64,000 nt of DNA from Lachnospiraceae bacterium (lineage in GTDB: Bacteria; Bacillota; Clostridia; Lachnospirales; Lachnospiraceae), in assembly GCA_017520425.1 (NCBI GenBank), contig JAFXFO010000024.1:124001-188000 (forward strand). Direction: 5' to 3'. Made by a program: the position numbers and the translations under genes. Under the pieces are notes generated by a model. That model saw nothing but the letters and a program-made list of their open reading frames with translations, ran no database searches and had not been told where the DNA came from. Below are positions 1-64,000 of this stretch, piece by piece; the stretch's first letter is position 1, and each line of letters begins with the position of its first letter.

Positions 1-1183
1 CCTCCTGAGGTACAAATTCATTGATATTGGTGATACGATAACCGTGCTCTATGCCCAATTTCTTCTCCAGCACACGGCTGTGATAGGTCATGTACCATCT
101 GCCCTTAAAGGTAAATACACAGTGATGATTGTTGCCGTACCAGCCAATATACTTACCGGGATTGTCCAAAATAGTCTCCTTATAAGTAAAAGGTCCCATG
201 GGACTGTCACTTTCCAGACATGCGATTTCTGCATTGTGGAAGCCGTATTTATCGGTTCCTGCCTGGTCTACCTGCCAGTTGGTACAGTAAGTATAATAAT
301 ATTTGTTATTAAACTTATGAATACCGGAATCCTCAAACAAATAAGGAACGTCAATTCGTACAGCCTCTCCTACGATACTGATCATATCATCCCCAAGCTG
401 TGCCACTCTGCCGGTACCGGGATCGGAAATCTTGTCCTCAGGTACACCGCCACCGAAATAGATATAAGCCTTGCCGTCATCATCCACCAGCACTGCAGGG
501 TCGAATAACCAAAGCACATTGCCGCAATTAGGCATATCTCTGCGGATAAGACCCTTTCCGATAGGATCCGTGAAAGGTCCTAAGGGGCTGTCTGCAGATA
601 ATACGCCGATTCCGCCGCCTGCATCTGCAAAGTATAAGAAGAATTTATCCTTGCCGTCAATATTCTTCCAAGCTGCTGCAGGTGCCCAGGAATTATTGGC
701 CCATTTCGCACTCTTGGTTACCTGTACCTCACCATGATCCTCAAAGTTAATCATATCCTTGGTGGATACCACATTTAAGGTCTTAATCTTCTGATAGGAA
801 TTTTCAATAATATTGCCTGCTGCATCATACTCATAAGCATCTGCAGTCATGTAGAAATACACTGTATCCCCATATACCATGGCATAGGGGTCTGCACCGT
901 ATTTCTGGGTCATAATCGGGTTTGTATCATTCATTCCCTTTGCAGGAATGCTGGTTCTTACACCCTTAAACATTTCTTCAAAATCTGCGGTTGTCATTTC
1001 TTTCTTCATTTCTTCGCCCTCCGTTTCCACATTCTCTGTTTGTCCGCTTGCATCCGTCTCCTGAATATTGGTTGCTTCCGTACTCCCCTGCTGCGGTTCA
1101 TCCGTCTTACCGCAAGCGCTCAGAACCAACACTCCAAGCACACAAACCATCATCAGTCTGATTCGATATCTTTTTCTTTGCAT
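1..1183 (-). CDS. Secreted GH43 family lipoprotein (partial, 3' end outside window)
   Basis: Glycoside hydrolase family 43 enzyme, probably an arabinoxylan arabinofuranosidase or xylosidase acting outside the membrane. The start ATG at 1183 follows an AGGAGA ribosome site. The N-terminus is a lipoprotein signal with lipobox LSAC, followed by a Ser/Thr/Glu-rich linker. The five-bladed propeller landmarks are visible: GADPYAMVYGD (base Asp), WLFDPAVLVDDDGKAY (modulating Asp) and LFEDSGIHKF (acid Glu). It is the only xylan enzyme in the window with an export signal, so it would release side chains or oligosaccharides at the surface for the neighbouring importers. The reading frame runs off the left edge after about 394 codons, so a C-terminal module cannot be assessed. 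GH43 assignment is firm; substrate is inferred from context. Confidence 0.85.
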   Translation of the reverse strand, partial: MQRKRYRIRLMMVCVLGVLVLSACGKTDEPQQGSTEATNIQETDASGQTENVETEGEEMKKEMTTADFEEMFKGVRTSIPAKGMNDTNPIMTQKYGADPYAMVYGDTVYFYMTADAYEYDAAGNIIENSYQKIKTLNVVSTKDMINFEDHGEVQVTKSAKWANNSWAPAAAWKNIDGKDKFFLYFADAGGGIGVLSADSPLGPFTDPIGKGLIRRDMPNCGNVLWLFDPAVLVDDDGKAYIYFGGGVPEDKISDPGTGRVAQLGDDMISIVGEAVRIDVPYLFEDSGIHKFNNKYYYTYCTNWQVDQAGTDKYGFHNAEIACLESDSPMGPFTYKETILDNPGKYIGWYGNNHHCVFTFKGRWYMTYHSRVLEKKLGIEHGYRITNINEFVPQE

Positions 1184-1282
1184 CTTAAGATTCTCCTTCC
1201 TGATTACTCCTCTATCATAACATGGTAAAACGTTTTATGCTTATCAAATTATGCGAAAATTTTACTATTTTTTGCTAAATTA
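1184..1282 (-). promoter_or_regulatory. Promoter region of GH43 lipoprotein gene with operator-like palindrome
   Basis: Between the upstream terminator and the GH43 start, the minus strand carries a -10-like TATGAT just downstream of the 12-bp palindrome TAAAACGTTTTA (LacI-type, central CG). Further upstream is ACTATTTTTTGC (plus strand 1264-1275), a relative of the motif seen before other xylan operons in this window. No good -35 hexamer is visible, which would fit activator dependence. Functional status is inferred. Confidence 0.4.
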
Positions 1283-1317
1283 CAGAAAAAGGCAAGAGCT
1301 TCCCGCCCCTGCCTTTT
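1283..1317 (-). terminator. Rho-independent terminator after solute-binding protein gene
   Basis: On the minus strand AAAAGGCAGGGGC and GCTCTTGCCTTTT form a 13-bp stem (two G-U pairs) around a GGGAA loop, followed by a further T. It sits 30 bases past the stop codon of the solute-binding protein and ends the GH43/U32-like operon. Confidence 0.85.
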
Positions 1318-1347
1318 ATTCGCTTATCGGTTATTCATTAATCAAAA

Positions 1348-3012
1348 TCATCTGTTGGCTTCATCAATATAATACATATAGGTATCTCTTACTGTATCAT
1401 GCACTTCCTCGACTACCGTATTCGCCCCACGTCCAAACCGATACAGGAAAGAACTATTAATATCCAGATTCGGAATCATGTTGTGATATGCTACCATACC
1501 CTTCTCCATCATAAGCATGATTGTCTCATCCACCGCTCTGGAATCAAAGTTGCCTGCACGGTACAGACCAAGGTCAATGTAACCTTCATAGCCGGGAACT
1601 TCCTCCGAATACAAATTCCACGCAAAAGCAATTTTCCACGCTTTCTCATCATCATAGCATGCAGGAATGGCTAAGGGATATTCACTCCAGCAATTGGTAT
1701 AATCGTCCGCATTAGGTCCCTTGGGGAACATGACAAAACCAAGCTCATCCACGCTATCCGCAAACGCCCGCCCGGAAAGTCCCAAATCAGCTTCTTCCGG
1801 ACAGAAAGCCACATAACCATTCAGGAATGCCTCTGTATAGTAATTCCAAGAAGCATCTGCCGGTCTGTCCACCCCATAGGTCTCGAATATCTCTGTAATC
1901 CAGTTGAGGGCCTCCAACGTTGCAGGGTCTTCAAATTTATATACATAGTCACCATATTCATCCAAACCCACCAGTTCAGCATCGTTAGAATATACCGCCT
2001 GCAATACCGCCGTGCTGTAGTTGGCATCCATACCATAGATATCATCCACACCATCACCGTTCACATCACGCTGAACAACTTCCATGATATCCATCCATGC
2101 ATCCCAGGTCCAGGTACCGGCAGCCTGCATATCATAGATGGATTCCGGATCGATGCCGGCTTCTTCCAGTACTCTCTTATTAAACCACATACCAACACGA
2201 GGCTCCGCATAACCGGCACTCATGGCATAAATACTACCATCCTTGGCGTACAATTCATGTACCTTGTTTGTACTATACTTGTATTCTTCAAAATCCAGAC
2301 AATCTAACATAGAAAGGTCGTACATCATTCCCTGAGCCATAGCTGCAGTTACTGCCGGATTATCCCGAAGGGTAAATATGTAATTGTTATCATCGCCGCC
2401 CATACTAACATAATCCACAAAATCCTCGGGAACAGAGCCCCAGTCACCGATAGCCATTTCTTTAATGGTAAAGTTGTAAGTTTCCTGAATCCATTCCAGA
2501 TAAGCTGCTCTGGCCTCCTCATAGTCCGTCTGTGGTTCCCTCGGTTCTTCATATGACCACCAATCACGGATAATGATTTCCATGCCGCCCAGATCATAGG
2601 GTTTTCCGGTCCAAGGATCAATAATATACGTTGGGCCGAAACATTCTTCTATTTCCTCATCCGGGGTGACTTCTGTGGGTTCATATACTTCCCAGTCTTC
2701 CTCTTCCGGGTAGTAATCTGCTACCGGTTCTGTCGGTTCAGCCGACTCCTCATCCGGCCATTCATCCGTCCATACTATTTCTTCCGTAGCGGAAGGTATG
2801 GTTTCCGGATCAAGTGTTATGACCTCATCCGCCTTCTCTTCTTTTCCAAACAACTCACCCAAAACATCGCTTAATTCTTTGGTGGACTCGGTTTTGCTTT
2901 TGTCACTCTTTTTCTCTCTGCGGGATGAACTTTCTTCTTCCTCCCCGCATCCGCTGAGCATGCCTACACACAGGCCGCAAATCAACATGGTTGCAATGAC
3001 GCGTTTTTTCAT
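1348..3012 (-). CDS. Extracellular solute-binding lipoprotein (ABC sugar importer)
   Basis: Solute-binding protein of a carbohydrate ABC importer, 554 residues, tethered to the outer face of the membrane. The start at 3012 (MKKRVIA) is chosen because it follows GGAGGGAGAGG at good spacing; an in-frame GTG eight codons upstream lacks one. A lipoprotein signal ends at lipobox LSGC (Cys 22). About 90 residues of very acidic, Ser/Glu/Pro-rich linker follow, then a bacterial family-1 type binding domain with an EF-hand-like loop DVNGDGVDD. From DPWTGKPYDLGG onward it is a close paralogue of the protein at 6731-8197, which has a much shorter linker. It is the last gene of the GH43/U32-like operon, 23 bases after the second U32-like gene. 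Ligand is unknown; an (arabino)xylo-oligosaccharide is inferred from neighbours. Confidence 0.88.
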   Translation of the reverse strand: MKKRVIATMLICGLCVGMLSGCGEEEESSSRREKKSDKSKTESTKELSDVLGELFGKEEKADEVITLDPETIPSATEEIVWTDEWPDEESAEPTEPVADYYPEEEDWEVYEPTEVTPDEEIEECFGPTYIIDPWTGKPYDLGGMEIIIRDWWSYEEPREPQTDYEEARAAYLEWIQETYNFTIKEMAIGDWGSVPEDFVDYVSMGGDDNNYIFTLRDNPAVTAAMAQGMMYDLSMLDCLDFEEYKYSTNKVHELYAKDGSIYAMSAGYAEPRVGMWFNKRVLEEAGIDPESIYDMQAAGTWTWDAWMDIMEVVQRDVNGDGVDDIYGMDANYSTAVLQAVYSNDAELVGLDEYGDYVYKFEDPATLEALNWITEIFETYGVDRPADASWNYYTEAFLNGYVAFCPEEADLGLSGRAFADSVDELGFVMFPKGPNADDYTNCWSEYPLAIPACYDDEKAWKIAFAWNLYSEEVPGYEGYIDLGLYRAGNFDSRAVDETIMLMMEKGMVAYHNMIPNLDINSSFLYRFGRGANTVVEEVHDTVRDTYMYYIDEANR

Positions 3013-3035
3013 TTTCCTCTCCCTCCATAATCTCA

Positions 3036-3929
3036 CTACTTAAACATGGGCGCCAATACCGTCTTAATCTGTTTTTCAATAAAATCTCTTTCCTCATCCT
3101 TTACCAAAAAGTACAAATAGGAATCCAATACAAACTGAGGCGGCAGACCTCTTCCCACTATCTTAAAGTTCACATAGCCTCTCTCAATATAGCTTCCGAT
3201 TTCCTCATTGGAAATAAATGCAGGACGCTTCTTAGACTCTTCGAAAACTCTGGGAGTGGATTTATTGGGACAATTAAAACGGCTCAGGGTATCCATCTGA
3301 AGCTGTGCTCTGGACTCATCCCGATAATGCTGGCTACGCATGGGACAGTGTGGATAACAAATTTCATTTACCAATATCTCCAGCTTGCCTGCATAAGGTT
3401 CCAGCTCCTTCAGCACTTCCTCATCATGGTTCAAATCATAATCCAATACCACCAGATGATAATCCTTTTCCAGCTCCTCCTTAATACCCTGCAAATCCGT
3501 CATACGCTTTGTGGTAGAGGAAATGATGGGATATTCCGGATAGTTCTTACGGATATGCTCCTCCAGGCAGTCACGATTTACCAACACCTGATTGAAGCCA
3601 TTATTGGCCATCTCCATAATCTTATTACAAAAAGCATTTTCCATGTGCTTCTCTTCCAGCAAGGAATTGGTCCAGGTAAAACGTACCGGCACACCATTGG
3701 CATTGTATGCCTTTATGATTTTGTCCACATCTCCTTCAGAGATACTACCGAATACACTTCTTCCGCCGTTCCAAATAGCACCGGGGAAAGTACCGTACAC
3801 TGAGGCAATCTTATATCCCTCACGGAATTTCTCCGGATATTGCTTCATCAGTCCCAACCACACAATATTCAAATATCTGAGAGAACATAATCCCGGCAGA
3901 TGCCAGTATATTTCTTTCTTATTTTCCAT
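3036..3929 (-). CDS. U32/UbiU-like cysteine-containing protein, copy 1 (function unknown)
   Basis: Soluble protein of 297 residues with no signal peptide. The start at 3929 (MENKKEIYW) follows GAGGAG; a TTG seven codons upstream is not supported. It is a paralogue of the next gene upstream. I do not recognise a characterised family. The pattern resembles peptidase U32 / UbiU-UbiV TIM barrels: alternating strands, then NEICYPHCPMRSQHY (Cys 191, Cys 195), a later Cys 220, and near the C-terminus NFKIVGR, reminiscent of the U32 block KIEGR. Cys 101 aligns with a Cys of the paralogue, giving four shared cysteines that could hold an iron-sulfur cluster. It lies between its paralogue and a sugar-binding lipoprotein. 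The link to U32 is by eye and needs a profile search; the role in sugar use is unknown. Confidence 0.5.
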   Translation of the reverse strand: MENKKEIYWHLPGLCSLRYLNIVWLGLMKQYPEKFREGYKIASVYGTFPGAIWNGGRSVFGSISEGDVDKIIKAYNANGVPVRFTWTNSLLEEKHMENAFCNKIMEMANNGFNQVLVNRDCLEEHIRKNYPEYPIISSTTKRMTDLQGIKEELEKDYHLVVLDYDLNHDEEVLKELEPYAGKLEILVNEICYPHCPMRSQHYRDESRAQLQMDTLSRFNCPNKSTPRVFEESKKRPAFISNEEIGSYIERGYVNFKIVGRGLPPQFVLDSYLYFLVKDEERDFIEKQIKTVLAPMFK

Positions 3930-3958
3930 AAAGCATTGCTCCTCTTTCAAAACTTATC

Positions 3959-3997
3959 AAACACCCCCAAATCGCTTTATCGAAAATGGGGGTGTTT
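3959..3997 (-). terminator. Hairpin between the two U32-like genes
   Basis: AAACACCCCC (3959-3968) and GGGGGTGTTT (3988-3997) are perfectly complementary across a 19-base loop. On the plus strand a T-run follows; on the minus strand, the direction of the genes, only GTTTGATAAGTTTT follows. It is therefore more likely an attenuating or mRNA-protecting hairpin than a full terminator. Confidence 0.55.
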
Positions 3998-4007
3998 TTA
4001 TACTATT

Positions 4008-4958
4008 TTACGGCCAATGAGATGGTCTAGGCTTATTTACGGTGATAATCTTATTTGCCACCAGATTGTTAATGAGCAAAAGACGCATCTCACCCTGATG
4101 TTCCGGCTTAATCAAATAATGACAATAGGTATCAATCAAAGAGAATAAGTTTGCTGTTCTTCCCTCTATCTTGAAATGATGGAAGCCCATGGGCACATAT
4201 TTATCCCAGATATCCTGAGGGGCAATATAAGTGCTGTAACCCTGAATGGTATGAACACAATTATACTCGCCGTAATCACACCACCAGTGCTCCAAAGGAA
4301 TCTGCTTGTCTGCAGGCATCTTACGATTCTTCTGCATAATACGCTGATTCTTGGCAATGTTTTCATAATGCTTGCCACGTCTGGGGCAGTTGGGGATACA
4401 GAGGGTGTTTACCAAAAGCTCACATCTTCCCTTATCCTCGATTTTCTCCAGCTCTTCAAATTTGTTATTGAAATTGTAATCCAATACTACCAGATAATAA
4501 GGCTTCTTCAACTCCTCATTTACCAAATCAATATCCCTGATTTCCTTACAGGTAGAGCTGTTCAACTTGAAACTTGGATAGTTCTCGCGGATATATTTCT
4601 CCAGAACAGGGGAGAAAATCATTACCTCATTCATACCATTGTCCGCTTCCTTCATACAGAAGTTACAATAAGGATCCTTGCAGTCCTCTTCATTCAGAAG
4701 CATATTGGTATAGGTGTAACGTACCGGAATACCTTTCGCATTAATATTTTTAATAACATTTCTGATATAACCGGCATCACACTGGTCATAATTAGAAGGT
4801 CTTCCGCCATTCCAAAGAGAGGAAGGGAATTCACCAAAGAAGGATGCAATCTTAATCCCTTCTCTGAAAACCTCAGGCTTCTGCTCCAACAAGCTTAATA
4901 CCAGCATATTTAACGGATAATTTTGCCTTAAACCCGGCAAATGAAAATTTACTTCCAT
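4008..4958 (-). CDS. U32/UbiU-like cysteine-containing protein, copy 2 (function unknown)
   Basis: Soluble protein of 316 residues, paralogous to the neighbour at 3036-3929 along its full length (shared REG.KIAS..G.FP, WNGGR, GIPVR.T.TN, VVLDY.N, HFKI.GR). The ATG at 4958 follows AGGAAAGG. It has eleven cysteines, including 98, 101, 187, 191, 227 and 234. The block NTLCIPNCPRRGKHY and the later FKIEGRT resemble the U32 family, whose members UbiU and UbiV form a heterodimer of similar-sized [4Fe-4S] proteins. Position 22 bases after a GH43 gene and before a solute-binding protein gene makes co-transcription very likely. Whether it is a hydroxylase, protease-like or RNA-modifying enzyme cannot be told from sequence alone; U32 membership is inferred. 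Confidence 0.5.
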   Translation of the reverse strand: MEVNFHLPGLRQNYPLNMLVLSLLEQKPEVFREGIKIASFFGEFPSSLWNGGRPSNYDQCDAGYIRNVIKNINAKGIPVRYTYTNMLLNEEDCKDPYCNFCMKEADNGMNEVMIFSPVLEKYIRENYPSFKLNSSTCKEIRDIDLVNEELKKPYYLVVLDYNFNNKFEELEKIEDKGRCELLVNTLCIPNCPRRGKHYENIAKNQRIMQKNRKMPADKQIPLEHWWCDYGEYNCVHTIQGYSTYIAPQDIWDKYVPMGFHHFKIEGRTANLFSLIDTYCHYLIKPEHQGEMRLLLINNLVANKIITVNKPRPSHWP

Positions 4959-4980
4959 AATTACATACCTTTCCTATTCC

Positions 4981-6561
4981 TTAATTTGCGTTATAAGAAA
5001 GTCCGGTAAACACTGCCGCACCTTCTGCCACGCCTTCTGCGACTGCATACATACCGATACAACAGCCAACAAAACCGCCTGCCACTTCTGTAGAAAGCTT
5101 ACGTACATCAATGGTATCTGCCAAAACAGTTTCCTTTTCACCATCAATTACGCTTACAGAAGCATTTAAATCATCAACCTTCAGCTTCAAGGTCACCTTT
5201 ACGCCTTCTACATTTGCAGAACCAAGTACTGCATCCACATTGTTTTCACAAAGAATAACGGATGCCTTGCCCCCTGATACCTCTGCCTTCAGATGATATT
5301 CATTGCTCTGAAGCAACACCAAGCCTGCATATTTGCCGGCTGTCAATTCACCGGTAGATACATCAGCGGTTACAGTAAACTTGTGATGTTGCTGTCTGAT
5401 ACCTACAAAGGAAGGACTATCCAATTCCTTTAAGGTTACGGTATCAAACTTAAGGGCTAATCCTTCGGCATTTGCCAAAGAATACATATCATCCTTAGGA
5501 TTACGAAGCATCAGGAACTCATCGCCCAATACTTCCATCTTGGTAAAGTCATAGGTTCTGTTACTACCGGGTACACAAGTCTTCTGCTTGGTACGGCTGG
5601 TATAAGAATCCGGGTCTTCTTCCGGCTTCCACTCAGGCAGGTTGATTTCCACGGTATCTGTAAGGATTCCTACGCCCGGATTTACAACGGGCCAACCGTT
5701 TTCCCAGGTCACCTTTGCCAAGAAAGTCTCACGTCCCATGGTGGTAAAACCTTCGATGGGGCGTACTGCCAACATGGTCATAAACCATTCGCCTGCAGGT
5801 GTTTCAATCAAGTCAGCATGTCCCACATATTTGATAGGATAATCAAATCCCAAATGTCTGTGAGTCAGAATGGGGTTGCAGAAATTGTTCTCATAGGGGC
5901 CCCAGATATCCTTACTTCTGCAGATAGTTACCGCATGCTCAGGGCCTGTACCGCCTTCTGCATGCATAATGTAATAATAATCGTCTTTCTTGTAAATATG
6001 AGGTCCTTCCGGCCAATGAACACCCTTCATGGCACCATTCCAAACATTCTTGTGCTCGCCGATAAGCTTCATATTCTTAATATCCACTTCCTGGATATAG
6101 ATATACCAGTCGCCGTTGTACTTAACACCGTCCGGATTGGGATGAGTACCGATGTAATAGCATCTGCCGTCATCATCAAAGAACAAACTGGGGTCAATAC
6201 CATCTGCACCCTGTAAGTAATAAGGCTCAGACCAGGGGCCTTCCGGATTGGTGGCCGTTACGATATAGTTGCCTCCATGGGATACATTGGTACAAATCAC
6301 ATAGAATACACCCTCATGATAACGGATGGTAGGCGCGAACAATCCCTGCGAATGACCCGCTTTCATCAAAGGCAGCTGGGAATTACGGTCCATAACATTA
6401 CCAATCTGCTCCCAATGTACTAAATCCTTGCTATGCATCAGGGACAAGCCCGGAAAATAAGCAAAGGTTGAATTAATCAGGTAATAATCTTCTCCCACCG
6501 CACAAATGGAAGGGTCCGGATAAAAGCCCGGCATAATTGGATTTTTTGCATAAATAGACAT
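4981..6561 (-). CDS. GH43 beta-xylosidase/alpha-L-arabinofuranosidase (cytoplasmic)
   Basis: Glycoside hydrolase family 43, 526 residues, removing xylose or arabinose from imported oligosaccharides. The start at 6561 (MSIYAKNPIM) is preceded by GGAGGA; in-frame upstream codons to 6651 carry no ribosome site. There is no signal peptide. The N-terminal propeller contains FYPDPSIC (base Asp 16), GIDPSLFFDDDG (modulating Asp 123) and WPEGPHIY (acid Glu 185). The C-terminal about 190 residues form the beta-sandwich usual in XynB-like members, including RQQHHKFTVTADV. It is the first gene of an operon with two U32-like genes and a solute-binding protein. Length and motifs fit the xylosidase/arabinofuranosidase subgroup; which sugar is removed cannot be read from sequence. 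Confidence 0.88.
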   Translation of the reverse strand: MSIYAKNPIMPGFYPDPSICAVGEDYYLINSTFAYFPGLSLMHSKDLVHWEQIGNVMDRNSQLPLMKAGHSQGLFAPTIRYHEGVFYVICTNVSHGGNYIVTATNPEGPWSEPYYLQGADGIDPSLFFDDDGRCYYIGTHPNPDGVKYNGDWYIYIQEVDIKNMKLIGEHKNVWNGAMKGVHWPEGPHIYKKDDYYYIMHAEGGTGPEHAVTICRSKDIWGPYENNFCNPILTHRHLGFDYPIKYVGHADLIETPAGEWFMTMLAVRPIEGFTTMGRETFLAKVTWENGWPVVNPGVGILTDTVEINLPEWKPEEDPDSYTSRTKQKTCVPGSNRTYDFTKMEVLGDEFLMLRNPKDDMYSLANAEGLALKFDTVTLKELDSPSFVGIRQQHHKFTVTADVSTGELTAGKYAGLVLLQSNEYHLKAEVSGGKASVILCENNVDAVLGSANVEGVKVTLKLKVDDLNASVSVIDGEKETVLADTIDVRKLSTEVAGGFVGCCIGMYAVAEGVAEGAAVFTGLSYNAN

Positions 6562-6665
6562 ATTTTTTCCTCCGTCATATATTATATTCAAAGTATTTCT
6601 CATGCCTTTAAAGTAGATTAAAAACATCAAAAAAACTCTGACCCAATACATGAATTAAGATAAAT

Positions 6666-6694
6666 AGGGATGGCGCCCGGAAAACACCACCCCT
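6666..6694 (-). terminator. Stem-loop downstream of solute-binding protein gene
   Basis: On the minus strand AGGGGTGG pairs with CCATCCCT (one G-U) and is followed by ATTTATCTTAATT. It lies 36 bases past the stop codon of the solute-binding protein at 6731-8197. The T-tract is interrupted, so it may be a partial terminator or a 3' stabiliser. Confidence 0.5.
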
Positions 6695-6730
6695 AATTAC
6701 TTTTATCAAATATTAAGTTTGAAAAATGAA

Positions 6731-8197
6731 TTACTTGCCGTTAGCTGCGTCAATGTACGCCTTGTAAGAATCTCTTACACCATCAAGTACTTCAGATACT
6801 ACAGTCCAAGAACCGAAGTTCCAAAGGAAAGGAGCACCCATATCAAGATCCGGAATAGAATCATGATATGTAATAGAACCCTTAGAAGACATCATAACGA
6901 TGGTCTCATCAACTGCTCTAGAGTCGAAGTTGTAGTTTCTGTAAGGTGAAAGGTCTAATTCATCTTCATAACCAGGTGTATCTTCTGTCCACAGGTTGTA
7001 AGCGAATGCGATCTTCCATGCTCTGTCTTCATCGTAGCAAGCAGGGATAGCCTTAAGGTTATCATTCCACCAGTTGGTGTAATCAGAAGCCTGAGGTCCC
7101 TTAGGGAATGCAACGAAACCGATTTCGTCAACCATATCCATTAAGAAGCCGTTAGGGCCGCCACAGTATGCTTCATCAGGCATGAATGCAACCTGACCGT
7201 TCTTGAATGCTTCCTTGTAGTAATCCCACTGAGCATCAGCAGGTCTAACAAGTGCATAGTTCTTGAAGTTTTCTACCATCCACTCAAGTGCTTCTACGGT
7301 AGCAGGATCTTCGAACTTGTAAACAAACTCACCGCCGTTTGATCCAACGTACTCAGAGTTGTTAGATGCAACTGCTGCAGATACAGGGATACCATAGTTA
7401 GCGTCGAAACCGTAAACGTCGATCTGACCATCGTTGTTGATATCACGCTGAACCTTAGCCATCATGTCAGTCCATGCAGACCATGTCCAGTCGCCAGATG
7501 CCTGTAAATCATAAAGACTTTCAGGATCGATACCAGCGTCAGTTAATAATCTCTTGTTGAAGTAGATACCACAACGAGGTTCAGGATAACCAGCGTTAAC
7601 AGCTGCTACCTTGCCGTTGAAGGTATACTTCTCATGAAGCTTATTCTTCTGCCACTTAGATTCAGAAAGGTCGATACAATCAAGTGAAGACCAGTCATAC
7701 ATTAAGTTGTTACCCATAGCTGAAGTAATAGCCGGGTCAGCACGAAGAGTAAATACATAGTTAACATCATCACCATCGGTGGTAACGTAATCTACGAAGT
7801 CCTGAGGGTTAGAGCCCCAGTCACCCATACCAAGTTCTCTGATCTTGAAGTTATAGGTTTCCTGGATCCATTCACGATATTCTGCTCTTGCTTCTTCGAA
7901 AGCACCATTAGGTTCTGCTGCTTCTTCAGGAGACCACCAGTCACGGATGATGATTTCCATACCGCCCAAGTCATAAGGCTTGCCGGTTGCAGGATCGTTG
8001 ATAATGGTATAAGCGCCCAAATCTTCTTCAACAGGTGCAGATGAGCTACCATCAACAGGAGCTGCTGAGCTGTCGGTAGGAGCTGCTGAGCTTGAGCCGT
8101 CAGTAGGTTCAGTCTTCTCGCCACATCCGGCAAAGCTAACAGTCATAACTGCTGCTAAAGAAGCTGCCATCAGTTTCTTAAACATCTTACTTTTCAT
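6731..8197 (-). CDS. Extracellular solute-binding lipoprotein (ABC sugar importer)
   Basis: Solute-binding lipoprotein of 488 residues. ATG at 8197 follows a very strong AAGGAGG site. Signal peptide MKSKMFKKLMAASLAAVM leads to lipobox FAGC, then a short Ser/Ala-rich linker and a family-1 type binding domain. It carries an EF-hand-like DINNDGQID loop and shares long blocks with the protein at 1348-3012 (DLGGMEIIIRDWW, WIQETYNF, YKFEDPAT.EAL, NFDSRAVDETI). It has its own promoter and a 94-base leader with a hairpin, while the two permease genes at 8368-10270 lie immediately upstream and are its likely partners. Separate strong expression of the binding protein is common for ABC importers. Ligand is inferred to be a xylan-derived oligosaccharide. 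Confidence 0.9.
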   Translation of the reverse strand: MKSKMFKKLMAASLAAVMTVSFAGCGEKTEPTDGSSSAAPTDSSAAPVDGSSSAPVEEDLGAYTIINDPATGKPYDLGGMEIIIRDWWSPEEAAEPNGAFEEARAEYREWIQETYNFKIRELGMGDWGSNPQDFVDYVTTDGDDVNYVFTLRADPAITSAMGNNLMYDWSSLDCIDLSESKWQKNKLHEKYTFNGKVAAVNAGYPEPRCGIYFNKRLLTDAGIDPESLYDLQASGDWTWSAWTDMMAKVQRDINNDGQIDVYGFDANYGIPVSAAVASNNSEYVGSNGGEFVYKFEDPATVEALEWMVENFKNYALVRPADAQWDYYKEAFKNGQVAFMPDEAYCGGPNGFLMDMVDEIGFVAFPKGPQASDYTNWWNDNLKAIPACYDEDRAWKIAFAYNLWTEDTPGYEDELDLSPYRNYNFDSRAVDETIVMMSSKGSITYHDSIPDLDMGAPFLWNFGSWTVVSEVLDGVRDSYKAYIDAANGK

Positions 8198-8240
8198 TTT
8201 TTTTCCTCCTTAAAATATATAAATCTACTACTCGCCATCC

Positions 8241-8272
8241 TTTCGGAGATCATTTTCCGGGTTACTCCGAAA
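8241..8272 (-). promoter_or_regulatory. 5' leader hairpin of the solute-binding protein mRNA
   Basis: TTTCGGAG (8241-8248) and CTCCGAAA (8265-8272) form an 8-bp stem in the predicted leader between the promoter at about 8298 and the ATG at 8197. It may protect this abundant message; no riboswitch class was recognised. Confidence 0.45.
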
Positions 8273-8297
8273 CGCTTTCGTAATTCATATCATGTAC

Positions 8298-8326
8298 ATT
8301 ATAACACATGTTTGCGAAATGTACAA
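8298..8326 (-). promoter_or_regulatory. Promoter of solute-binding protein gene
   Basis: The minus strand reads TTGTAC, 17 bases, TATAAT, with TG one base upstream of the -10 (extended -10). The predicted start lies about 95 bases before the ATG at 8197. This is one of the best promoter matches in the window. Confidence 0.85.
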
Positions 8327-8358
8327 TTACAAAATGTAGTAATTTTTGTACATTTCGC
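8314..8358. promoter_or_regulatory. Perfect 13-bp inverted repeat overlapping the -35 region (operator candidate)
   Basis: GCGAAATGTACAA (8314-8326) is exactly repeated in inverse as TTGTACATTTCGC (8346-8358), with a nested AATTAC/GTAATT pair between. The first arm covers the -35 hexamer and part of the spacer of the promoter at 8298-8326, so a bound dimer would affect transcription. The regulator is unknown. Confidence 0.65.
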
Positions 8359-8367
8359 CACAAGATA

Positions 8368-9369
8368 TTACATTTTAATACCGGAACTACTGATACTTTC
8401 CACAAACGCACGCTGTGCGAAGAGGTAAATGATGATCAAAGGTAAGATAATCATCAAAGTACCGGTAGCCAAAATACAGTTGGAATAAGCCACGGAAACC
8501 GTAGTCTTAACACCCAGCTCCTTCATCAGGAATGCACCCAAGCTGTCTACGATACGTGACAAACCGGTACTTACCAGCTGAGTATTTCCAAGGAACAATC
8601 TGGAGTAGAAACCATCTGTCCACTGCCATACAAATGCAAACAGGAAACAAGAGGTTAAAATCGGCTTTCCTTCCGGAAGCATGATACGTACGAAGGTCTT
8701 TAAGGTACCGCATCCGTCTACGTATGCTGCTTCTTCCAAATCCTTAGGAATGGTACGGAAGAACTGACGAATCATGTAAATATACAAACCATTCTTAAGA
8801 CCCATACAACCTGCACTCATCAGGTAGTAAGGAATCTTAGAACCTCTCAGGTTGATTGCCTGACCCTTAACTGCTTCAAAAATACCGAACACATCAAAGT
8901 ATCTGAAGTGTAAGTGAAGGGAGTTGGAAATGGTCTGAGGGGGAACCAAAATAACCATCATTACACATGCAAACCAGAATTTCTTTAAAGGGAATTCAAA
9001 TCTTGCAAATCCGTAACCTACCAGAGTACATACTGCAATCTGTAATAAAGCAATCGTTACGGAAATAATCATGGAGTTCTTTAAAGCTTCCCCGTACTTC
9101 ATCAAAGTAGCCGCCATCTGGTAGTTTCCTGTGGTGAAGTTTTCCGGAATGTTAATAACAATCGGATTGTAAAGGTCAGATTCTGTCATGAAGCTGACAG
9201 AAATCTTATTCAGTATAGGTTGCAAAATCAGGAAGCACATACCAAAGAGAAGGATGAATCGGCAGATGCTGATACCCCAGTTTAACATGGTTCTCTTTAA
9301 TAAATATCCTTCTGACTTTCGGTTTCTTTCCCAGAAGTTATCTGCACTCTTAACTTTTGTCTTAGTCAT
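8368..9369 (-). CDS. Carbohydrate ABC transporter permease (MsmG/MalG-like)
   Basis: Integral membrane permease of 333 residues with a long N-terminal cytoplasmic stretch and about six membrane helices. The EAA loop that docks the ATPase is visible as EEAAYVDGCGTLKTFVRIMLP. ATG at 9369 follows AGGGGG and overlaps the end of the preceding permease gene by 8 bases, showing translational coupling. The pair plus the solute-binding protein at 6731-8197 would make one importer. No ATPase gene is nearby, as is usual for clostridial sugar importers that share an MsmK-type subunit. Confidence 0.9.
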   Translation of the reverse strand: MTKTKVKSADNFWERNRKSEGYLLKRTMLNWGISICRFILLFGMCFLILQPILNKISVSFMTESDLYNPIVINIPENFTTGNYQMAATLMKYGEALKNSMIISVTIALLQIAVCTLVGYGFARFEFPLKKFWFACVMMVILVPPQTISNSLHLHFRYFDVFGIFEAVKGQAINLRGSKIPYYLMSAGCMGLKNGLYIYMIRQFFRTIPKDLEEAAYVDGCGTLKTFVRIMLPEGKPILTSCFLFAFVWQWTDGFYSRLFLGNTQLVSTGLSRIVDSLGAFLMKELGVKTTVSVAYSNCILATGTLMIILPLIIIYLFAQRAFVESISSSGIKM

Positions 9370-10270
9370 AATAGTATACCCCCTTAGAAATGATAAGAGA
9401 AGTAATACCTACATACAGTATTACAACCAGGAAATATACCCACGACAGCGCTGACGCAAAACCGTACTGCTGTTTTGTAACCATTTCTGTGGATATTTTC
9501 TTAATTACCTGATTATCGGTTCTCATACAGAAGTCGATAATGGTATATACCCAGTTTACCAGGAGCAGGGAGCTAACCATAGGGAAGGTAATCTTCCAAA
9601 GGCTTTCCCACTTGGTACAGCCTTCGATGCTGGCTGCTTCGTACATACTGGAAGATATGGTCTGTAAGCCGGAAAGGAAGATAATAATCTGGATACCGGA
9701 CATAATTGCCACATCATAAATATTGTCAATAACTTCAAACACCTTTTCGAATACTTTGATACCAACATTTGCGGTTCTCAGTAATTCTTCCAAAACTGCA
9801 GTCACGCTCACGCCGGAAGTTGACATTTCAATAGTATCTGCCAACTGTGACATCAGGGAGTTATTCTCTTCCAGACCGATGATAACACCGGAGGAAAGAA
9901 TAACGGGAAGGAAGAAAATCGCACGTACCAATGCACGTCCCTTAAATTCCTGATTCAGTATCAAGGCAACAAAGAAACTGAATACCATGATAGCCAGGGA
10001 GTACACAAACATTCTTCCTAATTCGGTAAGCAGCATGGAGTTGAAATCAGGATCAACCAAAAATGCCTGCTTATAGTTCGCCAAACCTTTATAGACCGGT
10101 TCAAACTGGCCGGGACCCAATAACACTTCACAAAAGCTCATGTATAATGACTGTGCCAGAGGCTTCACCATAAATACAAGGAAACCGATTATGAACGGTG
10201 ATATGAACAGGTATCCCGAAATTGCTTTACGCTTTTGAAGACCAGCTAATTTATTCTTTTGCTTCTTCAT
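9362..10270 (-). CDS. Carbohydrate ABC transporter permease (MsmF/MalF-like)
   Basis: Integral membrane permease of 302 residues, partner of the overlapping gene at 8368-9369. It starts MKKQKNKLAGLQKRKAISGY, with a first helix LFISPFIIGFLVFMV. The EAA loop is YEAASIEGCTKWESLWKITFP. An unusually long extracytoplasmic insertion (about residues 125-180) lies between the middle helices. ATG at 10270 follows AAAGGG. It lies 40 bases after the DUF5696-type gene in the same operon. Confidence 0.88.
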   Translation of the reverse strand: MKKQKNKLAGLQKRKAISGYLFISPFIIGFLVFMVKPLAQSLYMSFCEVLLGPGQFEPVYKGLANYKQAFLVDPDFNSMLLTELGRMFVYSLAIMVFSFFVALILNQEFKGRALVRAIFFLPVILSSGVIIGLEENNSLMSQLADTIEMSTSGVSVTAVLEELLRTANVGIKVFEKVFEVIDNIYDVAIMSGIQIIIFLSGLQTISSSMYEAASIEGCTKWESLWKITFPMVSSLLLVNWVYTIIDFCMRTDNQVIKKISTEMVTKQQYGFASALSWVYFLVVILYVGITSLIISKGVYYYD

Positions 10271-10310
10271 AACAATAACCCTTTCTAATGAAATATTCTA
10301 CAATAACAAA

Positions 10311-12920
10311 TTAACGAATTACCTTGAAATCCTTTGCAGGAACCACAATGCCATCTTCAGTTTTTGCATCCTCATGTCCGTAGTTTACATAAACCTTGGT
10401 GCCATCTTCATAGGTTGTGCAGGATAACTCTACCGTTATATTGTCATGGTCGACCATCTGTTGATTAAAGGTATGCTTAAGCTCGGAATTGTATCGATTG
10501 TAAATATCAAGCATTCTGTCATGCCAAGCAGCATATTCAGAACCATAATACTCGGTATACAATGTTTTCTGCAGTGCAAATGCTGATTCCTTCATGAATG
10601 TGAAGGATAAGCCTGCACCATACTCAGCAGCCAGTAAAACTTCATCTACTTCGTTGCCGGAAATATTGATAGGGTATCCGGTATAGTTAACAAATCCATG
10701 GATTGCTAACTGATAGAAAGGTACTGCTTCATCAATTAAGGTATCCTTACTACCCTTCAAATCCATATTGGTAATCATATCACTGTAAGGTGCTGCATAG
10801 CTGTTACCAAGATTAATCATAACCTTGGTGCCGGAAGCCTTAATGTTTTTCAGCTTCTCTACCTGCTCCTCCATAACATCCTGTCTGTAGCTGATGTCTT
10901 TCTTGTAGAAGTCAGATGCCAGCTCCTTACCAACTTCCTGGAAGGATACGCCGGTCTTATATTTGTTTGCTTCAGCTACCAGATTATCCATCATCTGATG
11001 TGCGATATCTGTATGCAACAGATAGAATGACTTACCGCCTTCTCTTGCTGCATAAGTTACTGCACTGTATTCATATAATTCAGCTCTTTCCTTACTGATG
11101 AACTTAGCTGCATCAGAGTAAGAGAAGAAACCATCTAAAAGATTGCTGTTATATGCATACTGTGTAACACCATTCAAGTAAAGGTCTACACCCAGCTGAC
11201 TTGCGGTTTCGGAAAGATTCTGCATATCCTTCTTGTTACCAAGTGCTGAAATAAGCTTAACCTTCTCTAAGTATTCCTGCTGTACACCACCGTTACACCA
11301 TCCGGTATATTTCACTGACATATTGTCAATACCGTCTGCCTTCAATTCCTTGATCATCTCAGCTGCTTCTTTGTAAGTAGTCAGCTTCAAAGGTCTTGAA
11401 ACAGGAACACCTAATACCTGACGGACCTTATCTACCGCACCGACGATCTCGAATGCAACAGGTGTAGAGGTGTCAGTATTCTTGGTAAGTGCATCACCGT
11501 ACTCTTCGAATAAATAGTTCTGATATTCCTTAGCCATATCTACATAGCTGTTGGAATTGATAAAACGATATCTCTGGGTGAAAACTTCATCCGGCAAATC
11601 TTCCAGATATACATAGATATCTGTATTTGCAATCTGACCTACATCATACTTTTCTCTGGTAGCTACTGCGTACTTAGAGTTTACAAAGTTGTAGGAATGG
11701 GTCTTTCCGCCGATATCTGCCTGGATGGATGCGTAAGCTGCACCGTCATCCAAAATACAGAGGAAGGAATCCTCTCCGTTTGCAATACCATAGGTATTGA
11801 AATAAGTCTTTGTATTATGTACAACTGAATCACGGAACAAACCATAATCCCAGCCGTATACATTTGCTGCATAATTGGGCTGTGCCACCTTACCATTATT
11901 GAAATGGATAAGGCTACCGCCGCCTTCCGGAATAAACAGGAAGCCTTCGTCCTCAGAACCGCCTGCTCCGAAATAAGGAAGGGGAGTTACTGCTGTAATA
12001 GGAGTATCCTTCTTGTAAGTCAAGCTATCAACAGGTACCTCTACTACCAGTTCATTTCCTACCAGGCTGTAAATAATACTTGCACCGAAGATAGGCTTAT
12101 CGGAGGTATTGGTTGCATTGGAACGTGTCTTATGCTCTGCATAATCTTCCAGGGTGTAACCGATAGAAGCAAAAACTTCCTCAAGTGTTACACGAACCTT
12201 ACCCTTTGTGGTTTCACGAAGTACGTAACATACCTCTGTCTCTAACATAGGGTAGTTTGCTAAAAGTTCTTCCTTGTTATCCTTCTTACCCAGCTTGTTG
12301 ATATCATACTTTTTGAAGTATTCATCCATCAATCTGGTGTCTTTCTTTTCCATTTTGCTGCACCATTCGTCATACTCGGCAACAGTCAAAACGGGAGGAA
12401 CGATATATTCTCTCTCGATATCACCGAGAGAATAATCAATTCTTACTGAATTGCTTCCGGGCTCATACTGAATCTCGTAAAGTCCGTTTCTGATACTATA
12501 TCTGTAGTTATTGTAAACTGTTTCCAAACCTGACTGTACACTATGTGTTACATTCAAGGTGGACTGTAATAACTCTTTATCTGTTCCCAATGCCATAGGG
12601 TCATTGGCTGCGTTTACGGGATTGGAATACCAAATCTTTCCGCTGTCCTTTACTAACAGCTGAAACTGAGTAGTTGTGGTATCCAGAGTCAGCTTTAATG
12701 CATCGTTTTCCAAAACGATGGGCTGGCCATCTCCGTCATATCCCTTTACTTCTGTGATTGCTTCCTCTTCTACTGCATCTTTATGATTTACTACATAAAA
12801 GATACCAGCACCGATAATTGCACACAGAATCACGGGGAATGCCCAACGCTTAACCAGATTTAAAATGGAAGTCATTACTTTATTTGACTTTTTTGTTTTT
12901 ACTGATTTTTCCTTTTTCAT
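10311..12920 (-). CDS. DUF5696-type membrane-anchored protein
   Basis: Protein of 869 residues with a basic cytoplasmic tail, one membrane helix at about residues 27-45 (FPVILCAIIGAGIFYVV) and a large extracytoplasmic part. I assign it to the DUF5696 family from the overall pattern and the gene company; no catalytic function is established for that family. The C-terminal half (about residues 470-800) alternates helices and strands like a TIM barrel (RPLKLTTYKEAAEMIKELK, GVDLYLNGVTQYAY, GTKVMINLGNSYAAPYSDM), suggesting a glycosidase-like fold. The N-terminal half looks like a beta-sandwich. It is encoded between YIP1 and permease genes, so it may capture or trim the oligosaccharide before import. 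Enzyme activity is a guess. Confidence 0.7.
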   Translation of the reverse strand: MKKEKSVKTKKSNKVMTSILNLVKRWAFPVILCAIIGAGIFYVVNHKDAVEEEAITEVKGYDGDGQPIVLENDALKLTLDTTTTQFQLLVKDSGKIWYSNPVNAANDPMALGTDKELLQSTLNVTHSVQSGLETVYNNYRYSIRNGLYEIQYEPGSNSVRIDYSLGDIEREYIVPPVLTVAEYDEWCSKMEKKDTRLMDEYFKKYDINKLGKKDNKEELLANYPMLETEVCYVLRETTKGKVRVTLEEVFASIGYTLEDYAEHKTRSNATNTSDKPIFGASIIYSLVGNELVVEVPVDSLTYKKDTPITAVTPLPYFGAGGSEDEGFLFIPEGGGSLIHFNNGKVAQPNYAANVYGWDYGLFRDSVVHNTKTYFNTYGIANGEDSFLCILDDGAAYASIQADIGGKTHSYNFVNSKYAVATREKYDVGQIANTDIYVYLEDLPDEVFTQRYRFINSNSYVDMAKEYQNYLFEEYGDALTKNTDTSTPVAFEIVGAVDKVRQVLGVPVSRPLKLTTYKEAAEMIKELKADGIDNMSVKYTGWCNGGVQQEYLEKVKLISALGNKKDMQNLSETASQLGVDLYLNGVTQYAYNSNLLDGFFSYSDAAKFISKERAELYEYSAVTYAAREGGKSFYLLHTDIAHQMMDNLVAEANKYKTGVSFQEVGKELASDFYKKDISYRQDVMEEQVEKLKNIKASGTKVMINLGNSYAAPYSDMITNMDLKGSKDTLIDEAVPFYQLAIHGFVNYTGYPINISGNEVDEVLLAAEYGAGLSFTFMKESAFALQKTLYTEYYGSEYAAWHDRMLDIYNRYNSELKHTFNQQMVDHDNITVELSCTTYEDGTKVYVNYGHEDAKTEDGIVVPAKDFKVIR

Positions 12921-12968
12921 TGTTTCTCCTGTCCTCTAATTAACCATTTGATTATTGTATCCGTCGCA

Positions 12969-13625
12969 CTATAGGCGGAACAATAATTCCCTGCCTAATG
13001 AGATAAAGTATGCAATACCCTGTGAAATCATACTGAAGAAAAGCATCAGGATGAATAAGATGACTAACATTGCAAAAATACTTGCTATGGTAAACAGAAT
13101 ATTCTTGCCGGGGCCAAACTCATGTATCTGCTGCATTGCAAAGATAATGAGGAATACCGCCCACACTAGGGAAACCACATTGACCATGTTGTAGAATCCC
13201 ACCTCGTCCACAGTTACAAAGTTGCTAAAAATCATTAACGGGAACTGAATCAACGGATAAGGTGCAATGGCATAACAGGTAGCCATATATACCTGTCCCA
13301 GACGGCCCTTACCGTCAAACAAGGTTGTTAATGCCCAGTTACCTATTACCCACAATGCCAAGGGGAATAAAATACTGGCAATATAGGTAAACATATTTAA
13401 TTCTTCCCAGTAAAGGGGTTTAATTACAAAGCTTGTAAATCTTAATCCCATAACTCTGGCAAGTAATGTCAGAATCAGGATTGTGTTTGCTGCAGCGTAG
13501 GTACCGCGTTTTTCATGGGTTAAATCCCAGAAACCGTCCAACGGATGAGTCAAACAGTATAAAGCAAACTTCAGCGATTTGAAATAACGCTGCCATTTAG
13601 ATTTGTTTTTTAATGCCGCTATCAT
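12969..13625 (-). CDS. YIP1-family integral membrane protein
   Basis: Membrane protein of 218 residues with about five hydrophobic helices, resembling the YIP1 domain. The start at 13625 (MIAALKNKSKW) follows GGAGGAGG; an ATG at 13640 overlaps the previous stop but lacks a ribosome site. It has polar motifs between helices such as THPLDGFWDLTHEKRG and HEFGPGKN. It is flanked by the NHL-propeller protein and the DUF5696-type protein in one operon. In bacteria the YIP1 domain has no fixed role; a scaffold function for the transport complex is inference. Confidence 0.75.
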   Translation of the reverse strand: MIAALKNKSKWQRYFKSLKFALYCLTHPLDGFWDLTHEKRGTYAAANTILILTLLARVMGLRFTSFVIKPLYWEELNMFTYIASILFPLALWVIGNWALTTLFDGKGRLGQVYMATCYAIAPYPLIQFPLMIFSNFVTVDEVGFYNMVNVVSLVWAVFLIIFAMQQIHEFGPGKNILFTIASIFAMLVILFILMLFFSMISQGIAYFISLGRELLFRL

Positions 13626-13639
13626 ATCTGCCTCCTCCA

Positions 13640-15148
13640 TTAGATTCTAAAGATATCAGCCATATCGATTTCGCGCTTGATTCTTCTAATCTTACCAATA
13701 GCCAAGGGAACCACGACAATCACAATAAGTGCTGCCACTACCAAACCGATATTTTCTTCTATCCATACCTTACGATACTGCTTATATGCCTTGGAATAGT
13801 TGTCCGCATCATACTTAACTTCGAAATATTCCATTGCTTCTTTGTACTTTTCCTGACGAAGTAACGCACGACCGATTCCGATATAAGCCAGGTCATAGTT
13901 ACCATTCAGGTCCTTTGCATGAATCCAGGATGCTTCAGACGCATCGTACTCACCTCTGTCGAACTGCTCCATCGCATCAAAAACTACATCGCCAAACTCT
14001 GTGGTAACAAAAGTAGTAATACAGCAATCCAAGCTGTCAAGTACATATAAATCTCTTCCCATATTAACAATTGCGGAAGGCTGTCTGAAGTAACCGTCAC
14101 GGTTACCGTTACCACCGAATGCAAATACCAGATTACCCTGATCATCATAACCGAACAGACGGCCACGGTTTCTATCCAGACAAACATACACATCATTGTC
14201 CATACAGGTCACATCAGTAAATCTGGAAGGACCGGAGATACCACCACCGGTACCCATATAAATATCACCGTAAACAGGGAACTCACCATTACGTACCAGA
14301 ATATCATCACCCAGCAGGTTCAGCTTTCTGACTGCATGTACGGTACCTGCTTTCAGGTCCTCTTCCTTCACACTGGCGATACAAGCATATACGAAACCTT
14401 CATGATCCATGAAAATATTTTCGTACTCAGTAGGAACGAAAGAAATCATCTTTTCTCTCTGTGCCTGTGTTGCAAATTTCTTCTTCAAATAATCAAAGAA
14501 GTTGTAAGAAACAGGGGTTGCACCTACGAAGCTTGCAAAGTCACCATTGCTTTCATACTTAATAAGACCCTTGTTAATACCGGTTGCGATACAATAAACA
14601 CGACCTGCAGTATCAACTGCCAGCTTATTGGGCTGGAAATTTGTCTTTTCATCCAAGGAAGGATCTACGGGGATTGTAAACTGCATAATGTAGTTTAAAT
14701 CGTTATCAAGTTTTAAGATTCTTGAATTATCCTTATCTGCAATGTAGAAGTTGCCATCATCATCCACAGATACATCGGTAGGGGTTGCAAAGGTCTTCAC
14801 CTCTAAATCTCCGCCCTTAAACTCTGTAATATATCTGAGAACCTTAAAGCTTCCATCCTCTGCATTCTTCTCCATCTCGATGATACGGTTGTTACCGGTA
14901 TCTACAATATAAAGAAGATTATCCTTTGCGAAAAGTCCCTGAGGGCTCTTCATGGGAACATCTAATCCCAAAGCACCGGAGGTGAAAGAATCCTGAACCA
15001 TGTAGAAGTCCGGCGAATCCTGTACATCTCCCCAGTAATCATAATTATAAGTGTAGCTCTTATCCTTTGCACATACCGAAATGGTACTTCCTGCAAACAC
15101 GCTTATCGCCAATGCAAATGCGGCGATTCCAGTAATTATTCTTTTCAT
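13640..15148 (-). CDS. NHL-repeat beta-propeller/TPR membrane protein
   Basis: Exported protein of 502 residues. The start at 15148 (MKRIITGIAAFAL) follows GAGGTGG and begins with a signal peptide. NHL-type propeller blades are seen in residues about 60-375 (SPQGLFAKDNLLYIVDTGNNRI, TPTDVSVDDDGNFYIADKDN and QPSAIVNMGRDLYVLDS, each cut here to its core). A short TPR-like stretch follows (GIGRALLRQEKYKEAMEYF), then one membrane helix (IGLVVAALIVIVVVPLAIG) and a basic cytoplasmic tail. The propeller would therefore face outwards. It lies between a permease gene and the YIP1 gene, overlapping neither. A role in binding substrate or organising the importer is inferred. Confidence 0.75.
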   Translation of the reverse strand: MKRIITGIAAFALAISVFAGSTISVCAKDKSYTYNYDYWGDVQDSPDFYMVQDSFTSGALGLDVPMKSPQGLFAKDNLLYIVDTGNNRIIEMEKNAEDGSFKVLRYITEFKGGDLEVKTFATPTDVSVDDDGNFYIADKDNSRILKLDNDLNYIMQFTIPVDPSLDEKTNFQPNKLAVDTAGRVYCIATGINKGLIKYESNGDFASFVGATPVSYNFFDYLKKKFATQAQREKMISFVPTEYENIFMDHEGFVYACIASVKEEDLKAGTVHAVRKLNLLGDDILVRNGEFPVYGDIYMGTGGGISGPSRFTDVTCMDNDVYVCLDRNRGRLFGYDDQGNLVFAFGGNGNRDGYFRQPSAIVNMGRDLYVLDSLDCCITTFVTTEFGDVVFDAMEQFDRGEYDASEASWIHAKDLNGNYDLAYIGIGRALLRQEKYKEAMEYFEVKYDADNYSKAYKQYRKVWIEENIGLVVAALIVIVVVPLAIGKIRRIKREIDMADIFRI

Positions 15149-15165
15149 ATGCCACCTCACTTACA

Positions 15166-16068
15166 TTAGTCCTTCAAGCCTGAGCTTGCCATGGTTTCCA
15201 AAATCTGACTTTCGGAAATAATAAATGTTGCTATCGGTACAATCATAAGTACAACCGCTACCGCAGCTGCCTGACCGGTTCTTGCGATACCACCGCCCTG
15301 AATCTGGCTCATCGCAAACACTAAGGTCTTCTTCTCTTCAGAATAGATGTACATGGATGCGGGGTTGTTCCACAGTGCCTGTACGGAGAAGATAATCATG
15401 GTCATTAATGCAGGCTTTACGTTAGGCATAACGATTTTTGAGAATACTCTCCATTCGCTTGCACCGTCAATCTTAGCCGCTTCAATCAATGAACTGGGAA
15501 GTCCTTCCATAAACTGCTTCATAAGGAAGAATCCTGTAGGTGAAGCAAATGCAGGAATAATGATTGCCCAATAAGTATCAATCATATTCAAACCATTTAA
15601 AATCAAGTAGTTGGGAATCATGGTTACCTGTGCTACGAACATCATGGAAACTGTTACCAACTTAAAGAAGGTCTGTGATCCGGGGAACTGGTACTTTGCA
15701 AGTACGAATGCACCCATGGATGCGATTAACAAATGTCCTGCTGTACCAAGTATGGTTACAAGCAGTGTATTAAACAGGTATCTGGTAAAGGATACCCAAG
15801 ACTTACCCATTGTTACAAATAAGTCAAAAAAGTTGTCAAAAGTAGGGTTCAACGCAATCATTCTGGGCGGATACTTGAACAACTCATCCAGAGGCTTCAT
15901 TGCGTTGTTAACCTGGTAAATAAGCGGCACAACCATCAGCCACGCCATTACCGTAAGGAATATGTACAAGCCAATATCCCCACCTACGGAACGATTCGGT
16001 TTCCTTTTTTTGATCAGCTTTTTGCGATATTCTATTTCTACATTCTTTTCTTTTATCTTCTTGCTCAT
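15166..16068 (-). CDS. Carbohydrate ABC transporter permease (MsmG/UgpE-like)
   Basis: Permease of 300 residues with six predicted helices after a very basic N-terminal tail. EAA loop: IEAAKIDGASEWRVFSKIVMP. It ends 1 base from the partner permease's side of the operon and precedes the NHL-propeller gene by 17 bases. With the permease at 16070-17014 and the anchored binding protein at 17026-19974 it forms the first importer of this locus, separate from the pair at 8368-10270. Confidence 0.9.
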   Translation of the reverse strand: MSKKIKEKNVEIEYRKKLIKKRKPNRSVGGDIGLYIFLTVMAWLMVVPLIYQVNNAMKPLDELFKYPPRMIALNPTFDNFFDLFVTMGKSWVSFTRYLFNTLLVTILGTAGHLLIASMGAFVLAKYQFPGSQTFFKLVTVSMMFVAQVTMIPNYLILNGLNMIDTYWAIIIPAFASPTGFFLMKQFMEGLPSSLIEAAKIDGASEWRVFSKIVMPNVKPALMTMIIFSVQALWNNPASMYIYSEEKKTLVFAMSQIQGGGIARTGQAAAVAVVLMIVPIATFIISESQILETMASSGLKD

Positions 16069-16069
16069 A

Positions 16070-17014
16070 TCAGGTTCCTACTCTTCCAATCAGACTTTGA
16101 ATTGCCTTGTTACATAATATCATCATTAAGAACAATACGGTTGCAATTGCAGATGCATAACCCATTTCAAAACGAATGAAACCATAATCATAAAGATGGG
16201 TTACAATGGTTCTTGCCGCATAATCCGTACTGGGGAATCCGCACAGCTGCATCAACACCTGGCTCTGGCTGAATGCACCGGTGATGGACATAACCGCACC
16301 GAACATCAACATAGGCTTCATGGAAGGCAAGGTAATAAACCAAAGCTCCTGCCATCTGTTCTTAATACCATCCATGTAACCTGCTTCATACATGGATCTG
16401 TCCACGCCCTGAAGACCTGCTACGAAGGAAAGGAAACCACTACCTAAACTCTGCCACAAAATAGCAATCATACAGATAGGTAACATATACTGAGGATTTA
16501 CCAGCCACAAAATCGGTGTGTCGATTAAACCAAGTTCCATTCCCCAGGAGTTAATCAAACCATAAGCATCTCCCTTGAAAAGGATATCTCTGAAGATGGC
16601 CAGACATGCAAAACCGGTAATGGACGGTACATAGAATATGATAACCGCAACGCTTCGAATCCAACGAGGCAATTCATTGATTAACCACGCGAACAGGAAT
16701 GCCGCTATATATCCCAAAGGTCCGGTAATAACCGCTATCAACATAGTATTCTTGATACTGGTCAGGAAAATATCATCGTCCAGAATCAAGCTGATGTAGT
16801 TCTGGGGTCCCAGGAATCTGGGACTCTCCAAAACATTATAATACGTAAAACCATAGAAAATGGATACTACTACAGGTGCCACATAGAACAAAAAGAAGAT
16901 TAACGCATAGGGCGCCAGGAACGCATAGCACATTTTACTTCTTTTGGCTTTTTTCCAAGCCACCTTCGCATTGTGCTTACGAAGGGTTATATATTTATTA
17001 AAATACTCTTTCAT
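16070..17014 (-). CDS. Carbohydrate ABC transporter permease (MsmF/UgpA-like)
   Basis: Permease of 314 residues; first helix AFLAPYALIFFLFYVAPVVV, EAA loop YEAGYMDGIKNRWQELWFITLP. It lies one base before the partner permease gene and 11 bases after the solute-binding protein gene, so the three are co-translated. The family moves mono- and oligosaccharides across the membrane in heterodimeric pairs. Confidence 0.9.
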   Translation of the reverse strand: MKEYFNKYITLRKHNAKVAWKKAKRSKMCYAFLAPYALIFFLFYVAPVVVSIFYGFTYYNVLESPRFLGPQNYISLILDDDIFLTSIKNTMLIAVITGPLGYIAAFLFAWLINELPRWIRSVAVIIFYVPSITGFACLAIFRDILFKGDAYGLINSWGMELGLIDTPILWLVNPQYMLPICMIAILWQSLGSGFLSFVAGLQGVDRSMYEAGYMDGIKNRWQELWFITLPSMKPMLMFGAVMSITGAFSQSQVLMQLCGFPSTDYAARTIVTHLYDYGFIRFEMGYASAIATVLFLMMILCNKAIQSLIGRVGT

Positions 17015-17025
17015 TCTTCACTCCC

Positions 17026-19974
17026 CTATTCTAACGGTAAATTGAACTCTTTACGTTTCTTTACAATTTCTTCATCAATCTTCACAGAGTAGTCAATAAT
17101 GGTCTCACGAGGGTCATCCTTAAAGAACAATACCATACGGATTGCATTACTGATATGACGTCCGGTGAAGTAACCGCCGGGTACCTCTCGGATACCGAAG
17201 GTGTTATCCCACTGTTCATTCAATACCGCCAGGTTTTCAGCACTCCAGGACAACTGTACGAATGCATCTCTGTTTGCAGTAGCATATCTTGCAGAAGAAC
17301 CAAGTAATGCTTCGATTTCTCTACCGAAACGAACCTGTGTATCTGCTTTTGCCCACCACTTCATGAACTCCCAGGATTTCTGCTTGATGCTTTCATCCTC
17401 TGTTGCAATCATCATGGTAGCACCACCTACGATAAAGCTGTCGTTATTGATGTATTCATTTCCATTCTCATCCACACGTACGGTACCGGGAAGTACGGTA
17501 AAGTCCCAAAGACCTCTGATTTCCGGTGCAGATACCATCAAGGTATTGTACATAGAATAAGGCTGAATACCGATGGGCATTTCGCCGGAACGGAAACGGC
17601 TGGCAAAGTCATAAATCTGAGGAAGACCATAGTCATTGAAGTATCTTACATAATCCTCAAACGCCTTCATGCCGGCTTCATCATCTACGGTAGTCTTAGT
17701 ACCTCTTTCGTTATACATGTCACCGCCGTTCTGATATAACAGAGCGAAGTACATACCAAGGTCACCGGATGCGGGTGCACCACCACTTGCATTGGTACTA
17801 CTTCCTGCTGCGGAAGGAATACCTACTGACAAGTTCTTACCCTGGATGGTAGGTAACATTTCAATCAATTCATCCCAAGTCTTAGGGATGTCTAATCCCA
17901 ATTCTTCTAATATGTCCTTACGATAGAACATTACATTGAAGGTCATGGTCTCGGGAACACCGTAAATACCGTCTTCCAAACGATACTGCTCATAAGAACC
18001 GCTTGCATAATGACTCAGCACTTCTTCATATCCCTCAAACTGGGTGATATCTTCAGCCGCGCCACGGAGTGCGTAGTTAACAGGCTGATCAGCGCCAACT
18101 GACAATGCCACGTTAGGTCCTCGACCTGCAATAACCGCATTCAAAAGTGCATCCGCACCAACGATTTCCACGTTAACCTTAATGCCGCTGTTGGGTGTAA
18201 AGTCATCATCAATCATGGACTTCAAAATGGTACCCTGGTCACGACCGGTGGTTACCCAAACCTTGATTACTTCATCGTTTTCATCATATACGTCACCGAC
18301 TGTATTGTAATCAATAAAGAAGGAAACCACAAAGGATTTGATTTCATGCCATGTGCTGGTAAAGAAGTTTGCTTTATCTTTCTTCACCTTTGCATCTACA
18401 CCACTGATAGTAATATAGTCAATATCCAGCTTACTTTCACTCATACTTAATGCTGAAGTACCAAGTGCTGTAATGTTATCCTTGAAATTTACAAACTCAA
18501 GAGTGATCTTGTTGGGTTTCTTGCAGAAACGCTCCAACTGAATTGCCAGTGTCTGTGCAGTAGCAATTTCACCACTCTTCTGTCCGCTGTATGCAACCAT
18601 GTCATCTACGATCTTGTATAATCTCTTAGATTCCAAATCCATAGCGTCCATGATTTCAGGATATGTATTGTGAATCTTATAATCTCTGTACTTATCAGGA
18701 TTTGAACCGGTGTAAACCAAAAGAGTCTTGTACATCTGATTCAATCTATAAGTAGAGTCTTCTAACTGTCCCAGGATTTCACCAACGCCGCCCAAACAAG
18801 CTTCCATACGGATGGTATGCTTACCCTTGGTAAGATAGAACTTGTAAGCCTCACCGTTAGCATCGGATAATGTCAGATTGTTCCAGTCATTCATGTACTC
18901 AAATCTAACTTCCTTTAACTCTTCAAAAGGTACCTCTCCATCAATGTAAACGATACGGTTGGAAACGCTACCTCTTGCATAGTTCTGACGTCCCTTTACG
19001 GTAATATTGTAATAACCATCCTCAGGAACTTCAAAATCCCATTCAATCCACTGACCTGTACTCTTCCAGGTTTCACCACCCACATAGTTCAAAACAGTCT
19101 TGGTAACGCTGTTAGGGCTGGTGGTCGGTGAAGAACGGTCGTACTTTGCATAAAGGGAAGATTCTGAACGTAAGGTAGAATCCTCACCTTCCACTCTTCC
19201 GATATATGTCTTTGCAGTCTGGCTGGAAGTATCCGCAGGCTGCTTAGCCAAATATTCTGCATAGGTATCCAAATCTTCTACAGGCACAAATGTCAGACTC
19301 TTAATAGCCATCGGTTCATTCGTCGCCTTCATGGAAATCTCGTTTTCACCTTTTTCCAAATAGAATTTATAAGGGTCTGCCACATAACCGCGGTCATCGC
19401 GGAATCTTGTGGTCTGCCAATCAATCACTTCTATCTGTGTAGGTCTGATTTCATTACCCTGATTGTCTGTTGTAACCTCGCCGCCATCTGTCCAGATTCT
19501 GGTGAAGCTCACATTCAGTGCATCCGCAAACGGTTCCTTTCCATTTATTAAAATACCGCGCTCTACTGCAATACCTGCAGACTTAGGAGCTAAGAACTCC
19601 ATCTCCAGGTTGTAGAATCCGCTTTCCGGAACATCAACCTTCCAGGTAACCTGCGATAAGTTCTCAGTATAAAGAACCTTTGCTTCGCCTTCATAATTCT
19701 CTTTCACCTCAACACCATCGGTTGCTGTGTAGGAGAACAAATCAACGGGCACGGTTACAGAAGGATTTGCAGCATTTGCATGTTCAGCCAAATACTTCGC
19801 ATAGGTACCCTCTCTCTGTACACCTGCTACGTCAGCTTCCAAATCCACTCCTGCGTACTTCTCTTCAAAAGTTTCTACCGGCCGCAGATTCATTAATGCG
19901 CCAATGCCGACAATAACTGCCACCACGGCGACTGTGATAAGTAATTTTTTTCCAGACCTTTTAGACCTCTTCAT
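17026..19974 (-). CDS. Membrane-anchored CBM-like/solute-binding fusion protein
   Basis: Large protein of 982 residues. The start at 19974 (MKRSKRSGKK) follows GGAGG. One helix at about residues 12-30 anchors it; no lipobox is present, unlike the other two binding proteins. Residues about 50-240 and 255-400 look like two beta-sandwich carbohydrate-binding modules of the CBM6/35 kind (second one: GRVEGEDSTLRSESS, WIEWDFEVPEDGYYNITVKG, KFYLTKGKHTIRMEA). A linker follows, then a family-1 solute-binding domain from about residue 570 (VWVTTGRDQGTILKSMIDD, MTFNVMFYRKDILEELGLD). It heads the operon of permeases, NHL, YIP1 and DUF5696 genes. Fusion of glycan-binding modules to an ABC binding protein suggests capture of long or insoluble substrates; this is inference. 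Confidence 0.85.
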   Translation of the reverse strand: MKRSKRSGKKLLITVAVVAVIVGIGALMNLRPVETFEEKYAGVDLEADVAGVQREGTYAKYLAEHANAANPSVTVPVDLFSYTATDGVEVKENYEGEAKVLYTENLSQVTWKVDVPESGFYNLEMEFLAPKSAGIAVERGILINGKEPFADALNVSFTRIWTDGGEVTTDNQGNEIRPTQIEVIDWQTTRFRDDRGYVADPYKFYLEKGENEISMKATNEPMAIKSLTFVPVEDLDTYAEYLAKQPADTSSQTAKTYIGRVEGEDSTLRSESSLYAKYDRSSPTTSPNSVTKTVLNYVGGETWKSTGQWIEWDFEVPEDGYYNITVKGRQNYARGSVSNRIVYIDGEVPFEELKEVRFEYMNDWNNLTLSDANGEAYKFYLTKGKHTIRMEACLGGVGEILGQLEDSTYRLNQMYKTLLVYTGSNPDKYRDYKIHNTYPEIMDAMDLESKRLYKIVDDMVAYSGQKSGEIATAQTLAIQLERFCKKPNKITLEFVNFKDNITALGTSALSMSESKLDIDYITISGVDAKVKKDKANFFTSTWHEIKSFVVSFFIDYNTVGDVYDENDEVIKVWVTTGRDQGTILKSMIDDDFTPNSGIKVNVEIVGADALLNAVIAGRGPNVALSVGADQPVNYALRGAAEDITQFEGYEEVLSHYASGSYEQYRLEDGIYGVPETMTFNVMFYRKDILEELGLDIPKTWDELIEMLPTIQGKNLSVGIPSAAGSSTNASGGAPASGDLGMYFALLYQNGGDMYNERGTKTTVDDEAGMKAFEDYVRYFNDYGLPQIYDFASRFRSGEMPIGIQPYSMYNTLMVSAPEIRGLWDFTVLPGTVRVDENGNEYINNDSFIVGGATMMIATEDESIKQKSWEFMKWWAKADTQVRFGREIEALLGSSARYATANRDAFVQLSWSAENLAVLNEQWDNTFGIREVPGGYFTGRHISNAIRMVLFFKDDPRETIIDYSVKIDEEIVKKRKEFNLPLE

Positions 19975-20299
19975 AATTGCCTCCATGAATCCACTTAATA
20001 AAATAATACAATTATCGTATCTTATAAAGAGTATTATACTTCACTCCGATTCTTAATTCTTCCTAAATTTTGCTATTTATTCACCACACATTGCTTATTT
20101 TTTGCTACAATCTGTGAATTTTACTTGTACAATATTGCCTTTTTTCAATTCAAATGGTACAATCCATTTATAAAATTATGGTCAAAATTGCTTTTTGATA
20201 CCAGTTTTATCTCTTTTTTGAACAAAAATGAGATTTTACCCATAGAATACTTATGTCGCAATATTTAACAACTTCCCAATATTTGCTATAGGAGAAAAC
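19975..20299. promoter_or_regulatory. Divergent regulatory region between importer operon and AraC gene
   Basis: This 325-base gap holds no gene. On the minus strand a TATAAT (20033-20038) without a good -35 precedes the importer operon, which fits activator control. Just upstream of it lie plus-strand motifs TTTGCTATTTATTCACC (20069-20085) and ATTGCTTATTTTTTGC (20090-20105). On the plus strand TTGCCT (20135-20140), 17 bases, TACAAT (20158-20163) is a good promoter for the AraC gene. A further ATTTGCTATAGG lies at 20281-20292, overlapping the AraC ribosome site. Confidence 0.6.
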
Positions 20300-21223
20300 A
20301 TGGCTGATATACGTGTTGACGAAAATTATTTGGATTTTTATTCCAAAAATAGTGATTATACAGGTTTCCGGCAGCTGAAAAACAAGCAAGAGGTAGTGGA
20401 ATTCCAAAATGCCTCTACCATGAGAATCTGGTTTAACGAGCAGAATTACAGCTACCCACAGCACTGGCACAGTGCCATGGAAATCATCATGCCCGTGGAG
20501 GCATATTACGATGTTTACATCAAAGACACCTTATACCGGGTCAATCCCGGAGAAGTCCTGGTGATTCCGCCGGGAGAAGTACATATGCTGTCCGCACCCG
20601 AAAACGGCAAGCGCTTCATTTTCATGTTTGATATTTCTTCCATTACAAAGATGAAGAGTTTTTCCGGCATCCAACCCTTGTTTGCACAGCCCCTGCACAT
20701 TACCCAGGAAGCTTTCCCTCATATTTATGATGATGTGTATCAGATTCTTGTTCAGATGCGCAATGAATACTTCAATAAGAATGAATACGGGGAGCTTGTG
20801 ATTTATTCCCTGCTCTTAAACTTTTTTGTGAAGTTCGGATATAACCGTATCAACACAGAGAACCTGTTCCCCAATGTGCGTCTGTATAAGCAAAAGGAAT
20901 ATGTACAGAAATTCAACAACCTGATGGACTACATAGACGAACATTATATGGAAGATTTGAATCTGGAGGATATCGCCGAATCCATCGGCTTCAGCAAGTT
21001 CCACTTCTCCAGACTCTTCAAACAATATACCAATTTCACCTTCTGCGATTATCTGTGTTATCGGCGCATAAAGGTGGCGGAAGAGCTTCTGGCCATGCCG
21101 GATCTTTCCATCACGGAAGTAGCCTTGCAGGCAGGCTTCCCCAGTATATCCACCTTCAACCGATTGTTTAAGCAGCACAAGAATTGTACTCCCAGCGAAT
21201 ATCGCTCAAAAAATCGCTTGTGA
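20300..21223 (+). CDS. AraC-family transcriptional regulator
   Basis: Transcription factor of 307 residues. The N-terminal cupin domain has the sugar-sensing pattern PQHWHSAMEIIMP and VNPGEVLVIPPGEVHML. The C-terminal about 100 residues carry the two AraC helix-turn-helix units (LEDIAESIGFSKFHFSRLFK and ITEVALQAGFPSISTFNRLF). ATG at 20300 follows AGGAG. It is divergent from the large importer operon and convergent with a GH43 gene, so it is the natural regulator of the xylan genes on both sides. Repeated TTGCTATTTTTTC-like motifs in four upstream regions are candidate sites. The inducer is not known; a xylo- or arabino-sugar is inferred. Confidence 0.92.
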   Translation: MADIRVDENYLDFYSKNSDYTGFRQLKNKQEVVEFQNASTMRIWFNEQNYSYPQHWHSAMEIIMPVEAYYDVYIKDTLYRVNPGEVLVIPPGEVHMLSAPENGKRFIFMFDISSITKMKSFSGIQPLFAQPLHITQEAFPHIYDDVYQILVQMRNEYFNKNEYGELVIYSLLLNFFVKFGYNRINTENLFPNVRLYKQKEYVQKFNNLMDYIDEHYMEDLNLEDIAESIGFSKFHFSRLFKQYTNFTFCDYLCYRRIKVAEELLAMPDLSITEVALQAGFPSISTFNRLFKQHKNCTPSEYRSKNRL

Positions 21224-21232
21224 CGAAATCTT

Positions 21233-21460
21233 ACAGAAGCAACAATATGCCCCACCCCAATATATCCTATTTGGACACGCTTTCGCTTGGATGAATTACG
21301 TAACAAGGCACTTTGAGAATTGCAAAGCAATTCTCTCCAAGTTTGCTTCGCAAACTTTTCAGCTCTGAAGCCGCAAGCGGCTTATACCTCGCTAAGGGCC
21401 GACGAATTCATACAGTCCTGCATTAGGATATATTGGGGTGGGGCATACTGTTACTACTCT
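21233..21460. repeat. Highly structured inverted-repeat element between convergent genes
   Basis: TATGCCCCACCCCAATATATCCTA is split here as positions 21246-21269, and its exact reverse complement occupies 21424-21447: a perfect 24-bp inverted repeat about 200 bases across. Pairing extends outward with two mismatches (AGCAACA against TGTTACT). Inside are further arms GGAC/GTCC, ATGAATT/AATTCAT and three small perfect hairpins (GAATTGC..GCAATTC, AGTTTGC..GCAAACT, GCCGC..GCGGC). It separates the AraC gene from the convergent GH43 gene and could end both transcripts, encode a structured RNA, or be a miniature mobile element. No target-site duplication was seen. Confidence 0.75.
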
Positions 21461-21481
21461 ATTTTTCGTTTTTCACGCGAA

Positions 21482-23029
21482 TCAATTCTCATAAATATAT
21501 CGAAATTCCTTAAATACCGCTTCTCCGCCCACCTGTCCGGTAGCATAATTGAATAAACCGAACCGGCATCCGGTGAAATGATCCAAACGGAATACCAATT
21601 TATGGGGTTCGCCCACACGTTTCCAGCGTTTCTTGTACTGGTAGTAGAATTCTGCTTCATCCTGCATATCTTCAAAATTCACATTCAGTCGGATTCTCGC
21701 ACTACTCTCTTCCAGACGAATCTTCTCCACAATATTTCCCGGCAGATAATCCGGCGAACGATCCAGCAGTGAAGTATCCCCCCAGCTTCGTTGCATTACC
21801 ACCAAATAATAGGCACCGTATTCCTTCATAATTCCTATCAATCCGTAACAGCCTTGCAATGCGCAAAGTCCGGCTACGTCACCATCCTTTAATCCGGAGG
21901 CATCCACCGTCACCTCTGCCGCACATCCCGGCCACATCATACGCTGTGTCAACATATTGGTGGCATGTACCACATTGGTGCTTATCTTTGCATTTCTGAT
22001 AACCAGTCCGCCTTCCGGACGCATCCACCAGTTCTTTTCATCCGGCACATGATTAAATTCCCATTGGGGCTTCAAACCATGCTTTTCCATCCCCGATGCA
22101 CCTTCCTTAAAATCATCGGAAGTATATACCTGCTGGTATTGATAATAAGGTCTGCTGCTGACCGGCGCCAAAGCCTTCGGGGTCTTACCTCCTGCTCCAA
22201 GCACGGGCACATCTCCCTCCCAGCGCACCGGAACCAATACAGGAATCCTTCCCACAGCACCATGGTCCTGATAAAGCATGGCATACCATTTACCATTCAG
22301 CGTTTCAACCAGACCGCCCTGGGCCACGCCCTGATTATGGTAATCCATATCATCACGCAAAAGTTCACCGCCGGTGAACTCACCATCCAAACGCTCTGCC
22401 ACAAAGTACAGCTGGGTTCTTCTGGCCGGTTCCACCTTGGGCCAATAAATTACAAACAAGTAGTACTTGCCATGAATCTTCTGTATATGAGAGCCTTCAT
22501 ATCCAAGATACACATCCTCCTGCATCTTATGGAGAAGAATCCTCTCTAAACCACCTTTTTTGTATGCACTGCAATCCGGCAAAAGCTCACGGATCCAAAC
22601 TTCCTCATAACCGGATACCAGATACACCCTGCCATCCTCATCAAATAACAGACTGGGATGGTGGCGATACTCCTTCAAAACATTTCTCTTCCAGGGACCT
22701 TCCACGCTTTCCGCTTCATATATATAAGTTTCATCCGTATCCAAACACGAAAAACAAACATAGAATTTGTCATTATGATAACGAAGGCTTCCTGCCCACA
22801 TTCCTCTGCCGTAATTACACCGTTCGCCCTGCATACATTCTTCCGGAGTTTTTCCCAGATGATTGAAAACATGTCCCACGATTTCCCAATGAATCAAATC
22901 AAAAGAACGCAAAATCACTGCGCCGGGACGAAAATGCATGGTAGTACTCAGCATATAATAAACATCATCCACCCTGATTACATCAGGATCCGGAAAATCT
23001 GCTTTGATAATCGGATTGGTTCTATCCAT
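21482..23029 (-). CDS. GH43 family protein with substituted modulating Asp
   Basis: GH43 protein of 515 residues, no signal peptide, ATG at 23029 after GGGAG. The propeller begins ADFPDPDVIRVDD (base Asp 14), and LGYEGSHIQKI supplies acid Glu 178. The C-terminal sandwich has the family pattern RLDHFTGCRFGLFNYAT. It is a paralogue of the enzyme at 29972-31561. The block that normally reads HDPSLLFD reads RHHPSLLFD here: His 124 stands where the pKa-modulating Asp is expected, a change explained by one base (CAT for GAT). It lies 50 bases after the ABC exporter ATPase gene and is probably co-transcribed. It may be weakened, altered or binding-only; a sequencing error cannot be excluded. Confidence 0.85.
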   Translation of the reverse strand: MDRTNPIIKADFPDPDVIRVDDVYYMLSTTMHFRPGAVILRSFDLIHWEIVGHVFNHLGKTPEECMQGERCNYGRGMWAGSLRYHNDKFYVCFSCLDTDETYIYEAESVEGPWKRNVLKEYRHHPSLLFDEDGRVYLVSGYEEVWIRELLPDCSAYKKGGLERILLHKMQEDVYLGYEGSHIQKIHGKYYLFVIYWPKVEPARRTQLYFVAERLDGEFTGGELLRDDMDYHNQGVAQGGLVETLNGKWYAMLYQDHGAVGRIPVLVPVRWEGDVPVLGAGGKTPKALAPVSSRPYYQYQQVYTSDDFKEGASGMEKHGLKPQWEFNHVPDEKNWWMRPEGGLVIRNAKISTNVVHATNMLTQRMMWPGCAAEVTVDASGLKDGDVAGLCALQGCYGLIGIMKEYGAYYLVVMQRSWGDTSLLDRSPDYLPGNIVEKIRLEESSARIRLNVNFEDMQDEAEFYYQYKKRWKRVGEPHKLVFRLDHFTGCRFGLFNYATGQVGGEAVFKEFRYIYEN

Positions 23030-23079
23030 GTTTTCTCCCTTCTGCGCAGTATTACGCTTTATTTATATTGCAACTTGGC

Positions 23080-23784
23080 TTATTCTTCTTCCGCTGCTTC
23101 CTTTGGTACATTCACCTGTTCTCCGCCTTCCAGCTCGATCACCATATCACCCGCATCCATCAGACCCACATCGTGAGTGGTCATAATGATGGTCACGCCT
23201 TCCTTCTTTGTCATCTCCTGAAACAGCTTCGTCACTTCTGCTGCCATAGCACTGTCCAACTCAGCCGTAGGCTCATCCGCCAACAAAATACTGGGTCTGT
23301 GAGCAATGGCTCTGGCAATCGCCACACGCTGTTGCTCACCACCGGACATTTCTGCCGGCATATGCTTGATTCTGCCGCCCAGACCAACCATTTTCAAACA
23401 TTCTATAGCACGCTTTTCCCTATCCCTGCGGATCCCCGCAAGTCTCAGGGAAAACTCCACATTTTGTAATGCATTCATGGTGGGTATCAACGATACCGAC
23501 TGGAATACATATCCCAGCTTGGTTCTTCGAAAGTTTTCCTTTCGCCTGTCCGAAAACTTACCCATATCCCTGTCTTCCAGGTACACTTTTCCGGAGGTGG
23601 GGTTATCCAAAGCTCCGATAATATTCAGAAGCGTGGTTTTACCCGAACCGGAACGGCCCTTCAGGATGACCAGACTGCCTTCCGGTATCTTTGCATTTAT
23701 CCCTTTCAGCGCACGAAACTCTCCTGCTGCTGTAGGAAAGCTGCGCCTGATATCTTCCAGAACAATAATATTATTTTCTGCCAT
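23080..23784 (-). CDS. ABC transporter ATP-binding protein (MacB/LolD type)
   Basis: ATPase subunit of 234 residues with Walker A GRSGSGKTT, Q-loop YVFQSVSLIP, signature MSGGEQQRVAIARA, Walker B ILLADEPTAELD and switch His in MTTHD. This is the class that partners FtsX/MacB permeases. Its ATG shares one base with the stop of the permease gene (TAATG), so the two are translationally coupled. Together with two membrane-fusion proteins it forms an exporter or mechanotransmission system, not a sugar importer. Confidence 0.93.
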   Translation of the reverse strand: MAENNIIVLEDIRRSFPTAAGEFRALKGINAKIPEGSLVILKGRSGSGKTTLLNIIGALDNPTSGKVYLEDRDMGKFSDRRKENFRRTKLGYVFQSVSLIPTMNALQNVEFSLRLAGIRRDREKRAIECLKMVGLGGRIKHMPAEMSGGEQQRVAIARAIAHRPSILLADEPTAELDSAMAAEVTKLFQEMTKKEGVTIIMTTHDVGLMDAGDMVIELEGGEQVNVPKEAAEEE

Positions 23785-26594
23785 TATTCTTCACCTAACT
23801 TCAAAGCTTTCGCTATATTCATCTTAAACACCAACAAAATCAGCACTGCCAGACATACTACCATAACAGCTGCTACTACTCCATACAATCTGACCATATC
23901 CATGGGATTGGTAATCAGCTTCATGGGCAATACCTGATCCGCAGCCGCATACGCTGACTGAATCATAGGAACAAACATCTTAGATGTCAGCTTACCGATT
24001 CCCACACCGGCCAAAATAGAAGTAAGACCGGAGAAAATCTGCTCGTTAATCAGCATATGGAATACTTCGCCCTTATGCATACCGCTTGCTCTTAAGACAC
24101 CAAAAATCATTTCTCTGGAACGGATGGACATAATCCAATAGATTAAGTATCCGGCCGCACAAAGCACCAGGGTTACCATAAAGCTCATGGTCAGGACACC
24201 ATTGGTACCCTGCAACAACGGATCCTGGACTACCTTCTCTATTTCCGCATCCTTATCCATGTATTTCGCCAGATGAACATCATTTTCTTCCAGCCATGGC
24301 GCAATCTGGTCTGCTGAAGCTCCATCCTTCAAAGACATCCAAACCTCATAAGGAGTCACTCCCCATTCCTTGCGAAGCACCTGATAATGGGCAATCAGAT
24401 AGAAATTATCCTTGGAACTTACACTTCCGTCTGCGTTCAAGGTTGTGGTCACCGGTTCATATCCGGGCCAATAATCTACAAAGTCAATAATCTTTGCATG
24501 TACCGGCTTTCCAAGGGAACCATAGAAGGTAATAGAGTCGCCCACCTTATAATCCAGCTTGGTAGCAAAGTTTCGGGATACCAAAACACCGTTTGCCTCT
24601 ACTGCCAGTTCATTTAAGTACTCATAATACTCTTTTTCCAATAGTTCACTGTCCACATGAGTGATACCACCGAATTCCTTCGTATGGATACCCATCAGGG
24701 TGATATCCTGTCTGGTATTTTTCGAACCCTTCAGGTAAGCTCCCTCATCAAAAATAACTCTTGTATAGGATTCCACAAAATCCAACTTGGCATATTTGTT
24801 ATAATCCGGTTCAAAATACTGGAACTCTCCCGCTCCTGCCTGAGAAGCCAGTGCCGAGTTCTCCGTCCAGATTTCTTTTACAATAAGATCCGCACCCTCC
24901 AGATACGCCACATTATCCTTAGCATTCTGTAAAATGGTTCTTGCCACCGTAGCGTGGTACATACCAAGCGCTACCGTCAGTATCATAAACAACATAATGA
25001 AATGCTGCTTGCTGTTATTCTTAATATTCTCGATAAAAGAAGCATAGCTGGCCGGTCCCCAAAAGGACTTTCCTATACCGTAGATAAGCCTTATCACATA
25101 AGGCTGTAATCGCAAAAACAGCAGACCCAATCCCACAATAAACAGGGAAGAACTTAAGTACAACAAAGGATCCAGGGCCTCACCCTTCAACACATCCACT
25201 GCCAAAAGCTCCTGATTCTTGGAGAAGGAATAATATCCGTAAAGTGCCACTCCCAAGCAAATTACATCCAGGAACAGCTTCTCCCAAAGAGCTTTGCTGC
25301 GGGCAGCCTTCTGCTGTTTCAACTTCACGATGGTAAGACGGCTGTGCTTCAATGCAGGCAACGTCATAACCAGAATGGATACCATTGCAGCTACCAATGC
25401 ATATTGCAAGGTCTCCTCCGTGAACTCCACATTCAGTTCCGTACTCAAATTAAACTCCAAGAAGTTTCTGGCAGAACCCAGAATACTGCAAAACAGTTTA
25501 CCCAGTTGCAAACCAAGCACCGTACCTATCAATGTGGTAAATACACTCTGATAAAAATACAAGCGGAGAATCTGGCTTCCGGAGCCACCTCTACTTTTCA
25601 ATACGGAGATTTCATTTCTTTCCATATCATACATCTGTGATGCTATCATAAACAGGAACGCACACAGAAGGATTAAAACCGGAATCTGCAGAATAAACAA
25701 TGTTGCTTCGATTCTGTCCTGCTTCTTATTGAAGTTTTCCAGCACCTCCAGATATCCGGGCAAATCTACAGTGCTTCGGTAAACACTGTTCTCTACCAGG
25801 TCTGTAGTATACGCATACAGCTTCTCGGAAGCCTTAGCGGTACAATCCTCATACTCAAACATAGGGAAGTAATTACAGGTGATGGTATACTTTTTGGCAT
25901 TGGCACCATGGAAGTATTCCTCAAACAAGTTGTCCTTCATCAAAAAGACATTGTTCATCTGTTCCGGAGATACCTGCCAGTAAAAATCCGTACTCTCCTT
26001 CTTATCGTAGATACCTACTACCTTGATTCGAATAGGCTTTCCGTCTGCATGCTTTAATGCAGTGAATGTCAGACTTTCACCCACCAACACCTTGGTATTT
26101 ACCATACAGGACTGGCTGATAACCACCTCAATACATCCGTCATCACTCAAACCGTCCTCTGAAAACATCTCTCCCGCCAGCATTTCTGCATGTTCCGGCA
26201 GATTGGTCATACTGGAGAGACGAATATTGATGTCACCCACATCATCTCTTTGCATTTCCGACTTCACTTCTGCGGTAGCAAGACTGTAATAAGCTAAAGT
26301 CTCCCTTTCCGTCACACCCATATCCTTATAGATGCTGTTCATCAAATCCTTCATACGTTGAATGGATTTTCCCTCCGCATCCTTCTTGGACACCATTGTG
26401 AATTTCAGAAGTCCGGGCCACTCGCCCTTTTCCGTCAGATAATTATAAAATTCATCCTGCAGCATACGGTCGAAGGCCGCCTTCTTATACATGGGAAAGC
26501 TGACTACTGTAGCACTCAGCAATATACTTCCCAATAAGAGGCTGAAAACCATCCACCTTTTATGCCATATTTTCTGAAACATTACTTTAAGCAT
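23784..26594 (-). CDS. FtsX/MacB-type ABC permease, large
   Basis: Permease of 936 residues, double the length of a simple MacB unit. It has an N-terminal helix and extracytoplasmic domain (to about 280), a set of helices near 300-420, two more near 445-500 and 530-560, a second extracytoplasmic domain (about 560-790) and a final FtsX-like helix set with PMKLITNPMDMVRLYG between helices. This is the 10-helix ABC3 layout seen in Gram-positive systems with large extracellular domains. It overlaps the upstream membrane-fusion gene by 13 bases and the ATPase gene by one. Substrate unknown. Confidence 0.87.
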   Translation of the reverse strand: MLKVMFQKIWHKRWMVFSLLLGSILLSATVVSFPMYKKAAFDRMLQDEFYNYLTEKGEWPGLLKFTMVSKKDAEGKSIQRMKDLMNSIYKDMGVTERETLAYYSLATAEVKSEMQRDDVGDINIRLSSMTNLPEHAEMLAGEMFSEDGLSDDGCIEVVISQSCMVNTKVLVGESLTFTALKHADGKPIRIKVVGIYDKKESTDFYWQVSPEQMNNVFLMKDNLFEEYFHGANAKKYTITCNYFPMFEYEDCTAKASEKLYAYTTDLVENSVYRSTVDLPGYLEVLENFNKKQDRIEATLFILQIPVLILLCAFLFMIASQMYDMERNEISVLKSRGGSGSQILRLYFYQSVFTTLIGTVLGLQLGKLFCSILGSARNFLEFNLSTELNVEFTEETLQYALVAAMVSILVMTLPALKHSRLTIVKLKQQKAARSKALWEKLFLDVICLGVALYGYYSFSKNQELLAVDVLKGEALDPLLYLSSSLFIVGLGLLFLRLQPYVIRLIYGIGKSFWGPASYASFIENIKNNSKQHFIMLFMILTVALGMYHATVARTILQNAKDNVAYLEGADLIVKEIWTENSALASQAGAGEFQYFEPDYNKYAKLDFVESYTRVIFDEGAYLKGSKNTRQDITLMGIHTKEFGGITHVDSELLEKEYYEYLNELAVEANGVLVSRNFATKLDYKVGDSITFYGSLGKPVHAKIIDFVDYWPGYEPVTTTLNADGSVSSKDNFYLIAHYQVLRKEWGVTPYEVWMSLKDGASADQIAPWLEENDVHLAKYMDKDAEIEKVVQDPLLQGTNGVLTMSFMVTLVLCAAGYLIYWIMSIRSREMIFGVLRASGMHKGEVFHMLINEQIFSGLTSILAGVGIGKLTSKMFVPMIQSAYAAADQVLPMKLITNPMDMVRLYGVVAAVMVVCLAVLILLVFKMNIAKALKLGEE

Positions 26595-28741
26595 ACTACC
26601 ATTCCTTCTGACAAACCTTCAATAATCCAGTAATTTGTATCATCATAGCCGCCGGCCACAAAGCTACACATCTTCACATTACCCTGTTCGTCCTTAACAT
26701 TTACATATGTCTTTCCATCCACCTCTGTTACCGCACTCTTGGGAACCACCAAAACATGGTCCATCTCACGGGTCTTGGCCTCTACGGTAAAAGGCTGGGG
26801 ATTACGCCAATCCGTCACTCTTGCCATAGTGATATTCGGTAAATCCTCCTTCGGCACCATAATCATCACGCTGTCACTCTGCAAATCTTTGCTGAGACCC
26901 GCATTACTGATGCTGGCAACCACACCGATACAAGACTCACTGGTTCCAAAATAGGTATCAAATGTAATCTCCACTTCCGTGCCGTAACCCAATACTCCAT
27001 TGGCATCCGGTACCGACACATATACAGAGGATTCATCAATAATCTTTACCAATGCAGTGCCGTTATACAGAATGGTTTCCGCCTCTATATCCGCAATTTC
27101 CTGTACCATACCGCTTCTCTCTGCACGAATTTCAGTGGTTCTTGCATCTTTCCGTATCTCTTCCAGAAGCTCTTGAATCTCACTGATTTCCTCCAGCTTG
27201 GCTTCGATTGCTTCCTCATTATCCTCTTCTCCCGCAGCTCTCAAATCAGCCAGTCTCTCCTGTGCTCTTTGTAGCTGCTGTTCTTTTCTCTGTATGGTCA
27301 GTTCATCCGGGGCCACACGTATGGTCGCAATCACATCCCCTTTGTTCACATGCTGGAAAAAGTCTACTTTGAATTCCCCAAAATAGGTAGTACCATATTC
27401 AATCGTATTCAAAACATAATACTGTGTAGTTCCTGCTGTTTTTCCCTTTTCCTTGTAGGTACCATGGAAGCTGCCGTACTGCACTTTCGCAGTCTTCGTC
27501 CCCACTTCTCTGGCGTCTTCTACTAATACCGCATCCCCTTCATTAAGTCCGGATTTGATCACGGTATATACACCATCCGAAAAACCGGTGGTAACGGTAG
27601 TCATGATGCTTTCGCCATCCTTCATCACATATACAAAGTTGATTCCGCCGTCCTTATGAACTGCTTCGGAAGGAACCGACAAAGCATCCACTTCCTTCTC
27701 GTACAGTACACAGATGCTGACAAAATCACCCACCTCTACCTGACTGCAATCATCCAGGAAGGTGAAATCCGTATATACCTTCACACCGCTTTCACTAATC
27801 TTTTTATACTCGTCATTATCAATGGCATGATATTCTACCTCATAACGCACACCATCAATTACCGCATACATTTCCTTGGCCCGGGATGCCTTAAAGGTGT
27901 TAATAAACTCACTCTTAATCACCTTTTCGTTCATATTACCCACAGCAATTACGGACTGCTCTTTTTGTGCCACCAAATTGCCATAATCATCTGTTGTCTT
28001 CTTCGCCACTACCTGACCGGCTTCCTTGGCCACCAGCACGCAATTCTTTCTCTCTTTTTTCAACTGCTCCAGCTGTTCCACCTTATAGGCTCTGTCCAAA
28101 TCGTACAGTTCCTTTTGCTGACGAAAGCTTTCTTCCTGCATATTAATATTGTGCTCCAGTATCCTGTACTTACCGGTCCACATTTCCGAATCTCTTTGCC
28201 ATGTCAGATATTCCGGATTCTCTATCAATTCATCAGAATCACCGGCACTGACACTGCTTGCCGGAACTTTTTCCTCAGGCTTTGTTTTCGCAAAATTGTC
28301 CAAAATGGATTTCATTCGCTTCAGCTCTTCCTTGGGTTCTGCCAGATTTTCACTCATCTTCTCCTGAGTCTTTGTCATGGCTTTATCCATCTCGTCAATC
28401 TGTTCCTGCATTTGTTCAATCTGTTCATCAATCTTTTCGGTACTACCGTAAACAAGGGTCTCACCCTTGCTTACACTTTCTCCCCAGAAAGCACCCTTGC
28501 CTTCTACTTCCATTTGCTTATTAAAGGAATACTCCGTAATGGTAGGATAAACGGTAGCCGCATAAATCTCACTGTCGTAAAGAGTACGACGTGCAGCCAA
28601 TTCCACATTGGTGGTTACATTAACCGGCTCCAATAATTCTATATTCTTTCCTGTTGTTTCTACCTCTGTCTGTCCGCAACTGCATAGAGAGAATACCAGC
28701 ATGGCAGATAACAACAAACTGATTCCCTGTTTCTTTATCAT
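26582..28741 (-). CDS. Tandem-duplicated membrane-fusion (HlyD/MacA-like) lipoprotein
   Basis: Periplasmic-adaptor-like protein of 719 residues with a lipoprotein signal (lipobox LCSC). Two MacA-like halves can be seen. The first has a long coiled coil (about 100-260), then SVPSEAVHKDGGINFVYV and a C-terminal GLNEGDAVLVED block near 400-450. The second has a shorter coiled coil (about 520-580), a barrel, then VVPKSAVTEVDGKTYVNV and GLSEGMVVCLK at the end. Normal family members have one copy in about 350-450 residues. It overlaps the preceding adaptor gene by an ATGA junction. In a Gram-positive cell such proteins would extend the exporter into the wall; substrate unknown. Confidence 0.82.
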   Translation of the reverse strand: MIKKQGISLLLSAMLVFSLCSCGQTEVETTGKNIELLEPVNVTTNVELAARRTLYDSEIYAATVYPTITEYSFNKQMEVEGKGAFWGESVSKGETLVYGSTEKIDEQIEQMQEQIDEMDKAMTKTQEKMSENLAEPKEELKRMKSILDNFAKTKPEEKVPASSVSAGDSDELIENPEYLTWQRDSEMWTGKYRILEHNINMQEESFRQQKELYDLDRAYKVEQLEQLKKERKNCVLVAKEAGQVVAKKTTDDYGNLVAQKEQSVIAVGNMNEKVIKSEFINTFKASRAKEMYAVIDGVRYEVEYHAIDNDEYKKISESGVKVYTDFTFLDDCSQVEVGDFVSICVLYEKEVDALSVPSEAVHKDGGINFVYVMKDGESIMTTVTTGFSDGVYTVIKSGLNEGDAVLVEDAREVGTKTAKVQYGSFHGTYKEKGKTAGTTQYYVLNTIEYGTTYFGEFKVDFFQHVNKGDVIATIRVAPDELTIQRKEQQLQRAQERLADLRAAGEEDNEEAIEAKLEEISEIQELLEEIRKDARTTEIRAERSGMVQEIADIEAETILYNGTALVKIIDESSVYVSVPDANGVLGYGTEVEITFDTYFGTSESCIGVVASISNAGLSKDLQSDSVMIMVPKEDLPNITMARVTDWRNPQPFTVEAKTREMDHVLVVPKSAVTEVDGKTYVNVKDEQGNVKMCSFVAGGYDDTNYWIIEGLSEGMVVCLK

Positions 28742-29847
28742 TTTATAATTACCTTCTCTCCTTCTGTCAGTCCGGAAATCACTTCTACTCTGTCATCTCC
28801 AAACAAACCTGTTTCAATCCACTTTACTTCACGCATCTGGTTATCTCCCAAAACGTAAACAAAGCTCTTTCCATCCGCCTGATGCACCGCCTGCACCGGT
28901 ACACTTAACACCTGTGAACGGAAGCCTGTAATATATTTCAAGGTACCGCTTACACCCACTTCGATATTCACATTGCTGGTATCTCCTGCAATACTGAACC
29001 AAAGCTTATCCGTCCAGGTATCCATATTGTAAGGTACCACATTATAATTACCTGCACCGGTACCATAAGCCAGATTCAATTCCGACTCTACACCTTCCTG
29101 AAAGCAGTCCTTCAACGAGATATCTTCTACCACAAAGAGACAATCCGTACTGTCAATAATCTTGATAACTTCTTCATCCCTGACCGTGGTAGAACCTTCC
29201 AGTCTTTTCTTAATCGAAGAAACAGAACCATCCATGCCCGCATAAATACTACTCTGCTTTACATCCTGCTTTAATATCTCCAGCTGTTTCTGATCCAAAG
29301 CAATAGCATCCTGACAATCCTCTCTGGAATAACGGTATCTCTGCTGAATATTCGCTACATTCTCCTTGGTGGCCTTTTCATCAGCCGCTGTTTTTCCGGT
29401 CTGATACAAGTATCTGAGCCAAGCGGAAGAAATATCATTCTGTTCATTAACCTCAATATACTGAAGCTGTAGCTCATTTCTGGCAATTCTGTATTCCAAA
29501 TCACGGATTTGTTCCTTTGCATTGCCGATATCCAGTTCTGCCAGCAACTGACCCTTGGTTACGATATCGCCTTCCTCCACATATACCTTTGCCACACGCT
29601 TACCACTTACGCTAAAGCTTAAGCTCTCATCCAAAACCTGCTGATATGTACATCTGGTCTTTTCCGTTTTGCGCACGTCAGCAACAGAAGCCGCTTCCAT
29701 TTCATAAGCAAGGGACTCCTGCTCCTTTTCTATCAAAATTAAATTCTCATCCTCATTCTCCACGGATGAACAGCCGGACAGCATACTGACGGCCAGCAAC
29801 AGGGCAAAAACGCGCCCCTTCTGTTTGATCCAATTTTTCCTTTTCAT
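28738..29847 (-). CDS. Membrane-fusion (HlyD/MacA-like) lipoprotein
   Basis: Adaptor lipoprotein of 369 residues with lipobox LSGC, a lipoyl-like segment (VYVEEGDIVTKGQLLAELD), a coiled coil (about 100-195) and the terminal block GLTEGEKVIIK. The chosen ATG (29847, MKRKNWIKQ) gives a clean signal peptide, but its ribosome site is weak; GTG starts upstream at 29862 and 29892 are in frame, so the start is uncertain. It leads a four-gene exporter operon (two adaptors, FtsX permease, ATPase) set between two GH43 genes. Confidence 0.82.
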   Translation of the reverse strand: MKRKNWIKQKGRVFALLLAVSMLSGCSSVENEDENLILIEKEQESLAYEMEAASVADVRKTEKTRCTYQQVLDESLSFSVSGKRVAKVYVEEGDIVTKGQLLAELDIGNAKEQIRDLEYRIARNELQLQYIEVNEQNDISSAWLRYLYQTGKTAADEKATKENVANIQQRYRYSREDCQDAIALDQKQLEILKQDVKQSSIYAGMDGSVSSIKKRLEGSTTVRDEEVIKIIDSTDCLFVVEDISLKDCFQEGVESELNLAYGTGAGNYNVVPYNMDTWTDKLWFSIAGDTSNVNIEVGVSGTLKYITGFRSQVLSVPVQAVHQADGKSFVYVLGDNQMREVKWIETGLFGDDRVEVISGLTEGEKVIIK

Positions 29848-29892
29848 TACTCTTATACTCACTGCCTTTACATGGTATTCATTAACAATCAC

Positions 29893-29971
29893 TAAATCAT
29901 TTTACAATCAAATTATCTGATTGACTCTTTAATTTATGCTATTTTTGCTTCAATCATTGCTTTTTTCACCA
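29893..29971 (-). promoter_or_regulatory. Upstream region of exporter operon with TTGCTATTTTT-like motifs
   Basis: The 3' flank of the preceding GH43 gene holds two plus-strand motif copies, TATGCTATTTTTGC (29935-29948) and CATTGCTTTTTTCACC (29955-29970), like those before the importer operon and the GH8 gene. A clear -35/-10 pair was not found. It suggests that the exporter has its own regulated start within the xylan cluster. Confidence 0.4.
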
Positions 29972-31561
29972 TTATTTGTGGTAAATAAACTTGGAAAACG
30001 TTACCCTTCCTCCGATTTTTTCTGTAGAATAGATAAACAATCCAAACCGACAGCCGGTGAAATGATCCAATCTGAAATACAGTTTCTGAGGACCTCCTAA
30101 TTGTTGATAACCTTCTCCCATATCAAAATGCAATACCACTTCATCCTTCATCTGTTCGAAATCCACTCCGATACGTAACTTCACCCGGTCAGAAGATGCC
30201 GGTATTTTTTCCAAAAGCACCGGTGCCGTGATATCCTTCGTCTTTCCCATGGAGGTAGTACCCTCCTCCGTTCTGGCCATCAACACCACATAAAGCTGCC
30301 CCTTTTCTCTGGTCAGTGCTGCCTGGACATATTTGCCCTGCAAAGCGCAAAGTCCGGCAAAATCCCCATCCTTCAATTGGCTTCCGTCTACCGTCACTTC
30401 ACCTTCGCAGGAAGGGAACAGCATCCTTTGAGTCAACATATTCTTGGCCTGTGTCACATTCACACAAAGCTTATCCGTAGTCACGGTTACAGTGCCCTCG
30501 GCCATATCTCTGTGCACCAAAGACATATCAGGTTCATGGTTAAACTGCCAGATACTCTTAAATCCGTAGCTATCGAAATTCACATCGGTAGTGGTCCTCA
30601 TGGTAGCAGCCGCCTCTGCTGCCGGCCAAACACCCTCTTTGAAATCATCACTCTGCACCAAAGGCACATATTCATAGTCCGGTCTGGTGCTTGAAACCGC
30701 AAACTCTGCCGGGATTTTTCCGTCCACTCCGAATACCGGATAATCCTCTTCCCAACAAACAGGAATCAGCACCGGAACTCTTCCCACAGCGCCTCTGTCC
30801 TGGAACAAAATCGCATACCAATCCCCATCCGGCGTATCCACGATACCACCCTGGGCTGCACCTGCGTTGCAATATCCCGCATCATCATTCAGTACATCGC
30901 CGCCCACAAATTCACCCTCTAAGGAATCCGCCACAAAGCAAGCCTCCACACGCTTCCACTCTGTCCTCAAAGAATGAATAAAAAACACATAATACTTTCC
31001 GTTTATTTTGTAAAAATGTGCACCTTCATACCCCAGACTGGGATTGCCCTCATCGCTGACAATCATTCTGTGGATTCCGCCCTCCTTAGGGCCGCTCAAA
31101 TCCTCCTTCATCTCTGTCAGCCAGATATGTCGGTTGCCGTATACCAGATACACTCTTTCGTCATCATCAAACAAAAGAGAGCAGTCATGATAAAAGCCAT
31201 CAATCTCCTTTTTCTCCCAAGGCCCCTCTACGGACGGTGCGGTATAAAGATAGGTCTTGTGGGTATCGTTTGCCACAAAAATCACATAAAATTTCCCTTT
31301 GTGATAACGCAAGGTGGCTGCCCACATGCCTCTGCCGTATATATTCTCCTCTCCCTCCAAGCGTTGTCCGGGCGTACTGTCCAACACATCATAAAGATAT
31401 GCTGCATGCTCCCAATTTATCAAATCATAGGAACGCAATATCTCACATCCCGGCATAAAATGCATGGTGGTGCTGACCATATAATAAGTATCTTCCACAC
31501 GGATTACATCCACATCAGGATAATCCAATCTTGTTATGGGATTGATTGGCTGCTTGCTCAT
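29972..31561 (-). CDS. GH43 beta-xylosidase/arabinofuranosidase-like enzyme (cytoplasmic)
   Basis: GH43 enzyme of 529 residues without signal peptide; ATG at 31561 follows an AGGAGGAAATAT site. Catalytic landmarks are intact: DYPDVDVIR (base Asp 16), YHDCSLLFDDD (modulating Asp 126) and LGYEGAHFY (acid Glu 179). The C-terminal sandwich ends with YFRLDHFTGCRFGLFIYST. It is paralogous to the protein at 21482-23029, which lacks the modulating Asp. It lies 67 bases after the GH115 gene and likely shares its transcript, acting on xylo- or arabinoxylo-oligosaccharides inside the cell. Confidence 0.88.
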   Translation of the reverse strand: MSKQPINPITRLDYPDVDVIRVEDTYYMVSTTMHFMPGCEILRSYDLINWEHAAYLYDVLDSTPGQRLEGEENIYGRGMWAATLRYHKGKFYVIFVANDTHKTYLYTAPSVEGPWEKKEIDGFYHDCSLLFDDDERVYLVYGNRHIWLTEMKEDLSGPKEGGIHRMIVSDEGNPSLGYEGAHFYKINGKYYVFFIHSLRTEWKRVEACFVADSLEGEFVGGDVLNDDAGYCNAGAAQGGIVDTPDGDWYAILFQDRGAVGRVPVLIPVCWEEDYPVFGVDGKIPAEFAVSSTRPDYEYVPLVQSDDFKEGVWPAAEAAATMRTTTDVNFDSYGFKSIWQFNHEPDMSLVHRDMAEGTVTVTTDKLCVNVTQAKNMLTQRMLFPSCEGEVTVDGSQLKDGDFAGLCALQGKYVQAALTREKGQLYVVLMARTEEGTTSMGKTKDITAPVLLEKIPASSDRVKLRIGVDFEQMKDEVVLHFDMGEGYQQLGGPQKLYFRLDHFTGCRFGLFIYSTEKIGGRVTFSKFIYHK

Positions 31562-31628
31562 ATATTTCCTCCTTATTTTCCGAACAATTCAGTGCCACAG
31601 GTTCCTCCCGCGGCACTGTCTTACAAAC

Positions 31629-34499
31629 TTAAACTATGTAACTGTCTTCCGACCCCATATAGTTCTCCGGCTTTCTTACCTTCTTGTTATAGAGAATCAC
31701 TCTCTCCAATACAACTCCTGCTTCCAGTGCTCCGATACCCAAGGTATTGATGCCCTGCTCCAGGAACACGGGTACGGAAATCCTTCTTTCCTGATTCAGC
31801 ACACCCATTCCCCATCTTGGATCACCGCTTTCGCCGGCTCTGAAATCTGCTGCCACCAGCTCTACCTTCTGTTGCTCCCCAGCGTTGACCTTCAATGCCA
31901 CATTCACACTCTGCTTATTTACCACGGAATTGGTAGGTGCTGTCACTAGCTGGACTTCGTATTCACCGGCTTCTTCTATGAGGCAACGATAATACAAAAA
32001 CGGCTTCTCTTCCTCCATGGCAAACACCGCCGTAGAAGGGAATACCTTCACACCGGTACCATACTTTCCGTAGCCCTCCAGCACCTCAAAGCCACCCTTA
32101 AGAGTATCCTTCTTTTCAAAGAAGTTGCCTGCATTCATGGCAATAATCCCCTTCTTTTCCAGATGGGTCTTCTCCGGCAAGCCTTCCGTCTCTATACTTC
32201 TTGCACTCACATCCACAGCCACAGTGGTTTCTATGTCCTTAATCAGCAGCCGTACCTTTTCTTCCCCGGACAGCTTGCTTCTGTCGCAGGTCAGCACCAG
32301 TTCCTCCTGCTGCTGAACCTCGCCTTCCATGGCACTGACTTTCAGCCATGCAGGAAGTTTTTTATCCGCCGTTTGAGGCTCTATCACATAATGCAGACTG
32401 TCCACACCGTCATTGGCGATTTCTATCAGCACCTGCTCGCAACCCATGTAGCAGAAATCGTCCACCCTGATAGCCATGGGTGCTCCGTAATTCTTCACTG
32501 CCGTCCATGGACTATCCTTACGATTCACCTTCAGTCTGGGCTTATAGGCCGGCTCCACACTCATAATCACGGGATATCTGCAATCATCCTCATTCCACTT
32601 GGTAAAGCCGATATGCTGAGCCATCTGCATACCATCCCACTTACCATCCTTAAAGGCACCAAATTCCTCATAATACTCTCTGTCTTTTCGGATACACTCT
32701 CTTACCAAATCTCCGTATTTATTGGCAATGGTCTTGCCCTGCTTTGCATACAGTGCATTCTTTGCCGCATACAAATGCATCTTTATGAGATTCATGCTGG
32801 CCATGGCGGAGAAATGAATCATGCTGTAATAAGCTTCTTTGTCAGCCCCTTCCAAAGCTTCATAAACTTTTCCGGACAAAGTCTCTACCTCTTCTGCTCT
32901 TTGCAGCATCTTGTCTGCTTCCAGATTCTCGCAGGCATGGTAAATACCGGGATTCAAAGATTCCGGTCTACGCAAGTGATTCATATCGATATAATCCGTC
33001 AGGACTTTTCCGATTGCCTTCTGTAAATCCTCACTTACACCTGCAAAATTCTTCTCTGCCCACAGCTTGGTATACTCCCGATAGCTGTTTTTATTGCCAT
33101 AGCCCCATTTTTCATAATCATAAGCCAGAGCCATGAAATAAGTCAGGGGAACCTCATGGAACTTCAAGTCTCCCACGTTTACAATCCAGGCATCCCTGAT
33201 ACCATACTCATAGGCCATACACATCTGTTCCCAGGTCTTAGACATAGGGGTAGAATCCACCCACTCATAGGAAATGGGACCACCGTGGTAGTCGAAATGG
33301 TAATACATACCGAAGCCACCTTTTCGTCCCCGCATTTCCTCCGTAGGCAGAGTACGCACATGTCCGAAATTATCCTCACAAAGCATACAGATGACACCAT
33401 CCAGCTCATCCCAATCCTTCAGACCCTTGATGTTCTCATCTCCGTAGAAGTATGCCTCCACTTCCTTGTACAAAGCCAGAAGCTGGGGTACCTCCTCTAT
33501 GTTTTCATTGACATTTTCTCTGATCAGCTGTCTCTGTTTACGGATAATATCCTTTAACAGATTTACATTCTCTTCTACTGTGGCATCCTCACCAAGCATA
33601 GAGCTATCACGTTCTCCACGCATACCGATGGTAATCAGATTTTCATACTTACCGCTACGTTTCAGGGCATCTTTCCAATAATTTATCAGGCCCTTTTCGT
33701 TGGTATAGAAATTCCACTCGTTACCGTACTCAGTTTCCGGACCGCGCACCTTATCCCATTCCTCACTGGCACGTAGGCAGGGCTCATGATGTGAATAGCC
33801 CATCACCACACCGTAGATATCTGCCAGCTCTTCATTTTTGCTTCCCGGTCCATCCAGAGGGAAGGACGCACTCCACATGGCCGGCCATAGATAATTGCCC
33901 TTCATACGAAGCAGAAACTCAAACACGTGCTCATACATATCTGCGTTGAAATCACCAAAATGCTTGGTTGCCCAATTGTCGCAGCAAGGCCACTCGTCGT
34001 TGATGAAAAAGCCTCTGTAACGGATACTCGGCTCCTTCGAAATCACTTCAATATCTTTGCCGATGACCATACCTTCGTTCTTCACAGGCTCCACATCACC
34101 CCAATAACAAAGAGGTGATACTCCTATGTATTCCGAAAGGCTAAACATACCATAAATAGTACCTCGCTTGTCGCTTCCGTAGATGACCAGCATTTCCGCA
34201 AAGCCCTCTGAGTCTGACAACAGCTTGATTTCATACACTTCTCGCTTTCCTTCTACCGCTGATACAGAAAGTCCCTGCTCTGCCAATGCCGGCAACAGCT
34301 CACTCTTTCCCACAGTGGCACAAAAAATCACCTGTGTACTTTCTCTGTCCAATCCTTCCAATGAATTCACTATCGCCGGCTTGCAACCGGTCACCTTTTC
34401 CACATCTGTTGCCACTTTGACAGCCACACGTTTTACGCCCTCAAAGGCATCGTTCTCTATAAAAACAACTGTTTTTTTACCAGAATCTGAAAGTCTCAC
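31629..34499 (-). CDS. GH115 alpha-glucuronidase
   Basis: Glycoside hydrolase family 115 enzyme of 956 residues, removing (4-O-methyl)glucuronic acid from xylan or its oligosaccharides. The family core is clear: GTIYGMFSLSEYIGVSPL, YRGFFINDEWPCCDNWA, HVFEFLLRMKGNYLWPAMW, GVVMGYSHHEPC and ITIGMRGERDSS. The C-terminal part holds the extra beta domain typical of the family. There is no signal peptide, so it acts in the cytoplasm. The start is GTG at 34499, 7 bases after AAGGAG. The esterase gene ends 18 bases upstream, so the two are co-transcribed. Confidence 0.95.
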   Translation of the reverse strand: MRLSDSGKKTVVFIENDAFEGVKRVAVKVATDVEKVTGCKPAIVNSLEGLDRESTQVIFCATVGKSELLPALAEQGLSVSAVEGKREVYEIKLLSDSEGFAEMLVIYGSDKRGTIYGMFSLSEYIGVSPLCYWGDVEPVKNEGMVIGKDIEVISKEPSIRYRGFFINDEWPCCDNWATKHFGDFNADMYEHVFEFLLRMKGNYLWPAMWSASFPLDGPGSKNEELADIYGVVMGYSHHEPCLRASEEWDKVRGPETEYGNEWNFYTNEKGLINYWKDALKRSGKYENLITIGMRGERDSSMLGEDATVEENVNLLKDIIRKQRQLIRENVNENIEEVPQLLALYKEVEAYFYGDENIKGLKDWDELDGVICMLCEDNFGHVRTLPTEEMRGRKGGFGMYYHFDYHGGPISYEWVDSTPMSKTWEQMCMAYEYGIRDAWIVNVGDLKFHEVPLTYFMALAYDYEKWGYGNKNSYREYTKLWAEKNFAGVSEDLQKAIGKVLTDYIDMNHLRRPESLNPGIYHACENLEADKMLQRAEEVETLSGKVYEALEGADKEAYYSMIHFSAMASMNLIKMHLYAAKNALYAKQGKTIANKYGDLVRECIRKDREYYEEFGAFKDGKWDGMQMAQHIGFTKWNEDDCRYPVIMSVEPAYKPRLKVNRKDSPWTAVKNYGAPMAIRVDDFCYMGCEQVLIEIANDGVDSLHYVIEPQTADKKLPAWLKVSAMEGEVQQQEELVLTCDRSKLSGEEKVRLLIKDIETTVAVDVSARSIETEGLPEKTHLEKKGIIAMNAGNFFEKKDTLKGGFEVLEGYGKYGTGVKVFPSTAVFAMEEEKPFLYYRCLIEEAGEYEVQLVTAPTNSVVNKQSVNVALKVNAGEQQKVELVAADFRAGESGDPRWGMGVLNQERRISVPVFLEQGINTLGIGALEAGVVLERVILYNKKVRKPENYMGSEDSYIV

Positions 34500-34517
34500 C
34501 GTTTAACTCCTTTTCGT

Positions 34518-36248
34518 TTACTCCACATAACCAAAACCTAAAATCGTAAAATCCTTATTCTCATCGCCTTCGCACATACGCACCTCCACATGATAGCTTC
34601 TGCGTTCTTTTCCACGGAACACAATCACAGGATTGCAGTGGGTCCAGCCTACCTGGTGGGGATCATAGGTCAATACCTTTTCGCCATCCACATACACATC
34701 CGCACAGCCTACCGCCGCGGAAGCAGAGTCTTTGGCAATGAGCAACAATGCAGTACAGGTAATATCCATAGTGAAAGGATTATGTGCACCATCCTCCTTC
34801 GCCCCCTGATACATCCAGTTGTAAGGAAGCTGGGGGGTATGGGTCAGATCCATATTACGTTCCACTGCCTGAAGCTCCGCATCCCTTTCCGTAAAGTCTC
34901 CACAATCTATCTTAGCTCCCTCAAAAGCTTGCTTTCCATCCAAAAGCTTCACGTTTTCAAACTCACCACCCAAGGGAGGATTTATCTTGCTGATATCCAC
35001 ATCCTCAGATGCCTGCTCCTGTTTATCCACTACTTCCAGAAGGTGCTTGATACCGTCTGCCATAATGGTATGACCAATACTGGTAGGGTGGAATACATCA
35101 TAAAAGAACTGGTTCTTACTTACCACTCTGCCTTCTCCCGGCTTTTTGTAGAACTGCTCTACTACCGTATTGCGGGTACTGACCATGGGCAAATCATAAG
35201 CCACACCTACGGGCCCCAGACGTTCCTGAAGGTTCCAATCATTAGCAAATACGGCAAACAGTAAGATTACTGCCGGCTTGTTGGGGCTGTTTAATATCTT
35301 ACGCACCAAAGAATCGTAACATTCTCCCTTGGTTTCATCCCCTTCATCATTTACGGCAAATTCTACCACTACCACATCCGGCTCCACGGTACCTTCATTC
35401 AATACATCTCTTTCATAACGAAGCATACCGAACTCTGAAGGCGTTCCGCCCACTCCGGCCTTAATGTAGTGCACATTCTCCTCCGTGGTTTTGCCCACCA
35501 CGTCGCAAAAAGCTTTATAGGTTTTATATGCGTAACATTCCGTATTAATAGGCACTGCACCGGCCCCCTGGGTAATGGAACCACCGATAAAGGCAATAGT
35601 TACATCCTCTCCCCGTCTCGCCTTCTCCATGGCCTTCTTCAGACGATAGTTGTTACCGGTCTGCATAATGGCTTTGGAAAGCATCTCGGGATAATAAGGG
35701 GATGTGAAATCCACCGGATTTTCCTCTTCGATTTCCGGCACCTCATAACCATCATAAAGATAAAACTTCACCGCCACGGTAGCCAGTGTTCCGGCCTTTT
35801 CAAACACAAATCTGGCCTGGCCGGGTACATTATCATCCGTCCCCCATTCACATTCCTCCAGATTCAAAATCTGCTCCATACCATCCGCCTTCACGGGAAG
35901 CTTTAAGGTAGTTCCGGATTTATAGGGGTCCGTCTTACCATACATTTGGAAATGAAACTCTACGGTTTCCTCTTTATTCTCACATTCCACGGTCACACCG
36001 ATACTATGTACCAGCTTGCGGAAGCCTTCTACAGTTGTCAAAAGGTCCAGAATGTTTTTGTCCTTAATATTACCCACCATACCTGCGGCGGTAATCATAC
36101 GACCGCAGTCCAAATAGATGAACTGGGTGCCTGTTCCGTCCGGCATGGGCGAACCTGCCACTGACTTATTTCTCATAATAAAAAAGCCCTTACGCTTCTT
36201 GGTTGGATCCTTGGGTGCCTTAGGGCCACCCTGTAATTGATTGCTCAT
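34518..36248 (-). CDS. SGNH-fold carbohydrate esterase (probable acetylxylan esterase)
   Basis: Esterase of 576 residues. An N-terminal beta domain (about 30-175) precedes an SGNH/GDSL hydrolase domain with block I FIGGSITQGAG (Ser 224), block II AGVGGTPSEFG, block III FAVNDEGDE (Asn 300) and block V DVFHPTSIGH (Asp 384, His 387). A third beta region follows. No signal peptide, so it would remove acetyl groups from imported xylo-oligosaccharides. The ATG at 36248 follows GGAGGATATT. Deacetylation before GH115, GH43 and GH8 action fits its neighbours; acetyl specificity is inferred, fold is firm. Confidence 0.85.
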   Translation of the reverse strand: MSNQLQGGPKAPKDPTKKRKGFFIMRNKSVAGSPMPDGTGTQFIYLDCGRMITAAGMVGNIKDKNILDLLTTVEGFRKLVHSIGVTVECENKEETVEFHFQMYGKTDPYKSGTTLKLPVKADGMEQILNLEECEWGTDDNVPGQARFVFEKAGTLATVAVKFYLYDGYEVPEIEEENPVDFTSPYYPEMLSKAIMQTGNNYRLKKAMEKARRGEDVTIAFIGGSITQGAGAVPINTECYAYKTYKAFCDVVGKTTEENVHYIKAGVGGTPSEFGMLRYERDVLNEGTVEPDVVVVEFAVNDEGDETKGECYDSLVRKILNSPNKPAVILLFAVFANDWNLQERLGPVGVAYDLPMVSTRNTVVEQFYKKPGEGRVVSKNQFFYDVFHPTSIGHTIMADGIKHLLEVVDKQEQASEDVDISKINPPLGGEFENVKLLDGKQAFEGAKIDCGDFTERDAELQAVERNMDLTHTPQLPYNWMYQGAKEDGAHNPFTMDITCTALLLIAKDSASAAVGCADVYVDGEKVLTYDPHQVGWTHCNPVIVFRGKERRSYHVEVRMCEGDENKDFTILGFGYVE

Positions 36249-36277
36249 AATATCCTCCGCTTTTTAAATATATTATT

Positions 36278-36428
36278 AACGATTCAGAGCCCCATTCGCA
36301 AAACCGCCTCTTCGGGGCTTTCCTTTTGCGAATGGATGGCTTCTCGCCATATAGAGTCATAAAAACAGACACTTTCAAGCAAGCTTGAAGTGTCTGTTTT
36401 GCATGAATCTGCATGGCTCTGAATCGTT
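36278..36428. repeat. Nested inverted-repeat region with terminator between GH8 and esterase genes
   Basis: Outer arms AACGATTCAGAGCC (36278-36291) and GGCTCTGAATCGTT (36415-36428) are perfectly complementary and enclose the whole gap; the right arm includes part of the GH8 stop codon. Inside are CCATTCGCAAAA/TTTTGCGAATGG (36292-36303 and 36324-36335), a small ATGGC/GCCAT hairpin, and the terminator at 36361-36400. GAGCCCC (36287-36293) can also pair with GGGGCTT (36314-36320), giving an alternative fold. It could be leader control of the esterase-GH115-GH43 message or a palindromic mobile remnant. Confidence 0.65.
36361..36400 (-). terminator. Rho-independent terminator after GH8 gene
   Basis: The minus strand has AAAACAGACACTTCAAGC, a short loop, then the complementary arm (one bulge) and TTTTT. 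It lies 27 bases past the GH8 stop codon. It would split GH8 from the esterase operon or act as an attenuator within one transcript, since no clear promoter was seen between it and the esterase start. Confidence 0.8.
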
Positions 36429-37560
36429 ACCACATGCGATAGTTTCCACTCAATGCTAAGAATGCGAACATATACAGACAGTTGTCATAATAGCGCCACT
36501 TTCCTTCATTCATGGGAAGGTTCCAGAATTTCTCCACCCATTCCTTACTAAACTCGGTACCTGCTGCCAACACGGACTGTGCCACGGTTGCCGGAATCGC
36601 TATATTGTATATGGATTCTTCCTCCGCCTTGCTACCGTCAATAAACCATTTATAGTATTCATTTTTTCTGGCATATTCAATCAGATATTTCTGTATATTA
36701 GAGGCTGCCGCACACTGTCCTTTATCAATGCCAAACCACTCATAGTCCAAACCGATATTGGCTACGGTACGATAAGAATCACTGAAGAACCAGTCATGTC
36801 TTGTGCCCATCCACTCAAACTTCCTGCTCATGGGGCTACCGTCATACTCTGCGTATTCAGGGCTGAAGCCGGTCACCGGATGACAGGTCTTCACCAGGAA
36901 ATCACGGCCTACATCTGCGGCCTTCTTCCAAAACTCTCTGTCTTCTTCGTTAGCCCACAATGCAAACAACTCATAAAAATGAGGCAGGAAATAAGACGGA
37001 TCCGTAAAGTCCAAAGTAGGAACAAACTTTATCTCGTAATTGTCCAAATCCCACATAGGAAGCTCGCCGCGGCCGCCGCGACCATTATGTAAGCAGTCAT
37101 GCAAAATCTCTCTGGCTTGCTTTGAATATTCATAAATTCCTTCGCCATCACCCCAACGGTGGGATGCAAAGAACAATGACATAGCAAAGAATTCTTCACC
37201 ATCGGATGCAGGACCGGCATCATTTTTACTACCATCCGTACTACAGCTCCATGAGAAGAAACCACCGTTTAGACCATCCTCCATGTACATATAAGTCTTC
37301 GCCCATTTCCACAAGCGGTCAAACTCTTCCTTCATATCCAACTGTACACAAAACATCATACCGTAGGACATACCTTCCGTACGCACATCATTACTTCCCA
37401 CGTCCATGATATATGCCATATCCTCGCCTACGGGATAGTAAACCTGCTTGTCCTCACCGCCGTAAAAGAAGAACTGCTTAACTTCTTCCAAACGCTTCTG
37501 AACTGCTTCTTCTGATATTCCCATTTCCGCAAATACATTACGATATTTCTTCTCCATCAT
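36427..37560 (-). CDS. GH8 reducing-end xylose-releasing exo-oligoxylanase (Rex-like)
   Basis: Glycoside hydrolase family 8, 377 residues, (alpha/alpha)6 barrel, no signal peptide. The length and cytoplasmic location fit Rex enzymes, which take single xyloses from the reducing end of xylo-oligosaccharides. Visible are DVRTEGMSYGMM (general acid Glu 62), ASDGEEFFAMSLFFASHRWG, DFTDPSYFLPHFYELFA and FFSDSYRTVANIG (base Asp 261). The ATG at 37560 follows GGAGG; a second ATG is adjacent. It has its own strong promoter and a terminator behind it, and is divergent from aroA. Confidence 0.92.
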   Translation of the reverse strand: MMEKKYRNVFAEMGISEEAVQKRLEEVKQFFFYGGEDKQVYYPVGEDMAYIMDVGSNDVRTEGMSYGMMFCVQLDMKEEFDRLWKWAKTYMYMEDGLNGGFFSWSCSTDGSKNDAGPASDGEEFFAMSLFFASHRWGDGEGIYEYSKQAREILHDCLHNGRGGRGELPMWDLDNYEIKFVPTLDFTDPSYFLPHFYELFALWANEEDREFWKKAADVGRDFLVKTCHPVTGFSPEYAEYDGSPMSRKFEWMGTRHDWFFSDSYRTVANIGLDYEWFGIDKGQCAAASNIQKYLIEYARKNEYYKWFIDGSKAEEESIYNIAIPATVAQSVLAAGTEFSKEWVEKFWNLPMNEGKWRYYDNCLYMFAFLALSGNYRMW

Positions 37561-37627
37561 ACTCCGATACCTCCATCGTTTCCGCCGCTTTCATAACCTT
37601 CCCGCGGCAAAAATGTAAAAGCTTACA

Positions 37628-37656
37628 TGTATATATATTACTATATAGCATGTCAA
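37628..37656 (-). promoter_or_regulatory. Promoter of GH8 gene
   Basis: The minus strand reads TTGACA (37651-37656), 17 bases, TATACA (37628-37633), about 68 bases before the ATG. A TATTGCTATTTTTTCC motif (37696-37711) lies about 40 bases upstream of the -35. Confidence 0.85.
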
Positions 37657-37729
37657 GCTTTTTTTCTCTTTAACCCTTGTTATTTTTCCGTCAAATATTG
37701 CTATTTTTTCCAAAAATATCCATTGGCTT

Positions 37730-37758
37730 TTGACATCTACCCCATAATTTCGTATACT
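37730..37758 (+). promoter_or_regulatory. Promoter of aroA
   Basis: TTGACA (37730-37735), 17 bases, TATACT (37753-37758), placed 36 bases before the aroA ATG. It is divergent from the GH8 promoter. Confidence 0.88.
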
Positions 37759-37794
37759 CAACTTATGTTGTATGGATTTCAAAGGAGACATATT

Positions 37795-39117
37795 ATGGTT
37801 CATTCGGTTTATAAGGTTTCAAATATATATCAAAAAATTACCGGCATGTCGGTTTTCGGCCCTGTTTCAATAACAGTGCCGGGTTCCAAAAGCATTACCA
37901 ACAGAGCTTTGCTTTTAGCCACTCTGTCAGAAGGCACCACCACTTTACATGGAGTTTTATTCAGTGACGATTCCAGACATTTCTTAAAATGTGTACAGGA
38001 CTTAGGCTTTGAAACAACTGTGGACGAGGATGCTAAAACAGTTACTGTTACCGGTCTGGGTGGCCCCCTTCCCAAGCAAGAAGCTTGGCAATATGTGGGA
38101 AGTGCCGGTACCGCTGCCCGTTTTCTGACCGCTTACTTAGGAATCTCGGAAGGCACCTACCATATGGATGCTTCCGAACAAATGCGCAAACGTCCCATGG
38201 CGCCCCTGCTTACCTCATTGCAAGAGTTAGGATGCGAAGTAAGTTATGAAGGTGCCGAAGGATATTTCCCCTTCACCTTAAAGGGCCATGGCTTCGGCAA
38301 ACAGGAAATCACCGTGGATATTGAGCACAGCAGCCAGTTCTTAAGTGCTCTCCTTATCGCTTCCTGCCTCTCCCCCAAGGATTTTACCATTCAGGTAGAA
38401 GGCGATCACGGTATGGCATATATCAAAATTACCCGCAAAATGATGGAACAGTTTGGTGTATCTACTAAAGTTTCTCCTGACGGGCGGACCTTTACCATTC
38501 CCGCCGGGCAGAAATACAATGCCTTAGACTATCAAATCGAGCCTGACGCTTCCGCTGCTGCATATTTTTATGGATTGGGTATGATTTTAGGCGTTCCCGT
38601 GAAGGTGGCGCATATCACCTTTGACTCCATGCAGGGAGATGTGGAATTTATACGAATCTTAGAAAAAATGGGAGCAGTTTTAACTGAAGATGCGGACGGC
38701 ATCCTGCTGACTCCGCCCACAGAAGGCAAATACCATGGCGTAGACGTAGACATGTCCGCCTGCTCTGACCAGGCCATTACCTTAGCGGCACTGGCACCCT
38801 TTGCAGACTCTCCCACTACCATCCGCGGCATCGGCCACATCCGCTACCAGGAATGCAACCGCATGAATGCCATCGTCACCGAACTTCGCAAGATGGGTAT
38901 CCGCTGTGAAGAAACGGATTCCACTATCACCATCTATCCCGGCAATCCCAAGCCCTCTTTGGTGGACACCTACGAAGACCATCGTATGGCCATGGGCTTC
39001 TCTTTGATAGGACTGCGTGCAGAGGGTATAGAAATTGATAATCCGGGATGCTGTCGGAAGACCTTTGAGAACTATTTTGAATGTTTGGATGAGTGTGTGA
39101 ATAGGCTACTTTCCTAG
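37795..39117 (+). CDS. aroA: 3-phosphoshikimate 1-carboxyvinyltransferase (EPSP synthase)
   Basis: Shikimate pathway enzyme of 440 residues joining shikimate-3-phosphate and phosphoenolpyruvate. ATG at 37795 follows AAAGGAG at good spacing and lies just downstream of the promoter; frames extending further upstream would cross that promoter. Signatures: PGSKSITNRALLLA, GSAGTAARFLTAYL, MRKRPMAPLL, QIEPDASAAAYF, CSDQAITLAALAPF, RYQECNRMNAIVTELRKMG and YEDHRMAMGFSLIGL. Alone here, not with other aro genes; housekeeping. Confidence 0.96.
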   Translation: MVHSVYKVSNIYQKITGMSVFGPVSITVPGSKSITNRALLLATLSEGTTTLHGVLFSDDSRHFLKCVQDLGFETTVDEDAKTVTVTGLGGPLPKQEAWQYVGSAGTAARFLTAYLGISEGTYHMDASEQMRKRPMAPLLTSLQELGCEVSYEGAEGYFPFTLKGHGFGKQEITVDIEHSSQFLSALLIASCLSPKDFTIQVEGDHGMAYIKITRKMMEQFGVSTKVSPDGRTFTIPAGQKYNALDYQIEPDASAAAYFYGLGMILGVPVKVAHITFDSMQGDVEFIRILEKMGAVLTEDADGILLTPPTEGKYHGVDVDMSACSDQAITLAALAPFADSPTTIRGIGHIRYQECNRMNAIVTELRKMGIRCEETDSTITIYPGNPKPSLVDTYEDHRMAMGFSLIGLRAEGIEIDNPGCCRKTFENYFECLDECVNRLLS

Positions 39118-39425
39118 GAAATACGCGGATTGGACATATACTCAAAAAACTGACTAATATGTCCAAAAAGGAAGGCATATCAGAGCAAAATACCGCTTTT
39201 CATGTGCCAATTGGACATATAGAAAATAATATACTTAATATGTCCACAAAATGGGGCTATCCATGGACATCTGAGAAGTATAATTTCGTATATGTCCAAA
39301 CCACCTCAAAAAATAAGCTGATTTGCGCGGAAAATGACTGTTTTTTGGATGTTTTGAGAGGGAATTTTTGTATATATCCAAATAGTAAAATACATCGTAA
39401 CATTAAAGTTGATGGAGGGATAGTC
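39118..39425 (+). repeat. Three inverted-repeat units with 27-bp periodicity upstream of XRE gene
   Basis: This gap of about 300 bases holds no gene. It has three units of TTGGACATAT and ATATGTCCAA, each pair starting 27 bases apart: 39130/39157 (perfect), 39211/39238 (one mismatch) and 39263/39290 (two mismatches). A lone half-site TATATATCCAAA lies at 39371. Units 1 and 2 start 81 (3 x 27) bases apart. They could be regulator sites or hairpins in the leader of the XRE gene; the first may also end the aroA transcript. In units 1 and 2 TTGGAC and TAATAT are 19 bases apart, so weak promoters are possible. Confidence 0.65.
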
Positions 39426-39851
39426 TTGACCTTTGGAGATCGTTTATTTGAATTACGTAAAACTAAAAATATATCACAGGAAGAACTGGCCGAATTATTG
39501 GATGTGTCCCGACAATCCATTTCAAAATGGGAAAATGACAAGGCTTATCCGGAAATGACAAGACTTCTTTTTATGAGTGATTATTTTGAAGTCTCTTTGG
39601 ATTATCTAATGAGAGGAGAAGAGAACGGTTCAAGCAAAGAAGAAGTTGCAATAAATTATAAAGCACGGAATCTTCTGATGATTTGGAATAGCTTTGTATC
39701 AAACTTATCAGATAAGCAACGAAAATTGTTGATGGTACTATATATTTTATTGGTATGTATTTTTGTTGCAATTATTGGTGCTTTTGCCTATGGCGGTGGA
39801 TACGCGATAGGGAAAGGTATTGGTCATATCACAAATTACCTGAATTTATAA
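39426..39851 (+). CDS. XRE-family regulator with C-terminal membrane segments
   Basis: Protein of 141 residues: HTH of the Cro/C1 type (FGDRLFELRKTKNISQEELA, VSRQSISKWENDKAYPEM) followed by a linker and a hydrophobic tail (LLMVLYILLVCIFVAIIGAF, then a Gly-rich amphipathic end). The start is TTG at 39426, placed 6 bases after GGAGGG; the open frame extends to 39159 but that part is repeat sequence without coding character. A DNA-binding domain tethered to the membrane suggests a signal sensed at the membrane. A 51-residue membrane protein gene follows 101 bases downstream. The 27-bp-periodic repeats lie directly upstream. Confidence 0.8.
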   Translation: MTFGDRLFELRKTKNISQEELAELLDVSRQSISKWENDKAYPEMTRLLFMSDYFEVSLDYLMRGEENGSSKEEVAINYKARNLLMIWNSFVSNLSDKQRKLLMVLYILLVCIFVAIIGAFAYGGGYAIGKGIGHITNYLNL

Positions 39852-39952
39852 CTGCAACCTCAAGTTTACATACATGCAACCTTGACTTTATAGTGCTTTT
39901 AAGTTATTCATGTTACCTTTTATGTGTAAAAAACATTTAGGAGGTAATTTAA

Positions 39953-40108
39953 GTGAATAATGCAAAAAAGATAATCGAAGATTGGTTTCACTCTGGGACA
40001 AAAAGTGAGGTTATTATCAAGAAAGCTTTTCTTTATCTATTTACTGGATGGATTGTATATCAATTAGGATATGCCCTTGGAACTTTCTTAGCAAATATTG
40101 GGTTTTAA
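39953..40108 (+). CDS. Small membrane protein (51 aa)
   Basis: GTG start at 39953, placed 8 bases after AGGAGG, opens a 51-residue frame ending TAA at 40106-40108. The N-terminal half is charged (NNAKKIIEDWFHSGTKSEV); the C-terminal half is one hydrophobic segment (AFLYLFTGWIVYQLGYALG) ending NIGF. It resembles the tail of the preceding XRE/TM protein in size and arrangement and may interact with it. I do not recognise a family. The excellent ribosome site is the main support. Confidence 0.65.
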   Translation: MNNAKKIIEDWFHSGTKSEVIIKKAFLYLFTGWIVYQLGYALGTFLANIGF

Positions 40109-40121
40109 GCGCAAACAAATC

Positions 40122-40178
40122 ATGCGCCCTACCGGAACTGTGCGACACAAAGTGTTGCACAGTTCCTGCAGGGCGCAT
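40122..40178. terminator. Long hairpin between convergent genes
   Basis: ATGCGCCCT/AGGGCGCAT (40122-40130, 40170-40178), GGAACTGTGC/GCACAGTTCC (40134-40143, 40157-40166) and ACAC/GTGT form one long interrupted stem around AAA. It lies between the small membrane protein gene and the convergent NAD operon end. It lacks a T-run on both sides, so it may block transcription from both directions weakly or protect 3' ends. Confidence 0.6.
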
Positions 40179-40181
40179 TGC

Positions 40182-41084
40182 TCACGCAAAGGCTTCCACC
40201 TTTCTTTTAAACAACTTCGCCGGTCTGTGTCCGTTACCTTCCAGTATCTGCTCCGTTTCCACCACCAGCTCATCCACCTTTCTGCGGAAGTTGGGTGTCA
40301 AAAGCTTCTCATCCAGTACCAGTTCAAAGGTATTCTGAAGCTGTGTCAATGTAAAGAATTCCGGCATCAAATCAAAGGCCAGCTTCCAATCATTCTTCAC
40401 ACTTTTTCTTAAAAACAGCAAGGTCTGCAATATAATCTTCCCATGGTCGAAGGCCAGTCCTTCACTGTCCACGATTTCATAACTCACCTTTTCATGATAA
40501 TTTACAAACCGCTTCTGTTCCTTTATCACAGCTTTTAACACCACACCGCTTTCCTCATGACTAAGAGTCAGGTTATACTCTGTCACCAGCTCTGCTGCCT
40601 CTTCCTGCAGCTTACGTTTCTCCTCTTTCACTGTCAGCTCCACAGAAAACCACTTGGCTTCCCAGGCATCCGAGCCGCCTCTGGGTTTGCAGGTCTCCCC
40701 ATCCACCAGGGACAAAAAGGTATTGGAAATAATCCACCCTCTGGGGTCTCTGCCCACTTCACCGAAAGTGCCTGCCAGCTGCAGATAGGCCGCCTTCACA
40801 TGGGTCTCCTCATAAAGCTCCCGCAGGGCCGTTTCCTGCACATCCTCATCCGGTCTGCAAAAGCCGCCGGGCAGTGCCCACAAGTCCTTAAAAGGGTAGG
40901 TGGCACGCTTGATTAATAACAGCTTTAAAGCCTTCTTTGGAAGCTTTTTGTAATTCTCCCGCTCCCCATCCTCCATAATGGAGAAAATCGCAATATCCGT
41001 AGCAAGAGAGGGGCGCTCAAACCGGGCTATGTCGTAGCCGGCCAAATACGCCCTTTCCTCCTCACTCATTACATACAAACTCAT
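40182..41084 (-). CDS. nrtR: NrtR-like Nudix transcriptional regulator of NAD metabolism
   Basis: Protein of 300 residues: N-terminal Nudix domain with box GGFCRPDEDVQETALRELYEE (catalytic glutamates kept; the usual box Gly near its end is His), followed by a C-terminal winged-helix-like part (LTQLQNTFELVLDEKLLTPN, FRRKVDELV). This layout is that of NrtR, which binds ADP-ribose and represses NAD genes; some members still hydrolyse. The start at 41084 is chosen for its 6-base spacing from GAGGA; an ATG two codons earlier abuts the site. Being last in an operon of NAD genes strongly supports the call and autoregulation through the palindromes at 44654-44710. Confidence 0.83.
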   Translation of the reverse strand: MSLYVMSEEERAYLAGYDIARFERPSLATDIAIFSIMEDGERENYKKLPKKALKLLLIKRATYPFKDLWALPGGFCRPDEDVQETALRELYEETHVKAAYLQLAGTFGEVGRDPRGWIISNTFLSLVDGETCKPRGGSDAWEAKWFSVELTVKEEKRKLQEEAAELVTEYNLTLSHEESGVVLKAVIKEQKRFVNYHEKVSYEIVDSEGLAFDHGKIILQTLLFLRKSVKNDWKLAFDLMPEFFTLTQLQNTFELVLDEKLLTPNFRRKVDELVVETEQILEGNGHRPAKLFKRKVEAFA

Positions 41085-41095
41085 AAACATTCCTC

Positions 41096-41824
41096 TTAGG
41101 GTTCGAAGCAGGGCATCAGCTCCAGCTTAAACAAATTCTTCTTGTGCTTATCATCGATGAGTGCCTTTTTAACCGGATCCTCACAAACACCCTCACGGAT
41201 ATATTTATCCAGCATCTCATAGGTAAAGCCCAGATTATCCTCATCGGTTTTGCCGCTGAGTCCGTCGATGGGCACCTTCTCTACCAAATCCTCAGGCAAT
41301 CCCAATACTCTTCCCATTTCCTTTACTTCGGTTACGGTAAGTCTGGACAGAGGGCTGAAATCTCCCACGCTGTCGCCGTATCTGGTGGAATATCCCACCC
41401 AATCCTCAGACAGATTACAGGTATTGGCCACACGGCCGTTCATACTCTGGCTCACTGCATACACCGCTGCCATACGGAGTCTGGGAGGCAGATTGATAAT
41501 GGTCTGGTTGGACACTTCGATATCCTTCATCTCTCCCAAAATCCCCTTCATGGCACTTTCAATATTAATCACATAGCTCTTGATCCCTAAGTGGTCCACC
41601 AACTTCTGTGCCATATCGATATCTGCCTGCACGCCGCAGGGCATCATGACACCAATGACTCTATCCTTACCCAAAGCTTCCACACAAAGGGCTGCCACGA
41701 TGGAGCTGTCCTTGCCGCCGGATACGCCAAGTACCGCATTACAGCCCTTGCCGTTCTCCTCAAACCAGTCACGTATCCATTGTACACACCTTTCTGTCAT
41801 TTCCTTTGCATTAAACTGATACAT
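41096..41824 (-). CDS. nadE: NH3-dependent NAD synthetase
   Basis: Enzyme of 242 residues that amidates nicotinate adenine dinucleotide to NAD. The PP-loop is LGVSGGKDSSIVAALC; further marks are RLRMAAVYAVSQ, NLSEDWVGYSTRYGDSVGDFSPL and GLSGKTDEDNLGFTYEMLD. No glutaminase domain, so ammonia is the nitrogen source. The start at 41824 (MYQFNAKEM) follows GAGG; the in-frame ATG at 41845 lacks a site. 24 bases after the NadV gene and 11 before the NrtR gene. Confidence 0.95.
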   Translation of the reverse strand: MYQFNAKEMTERCVQWIRDWFEENGKGCNAVLGVSGGKDSSIVAALCVEALGKDRVIGVMMPCGVQADIDMAQKLVDHLGIKSYVINIESAMKGILGEMKDIEVSNQTIINLPPRLRMAAVYAVSQSMNGRVANTCNLSEDWVGYSTRYGDSVGDFSPLSRLTVTEVKEMGRVLGLPEDLVEKVPIDGLSGKTDEDNLGFTYEMLDKYIREGVCEDPVKKALIDDKHKKNLFKLELMPCFEP

Positions 41825-41848
41825 ATTTTCGTCCTCTCTTTTCATCCA

Positions 41849-43312
41849 CTAAAATTTACCGTTATGCAGCTTTGCACGTATCTGCTGCAAATTCTGCCCC
41901 ACCAACAGCTTACCATCTCTAAATACGGGAAGCAACTGATTTTCTGTATTTGTGCATGCCTCCTCCCAGGTAAAGCCATCCTTGAAGCTTAAGTCCTCAT
42001 ATACCACGCAACAGCCCTTCTGAGACTTCTTAAATCCGCCATCCTTAGGATTCTTAAAGATGGGATAGGGCTGATGTGCGATTTCACAGTAGGTAGCCTT
42101 GATACAAGAGCTGAAGGTATCTCTGGTAAAGGGCTTTAAGATACCATCCTCTTCGATACACTGCATGGAGAAGGAACCTACGCCCAAGGCCACATTAGAG
42201 CAGGCAAAGCCGTTCTCTTCCAGAATACGATAGATTTCCTCACAACGCTGTATGGTAATGGAATCCCCGTATATGGCCTTTACATGAGGGTCTAAGACTT
42301 TATAACCCTTGCTGTTTACGGTACCTCCAAACTGGTCCCAAAGCTTAAATACGGTCTGGGTTACCACATCCACGCACTCGCCGGAATCACCACGCATCAA
42401 CATACAACCATTATGTGCCAGAATCTCCTTTTTTAACCGTGGCAGGATGTTGTCAATCACATTCCAGTAGTCGTATGAATCCAGCACCGCACTGAAGCTG
42501 GTATTGGGATAAATCTCTGTCAAAAGTCTTCGAAGCAAGGTCTCCTCGTCTCCGTCCATGGCGTAATTACTGCACATTACACTATGCTCCGTACTGGGAC
42601 TTCCGAAAGCCACCGGCTCCTTGGTACAGTCACAGTCATACATCTGCTCCAAATAAGGAATGGTAGGCACGGTAGCGGTATTCAAGAAGGATAAACACCA
42701 ACCGGCACCGGCCTTGATAGCGGACTCGGTACATTCCTCGCCGCGGAAGTCGAAAGCTCCCAATGCTTTTGAGCGGGCCACATTATCATCACAAGTTTTA
42801 TCATAATAAGCATTTACAATCTGACGGTAGGTATAACCAACCGTAGCTGCAATCATGGGATGCCAGCTTTCCGCAGAAATCAAGCTTTCCAAAGACTGGG
42901 GCAACCATGCAAACTCAGGATGGGTATTGGTGATGCCGAACATGGGCACATGCATGGGCACCAAAGTACCCTCAGGCAAAGCGATGATCTCAATAGGCAG
43001 ATAACCTAATTTGTGCAGCTTTTCAATCTTCTCAATCTTGTAAGCCTCCGCACCCAAAGTAGCGTCCATGATTCTCTTATACTCGCCTATTACCTCGTCA
43101 AAGGGCTTTCCGAAAAACTCCTCATTAAAATACTCTATCAAATAGGTCTTAATAAAGCCCTGTAAGCCAAACATAACCACCTTATCCCAACGATTCACAC
43201 GGCTCATTCTGGGAGTAAAATAGGACACGGACTTGGTAATGTCCTTCGGCAGCATCTCCGCATGCACGGCCTTATAGAAATCAATTAATAACATAGGATT
43301 CACTTTATTCAT
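41849..43312 (-). CDS. nadV: Nicotinamide phosphoribosyltransferase (NadV/NAMPT)
   Basis: Enzyme of 487 residues joining nicotinamide and PRPP to NMN. Marks: NPMLLIDFYKAVHAEMLP, YFTPRMSR, HPMIAATVGYTYRQ, LGAFDFRGEECTESA, GSPSTEHSVMCSNYAMDGDE, DSYDYWNVIDNILP, LMRGDSGECVDVV and VKAIYGDSITIQR. The start at 43312 follows GGAGG and overlaps the end of the Prs-like gene by 8 bases. A pair of Prs-like and NadV-like enzymes is also the make-up of the phage NARP1 pathway, where the substrate is ADP-ribose pyrophosphate instead of PRPP, so the exact acceptor should be tested. Confidence 0.93.
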   Translation of the reverse strand: MNKVNPMLLIDFYKAVHAEMLPKDITKSVSYFTPRMSRVNRWDKVVMFGLQGFIKTYLIEYFNEEFFGKPFDEVIGEYKRIMDATLGAEAYKIEKIEKLHKLGYLPIEIIALPEGTLVPMHVPMFGITNTHPEFAWLPQSLESLISAESWHPMIAATVGYTYRQIVNAYYDKTCDDNVARSKALGAFDFRGEECTESAIKAGAGWCLSFLNTATVPTIPYLEQMYDCDCTKEPVAFGSPSTEHSVMCSNYAMDGDEETLLRRLLTEIYPNTSFSAVLDSYDYWNVIDNILPRLKKEILAHNGCMLMRGDSGECVDVVTQTVFKLWDQFGGTVNSKGYKVLDPHVKAIYGDSITIQRCEEIYRILEENGFACSNVALGVGSFSMQCIEEDGILKPFTRDTFSSCIKATYCEIAHQPYPIFKNPKDGGFKKSQKGCCVVYEDLSFKDGFTWEEACTNTENQLLPVFRDGKLLVGQNLQQIRAKLHNGKF

Positions 43313-44093
43313 AGTTAAATACCTCCACCTTCTCATGTTCTCCTGCGAAAATACTGTCGGTGGTAAACACCTTATCTACCCAATCACCGGTTAATAATTC
43401 CCCTTCAAAAATACTGTTTTCACAGTGGGAAATATACAGATACACTTCCTTAGCTCCCAACTCCTTCAATTCCTTGGCACTGTAGTAAAAAGTTCCTCCC
43501 TTACTACAGATATCATCCACGATTAATACGATGCTTCCGGGAATACATTCTGTTTGGCCGGTCACATCCAGACCCTTAATCTGTCCGGTAGCCCAATCCC
43601 TCTTCTTAATACCAAAAGCATAGGGCAAATCGAACATATTGCTGTAACGCTTCATGGCACCCTCATCCGGGAAGAAAAGCATCAGCTTATCGGTAGCTAT
43701 CCGGTCCAATACCTTTTCCACGTATTTCTTGGGAGTCTGTATCTCAATATGCTCAAACAGAGCTTCACTTACATAGGAATGTGGATCCAGTACGGTTACC
43801 TTCTGAAACTTAAGTTCGTTTATCAACTCCGCAAAATACTTTAAGGTGAACACATCCTCCTTGGTCTTCACTCTGTCCTGGCGGGCATTAGGGATGTAGG
43901 GCATTTTCAATTCTATTTTCTCCACGCCCTTGGACTGCAAATGCTTTGTTAGAAAATATAAAGCCAGCATTTCTTCATTCTTCTCAAACAGCCAGGTAAT
44001 GGTAACCGGTTCTGCCGGTGCCCCCTCCTTAATAAGAAAGGTGCCATCCGGAAATTTATTCAAATCCACTTGTTTGTCATTCAGCTTAATCAT
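43305..44093 (-). CDS. Ribose-phosphate pyrophosphokinase-like enzyme
   Basis: Phosphoribosyl pyrophosphate synthetase-like protein of 262 residues, clearly shorter than housekeeping Prs (about 310-320). Seen are MPYIPNARQDRV, VTVLDPHSYVSEALF, FFPDEGAMKRYS and the PRPP-loop-like VLIVDDICSKGGTFYYSAKEL. ATG at 44093 follows GGAGGAG. It is translationally coupled to NadV, so it probably supplies the activated ribose donor. In phage NARP1 a similar enzyme (Adps) works on ADP-ribose. Which substrate this one uses cannot be read by eye. Confidence 0.85.
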   Translation of the reverse strand: MIKLNDKQVDLNKFPDGTFLIKEGAPAEPVTITWLFEKNEEMLALYFLTKHLQSKGVEKIELKMPYIPNARQDRVKTKEDVFTLKYFAELINELKFQKVTVLDPHSYVSEALFEHIEIQTPKKYVEKVLDRIATDKLMLFFPDEGAMKRYSNMFDLPYAFGIKKRDWATGQIKGLDVTGQTECIPGSIVLIVDDICSKGGTFYYSAKELKELGAKEVYLYISHCENSIFEGELLTGDWVDKVFTTDSIFAGEHEKVEVFNYE

Positions 44094-44122
44094 CTTCTAT
44101 CTCCTCCCTCAAAGAATTCGAC

Positions 44123-44623
44123 TTAGTTTACTTCCACCTGGCACATTCTCATGGTGGTAAGAGCCGCTTCATGGCTTTCCGGTGTCACACCTGCACAGCA
44201 GCTTGCATCCACGCTTACTTTGATTTCAGGGAAAACAGCCTTCAAAATCAGTGCATTAGACACTACGCAAATGTCCGTACACAAGCCCACCATTTCTACT
44301 TCCTCCAGCTGAAAATCTGCCCAGCCGGTGTAACCGAAATTGGGCTTATTGATATAAATCGCACCGGGCACTTCCAATCCCTCATAAATCTGCCAGCCAT
44401 CGGTTCCCTCGATACAGTGCTCCACCGGCAAATACTTACCTTCATTGGTGGTCAGGTAATCTGCCTGATGAGTATCTCTGGTAAAAATGATTTCATCTCC
44501 GTTTTCCTGATACTCTGCAATTTTCTTCTTCACATTCTCTACGATAGCCACCGCTTCCTTACTACCTAACGCTCCGTCAATAAAATCCTTCTGCATATCC
44601 ACTACGATTAATGTTTTCTTCAT
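44123..44623 (-). CDS. pncA: Nicotinamidase (cysteine hydrolase family)
   Basis: Isochorismatase-fold enzyme of 166 residues converting nicotinamide to nicotinate. Catalytic triad candidates Asp 9 (VVDMQKDF), Lys 93 (INKPNFGYTGW) and Cys 119 (VGLCTDICVVSNAL); metal ligands Asp 50, His 52 (TRDTHQADY) and His 69 (PVEHCIEGTDGW). The start at 44623 follows GGAGGG. First gene of the NAD operon. It competes with NadV for nicotinamide, so the operon seems to serve both the amidated and deamidated routes. Confidence 0.92.
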   Translation of the reverse strand: MKKTLIVVDMQKDFIDGALGSKEAVAIVENVKKKIAEYQENGDEIIFTRDTHQADYLTTNEGKYLPVEHCIEGTDGWQIYEGLEVPGAIYINKPNFGYTGWADFQLEEVEMVGLCTDICVVSNALILKAVFPEIKVSVDASCCAGVTPESHEAALTTMRMCQVEVN

Positions 44624-44653
44624 AATATTGCCCTCCATTTGTTATTTATTTGT

Positions 44654-44716
44654 TATTATCATTTTGATAATATCTGTTTCTGGTATTATCATATTATCAT
44701 TTTGATAATATGTCAA
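44654..44716 (-). promoter_or_regulatory. NAD operon promoter with two identical palindromic operators
   Basis: Minus strand TTGACA (44711-44716), 17 bases, TATGAT (44688-44693). The palindrome TATTATCA-TTT-TGATAATA fills the spacer (44692-44710) and occurs again downstream of the start region (44654-44672); a lone half-site lies at 44684-44691. Such placement is typical of a repressor, and the NrtR-like protein of the same operon is the obvious candidate. Confidence 0.85.
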
Positions 44717-44763
44717 GAACTTTTTTAAACTTTTTCTAAATCCGCAATTTGTTTGTAATAACG

Positions 44764-44797
44764 AAAAATAGCTATCGGTGAACCGATAGCTATTTTT
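44764..44797. terminator. Perfect 15-bp hairpin between divergent operons
   Basis: AAAAATAGCTATCGG, loop TGAA, then CCGATAGCTATTTTT. With U-runs on both strands it can work as a rho-independent terminator in either direction. It lies upstream of both the NAD promoter and the helicase gene, so it probably insulates the two. Confidence 0.75.
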
Positions 44798-44865
44798 ATC
44801 AACACTTCTAGCAAGCATCATACCACATTATGAAATTAAAGTCTAGTATTTATTTAATAATACGT

Positions 44866-44871
44866 TATAAT
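44866..44871 (+). promoter_or_regulatory. Candidate -10 of helicase gene
   Basis: TATAAT 55 bases before the helicase ATG; the region 17 bases upstream is AT-rich without a clear -35. Low-confidence promoter. Confidence 0.4.
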
Positions 44872-44925
44872 AAATTTCAGCATCTCACGTGTAAACCATT
44901 CATCTTTCCTACAAGGAGGCTTTCT

Positions 44926-46971
44926 ATGCAAAAAGATTGGAATCAGGAAATGCAACATTTTGATTATTGCCAAAGTATTATCCGGCATAATCTGCTCCGC
45001 TATGAAGCAGAGTATGACAAATACCATGCACAGGTTCAGGAGCTGTACAAATCCATTAACAGCGGAGACGTAGAGCTTTACAACCAATTGATGACCGCAG
45101 CCAGCTTAGAGGAACATGCTTCACAATCTCTCAGCAAAAACCGGGCGGCTTTTCAAAAGCCCTATTTCGGGCGGATTGATTACACCGACTGTGATTTAGA
45201 ACAGGAGGAACAGGTCTACATCGGCAAAAACGGTATCTTTAAAAACCGCACCGATGTATTAATTGCAGACTGGAGAGCGCCCATTTCCACTGTTTATTAT
45301 GAAAACGAATTGGGCGACGGAGAATATGGCCTGGCTGATGAAAAGCCCATCCCCATCCGCCTTCATCTGAAGCGTACCTATGATGTGGCTGACGGCAAAT
45401 TGAAGGGCTATTATGACTCGGATGTGGCCTCCAATGATGCTCTCTTGGTGCAATACCTCTCCCGTAACAAGGATGCCGTATTGGGTGAAATCATATCCAC
45501 CATCCAAAAGGAGCAAAACGAAATCATCCGCAAATCTCCCTTTGCCAACATTATCGTGCAGGGAGTAGCCGGTAGCGGCAAGACCACCGTGGCCATGCAC
45601 CGCATCTCCTACCTACTTTACAATTACAAGCATCGCTTTGAATCCAATGAATACTGTATTGTAGGCAGCAATGATTTATTACTGAATTATATCACCAGCG
45701 GCCTACCTGAGCTGGATGTACCGAATATCAAGAATTTACGTATGGACCAGCTGTTCATCCGTCTCTGCGAAAAGGACTGGCAAAAAAAGAACCGAGTTGT
45801 TGATCCTGATCAAACAGCACCCTTACGTTGTACCCAAACCTTCATGCAGGAGCTGGACTTATATCTGTTAAACAAAAGAGAAGAATACGTTGATACCGGC
45901 ATCTATACAGACAGTCAGTTGGGCACCATCCTTTCCGCCTCCAACAATGAAACCTTATTCCGTGAAACACCCACTGCCAGCATTTACACCCTTCTGGGTA
46001 TGCTGGATGACAGGGTGAAAACACGTATCAAGTTCCTCATGAGCGGCATGGAAAAAGAACTGATACAGGCGAAACTGAAGGAACATGCAGGACATTATAA
46101 AAACATGCGCCCGAAAGCATCCATCTATGACTTCTATCTGGATTTCCTCACCCAATGGATGCAGGAGCACCCTTGTACCCCTGAGGATTCTGCAAACCTG
46201 CAGACCCACTTAAGCCATCTTGCCTGTAAAGAATACGACTTGTACGACATTGCCGCCCTAGCACTGATTCATTACCGCGTCACCCAAAAGGAACCCAATC
46301 AGGAATTCGGCCTTCTCTTCATGGATGAAGCACAGGACTTCGGCATGGGTGCTTATTATGTATTACGCAAGCTGCTGCCCGCCACCTACTTTACGATTAT
46401 GGGAGATGTGTCACAGAATATAAATTATCACACAGGACTAAACGACTGGTATGAATTACAAAAGCTCTTTCTCACTTCTGAAAAAGACTGCTTTATGCTA
46501 CTGCAAAAGAGCTATCGTAATACCATAGAAATCTCAGAGTATGCCGGCAAAATATTGGAAAAGGCTTCCTTTGGCCGATACAAAATCACTCCTGTGATCC
46601 GCCACGGTGTACCGGTCAACGAAAGACAATTCTGGAGCGATATGGAAATGGCGGAATATGTTTCAGAATTAATGGATGAGATACACCAAAAAGGCTATAT
46701 CACCACAGCTATTATCTGTAATTCGGAGAACGAAGCCACCAGGGTTCGAGAATTATTATCCGACCACATCCCCCTTACGGATGGTCACCTCAATAACTTC
46801 TCTCAGGGAACCATGGTCCTGCCCATACGTCTGGTAAAGGGTCTGGAATTCGATTCGGTTATCCTTTGGAATCCGGATATGAAGCACGGTCTGGAACGTC
46901 CCGAAACAGCCAAACTTCTCTATGTAGCCTGTACCAGAGCCCTACATGAACTCCATATCTTAAATAACTAA
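44926..46971 (+). CDS. helD: HelD-like UvrD/Rep superfamily-1 helicase
   Basis: ATP-dependent protein of 681 residues related to HelD, which in Firmicutes frees stalled RNA polymerase. ATG at 44926 (MQKDWNQEMQHFDY) follows AAGGAGG; upstream in-frame ATGs lack sites. N-terminal region with coiled coil (about 10-70), Walker A QGVAGSGKTTVAMHRISYLL (213-221), Walker B-like LLFMDEAQDFG, LQKSYRNTIEISEYA, and late motifs VKGLEFDSVILWN and LYVACTRALHEL. A hairpin follows the stop. Helicase assignment is firm; the HelD role is inferred from domain order. Confidence 0.85.
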   Translation: MQKDWNQEMQHFDYCQSIIRHNLLRYEAEYDKYHAQVQELYKSINSGDVELYNQLMTAASLEEHASQSLSKNRAAFQKPYFGRIDYTDCDLEQEEQVYIGKNGIFKNRTDVLIADWRAPISTVYYENELGDGEYGLADEKPIPIRLHLKRTYDVADGKLKGYYDSDVASNDALLVQYLSRNKDAVLGEIISTIQKEQNEIIRKSPFANIIVQGVAGSGKTTVAMHRISYLLYNYKHRFESNEYCIVGSNDLLLNYITSGLPELDVPNIKNLRMDQLFIRLCEKDWQKKNRVVDPDQTAPLRCTQTFMQELDLYLLNKREEYVDTGIYTDSQLGTILSASNNETLFRETPTASIYTLLGMLDDRVKTRIKFLMSGMEKELIQAKLKEHAGHYKNMRPKASIYDFYLDFLTQWMQEHPCTPEDSANLQTHLSHLACKEYDLYDIAALALIHYRVTQKEPNQEFGLLFMDEAQDFGMGAYYVLRKLLPATYFTIMGDVSQNINYHTGLNDWYELQKLFLTSEKDCFMLLQKSYRNTIEISEYAGKILEKASFGRYKITPVIRHGVPVNERQFWSDMEMAEYVSELMDEIHQKGYITTAIICNSENEATRVRELLSDHIPLTDGHLNNFSQGTMVLPIRLVKGLEFDSVILWNPDMKHGLERPETAKLLYVACTRALHELHILNN

Positions 46972-46978
46972 ACCGAAA

Positions 46979-47003
46979 ACGGACACTTCCTCTGAAGTGT
47001 CCG
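46979..47003. terminator. Hairpin after helicase gene
   Basis: ACGGACACTTC and GAAGTGTCCGT form an 11-bp stem with a 3-base loop between the convergent helicase and LacI genes. The following TCGTATTATTTC is a weak T-tract. On the minus strand ACGGACACTTC is followed by CGTTTTCGGTTTAG. Confidence 0.7.
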
Positions 47004-47009
47004 TTCGTA

Positions 47010-48034
47010 TTATTTCTTTATCATACCATCTCTATTGGAATAGCGGATTACATCAGAATACTCTAAACGTACCAATTCATAATCCAGCAGAACCGCACGT
47101 CCTTCTCCTCCGTCTAAAAGAAGTTTTAACTCCTGCACGGCAGTTTGTGCAATCTTTCTGAAATCCTGCTTTACGGTATTCATTTGCTGTCCCACATAGC
47201 CCATTAAAGAAATACCGTCAAACCCGCATACCGGGCGGAAAATATCCATGTCTATCAGCGCTCTCATGGCACCGATGGCCATCAAATCCGAAGCACATAC
47301 TATCATATCATGCTCGGCACCTTCTTTTAAGGTAATCTCTCTGGCTACCTTCTCCACAAAATCACCATTTCTCATGGTTAGCTCCATATCATAATCTTTT
47401 GCAAATTGCTTGATGGCCTCCATTCTGGCAGCTGCCACATAGCTTTCCGGCATACCCGATATATAAAGAAGCTTTTTATGAGGTCCCCGATCCATCTCCA
47501 TGGTCTTTTTTGCCACCTCATACTGTGCTTTATATTGATCAATCGACACGTAGGATGTGCTGGCATTGAGTACGGTAGAATCAATGGAAACCACCTTAAA
47601 CTGCTGGCTGCAACCAGCCCCTGAAACTGCTCTTCATCATAACCCATACCGCAAATGATAAAACCGCTTATGGATTGGGACTTCAGATAATTCATCATCT
47701 CCTCCACAGTCTTGTTCTCAAGGCTGGAGAAAAACAAGGTCACTACATCCAGTCCCAATTCACTTGCACAATTCAAGGTACCATAAAGATACTGCATATT
47801 TACTTCATCAACAGGCTGTGTACTGTTGTACAATCGTAATATAATCGCAATTCTTCCCGATTTTTTAGAAGATAATGCGGCAGCCACGGCATTGGGCACA
47901 TATCCCAGCTCATCGATGGCGGCCTTCACTTTTTCTTTGGTCTCTTCGCTCACATTAGGGTAATTATTCAATACCTTGGATACGGTAGAAATCGCTACCC
48001 CTGCATGCTTAGCTACCTCTTTAATTGAAGCCAC
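47010..48034 (-). pseudogene. LacI-family regulator, frameshifted
   Basis: The N-terminal frame (48034 to about 47600) has the LacI helix-turn-helix IKEVAKHAGVAISTVSKVLN and the hinge GYVPNAVAAALSSKK, then the first half of the sugar-binding core up to GFIICGMGYDEEQFQGLVAAS. The remainder of the core (FKVVSIDSTVLNASTSYVS to the end at 47010) continues in another frame. The switch is at about 47594-47612, where the minus strand reads GCAGCCAGCAGTTTAAGG, a repeat-rich stretch prone to slippage or read error. The start is GTG at 48034 after GGAGAGG. Intact, it would be about 340 residues. Either a recent loss of function or a sequencing error. Confidence 0.85.
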
Positions 48035-48092
48035 TTTTCTTCCTCTCCTTTTTTCCTATTTACACAAAGTAAAAACCTTTTACACATATATA

Positions 48093-48121
48093 ATACTAGC
48101 ATTAATTTCCTATTTTGCCAA
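48093..48121 (-). promoter_or_regulatory. Promoter of LacI gene
   Basis: Minus strand TTGGCA (48116-48121), 17 bases, TAGTAT (48093-48098). Downstream, GTAAAAACCTTTTAC (plus strand, 48069-48083) is an imperfect palindrome that could be an autoregulatory site. Confidence 0.7.
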
Positions 48122-48135
48122 GGCTAAAATTATAA

Positions 48136-49884
48136 CTATAAGTTTACCCTTCGATTTCCGCTCAATTCCAGAAAAACCCCATATACGTCCAAGGCTCCGT
48201 ATCCCCACTCCCGATTGGGGTAATCCAATGCATTTGACCTCTTTGCTCCCTTGATAAAGTAATTACGTACCTCTCTGGTATCCGCCAGCGGACTGTTTCC
48301 TTCCACCACCGCCCATTGCATAAACTGTGCCACACCGCCTGCTGCCATAGCCACTGCCAGACTGCTACCGGTCCGATTGCCGTATAAGGTGGGAACATTT
48401 ACTCCGGGAGCCGCCAGCTCCGGCTTTATCTTATCCTCCCTTGTGTATCCTCTTCCCGATTCCAGGAAAAAGCTGTTATTTACGTGATTATAGGTAGTGA
48501 TACTCATAATCTCTTCCCCGTTAGCAGGCTCTGTCAGTGTAGTATCCGGGCCAGCTTCCAAAAAAAACGTTTCACCGCTTAAAAATTGACTGATCGGTAG
48601 CCACATATGAAACCTTCCGTTATAAATCTCCCCCTCTGTCCGGATTTGTATGGTCCAAATCCCCGGAGTAGGAGCCGAAAAACGAAACCGGATAAACTGT
48701 GCTCCCGAACCACTTTCCACCAAAGAACTCTGTATGGCAATCTCCGTATCTTCAAACACAAATCCGTAGGTATTCATTTGGTCTACTCCCAGACGGATAC
48801 CCGGTATGGTTTCCCCACCCGGAGAACGTATACCAATATTGTAGGTATCTGTGGCATTTCCCCAAAACTCCAGCAAAAATCCCCTCTCCCCTTCTCCCAC
48901 ACGGATTTCTACATCCTGACTGCTTCCGGTCACATTCTGCACCCCGAACTGCCCGGCGAAATGATGCCCCGCTATTCCTTCATTTCCTCCGCATACCAAA
49001 AGTGCCCTGCTTCGTTGAAGTGCCACTCTATCCATGTATTTTCCCAAGATAGAATTCCCCGCATGATCTCCCATATTGGTTCCCACTCCCAGGCAAATCA
49101 CCACCGGCCTTCGAAACTCTTCTGCAAACCGATTGACATAAGCAATCCCCATCATAATGTCCGTTTCCTCATAAGCCGGTGTCTCCCCGGGGATAAAATA
49201 ATATTCCCTCAAATACGGCTTGGCCTCCTTCAATTTAACAACCACAATCTCAGCTTCCGGAGCCGCTCCCTGATAGGTACTTCCGCCATTCACACTGCTC
49301 CCTGCTGCAATTCCTGCCATAATGGTCCCATGACGCAGCACATCCGATACCGGCACCAACTCCTGCGGTCTATCACTTCGTAAGGCCTCGTTGATATCCT
49401 CTCTTGTGTACTCCGAGCCAAAGTAAAATCCTTCCGGTGGTTCACCGCTTTGGTCCGTCTGATCCCAAATGGCCCGAATCCTGCTTTCACCGAATCCATC
49501 TAAAAAAGCACTATTCGTATACTCAATACCTGTATCAATAAATGCCAATATGACCCCCTGTCCACGCAGATTAAGGGGCGGACCCTGAAGTTGCTTTATT
49601 CCGCTGCTGACAAGTGCGGAAGGGTCGAAAATCTGTTGTCCTGCACCAGCTTCGCCTTCGGTTTGCATAAGACCGTACAGTTTAGGTACATATTGATACT
49701 GAAACGCACTTTCTTCCAAATCCGGAGCTATATCCCGATTCAAATAGGCCACAGAAAATCTTTCATCCAAGGGAATATAGCACACGTCATCCCCCTCTCG
49801 AATCAATCGCTCTATGGGAAAATCAATGACACCGTCCGCATAGTCATCAGACAGAATCCTTTCCTTGCATCTTAAAACATCCAT
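48136..49884 (-). CDS. S8 subtilisin-like peptidase, Csp-like
   Basis: Subtilase of 582 residues with catalytic Asp 117 (ILAFIDTGIEY), His 185 (VLRHGTIMAGIAAG) and Ser 508 (NRTGSSLAVAMAAGG), and oxyanion Asn 301 (CGGNEG). A jelly-roll-like insertion of about 180 residues (about 315-490) lies between the Asn and the Ser blocks, as in clostridial Csp proteases that act in spore germination. There is no signal peptide; the first 95 residues may be a prodomain. ATG at 49884 follows AGAGG. Monocistronic. Substrate and any role in germination are inferred only. Confidence 0.88.
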   Translation of the reverse strand: MDVLRCKERILSDDYADGVIDFPIERLIREGDDVCYIPLDERFSVAYLNRDIAPDLEESAFQYQYVPKLYGLMQTEGEAGAGQQIFDPSALVSSGIKQLQGPPLNLRGQGVILAFIDTGIEYTNSAFLDGFGESRIRAIWDQTDQSGEPPEGFYFGSEYTREDINEALRSDRPQELVPVSDVLRHGTIMAGIAAGSSVNGGSTYQGAAPEAEIVVVKLKEAKPYLREYYFIPGETPAYEETDIMMGIAYVNRFAEEFRRPVVICLGVGTNMGDHAGNSILGKYMDRVALQRSRALLVCGGNEGIAGHHFAGQFGVQNVTGSSQDVEIRVGEGERGFLLEFWGNATDTYNIGIRSPGGETIPGIRLGVDQMNTYGFVFEDTEIAIQSSLVESGSGAQFIRFRFSAPTPGIWTIQIRTEGEIYNGRFHMWLPISQFLSGETFFLEAGPDTTLTEPANGEEIMSITTYNHVNNSFFLESGRGYTREDKIKPELAAPGVNVPTLYGNRTGSSLAVAMAAGGVAQFMQWAVVEGNSPLADTREVRNYFIKGAKRSNALDYPNREWGYGALDVYGVFLELSGNRRVNL

Positions 49885-49902
49885 AAAAGCCTCTGCTAAA
49901 AT

Positions 49903-49941
49903 AAAAGTCCCTACTATCTTATGCTGACAGCAGGGACTTTT
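49903..49941 (-). terminator. Terminator after P-type ATPase gene
   Basis: On the minus strand AAAAGTCCCTGCT pairs with AGTAGGGACTTTT (one mismatch), followed by ATTTTAG. It separates the ATPase gene from the subtilase gene. Confidence 0.8.
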
Positions 49942-49946
49942 GACCT

Positions 49947-51836
49947 TTACTTTTTATTGAATTCCAAACATCGTATGGCGTTCAGTACTGCAAGAACCAT
50001 TACCCCCACATCCGCAAATATGGCAAGCCACATGTTAGCGATTCCCAAAGCGCCCAATACAAGGCAGATGCCCTTTACACCAATGGCCAAAGCGATATTC
50101 TCATATACGATTCTAAGACATTTTCGACTAATACGGATGGCCTCTGCTACTTTCAGCGGATTATCATCCATCAATACAATATCTGCCGCTTCTATGGCAG
50201 CATCCGAGCCCAAGGCTCCCATGGAGATACCCACATCCGACCGTGTCAATACGGGAGCATCATTGATGCCGTCTCCCACAAATACCAAAGTATGGCCGGG
50301 TGTTTTTTCTTTCAACAGCACTTCCACCTGCCCTACCTTCTGCTCCGGCAGCAGCTCACTTTTCACCTCATCCATACCCAGTCTTGCCGCCACCTTTTCT
50401 GCAACCGTTTTTACATCTCCCGTCAGCATTACCAGCTTACGGATACCGGCTTGCTTTAATCTCTGCATCGCTTCTAAAGACTGTGGTTTTTCTCTGTCCT
50501 CAAGCACCATGCAACCGGCATATTTTCCCTGAACGGCAACATAAACCACCGCCGCTTCTCCCATGGGTTCTACCGCAATACCCATCTGTTCCATGAGTCT
50601 CCTATTGCCTACCCACACCGGCTTTCCATCCACATTGGCACGGATTCCGTATCCACTCAGTTCTTCTACCTCTGAGACACTTTCCTGCTCCGGGGTAATA
50701 CCGCTCTGTTTTTCATAATATGCTACCAGACTCCTACTGATAGGATGGTTGGAAAAGCTTTCCGCATTCGCTGCTATTCTGCACAGTTCCTCTTCTGAAA
50801 AACCTTCCTGCGCATGCACCTCTGTCACTTCAAATACACCCTTTGTCAGGGTTCCTGTTTTATCAAATACCATACATTCCGCTTTAGCCAATGCTTCCAG
50901 ATAATTGGCACCTTTGATCAATATCCCTTTCGCCGATGCTCCCCCGATACCTCCAAAAAAGCTCAAAGGTATGGAAATCACCAAGGCACAGGGACAGCTG
51001 ATTACCAAAAAGGTAAGTGCCCGGATTGCCCATACGCTCCACTGTGCTTCCATTCCCATCGCCAGTATCCGAATTAAAGGCGGCAAAAGTGCCAAGGCCA
51101 ATGCACTGTAACAAACAGCCGGTGTATAGTAATGTGCAGATTTCGTAATAAATTGTTCCGATTTTGCTTTATGCATGGAGGAATTCTCCACCAGTTCCAA
51201 GATTTTTGAAACGGTAGAATCCTCAAATTCTTTCGTTGTTCTGATCTTCAATACACCGGAAAGATTGATGCAGCCACTGACCACATCATCCCCCGCTTTC
51301 ACATCCCGAGGTACACTTTCGCCGGTTAGTGCCGCTGTATTTAAGCAGGATACGCCCTCTAATATCGTTCCATCCAAAGGTATTTTTTCTCCCGGTTTTA
51401 CCAGAATCAGACTTCCCACCGGCACTTCATCCGGATCTGTTTCCTTCCATTGCCCTTCTTTTGTTTCTACATTGGCATAATCGGGACAGATGTCCATTAA
51501 GTCTGCAATATTCTTTCGGCTTTTCCCTACAGCTACACTTTGAAACAATTCACCAATCTGATAAAAAAGCATAACTGCCGTTGCTTCCAAATACTCTCCC
51601 AGCAAAAGGGCACCTACCGTAGCCACCGCCATCAGAAAATTTTCATCAAAAATCTCCCGATTCCAAATTCCCCTTACCGCCTTCTTTAGGATATCATACC
51701 CTATTAACAGATATGGAATCAGATAGAATATCCCATTCAACCAACCTTCCAAAGGTAAAAGGTGTACTATTAGCAGCACCGGTATGGTAAGTAAAATACG
51801 CCAAAACACTTTTTTCTGTTTCGTTGTCATATTCAT
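49947..51836 (-). CDS. Heavy-metal P1B-type ATPase (Zn/Cd/Pb class)
   Basis: Metal-exporting ATPase of 629 residues with TGES (171-174), membrane motif SCPCALVIS (Cys-Pro-Cys 281-283), phosphorylation site DKTGTLTKG (Asp 325), SNHPISRSL and GDGINDAPVL. The last helix has FADVGVMVLAVLNA, whose DVG is typical of the Zn/Cd/Pb subclass. It lacks the usual N-terminal HMA domain; a separate 71-residue HMA protein is encoded 27 bases upstream. Two ATG starts two codons apart are possible (51836 or 51830). Confidence 0.92.
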   Translation of the reverse strand: MNMTTKQKKVFWRILLTIPVLLIVHLLPLEGWLNGIFYLIPYLLIGYDILKKAVRGIWNREIFDENFLMAVATVGALLLGEYLEATAVMLFYQIGELFQSVAVGKSRKNIADLMDICPDYANVETKEGQWKETDPDEVPVGSLILVKPGEKIPLDGTILEGVSCLNTAALTGESVPRDVKAGDDVVSGCINLSGVLKIRTTKEFEDSTVSKILELVENSSMHKAKSEQFITKSAHYYTPAVCYSALALALLPPLIRILAMGMEAQWSVWAIRALTFLVISCPCALVISIPLSFFGGIGGASAKGILIKGANYLEALAKAECMVFDKTGTLTKGVFEVTEVHAQEGFSEEELCRIAANAESFSNHPISRSLVAYYEKQSGITPEQESVSEVEELSGYGIRANVDGKPVWVGNRRLMEQMGIAVEPMGEAAVVYVAVQGKYAGCMVLEDREKPQSLEAMQRLKQAGIRKLVMLTGDVKTVAEKVAARLGMDEVKSELLPEQKVGQVEVLLKEKTPGHTLVFVGDGINDAPVLTRSDVGISMGALGSDAAIEAADIVLMDDNPLKVAEAIRISRKCLRIVYENIALAIGVKGICLVLGALGIANMWLAIFADVGVMVLAVLNAIRCLEFNKK

Positions 51837-51863
51837 CCTTTTATCCTCTTAACAGCCCCTACA

Positions 51864-52079
51864 CTACAAGAAAATCTCACAATCCGCTTCCACCTTTTTG
51901 CAAGCCTTCAAAACCTCCTGCATTACTGCGGTCTCATCCGCACCTTCCTCAAATTCCACCTTCATCTTCTGGGTCATAAAGCTGACAGTTGCCTTTACCA
52001 CGCCGGGCACCTTATTGGCTGCTTCCTCCATCTTCAAAGCACAATTGGCACAATCCACTTCGATTCCGTATTTTTTCAT
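51864..52079 (-). CDS. Stand-alone heavy-metal-associated (HMA) protein
   Basis: Small protein of 71 residues with the ferredoxin-like HMA fold and metal site DCANC (Cys 10, Cys 13). A further Cys 67 lies near the C-terminus (EADCEIFL). ATG at 52079 follows AGGAGG. It is encoded just before the P-type ATPase, which lacks its own HMA domain, so it probably delivers metal to it. Confidence 0.88.
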   Translation of the reverse strand: MKKYGIEVDCANCALKMEEAANKVPGVVKATVSFMTQKMKVEFEEGADETAVMQEVLKACKKVEADCEIFL

Positions 52080-52104
52080 TATATCATCCTCCTATATTAT
52101 ATCG

Positions 52105-52163
52105 GTTTTATATATGTTCCTTTGTTCATATATAAATTTATATTATTTTCCTTCATTTGTCAA
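52105..52163 (-). promoter_or_regulatory. Promoter and ArsR/SmtB-like operator of the metal operon
   Basis: Minus strand TTGACA (52158-52163) is followed 15 bases later by TATAAA. Downstream lies TATATGAACAAAGGAACATA with flanking AT, an imperfect palindrome resembling CzrA/CadC-type operators. No ArsR gene is in the window. Confidence 0.5.
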
Positions 52164-52183
52164 GTATTTATGAATACAAAAAT

Positions 52184-52218
52184 GGCAGAGGATGATTATT
52201 AATTTATCATCCTCTGCC
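52184..52218 (-). terminator. Terminator after clpX
   Basis: GGCAGAGGATGAT and ATCATCCTCTGCC form a perfect 13-bp stem with a 9-base loop; the minus strand continues ATTTTTG. Confidence 0.88.
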
Positions 52219-52226
52219 GTCTTCTG

Positions 52227-53729
52227 TTACTCTTTTGTTTCCGCTTCTTTCTTGGAAGCATTCTGATTGCTTCGTATATCCACAACCGGTCCTCCGATTC
52301 CCATGATATATTCTCTGGTAATGGTGACACTACCGATATTATCGTCCTTGGGAATCTCATACATGATATCCAGCATAAATTCCTCTATGATAGAACGCAA
52401 CGCTCTGGCGCCTGTATCCTTTTCCATAGCCTTTTCCGCAATAGCTTCCAATGCTTCATCATTAAACTCCAGCTTTACTTCATCCAGCTCCAACAGCTTC
52501 TGATACTGCTTTAAGATGGCATTCTTAGGCTCTTTCAGTATCTTCACCATCATCTCCTTGGTAAGCCCCTCTAAAGTATAGATAATAGGCAATCGTCCCA
52601 AAAATTCGGGAATCATACCAAATTTTCTCAAATCTTCCACGGTTACCTTGGAAAGAATGTTTTTCTCCTTATCAAAAGCATCCTTCAGCATGGCATTGAA
52701 GCCTATGGAAGCAGTCTTAGTTAGTCTCTCCTTGATAATGTCTTCCAAATCCGGGAAGGCACCGCCGCAAATAAATAAAATATTCTTGGTATTTACGGTG
52801 GCCAAAGGAACCATGGCATTCTTGCTGTTGGCACCTACCGGAACCTCTACCTCAGCTCCTTCCAGAAGCTTCAGCATACCCTGCTGTACACTTTCACCGC
52901 TCACATCACGGGAATTGGTATTTTTCTTTTTGGCAATCTTATCGATTTCATCAATAAAGATAATACCTCTTTCCGCTTTCTCCACATCATTGTCCGCAGC
53001 AGCCAAAAGCTTGGATACCACACTTTCAATATCATCACCGATATATCCTGCCTCCGTCAAGGAAGTGGCATCTGCAATAGCCAAGGGCACGTCCAACAAT
53101 CTGGCAAGAGTCTTTACCAGATAGGTTTTTCCACTACCGGTGGGACCTATCATCAGCATATTGGACTTCTCAATCTCTATTTCATCCATGGTTCCGGTAG
53201 CCACACGCTTATAATGGTTGTAAACTGCTACTGAGATTACTTTTTTCGCATGTTCCTGTCCCACCACATATTCATCCAGACTGGCTTTAATCTTGTGGGG
53301 AGCCGGAATATCCTTGATATTCAGTACCGGCTTGGTATCTTCCGCCTTCTTTTTCTTCTTCAGCTTCTGCTTATTGGGAATCCCGCCGCTGCCCTGCAAA
53401 TCAGACATATTTACAAAACGGATGTTGGGAAATCCTCCCTTCATAATCTGGTCCATGTCCTTCTTAAAAGCCGGATCATTTAGCATACCCTGATAATCAA
53501 ACTGGCTGACGGACTCCATGGTTTTGTGCATACAGTCATCACACACGCAAATATTATTGGGAAGCTTAAACATTTTTCCGGCTTTGCTTTCCGGTCTGCG
53601 ACATACAAAACAGACATCTTCGTACTCGTTGTCTTTGTCCTCAGACTGCTTTTCGGAATCCGAGTCCTTTTCTTCTTCTGCTACATCCTCTATGATTAAA
53701 TCGTTCTCCTCATCATAAAAATCTGCCAT
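52227..53729 (-). CDS. clpX: ClpX-like AAA+ unfoldase with altered substrate loop
   Basis: AAA+ protein of 500 residues versus about 420 for standard ClpX. The start at 53729 (MADFYDEEND) follows GGAGG. An acidic tail of about 37 residues precedes the zinc-binding domain (Cys 40, 43, 63, 66), then a Lys-rich linker (KLKKKKK). The AAA+ core has IGPTGSGKTYL (Walker A), IIFIDEIDK (Walker B), pore loop EAGYIGDD and the ClpP-docking tripeptide IGF (342-344). The usual RKH loop (GGRKHP) is replaced by VGANSKNAMVP, so substrate recognition may differ. Gene neighbours are an HtrA-like protease and metal genes, not clpP, suggesting a second ClpX paralogue. Confidence 0.88.
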   Translation of the reverse strand: MADFYDEENDLIIEDVAEEEKDSDSEKQSEDKDNEYEDVCFVCRRPESKAGKMFKLPNNICVCDDCMHKTMESVSQFDYQGMLNDPAFKKDMDQIMKGGFPNIRFVNMSDLQGSGGIPNKQKLKKKKKAEDTKPVLNIKDIPAPHKIKASLDEYVVGQEHAKKVISVAVYNHYKRVATGTMDEIEIEKSNMLMIGPTGSGKTYLVKTLARLLDVPLAIADATSLTEAGYIGDDIESVVSKLLAAADNDVEKAERGIIFIDEIDKIAKKKNTNSRDVSGESVQQGMLKLLEGAEVEVPVGANSKNAMVPLATVNTKNILFICGGAFPDLEDIIKERLTKTASIGFNAMLKDAFDKEKNILSKVTVEDLRKFGMIPEFLGRLPIIYTLEGLTKEMMVKILKEPKNAILKQYQKLLELDEVKLEFNDEALEAIAEKAMEKDTGARALRSIIEEFMLDIMYEIPKDDNIGSVTITREYIMGIGGPVVDIRSNQNASKKEAETKE

Positions 53730-53759
53730 AATATCCTCCAATTCAGCTCAAATGAGTTA

Positions 53760-53781
53760 CCCCGGGGAAGCATCCCCGGGG
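53760..53781. terminator. GC-rich hairpin after HtrA-like gene
   Basis: CCCCGGGGA, loop AGCA, TCCCCGGGG. The minus strand lacks a strong T-run (TAACTCATTTG), so it may be a 3' stabiliser or a weak terminator between the protease and clpX genes. Confidence 0.6.
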
Positions 53782-53814
53782 ATATCTTGTTTTTCAGTAT
53801 AACATACCTACTTG

Positions 53815-55263
53815 CTATTTGTCATCAGGTCTTTTGCCAAGTGTCAGGGTAATTGCTTTCTCCACATAGCTACCCTCCACCTGTCTCATAATGACAATCT
53901 CAACCTCACTGCCCGGTCCGTTGTAAGTCAATTCCTCCTGCAGTTCTTCAAAGGTTGTTATCTTGGTACCATCAAATTTCACAATAATATCATTATTCAG
54001 AATACCTGCCTGATCCGCCGGTGATCCCTCCGCTACGCTACGGATAAATACACCTCTGGGGAAATTGTAGTATTCCACCAGTTCATCAGGAACGGTAATG
54101 GGATTCTCAATTCCGATATAACCCACCTTATCCGCCTTCAGCTTCACTTCCTTGTTCATCAGCTCACCGATAATGGGCTCTGCTGCGGTAATCGGAATGG
54201 CATATCCCATACCCTCTACCAGAGTACCGCCGATTTTATTCGAGTTAATACCGATTACCTCACCATTGATATTCAATAGTGCGCCGCCGGAATTACCCTG
54301 ATTAATCGCTGCATCAGTCTGTATAAAGGTTCCTTTTGAACCATCGGATAAACCTATCTCTCTATTTAATGCGCTGATATAACCACCCGTTACAGACTGT
54401 CCGTATCCCAATGCATTACCTATGGCAATAACGGGTTCTCCCAACTTCAAAGCATCGCTGTCCCCCATCTGGGCAATGGCAATGGCTTCCTTTACTTCAT
54501 CCGGAATATTACTCAAGGGAATGGTAATTACTGCCAAATCCATGTCTGCATCTCTGCCCTTAATCTGTGCCTCTATCACGCTGCCGTCGATAAAGGTAAC
54601 CTCCAGCTTAACAGCATCTGCTACCACATGATTATTGGTGGCAATCATCAACTCCGTTTCATTCTGTGCAATAATAATACCGGAACCGCTGCTCTTACTT
54701 TCTTCGGTAAAGGTCTGACCCCAGTAATTAATTTTCTCCTGATAGGTGTTTTCGATAGATACCATGGCCGGCATCACCCTCTCTACCACATCCGAATAGT
54801 CGGAAGTAACCACCGTCACCTCTTTATCGGAGATATATTCTACCTTCTCATTCTTCTTATCTTCCACCTTGCTGATGGTAACTTCCTTACCATTGGTCTG
54901 ATAAACTTCCTCTACCGGGACTGTCGTCAAATCAATGATTTTGTCTACTACAAACAATCCCGCACCCGCAAATAATCCAAAACAAAGGCCACAGCAGGCT
55001 GCTGTCAAAATCTTACGGAAGATTCCGCCGCCGGACTTCTTAGCTTTCTTTTCCTTTTTGGATTTCTTTTCTGCAGGTTCCTGATTTAATTCATAGGTTT
55101 TGCTCTCAATGGTTGATACCGGTTCCTGCACCTTTTCCTCTTCCTGTATCTCTGCTGTTTCCTCAACCTTTTCTATCTCTATAGGTTCCTGTGACTTCAC
55201 AGAATCCTCAGTACTTACCTGCTCTGCCATCATATCCTTCTTTCCATCCAACTCGTTATACAT
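53815..55263 (-). CDS. HtrA/DegP-like membrane-anchored serine protease
   Basis: Protein quality-control protease of 482 residues. The cytoplasmic N-terminus is long and Glu/Lys-rich (to about 80), followed by one helix (about 86-108), a linker, and a trypsin-like domain facing outwards with His 212 (ATNNHVV), Asp 242 (DADMDLAV) and Ser 325 (QGNSGGALL). One PDZ domain lies at about 385-475 (YYNFPRGVFIRSVAEGSPAD). The start at 55263 follows GGAGG; an upstream in-frame start has no site. Co-oriented with clpX, 85 bases apart. Confidence 0.92.
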   Translation of the reverse strand: MYNELDGKKDMMAEQVSTEDSVKSQEPIEIEKVEETAEIQEEEKVQEPVSTIESKTYELNQEPAEKKSKKEKKAKKSGGGIFRKILTAACCGLCFGLFAGAGLFVVDKIIDLTTVPVEEVYQTNGKEVTISKVEDKKNEKVEYISDKEVTVVTSDYSDVVERVMPAMVSIENTYQEKINYWGQTFTEESKSSGSGIIIAQNETELMIATNNHVVADAVKLEVTFIDGSVIEAQIKGRDADMDLAVITIPLSNIPDEVKEAIAIAQMGDSDALKLGEPVIAIGNALGYGQSVTGGYISALNREIGLSDGSKGTFIQTDAAINQGNSGGALLNINGEVIGINSNKIGGTLVEGMGYAIPITAAEPIIGELMNKEVKLKADKVGYIGIENPITVPDELVEYYNFPRGVFIRSVAEGSPADQAGILNNDIIVKFDGTKITTFEELQEELTYNGPGSEVEIVIMRQVEGSYVEKAITLTLGKRPDDK

Positions 55264-55365
55264 TCTGTCATTCCTCCCTACTAACAAGCACATCCATCAG
55301 TATTTGGTCCATGAGCTTAGTATATTCACAATTTGTGATGAATCTGTGATTAAAAAATGAAACTG

Positions 55366-56442
55366 CTATGAACTTTTACTGCTACGGCCCACCGCAAAAG
55401 GAAAATATTTGTTTACCACCCATATAATGGGAATCTCCAACACAAATACAATTGTAACAATCACAAGACAAAACAAGATAGAATATATGGGTTCTATGGT
55501 AAGCAGTAATAACAGGCGAATGGCTATATACATCACCCTGAAATCCATATGTGTCACCATAATAACCAGGGAATTACGTCCGTAATACTCCATGATTTGT
55601 TGCAAGGGATTGTAAGGCAATCTCATCAGGCATTTACAAAGAAAAATAACCGTCATACTTCCTGTCACTGCAACTACCACATATAAAGGTGCGGATGTAA
55701 AACGCATGAAACGCAAATCCACCAGCCCGCTCATTTGAATAGACACAACAGTAATCACGCCAAATACAAGCGTCAGGCAGATATCTGCAAATCCCTTTAA
55801 CTTCTTTTCAAAAAATATTATTTCCGCAAAATAACCGGCTGCTAAAAAGCCCACACAAAACAGATTACGTATAAACATGGAGCAAACATCATGCAGCAAT
55901 CGATATGCCCTGCTTACAGCATGTATCCGGGCGAAATTCTGCTCATAATCATTTATTACAACGGCGCCCGTCACGATTACACACACACAAATCACAGTTC
56001 CCCATAGTGGAGTCTTCTTACGGATACCTATGAAGATAACCTCTCCCATAAACAGTGCCGGCAGAAACCATAAGGTGGATACCCCCTGCAAGCAACAGGA
56101 CTGGAACAATTGTCTTAACACCACATTCCATTCATCCAACCCTTTGATCCATATTCTGCTGCTTTCGATCAAAAAAGACAATAGGCTGAATATGGCATAG
56201 GGCACCATAATACTGACCAGCTTTTTCTTTATCAAACCGGCAAATAGTTTTTCTTCTTCTTTCTTCTTACGTATCAGGATGCCTGACACCAAAAAGAACA
56301 AGGGCATATGAAATGCAGTAACATATTGAAGCCATCCTGCACCAAGGTATTCGATGTGGCCTAAAACCACCAATACCATGCCGATTCCCCTTGCCATATC
56401 CAAATATGCAATTCGCTTTGTTTTTATATTACTGAGTTCCAT
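55366..56442 (-). CDS. Acyltransferase 3 family membrane protein
   Basis: Membrane acyltransferase of 358 residues with about ten helices. It begins RIAYLDMARGIGMVLVVLGH, the usual Acyl_transf_3 opening with the active-site His, and continues FHMPLFFLVSGILI. The start at 56442 follows AAAGGA. It is last in a run of surface-polysaccharide genes, so O-acetylation of a cell-surface glycan is likely. Confidence 0.85.
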   Translation of the reverse strand: MELSNIKTKRIAYLDMARGIGMVLVVLGHIEYLGAGWLQYVTAFHMPLFFLVSGILIRKKKEEEKLFAGLIKKKLVSIMVPYAIFSLLSFLIESSRIWIKGLDEWNVVLRQLFQSCCLQGVSTLWFLPALFMGEVIFIGIRKKTPLWGTVICVCVIVTGAVVINDYEQNFARIHAVSRAYRLLHDVCSMFIRNLFCVGFLAAGYFAEIIFFEKKLKGFADICLTLVFGVITVVSIQMSGLVDLRFMRFTSAPLYVVVAVTGSMTVIFLCKCLMRLPYNPLQQIMEYYGRNSLVIMVTHMDFRVMYIAIRLLLLLTIEPIYSILFCLVIVTIVFVLEIPIIWVVNKYFPFAVGRSSKSS

Positions 56443-56481
56443 GCATATCCTTTCCGGCCGCACACACATTTGTACAGATAT

Positions 56482-57489
56482 TTACTTAGTGTATCTGGTT
56501 TCCTCACTGGTTTTGCCATATCCCTTTGTAGCATCTATTTTTGCCACATCCTGTTTTCTCTTATCCTTTTCCCAATACTCCTTATTCATGGAAAAGGCCA
56601 CCACCCACTTTTGTGGCAATTTTTGATAACGTTTCCCTAAAAAGTAACCCATATATTTGCATCCGCTATGTAGGATTAGTTTAGGAATCAATTTACTCTT
56701 TTTTTGTTCCTTTAAATACTGCATGGTCGCCTTTACGCTTCGGATTCCTTCGCCTTCTGAAGGTACCTGTGCAAATACGTCGGGATGCTTTGCCTGGGAA
56801 ACTCCCAAATCAAAATTCCGGTGGAACTGCTGACCGGCCGTATAATTGTGTGAATGATATACACAAGCATCTGCCACATAAGCAATCTGATATCCCTTTT
56901 CGATTGCTTTGGCAGCGTAAATCATATCTTCATTAAAAATGGCCTGGCGGATAAATCCTCCCAGCTCATCATAGATTTTTCTGTCATAGGCACAGCAGAC
57001 ATTGGAACAAAAATACGTTTTAATTCCCAATGATTCCTTGTCCTTTAAGGATTTCAACATGGATTCTTCCGGGTAATTAAACATTCTCTGATAACTTTCT
57101 ATGACACCGCAATCCTCTTTGGGCAATTGTCTGGCATAAGCTGCCGCCACCTTCTTTTGTTCCAGTCCCTTAACAAGCCTCTCCACCAGTTCCAAATCTG
57201 CCGGTATGGCATCCTGAGTCATCATCACGAAAACATCCGCCTCAGATTTCTTGACTCCCATACATCTGGTATATCCATGATCAAACTCTTTCTTGGAAAT
57301 ATGGGTCACCTTGATATTATGATATTTTTCAAAAAAGCGGTTTTCGTAAGCCAGCTTATCAAAATATTTCTCTTCCGTATTCATGATAATAATCTGATTT
57401 ACGGGTAACGTCTGATTCTCCAATTTTTCAATCAATTCAAAAAAAGTCTTATCCGGCTTATATACCGGTATTATCACATCTATCTTCAT
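56482..57489 (-). CDS. GT2 glycosyltransferase (rhamnosyltransferase-like)
   Basis: Glycosyltransferase of 335 residues with GT-A fold. It has DVIIPVYKPDKTFFELIEKL, a DxD-like MMTQDAIPAD and FNEDMIYAAKAIEKG (catalytic ED). The C-terminal part has basic patches for membrane contact. ATG at 57489 follows GGTGG. Together with other GT2 genes it likely builds an exported polysaccharide; sugar donor is unknown. Confidence 0.85.
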   Translation of the reverse strand: MKIDVIIPVYKPDKTFFELIEKLENQTLPVNQIIIMNTEEKYFDKLAYENRFFEKYHNIKVTHISKKEFDHGYTRCMGVKKSEADVFVMMTQDAIPADLELVERLVKGLEQKKVAAAYARQLPKEDCGVIESYQRMFNYPEESMLKSLKDKESLGIKTYFCSNVCCAYDRKIYDELGGFIRQAIFNEDMIYAAKAIEKGYQIAYVADACVYHSHNYTAGQQFHRNFDLGVSQAKHPDVFAQVPSEGEGIRSVKATMQYLKEQKKSKLIPKLILHSGCKYMGYFLGKRYQKLPQKWVVAFSMNKEYWEKDKRKQDVAKIDATKGYGKTSEETRYTK

Positions 57490-57497
57490 AATCCACC

Positions 57498-57523
57498 AAA
57501 AAGGGAGCTTTTCAGCTCCCTTT
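57498..57523 (-). terminator. Terminator after LCP gene
   Basis: Minus strand AAAGGGAGCT, loop GAAA, AGCTCCCTTT followed by TTGG. The stem lies directly before the ribosome site of the GT2 gene. Confidence 0.82.
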
Positions 57524-57535
57524 GTTCTGCAATCA

Positions 57536-58642
57536 TTAATTTAAATAAGGTGCTGTATCTGACTTAATACGTTTACTGCATTCCTTTACTGCTTCTGAAA
57601 CCTGATAATCTTCCTTGTCAAAAAGAATCTCATGTAACCAAACAACATTCTTTTCCAAATCAATCGGTACTACACAGCTTCCGCTGGAACCGATATTATT
57701 CGTATCCAACCATTCCTGTTTCGGGAAACCGCCCTCATCCGTAATGTAATACTTTCCAATATTCTTTAACAATTCTACCATATCAGTTTCATCAACACTG
57801 GTATATACATGCTTAAGTACCTTAGGAAGTAAATCTGTCAATTCACTTAAGCTCATTTCCTTAGCCCGTTCTGACATAGCCTGCACAACTTCTCTCTGAC
57901 GGGCAGTACGCATGAAGTCATCACCCTTTGTATAACGGATACGACAATATGCTGCCGCCTGTAAACCATTTAATAGCTGACGACCGGTATCTGTAACAGG
58001 TACATATTCGCTCTTAGGAATATCTGTATCACGGATAATACTCAACTGATAATTATTGATATGCTCTAACTCAGCGCTGTCAATATCAATCCAAACACCG
58101 CCCAGACCATCAACACATTCCTTTACGGCATTGTATCCTACGGTTACGAAATCCGTAATTGCCAAATCCAAGTTCAGATTCAGCATACTCATAGCCTGCT
58201 TCGCACCATTAGCTGCATAAGCACCATTACACTTACCATATTTGTCATTACCTTTATTCAAATAGGTATCACGATATACGGAGAGCAGCTTAATCTCACC
58301 GGTATCCATATTCACGGAAGCAATCATAATAGTATCACTACGGCTACCCTTGTAAAGCTGTTCTGTTTTAACAGCATCCACACCAAAAAGAGCAATGTTC
58401 CAATAACCTTTTGATTTATCATTCTCCATGGAAGTATCTTTGTTTTCCAGACTTTCCTTTACCTCTGAATTTATTATAATATCGCTTTCTTCGATAGTTA
58501 CCATATGAGGTCCTTCTGTCTTATCAGTAGTTTCAAAAACCTTCCATACCACTAAAAGCATTGCTACTATAATCAGAATCTCAATCAGAAAAATAAAGAT
58601 TTTAAAACGTTGCTTTCCTTTTTTGTTTACTTTCGCTGCCAT
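57536..58642 (-). CDS. LytR-CpsA-Psr (LCP) family ligase
   Basis: LCP protein of 368 residues with a short cytoplasmic tail, one membrane helix (FIFLIEILIIVAMLLVVW) and an outward LCP domain: GSRSDTIMIASVN, LLSVYRDTYL, VNVG-like VTVGYNAVKECVDGLGGV, YCRIRYTKGDDFMRTARQREV. These proteins attach polymers such as teichoic acid or capsule to peptidoglycan. ATG at 58642 follows AAGGAGA. It sits 15 bases after the sugar transferase gene. Confidence 0.92.
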   Translation of the reverse strand: MAAKVNKKGKQRFKIFIFLIEILIIVAMLLVVWKVFETTDKTEGPHMVTIEESDIIINSEVKESLENKDTSMENDKSKGYWNIALFGVDAVKTEQLYKGSRSDTIMIASVNMDTGEIKLLSVYRDTYLNKGNDKYGKCNGAYAANGAKQAMSMLNLNLDLAITDFVTVGYNAVKECVDGLGGVWIDIDSAELEHINNYQLSIIRDTDIPKSEYVPVTDTGRQLLNGLQAAAYCRIRYTKGDDFMRTARQREVVQAMSERAKEMSLSELTDLLPKVLKHVYTSVDETDMVELLKNIGKYYITDEGGFPKQEWLDTNNIGSSGSCVVPIDLEKNVVWLHEILFDKEDYQVSEAVKECSKRIKSDTAPYLN

Positions 58643-58657
58643 TACAATTCTCCTTGC

Positions 58658-60067
58658 TTAATAGGCATTTTTGTTGATAAATCCGGTAATAAACGTCAGT
58701 AAAATTATCTTTATATCAAACGAAAATGTCCAATTCTCAATGTAATACAAATCATATTCTATTCTTTTCTTAATGGAGGTATCTCCACGATAACCGTTCA
58801 CCTGTGCCCAACCGGTCAGTCCCGGTCTCACCTGATGCTTTATCATATACCTGGGAATTTCTTCTTTAAATTTATCCACAAATAACGGTCTCTCCGGACG
58901 GGGACCTACCAGGCTCATATCTCCCTTTAAGATATTGAACAACTGTGGCAACTCATCCAGACTGGTTTTGCGTATAAACTTTCCTATTGGTGTCACTCTG
59001 GGGTCGTTCTTTACTGTCCATGCCTTTTTTTCATCCGCCTCAGTCTGTTGCTCCATACTGCGGAACTTATACATATAAAAGGGCACATTATGCAGTCCCA
59101 CTCTTTCCTGCTTAAAAATAATGGGTCCCGGACTGGTGATTTTCACCAACGCAGCAATCAACAGCAGAATGGGCGATGTAATCAAAATACCAAACAATGC
59201 ACCTGCAATATCCATTGCTCTTTTTATCACCATGTTCCCTGTATTGGTCAAAGGTACATAACGGATATTAATCACCGGCAAGCCCATCAAATCCTCTGTA
59301 TACGGACTGCTGGGAATCAGACTGTTATAATCGGGAATAAACTTAGTATGAACACCTGACTTCTCACATATGTTAACAATCTCTTCCAATCTGTCATAAT
59401 CACGAAGTGATAATGCAATTGCGATTTCGTCCAACTTGCTGTTTTGCAAAATCTCCTGCAATCTGTCGATTTCGCCCAACACCTTTATCCCTTTATACAA
59501 GGTATCCTGCGGAACAAAATCATCCAATACACCGCAGACAACATAGCCCCAATGAGGATTCCACTGCAAACGGTCGATATAGCTTTCGGCAGCCCTGGAA
59601 TACCCTACCACCAAAACATGCTTTAGATTATAACCCCTTTTACGCATAGAATGCAAGGTTTTTCGTAAAATAATGCGTGAAATTGTGGTAATTACAATAT
59701 TTAAGACATAAAAAAGGGCCATCATCGAACGGGAATAATTGATTTCCTGCACAAAGATATACAAAATCACAATGTACAGGGCCATTCCCACGGTGTTTGC
59801 CTTAATAATTGCGCCTATTTCCCGATGTTGCTTTCCGGTACGCTTGGGACCGTACACATTACATAAATAATATAACAGCACATATGCAGGCACCAAAAAA
59901 AGAAGCATACTAAAATAATCCTTGGGCGGAAGTACTCCAATCCCCATGGATCCGGCATCTATCACATAAAATTTTAAAACATATGCTAACGCATACGAAA
60001 TAGTGGTAATAAACGCATCCATTACCACATGCATTCTATTTAAAATCTTTTGGTTATCCTTTATCAT
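58658..60067 (-). CDS. Polyprenyl-phosphate sugar-1-phosphate transferase (WbaP-like)
   Basis: Initiating enzyme of polysaccharide synthesis, 469 residues: four N-terminal helices, a CoA-binding-like region (HVLVVGYSRAAESYIDRL, KVLGEIDRLQEIL) and a C-terminal bacterial sugar transferase domain with KRAMDIAGALFGILI, IFKQERVGLHNVPFYMYKF, RKTSLDELPQLFNILKGDMS and LVGPRPERP. It loads a hexose-phosphate on undecaprenyl phosphate at the inner face. The start at 60067 follows GGTGGCG; an upstream GTG is within that site. Followed directly by the LCP gene. Confidence 0.93.
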   Translation of the reverse strand: MIKDNQKILNRMHVVMDAFITTISYALAYVLKFYVIDAGSMGIGVLPPKDYFSMLLFLVPAYVLLYYLCNVYGPKRTGKQHREIGAIIKANTVGMALYIVILYIFVQEINYSRSMMALFYVLNIVITTISRIILRKTLHSMRKRGYNLKHVLVVGYSRAAESYIDRLQWNPHWGYVVCGVLDDFVPQDTLYKGIKVLGEIDRLQEILQNSKLDEIAIALSLRDYDRLEEIVNICEKSGVHTKFIPDYNSLIPSSPYTEDLMGLPVINIRYVPLTNTGNMVIKRAMDIAGALFGILITSPILLLIAALVKITSPGPIIFKQERVGLHNVPFYMYKFRSMEQQTEADEKKAWTVKNDPRVTPIGKFIRKTSLDELPQLFNILKGDMSLVGPRPERPLFVDKFKEEIPRYMIKHQVRPGLTGWAQVNGYRGDTSIKKRIEYDLYYIENWTFSFDIKIILLTFITGFINKNAY

Positions 60068-60128
60068 AAGCGCCACCCGTTTTCACGAATCTACTCATAT
60101 TTTACAATATTATTACAAAAAGCACAAC

Positions 60129-61106
60129 TCAATATTTCATTAAGAACCCAAACAGACTAATAAACTGCCTTATTTCTATCTTCAAATAATTGGTGAGATG
60201 CTTCCATCGGAAGCGAACCCTCTGCTTCCTGCCCTCTCCCAAGAGACCACTATATATCCCTTTCCAAAATCCCTTTGCATACAGCTTACCCATTTTCTTA
60301 CGGGTAAAGAACAAGCATTTCACGAAATACCCTGCCAATAAAAACGGGGCATTAATCAGAATCAATAACAGGGGCATGTTCTTAGCTATCACATAGCCGC
60401 TGTTGACCGACGCCAACTTGGTCTTAAATTCATTGTATCTGGAACCGCTGACCGCACTTCCCGCATGAACTACCCTGGCCTTGGGTTCGTACATATTACG
60501 ATAACCGTATATTCGGGCACGATATCCTAAGTCCACATCCTCTAAATAAGCAAAATGTCTCTCATCAAAAAAGCCGATTTTCTCCAGTATTGCTTTCCGA
60601 TAAATGGCAGCTCCGCCACAAGCCGAAAAGATTTCGGTCTTTTTTTCATATTCCTTGCTGTTCCGGCCTTTTCCTCTGGCATAAGCCCATCCCAGCAAAC
60701 AATAATTATCGCCGGCACCGTCTATAATATCCCGATTCTGCATGGAAAGCATCATGGCACTGACGGAGAAAATATCTTCCTTTTCTTCTATGGCTTCCAC
60801 CAAGGCTTTTACAAAATCCGCATGTACCATAGTATCATTGTTAAGCAGTATCACATAGGGGCTATTACTCTCCCGAATTCCTAAGTTTACAGCATGGCAA
60901 AAACCGGTATTCTCTTCCAGAGCAATCACCCTTGCCTCCGGATATTCTTCTTGTAATATCTCCAGACTGCCATCCTTTGAGCCATTGTCCACTACCAATA
61001 TCTCAAAATCCTTCATGCTCTGAAGACGCAGGGAATCCATGCAGTCCTGAATATACTTTATTCCGTTGTAATTGGGTATTACCACTGTTACTTTCGTTTC
61101 CTGCAT
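60129..61106 (-). CDS. GT2 family glycosyltransferase
   Basis: Glycosyltransferase of 325 residues: VTVVIPNYNGIKYIQDCMDS, ILVVDNGSKDGS, ENTGFCHAVNLG, ILLNNDTMV (DxD equivalent), CGGAAIYRKAILEKIGFFDE and YLEDVDLGYRARIYGY. The C-terminus has a membrane-associating hydrophobic stretch. ATG at 61106, 18 bases after the previous GT gene. Rhamnosyl- or glucosyl-transfer is possible. Confidence 0.9.
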   Translation of the reverse strand: MQETKVTVVIPNYNGIKYIQDCMDSLRLQSMKDFEILVVDNGSKDGSLEILQEEYPEARVIALEENTGFCHAVNLGIRESNSPYVILLNNDTMVHADFVKALVEAIEEKEDIFSVSAMMLSMQNRDIIDGAGDNYCLLGWAYARGKGRNSKEYEKKTEIFSACGGAAIYRKAILEKIGFFDERHFAYLEDVDLGYRARIYGYRNMYEPKARVVHAGSAVSGSRYNEFKTKLASVNSGYVIAKNMPLLLILINAPFLLAGYFVKCLFFTRKKMGKLYAKGFWKGIYSGLLGEGRKQRVRFRWKHLTNYLKIEIRQFISLFGFLMKY

Positions 61107-61124
61107 GGTTACTCCTTTCCTCTC

Positions 61125-62480
61125 TTATTCGCCACTGTGCAGTTGCTCCCACCAAGGATCCCAGACCAGTACATAACCGGCTTCCTTCAGGGTTTTGCTC
61201 ACCTTAACACTAAGTGCCTTGATATCAATATCTTTCCGGGGTATATGCAGCTGTTGAAACTCTGCCATAGTCAATCCGTACTCCTGTAAGCATTGCTCCA
61301 GAAGTTCCCTGCATGCCGGATTTATATTCATACAACGGATATCCAAAACCTCTGCCTGCTGAACCAATGCGGCTCTGTTCATATATCCGCTGAATCCGTG
61401 CTTCAAACCTTCATAGACAAGAGCACCATCAGCCGTTCTGAGTCCTCCCACTATTCTTCCTTTAGGACCTAATAAACTGCCGCCCAAAGCTCCCACTTCC
61501 GGACGTTGCTTAAATATATCCCCTTCATAGTTTACCCTGTAAAAACCAAGATGCTTCAAATGTTCAACAGATGCATTCCATCCTCTCTCTGTCACAAAGC
61601 TCTCCACTGCACGTTTGCCAGCTTCATAAGCATACATCTTGCTGGCCGGATTGGCCGCGGTGGAATTTCTATGACACCTCCAATGGTACAGCACCTTGGG
61701 CACATGACAAATGACCTGTGGTGCGCTCATAAACCTTCCGGCCACACGAAGCACCAAATCAAAATCCTGGGCACCGTTATACTCACCACGAAGCTGTAAT
61801 TCCTTAAAAACATCCGCCTTTATGGCCGTAAAATGGCAGATATAATTATTTGTCATTAACAAATCCAAATCAAAATCCAATTTGAAATGAGGCTCGTAAA
61901 AACTCTTACCGTCCCCGTCGCATTTATCTTCATCCGAATAAATCATCTGATAATCAATGCCTTGCTTCTTTCCTTCTTCAATGGCTGTAGCAAACTCATA
62001 CAACGCATCTGCCGTCAGCAAATCATCATGGTCCAGCAAAGCAATATAATCACCGGTAGCATAAGGGATTCCTGCGTTGGTGTTTTCCGCGATGCCTTTG
62101 TTATCATCCAGCTTATAATAACAAACCCTGTCATCCTGATACTCTTCCGCCAATGTTTTCAGGGGCTCCGGTTCCTCTCCGGCATCCAACAATATCAATT
62201 GAAAATACGGGTATGTCTGTTGAAGCACGGACTCCACCATTTCCTTAAAATATTCCGCCGGCGTATGGTATACCGGAACCAGAATACTGAAAGTTACCGG
62301 ATTTTCCCAAGTGGTTTTCCGCTGTCTGTCCAACACATCCTCTGCCGGCTCCTTATAAGTATAGGAGTCCGTTTCTTTGGGCTGTAACCGTTCCGCAACA
62401 GCATACATGGTATTACGTATTCCATTCTTTTTCAGATAATATACGGTTTTTCGTAAATTATCCTTATTCAACTTCCCCAT
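61125..62480 (-). CDS. GT2 family glycosyltransferase with N-terminal extension
   Basis: Glycosyltransferase of 451 residues with about 70 basic residues before the GT-A domain (FSILVPVYHTPAEYFKEMVE, LLDHDDLLTADALYEFA, IYSDEDKCD, NGAQDFDLVLRVAG). A C-terminal domain of about 130 residues follows, ending LVWDPWWEQLHSGE. ATG at 62480 follows AAGGAG. It is the first of the surface-glycan genes read after the phosphohexomutase. Confidence 0.88.
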   Translation of the reverse strand: MGKLNKDNLRKTVYYLKKNGIRNTMYAVAERLQPKETDSYTYKEPAEDVLDRQRKTTWENPVTFSILVPVYHTPAEYFKEMVESVLQQTYPYFQLILLDAGEEPEPLKTLAEEYQDDRVCYYKLDDNKGIAENTNAGIPYATGDYIALLDHDDLLTADALYEFATAIEEGKKQGIDYQMIYSDEDKCDGDGKSFYEPHFKLDFDLDLLMTNNYICHFTAIKADVFKELQLRGEYNGAQDFDLVLRVAGRFMSAPQVICHVPKVLYHWRCHRNSTAANPASKMYAYEAGKRAVESFVTERGWNASVEHLKHLGFYRVNYEGDIFKQRPEVGALGGSLLGPKGRIVGGLRTADGALVYEGLKHGFSGYMNRAALVQQAEVLDIRCMNINPACRELLEQCLQEYGLTMAEFQQLHIPRKDIDIKALSVKVSKTLKEAGYVLVWDPWWEQLHSGE

Positions 62481-62510
62481 ACGGACTCCTTTCTCTTTCT
62501 TACAAGTTAC

Positions 62511-62533
62511 AAGCCGCTCATAACGAGCGGCTT
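62511..62533 (-). terminator. Hairpin after phosphohexomutase gene
   Basis: AAGCCGCTC and GAGCGGCTT pair across a 5-base loop; the minus strand continues GTAACTTG, a weak T-tract. Possible partial terminator between the phosphohexomutase and the glycan genes. Confidence 0.65.
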
Positions 62534-62543
62534 GGTCTATCTC

Positions 62544-64000
62544 TTACAACAATGCTTTTAAATCTTCTGTCAGCTGCTCTACCTTTGCCTGAGCATCGTC
62601 TAAGTTGCTTCCAACCACACCCATATAGAACTTAATCTTAGGTTCTGTTCCGGAAGGTCTTGCGCAACACCAGCAATTATTAGGAAGCTCAAAATACAGT
62701 ACATTAGACTTCGGCAATCCGGTCTTGGTTTCTGCACCGGTTTCCATATCAATCACCTTATCTTCCTGATAATCTCTGAACTTCAATACCTTCGCCTCAC
62801 CAATTGCCTTAGGCGGATTCTGACGAAGCTTATCCATAATAGCTGCAATCTGTTTAGAACCATCAATACCCTTTAAGGTAATGGTATACTGGGTCTCCTT
62901 GAAATATCCGTATGCTTCATACATCTCAAGCATCATATCCCATAATGTCTGATTATTCTTCTTGCAATATGCTGCCACTTCACACAGACACATAACTGCT
63001 ACAATAGCGTCCTTATCTCTTGCATGGGTTCCTGCCAGACAGCCATAGCTTTCTTCCAAACCGAATACGTAATTGTTGGAACCGGTCTGTTCGAACAGCT
63101 TAATCTGCTCACCGATAAACTTAAAACCTGTTAATACTTCAATCAGCTTTACATCATACTTTGCAGTAATGGGGAAGGTCATATTGGTGGTAACAATGGT
63201 GGTCACCATAGCCGGATTTGCAGGCATGGTACCTGTTTTCACCTTTTCTCTCAACAAATATTCTGCTATCAGCATACCTGACATATTGCCGGTAAATGCC
63301 ACATATTCGCCGGTTTTCGCATCCTTGGCATAAACACCCAAACGGTCTGCATCCGGGTCTGTTGCCAGGATAATATCTGCATCCTTTTCCTTTGCCAAAT
63401 TCAGTGCATAGGTAAATGCCTTGGGATCTTCCGGATTCGGGTAATCCAAAGTAGTAAACTTAGGATCCGGATTCTCCTGCTCCGGTACCACATATACATT
63501 CTTAAAGCCAAGCTCTTTTAATACTCTTCTCACAGGCACATTACCGGTACCGCAAAGAGGGGTATATACAATCTTAATATCTTCCGCTACTTCCTTAATG
63601 ATTTCCGGATGGATTACCTGTTTTTTCAATTCAACCATGTAAGCATCATCAATCTCTTCACCAATCACCTGATAAAGGCTTGCTGCCATTGCTTCTGCCT
63701 TATCCATGGTCTTTACGGTATGATAATCGGAAATAGCTTGAACCTCGGTTATAATCTCCTTGTCCTTAGGAGCGGTAACCTGAGCGCCATCTTCCCAATA
63801 AACTTTGTATCCGTTATACTCCGGAGGATTATGACTTGCGGTTACTACAATACCTGCTGTACATCCCAATGTACGAAGTGCAAAGGAAAGCTCCGGTGTG
63901 GGTCTCAATGCATCAAACACGTATGCCTTAATACCGTTTGCTGCCAGACAAAGTGCCGCTTCATCTGCAAATTCGGGAGACATAAATCTGGAATCATAGG
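62544..64000 (-). CDS. Phosphoglucomutase/phosphomannomutase (partial, 5' end outside window)
   Basis: Alpha-D-phosphohexomutase that interconverts hexose-1- and hexose-6-phosphates. Active-site Ser is in VVTASHNPPEYNGYKVYW, metal-binding loop ATDPDADRLGVY, sugar-binding loop FGLEESYGCLAGTHARDKDA and phosphate-binding loop CARPSGTEPKIKFYMGV. The frame is open to the right edge (YDSRFMSPEF), so the true start and about 90 residues lie beyond the window. It supplies glucose-1-phosphate or similar for nucleotide sugars used by the adjacent polysaccharide genes. Confidence 0.93.
   Translation of the reverse strand, partial: YDSRFMSPEFADEAALCLAANGIKAYVFDALRPTPELSFALRTLGCTAGIVVTASHNPPEYNGYKVYWEDGAQVTAPKDKEIITEVQAISDYHTVKTMDKAEAMAASLYQVIGEEIDDAYMVELKKQVIHPEIIKEVAEDIKIVYTPLCGTGNVPVRRVLKELGFKNVYVVPEQENPDPKFTTLDYPNPEDPKAFTYALNLAKEKDADIILATDPDADRLGVYAKDAKTGEYVAFTGNMSGMLIAEYLLREKVKTGTMPANPAMVTTIVTTNMTFPITAKYDVKLIEVLTGFKFIGEQIKLFEQTGSNNYVFGLEESYGCLAGTHARDKDAIVAVMCLCEVAAYCKKNNQTLWDMMLEMYEAYGYFKETQYTITLKGIDGSKQIAAIMDKLRQNPPKAIGEAKVLKFRDYQEDKVIDMETGAETKTGLPKSNVLYFELPNNCWCCARPSGTEPKIKFYMGVVGSNLDDAQAKVEQLTEDLKALL

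Follow-up and report, generated by a model that had tools for sequence, protein, structure and literature searches.

A divergent pair of U32-superfamily proteins often encoded with xylan-oligosaccharide genes in Lachnospiraceae

Two neighbouring genes of a Lachnospiraceae bacterium, here called UA and UB, behave as an obligate pair. Profile comparison suggests that their products form a deep new subfamily of the U32 superfamily, marked by a distinct arrangement of cysteines and by the obligate pairing. The genes are found in a run of sugar-transport and glycoside hydrolase genes in the window, by which we mean the whole stretch of DNA analysed (64 kb). We tentatively propose, at somewhat less than an even chance, that UA–UB is a cytosolic Fe-S pair which would carry out O2-independent chemistry on a small molecule from the use of (glucurono)xylan. 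The features of the window to which the text refers are the following.

4008-4958, minus strand: UB, U32-superfamily protein, 316 aa, ATG start
3036-3950, minus strand: UA, paralogue of UB, 304 aa as listed from TTG
3959-3997, minus strand: hairpin between UB and UA, 11-pair stem with 6 G-C, attenuator-like
4981-6651, minus strand: GH43 with GH43_C2 (beta-xylosidase type C-terminal domain), by Pfam; directly upstream of UB
1348-3036, minus strand: second sugar-binding lipoprotein, SBP_bac_1 E 6.9e-5; directly downstream of UA
6731-8197, minus strand: first sugar-binding lipoprotein (SBP), SBP_bac_1 27.2 bits (cut-off 26)
8368-9369 and 9362-10270, minus strand: two ABC-transporter permease genes, named from position and by eye
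10311-12920, minus strand: DUF5696 protein (Pfam), in the gene run of UB and UA
12969-13640, minus strand: Yip1 protein (Pfam), in the same gene run
29972-31561, minus strand: GH43, beside GH115
31629-34499, minus strand: GH115 (alpha-glucuronidase family)
34518-36248, minus strand: GDSL esterase, beside GH115
36427-37560, minus strand: GH8, beside GH115

A sequence-only reading of this DNA had described two adjacent paralogues of about 300 residues at 3036-4958, and this is borne out: the proteins measure 316 (UB) and 304 (UA) aa, and 111 of 289 aligned positions are identical (38%; BLASTP E 2e-65). In UA, codon 8 is an ATG preceded by AGAGGAG, a likelier start that gives about 297 aa. Compared with the nearest relative (locus L006), dN/dS is 0.065 for UA and 0.021 for UB, the latter with synonymous sites near saturation; on the basis of these values UA and UB are not chance ORFs. 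They are true paralogues under purifying selection. The genes also lie, as had been read, between a GH43 gene upstream (4981-6651) and a sugar-binding lipoprotein gene downstream (1348-3036). The order on the minus strand is: NHL-repeat protein, Yip1, DUF5696, the two permeases, SBP (6731-8197), GH43 (4981-6651), UB, UA, the second lipoprotein (1348-3036) and another GH43; the annotated gaps are 22 bp between GH43 and UB and 57 bp between UB and UA. The second lipoprotein is 58% identical to the first (6731-8197), and its SBP_bac_1 score of 23.4 bits is just below the cut-off of 26. Farther along, the window contains GH115, two additional GH43, the GDSL esterase and GH8, and by gene content it can be regarded as a glucuronoxylan locus.

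The kinship of UA and UB to the U32 superfamily is well supported by sequence comparison, and membership of the canonical U32 family is not. The superfamily placement is based on profile comparison and on a bridging family of about 400 aa, which passes the Pfam cut-off. Against Pfam Peptidase_U32 (PF01136, cut-off 22.4 bits), UB reaches 15.1 bits and UA has no match; 117 of the 141 aligned relatives match at E <=1 (best 1.7e-7). Among ten relatives scanned, those above the cut-off are L106 of the 400-aa family (39.3 bits) and two UB-clade proteins of L085 (31.2 and 26.9 bits). For the profile comparison we used a U32 profile of 38 sequences, four of them from E. coli and 34 of them frames found in genomes belonging to the same phylum as the window. 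The profile of UA and UB matches it with P 1.6e-6; with singletons added the value is 4.9e-7 (218 columns), and with the 400-aa family added 3.7e-8 (222 columns). The 400-aa family alone (L106-L108) gives P 1.7e-9 against U32 and 6e-16 against UA/UB. Of seventeen control families taken from the same loci (GH10, GH5 and GH3 among them), none does better than P 0.02 against UA/UB or than 0.036 against U32; a UB-UA fusion (L022) was left out of the UA+UB profile and of the control-comparison alignments. Searches of PDB sequences with UA, UB, the UA+UB profile, a 400-aa relative and TrhP, and of NCBIfam and PADLOC with UA and UB, returned nothing meaningful. The distribution is narrow: of 398 genomes from the phylum, 9 have any match at all, and matches of UA/UB strength are found in the window's genome and one other (G142). 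Besides UA and UB, the window's genome contains two canonical U32 frames, 422 and 733 aa long; these can be likened to TrhP and RlhA by length only.

Four shared cysteines and a C-terminal FKI-x-GR block had been noticed in the two proteins, and both are kept among the relatives (141 and 156 aligned rows, respectively). The cysteines were counted in UB numbering over 81 UB and 60 UA rows, window included: C98 is kept in 140/141, C187 and C191 in 141/141, and the fourth cysteine in 80/81 UB (C227) and 60/60 UA. L085 encodes two copies, of which copy 2 lacks C98, as does the singleton L114. Three cysteines are found only in UB (C60 in 79/81, C101 in 76/81 and C137 in 81/81). The 156 rows comprise UB, UA, two singleton groups and the 400-aa group. 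Over these, K263, G266 and R267 of FKI-x-GR, which is present in both proteins, are at least 97% conserved and are the commonest residues in each of the five subgroups; the same is true of P8, G52, R53, N85, D95, N99, S135, T136, N164, E180, C187, C191, Y198, Y254 and G258. A [4Fe-4S] cluster in UA/UB is likely. Neither a match to an unrelated profile nor poor conservation of the cysteines was found, both of which had been named as outcomes that would count against the sequence-only reading.

The cysteine motif of U32 oxidases is given as CX6CX15CX3/4C (PMC6747719, PMC11574389), and UbiU and UbiV themselves depart from it (PMC6747719). It is absent from UA/UB, which have C187-X3-C191, C227 and the fourth cysteine upstream at 98. 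When aligned on TrhP, in all three settings used, C170 and C197 of TrhP correspond to C187 and C227, and K287, G290 and R291 to K263, G266 and R267 of UB. The TrhP residue E162 is aligned with E180 in one setting and with E160 in two, and C177 meets H197, not C191, in all three; C191 is located four positions after C187, whereas the U32 spacing is seven. E162, C170 and C177 are reported as essential for tRNA hydroxylation by TrhP (PMC6599085).

The likeness to UbiU–UbiV proposed in the sequence-only reading holds in part. UbiU and UbiV, which function in anaerobic ubiquinone hydroxylation in E. coli, are also adjacent, U32-related paralogues of about 300 aa with four conserved cysteines each, and are described as a heterodimer with one [4Fe-4S] per subunit (PMC6747719). 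UA and UB are not their orthologues, however: neither reaches the Pfam cut-off or has the canonical motif, and FKI-x-GR is kept in both, whereas UbiV is without the corresponding KIEGR block. The spacing also differs, being CX6CX16CX38C in UbiU and CXnCX12CX3C in UbiV (PMC6747719) as against C98, C187-X3-C191 and C227 in UA/UB, and no UbiT-type SCP2 domain is found among the scanned neighbours of UA/UB. Compared with single E. coli sequences, the UA+UB profile gives P 0.12 for UbiU and 0.81 for UbiV, neither of them significant, and orthology to these two was rejected; the values for TrhP and RlhA are 0.024 and 0.0039. With the U32 RNA-hydroxylation factors TrhP, RlhA and YrrN–YrrO, UA/UB have a profile-level kinship over 218-222 columns, and YrrN–YrrO is likewise a tandem pair (PMC6599085). 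UA and UB are about 300 aa long, as against 453 and 653 for TrhP and RlhA, and differ from them by the missing motif.

The closest relatives found above the Pfam U32 cut-off are the proteins of about 400 aa (L106-L108, of which L106 was tested). These share the C187, C191 and C227 columns with UA/UB; unlike UA/UB, they are encoded by a single gene, have an extra cysteine-rich C-terminus and no C98, and come from another family of the phylum. Their genes are two genes from a radical-SAM-like gene, and no sugar operon was recognised by eye around them. By these comparisons UA/UB are neither UbiU–UbiV nor TrhP/RlhA, but part of the same superfamily.

Concerning the distribution of the pair, UB is found in 23 of 99 related genomes and UA in 21, all of which also hold UB (Fisher p 1.6e-19 over the 99 genomes, kinship ignored). 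UA is thus present in 21 of the 23 UB genomes, and the two with UB only are 81% and 70% complete. The frames were assigned to UB or UA from the window, from the scanned loci described below and from further regions of these genomes. UA and UB are adjoining in 12 of the 21 genomes, once as a fusion, and on different contigs in the other nine. SBP lies at most two genes from UB in 11 of the 12 adjoining pairs; in the twelfth (G400) the contig ends just upstream of UB and an HlyD-FtsX module is present. Among the nine split genomes, UB is located by gdpP-rplI-dnaB in seven, elsewhere in G401 and in a sugar operon in G407, and the neighbours of UA are ispF, rarA and lgt in some, sbcCD in others, and different genes again in the rest. 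Of these gene names, gdpP comes from Pfam, and rplI, dnaB, ispF, rarA, lgt and sbcCD from reading the sequence by eye. The split copies look to be mostly among housekeeping genes. UA and UB co-occur whether or not they are adjacent, and this speaks most strongly for a functional pair.

Species genomes were also scanned for loci with UB peptide patterns, and the best 80 of the 94 stretches encoding a relative were kept; this UB-seeded scan favours UB and linked pairs. A separate UA is present in 58 of these 80 loci, at a distance of at most 300 bp from UB in 53, and in one genome (L022, the same as G418) UB and UA are fused in frame with no stop between them. Like the co-occurrence in all 21 UA genomes, this fusion favours a heterodimer. 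In a tree of 106 rows, UA and UB each form one clade (SH-aLRT 98 and 100); near-duplicate loci were left out, and the trees come from quick searches with SH-aLRT only. Mirror-tree distances over 27 loci revealed no excess covariation of UA and UB (0.65 for UA–UB vs 0.82 for UB–permease and 0.84 for UB–DUF5696).

The pair had also been placed inside a xylan-oligosaccharide operon, and a survey of gene neighbourhoods had been suggested. A recurring link to glycan genes is indeed found: where UA is separate (58 of the best 80 of 94 loci), the DNA retrieved around the genes contains a glycoside hydrolase or the SBP–permease–DUF5696 module in 55 cases, and a glycoside hydrolase (GH43, GH10, GH5, GH115, GH3 or GH8) in 44. 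Two of the other three (L034 and L056) end 0.4 and 1.8 kb upstream, and L050 has the HlyD-FtsX module only. This last module is not in itself a sugar system. Among the 22 of the best 80 loci without a separate UA, one of which is the fusion, 16 have none of these genes or modules. The glycan linkage of the pair is common but not obligatory, as the pair is on different contigs in 9 of 21 genomes; SBP is usually still in the genome of such split pairs. The idea of a pair tied to sugar genes only was ruled out by the unlinked UA and UB of the whole-genome searches.

In the co-occurrence tests, SBP denotes the lipoprotein at 6731-8197, taken as present at E 1e-60 or better. It is found in 20 of 23 UB genomes vs 5 of 38 UB-less members of the genus (Fisher 1.0e-8, kinship ignored); of the three UB genomes without it, one has a truncated contig and the other two are 59% and 70% complete. 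Part of this association comes from physical linkage. Where UB is outside the operon, SBP is still present in 8 of 10 genomes, the two UB-only genomes included, as against the 5 of 38 UB-less members of the genus (p 1.2e-4, kinship ignored). In five genomes SBP is present and UA/UB are absent, so a genome can keep the transporter when the pair is missing. GH115 is found in 22/23 UB genomes vs 16/38 other members of the genus and DUF5696 in 21/23 vs 19/38, and both associations are lost after correction for kinship by independent contrasts (median p 0.25 and 0.125, respectively). Uronate isomerase is present in 23/23 UB genomes but also in 33/38 others of the genus, and is therefore uninformative. 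In the UA tree, copies located elsewhere are nested among the sugar-operon copies (three changes, with UB-seeded sampling), which suggests that the position outside the operon is the derived one; the UB tree gives no clear direction (50 UA and 61 UB rows, with two outgroup rows in each tree and near-duplicate loci left out).

Based on this evidence, our tentative reading is that UB and UA would be the two subunits of a cytosolic U32-superfamily pair, presumably of TIM-barrel fold and dimeric, each probably holding a [4Fe-4S] cluster through its four cysteines. The pair may act as an O2-independent oxidase (hydroxylase) of the UbiU–UbiV or TrhP type. We infer the same chemistry as in U32 oxidases because of the kinship, the retained residues and the pairing. 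A candidate substrate is a small molecule arising on import and cleavage of (glucurono)xylan oligosaccharides. The U32 oxidases described in PMC11574389 are O2-independent and act on RNA bases or ubiquinone precursors, with prephenate implicated as the oxygen source.

The main rival to a xylan-linked oxidase, which we consider rather unlikely but a serious contender, is an RNA- or cofactor-modifying enzyme of general metabolism, like TrhP, RlhA or YrrN–YrrO, for which the place in the operon would be stable but incidental. For the characterised U32 oxidases, PMC11574389 describes action on RNA or a part in ubiquinone synthesis, the tandem U32 pair YrrN–YrrO of B. subtilis is needed for tRNA modification (PMC6599085), and the surroundings of the split copies (gdpP-rplI-dnaB, rarA, lgt, sbcCD) are in keeping with such a role. 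It fits less well with how few genomes carry such proteins (any match in 9 of 398 across the phylum, UB in 23 of 99 relatives), with the presence of the two canonical U32 frames (422 and 733 aa) in the same genome, or with the co-occurrence with SBP, which is seen even when the genes are unlinked.

This co-occurrence could itself reflect shared ancestry or joint transfer only, with no functional link to the transporter. Adjacent pairs would be gained and lost together with the operon, and the association outside the operon comes from ten genomes, several of which are closely related. We regard this as unlikely, since in seven phylogenetically independent pairs on an RpoB tree SBP and UB change the same way in 6.6 on average and the opposite way in none (median p 0.016, range 0.016-0.063), and the split genomes occupy at least three places of the tree. 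The tree, from a quick search with SH-aLRT, covers 48 of 60 genomes and 18 of the 23 UB genomes, the rest being without a usable RpoB stretch.

An improbable alternative is a redox or Fe-S sensor, or a regulatory complex, which would tune the xylan operon without being an enzyme. Trans-acting regulators could be encoded in or out of the operon while SBP stays, as is seen for UA and UB; on the other hand, the charged residues R53, E180, K263 and R267 are strongly conserved and shared with enzymes of the superfamily, Pfam finds no DNA-binding domain in the pair, and the window encodes its own AraC-type regulator. Putative peptidases also belong to the U32 family (PMC11574389), but a pair of true U32 peptidases with peptides or glycopeptides as substrates is most improbable, as it is suggested by the superfamily's Pfam name only, no protease-like context was recognised, and the members described in the available parts of PMC6747719, PMC6599085 and PMC11574389 are hydroxylation factors whose cysteines bind or probably bind a cluster.

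Returning to a xylan-linked oxidase, its significance would lie in the chemistry: few routes are known by which oxygen can be added without O2, U32 oxidases being one of them, and the examples described in the available parts of PMC6747719, PMC6599085 and PMC11574389 concern RNA or quinones. Our searches gave no example of a U32 oxidase acting on a carbohydrate; in the open-licence literature no role of U32 proteins in glycan use was found among the matches listed, and no paper on the demethylation of 4-O-methylglucuronate by gut bacteria. An unannotated deep branch which follows a xylan-oligosaccharide transporter hints at an unrecognised O2-free chemical step in fibre use, possibly a missing anaerobic step in the breakdown of plant fibre by gut and rumen Lachnospiraceae, and with UA/UB there are two defined genes on which the idea can be tested.

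The glucuronoxylan link suggests an attractive candidate for this step, namely the O-demethylation of 4-O-methylglucuronate. In this version, which we consider a long shot, GH115 would release 4-O-methylglucuronate, and UA–UB, as an Fe-S heterodimer of U32 type, would hydroxylate its methyl ether to yield glucuronate and formaldehyde. If true, strict anaerobes could use the whole glucuronoxylan side chain, and a U32 oxidase would act on a carbohydrate. The counts of GH115 and uronate isomerase given above are compatible with this version and do not discriminate.

Regarding the non-coding elements of the operon, terminator-like hairpins are located ahead of GH43 (6695-6665) and behind the second lipoprotein (1317-1287); 22 terminator-like sites are found in 20 kb vs 14.5 expected, so that single sites are weak evidence. 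An 81-nt segment with the hairpin between UB and UA folds with -24.1 kcal/mol (z -4.6). Among the 21 loci examined, other loci have a different hairpin or no strong one between the two genes, and a similar inverted repeat is present in the nearest relative, L006.

In the window, the gap between UB and UA, the paralogous proteins of the U32 superfamily, contains a hairpin:

3959–3997 (−), a strong structure; the 81-nt stretch around it folds with z −4.6

A similar inverted repeat is found at the equivalent position in L006, the locus of the nearest relative. The hairpin is a possible attenuator, which would lower UA relative to UB. At two other loci (L050 and L055) the UB–UA gap holds long, near-identical palindromes with a 17-pair stem, resembling a mobile repeat. 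In L059 and L066–L069, metA either separates UB from UA or stands behind UB, in some cases with pepF alongside it; no UA was seen at the L066 locus.

Three extra cysteines are conserved only in UB (4008–4958 in the window), at residues 60 (79/81 UB sequences), 101 (76/81) and 137 (81/81); they could belong to a second metal site, or provide a thiol for catalysis. Many genomes have a UB copy close to gdpP-rplI-dnaB (loci L036, L074–L076, L078–L080, L084, L157, L159, L160, L163, L164 and L174–L177). In the long copies found there (about 353–368 aa, as in L079), ~35–40 additional residues are inserted ahead of the region of C227, the fourth cysteine common to UA and UB.

Two more singleton subfamilies of the same superfamily (L099–L105, L111–L114) have scattered surroundings, and genes recognised by eye as radical-SAM-like adjoin some of them (L101, L113). 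The U32 relatives of L106–L108 (about 400 aa) possess an additional cysteine-rich C-terminus; in each of the three genomes a radical-SAM-like gene, also recognised by eye, follows two genes downstream.
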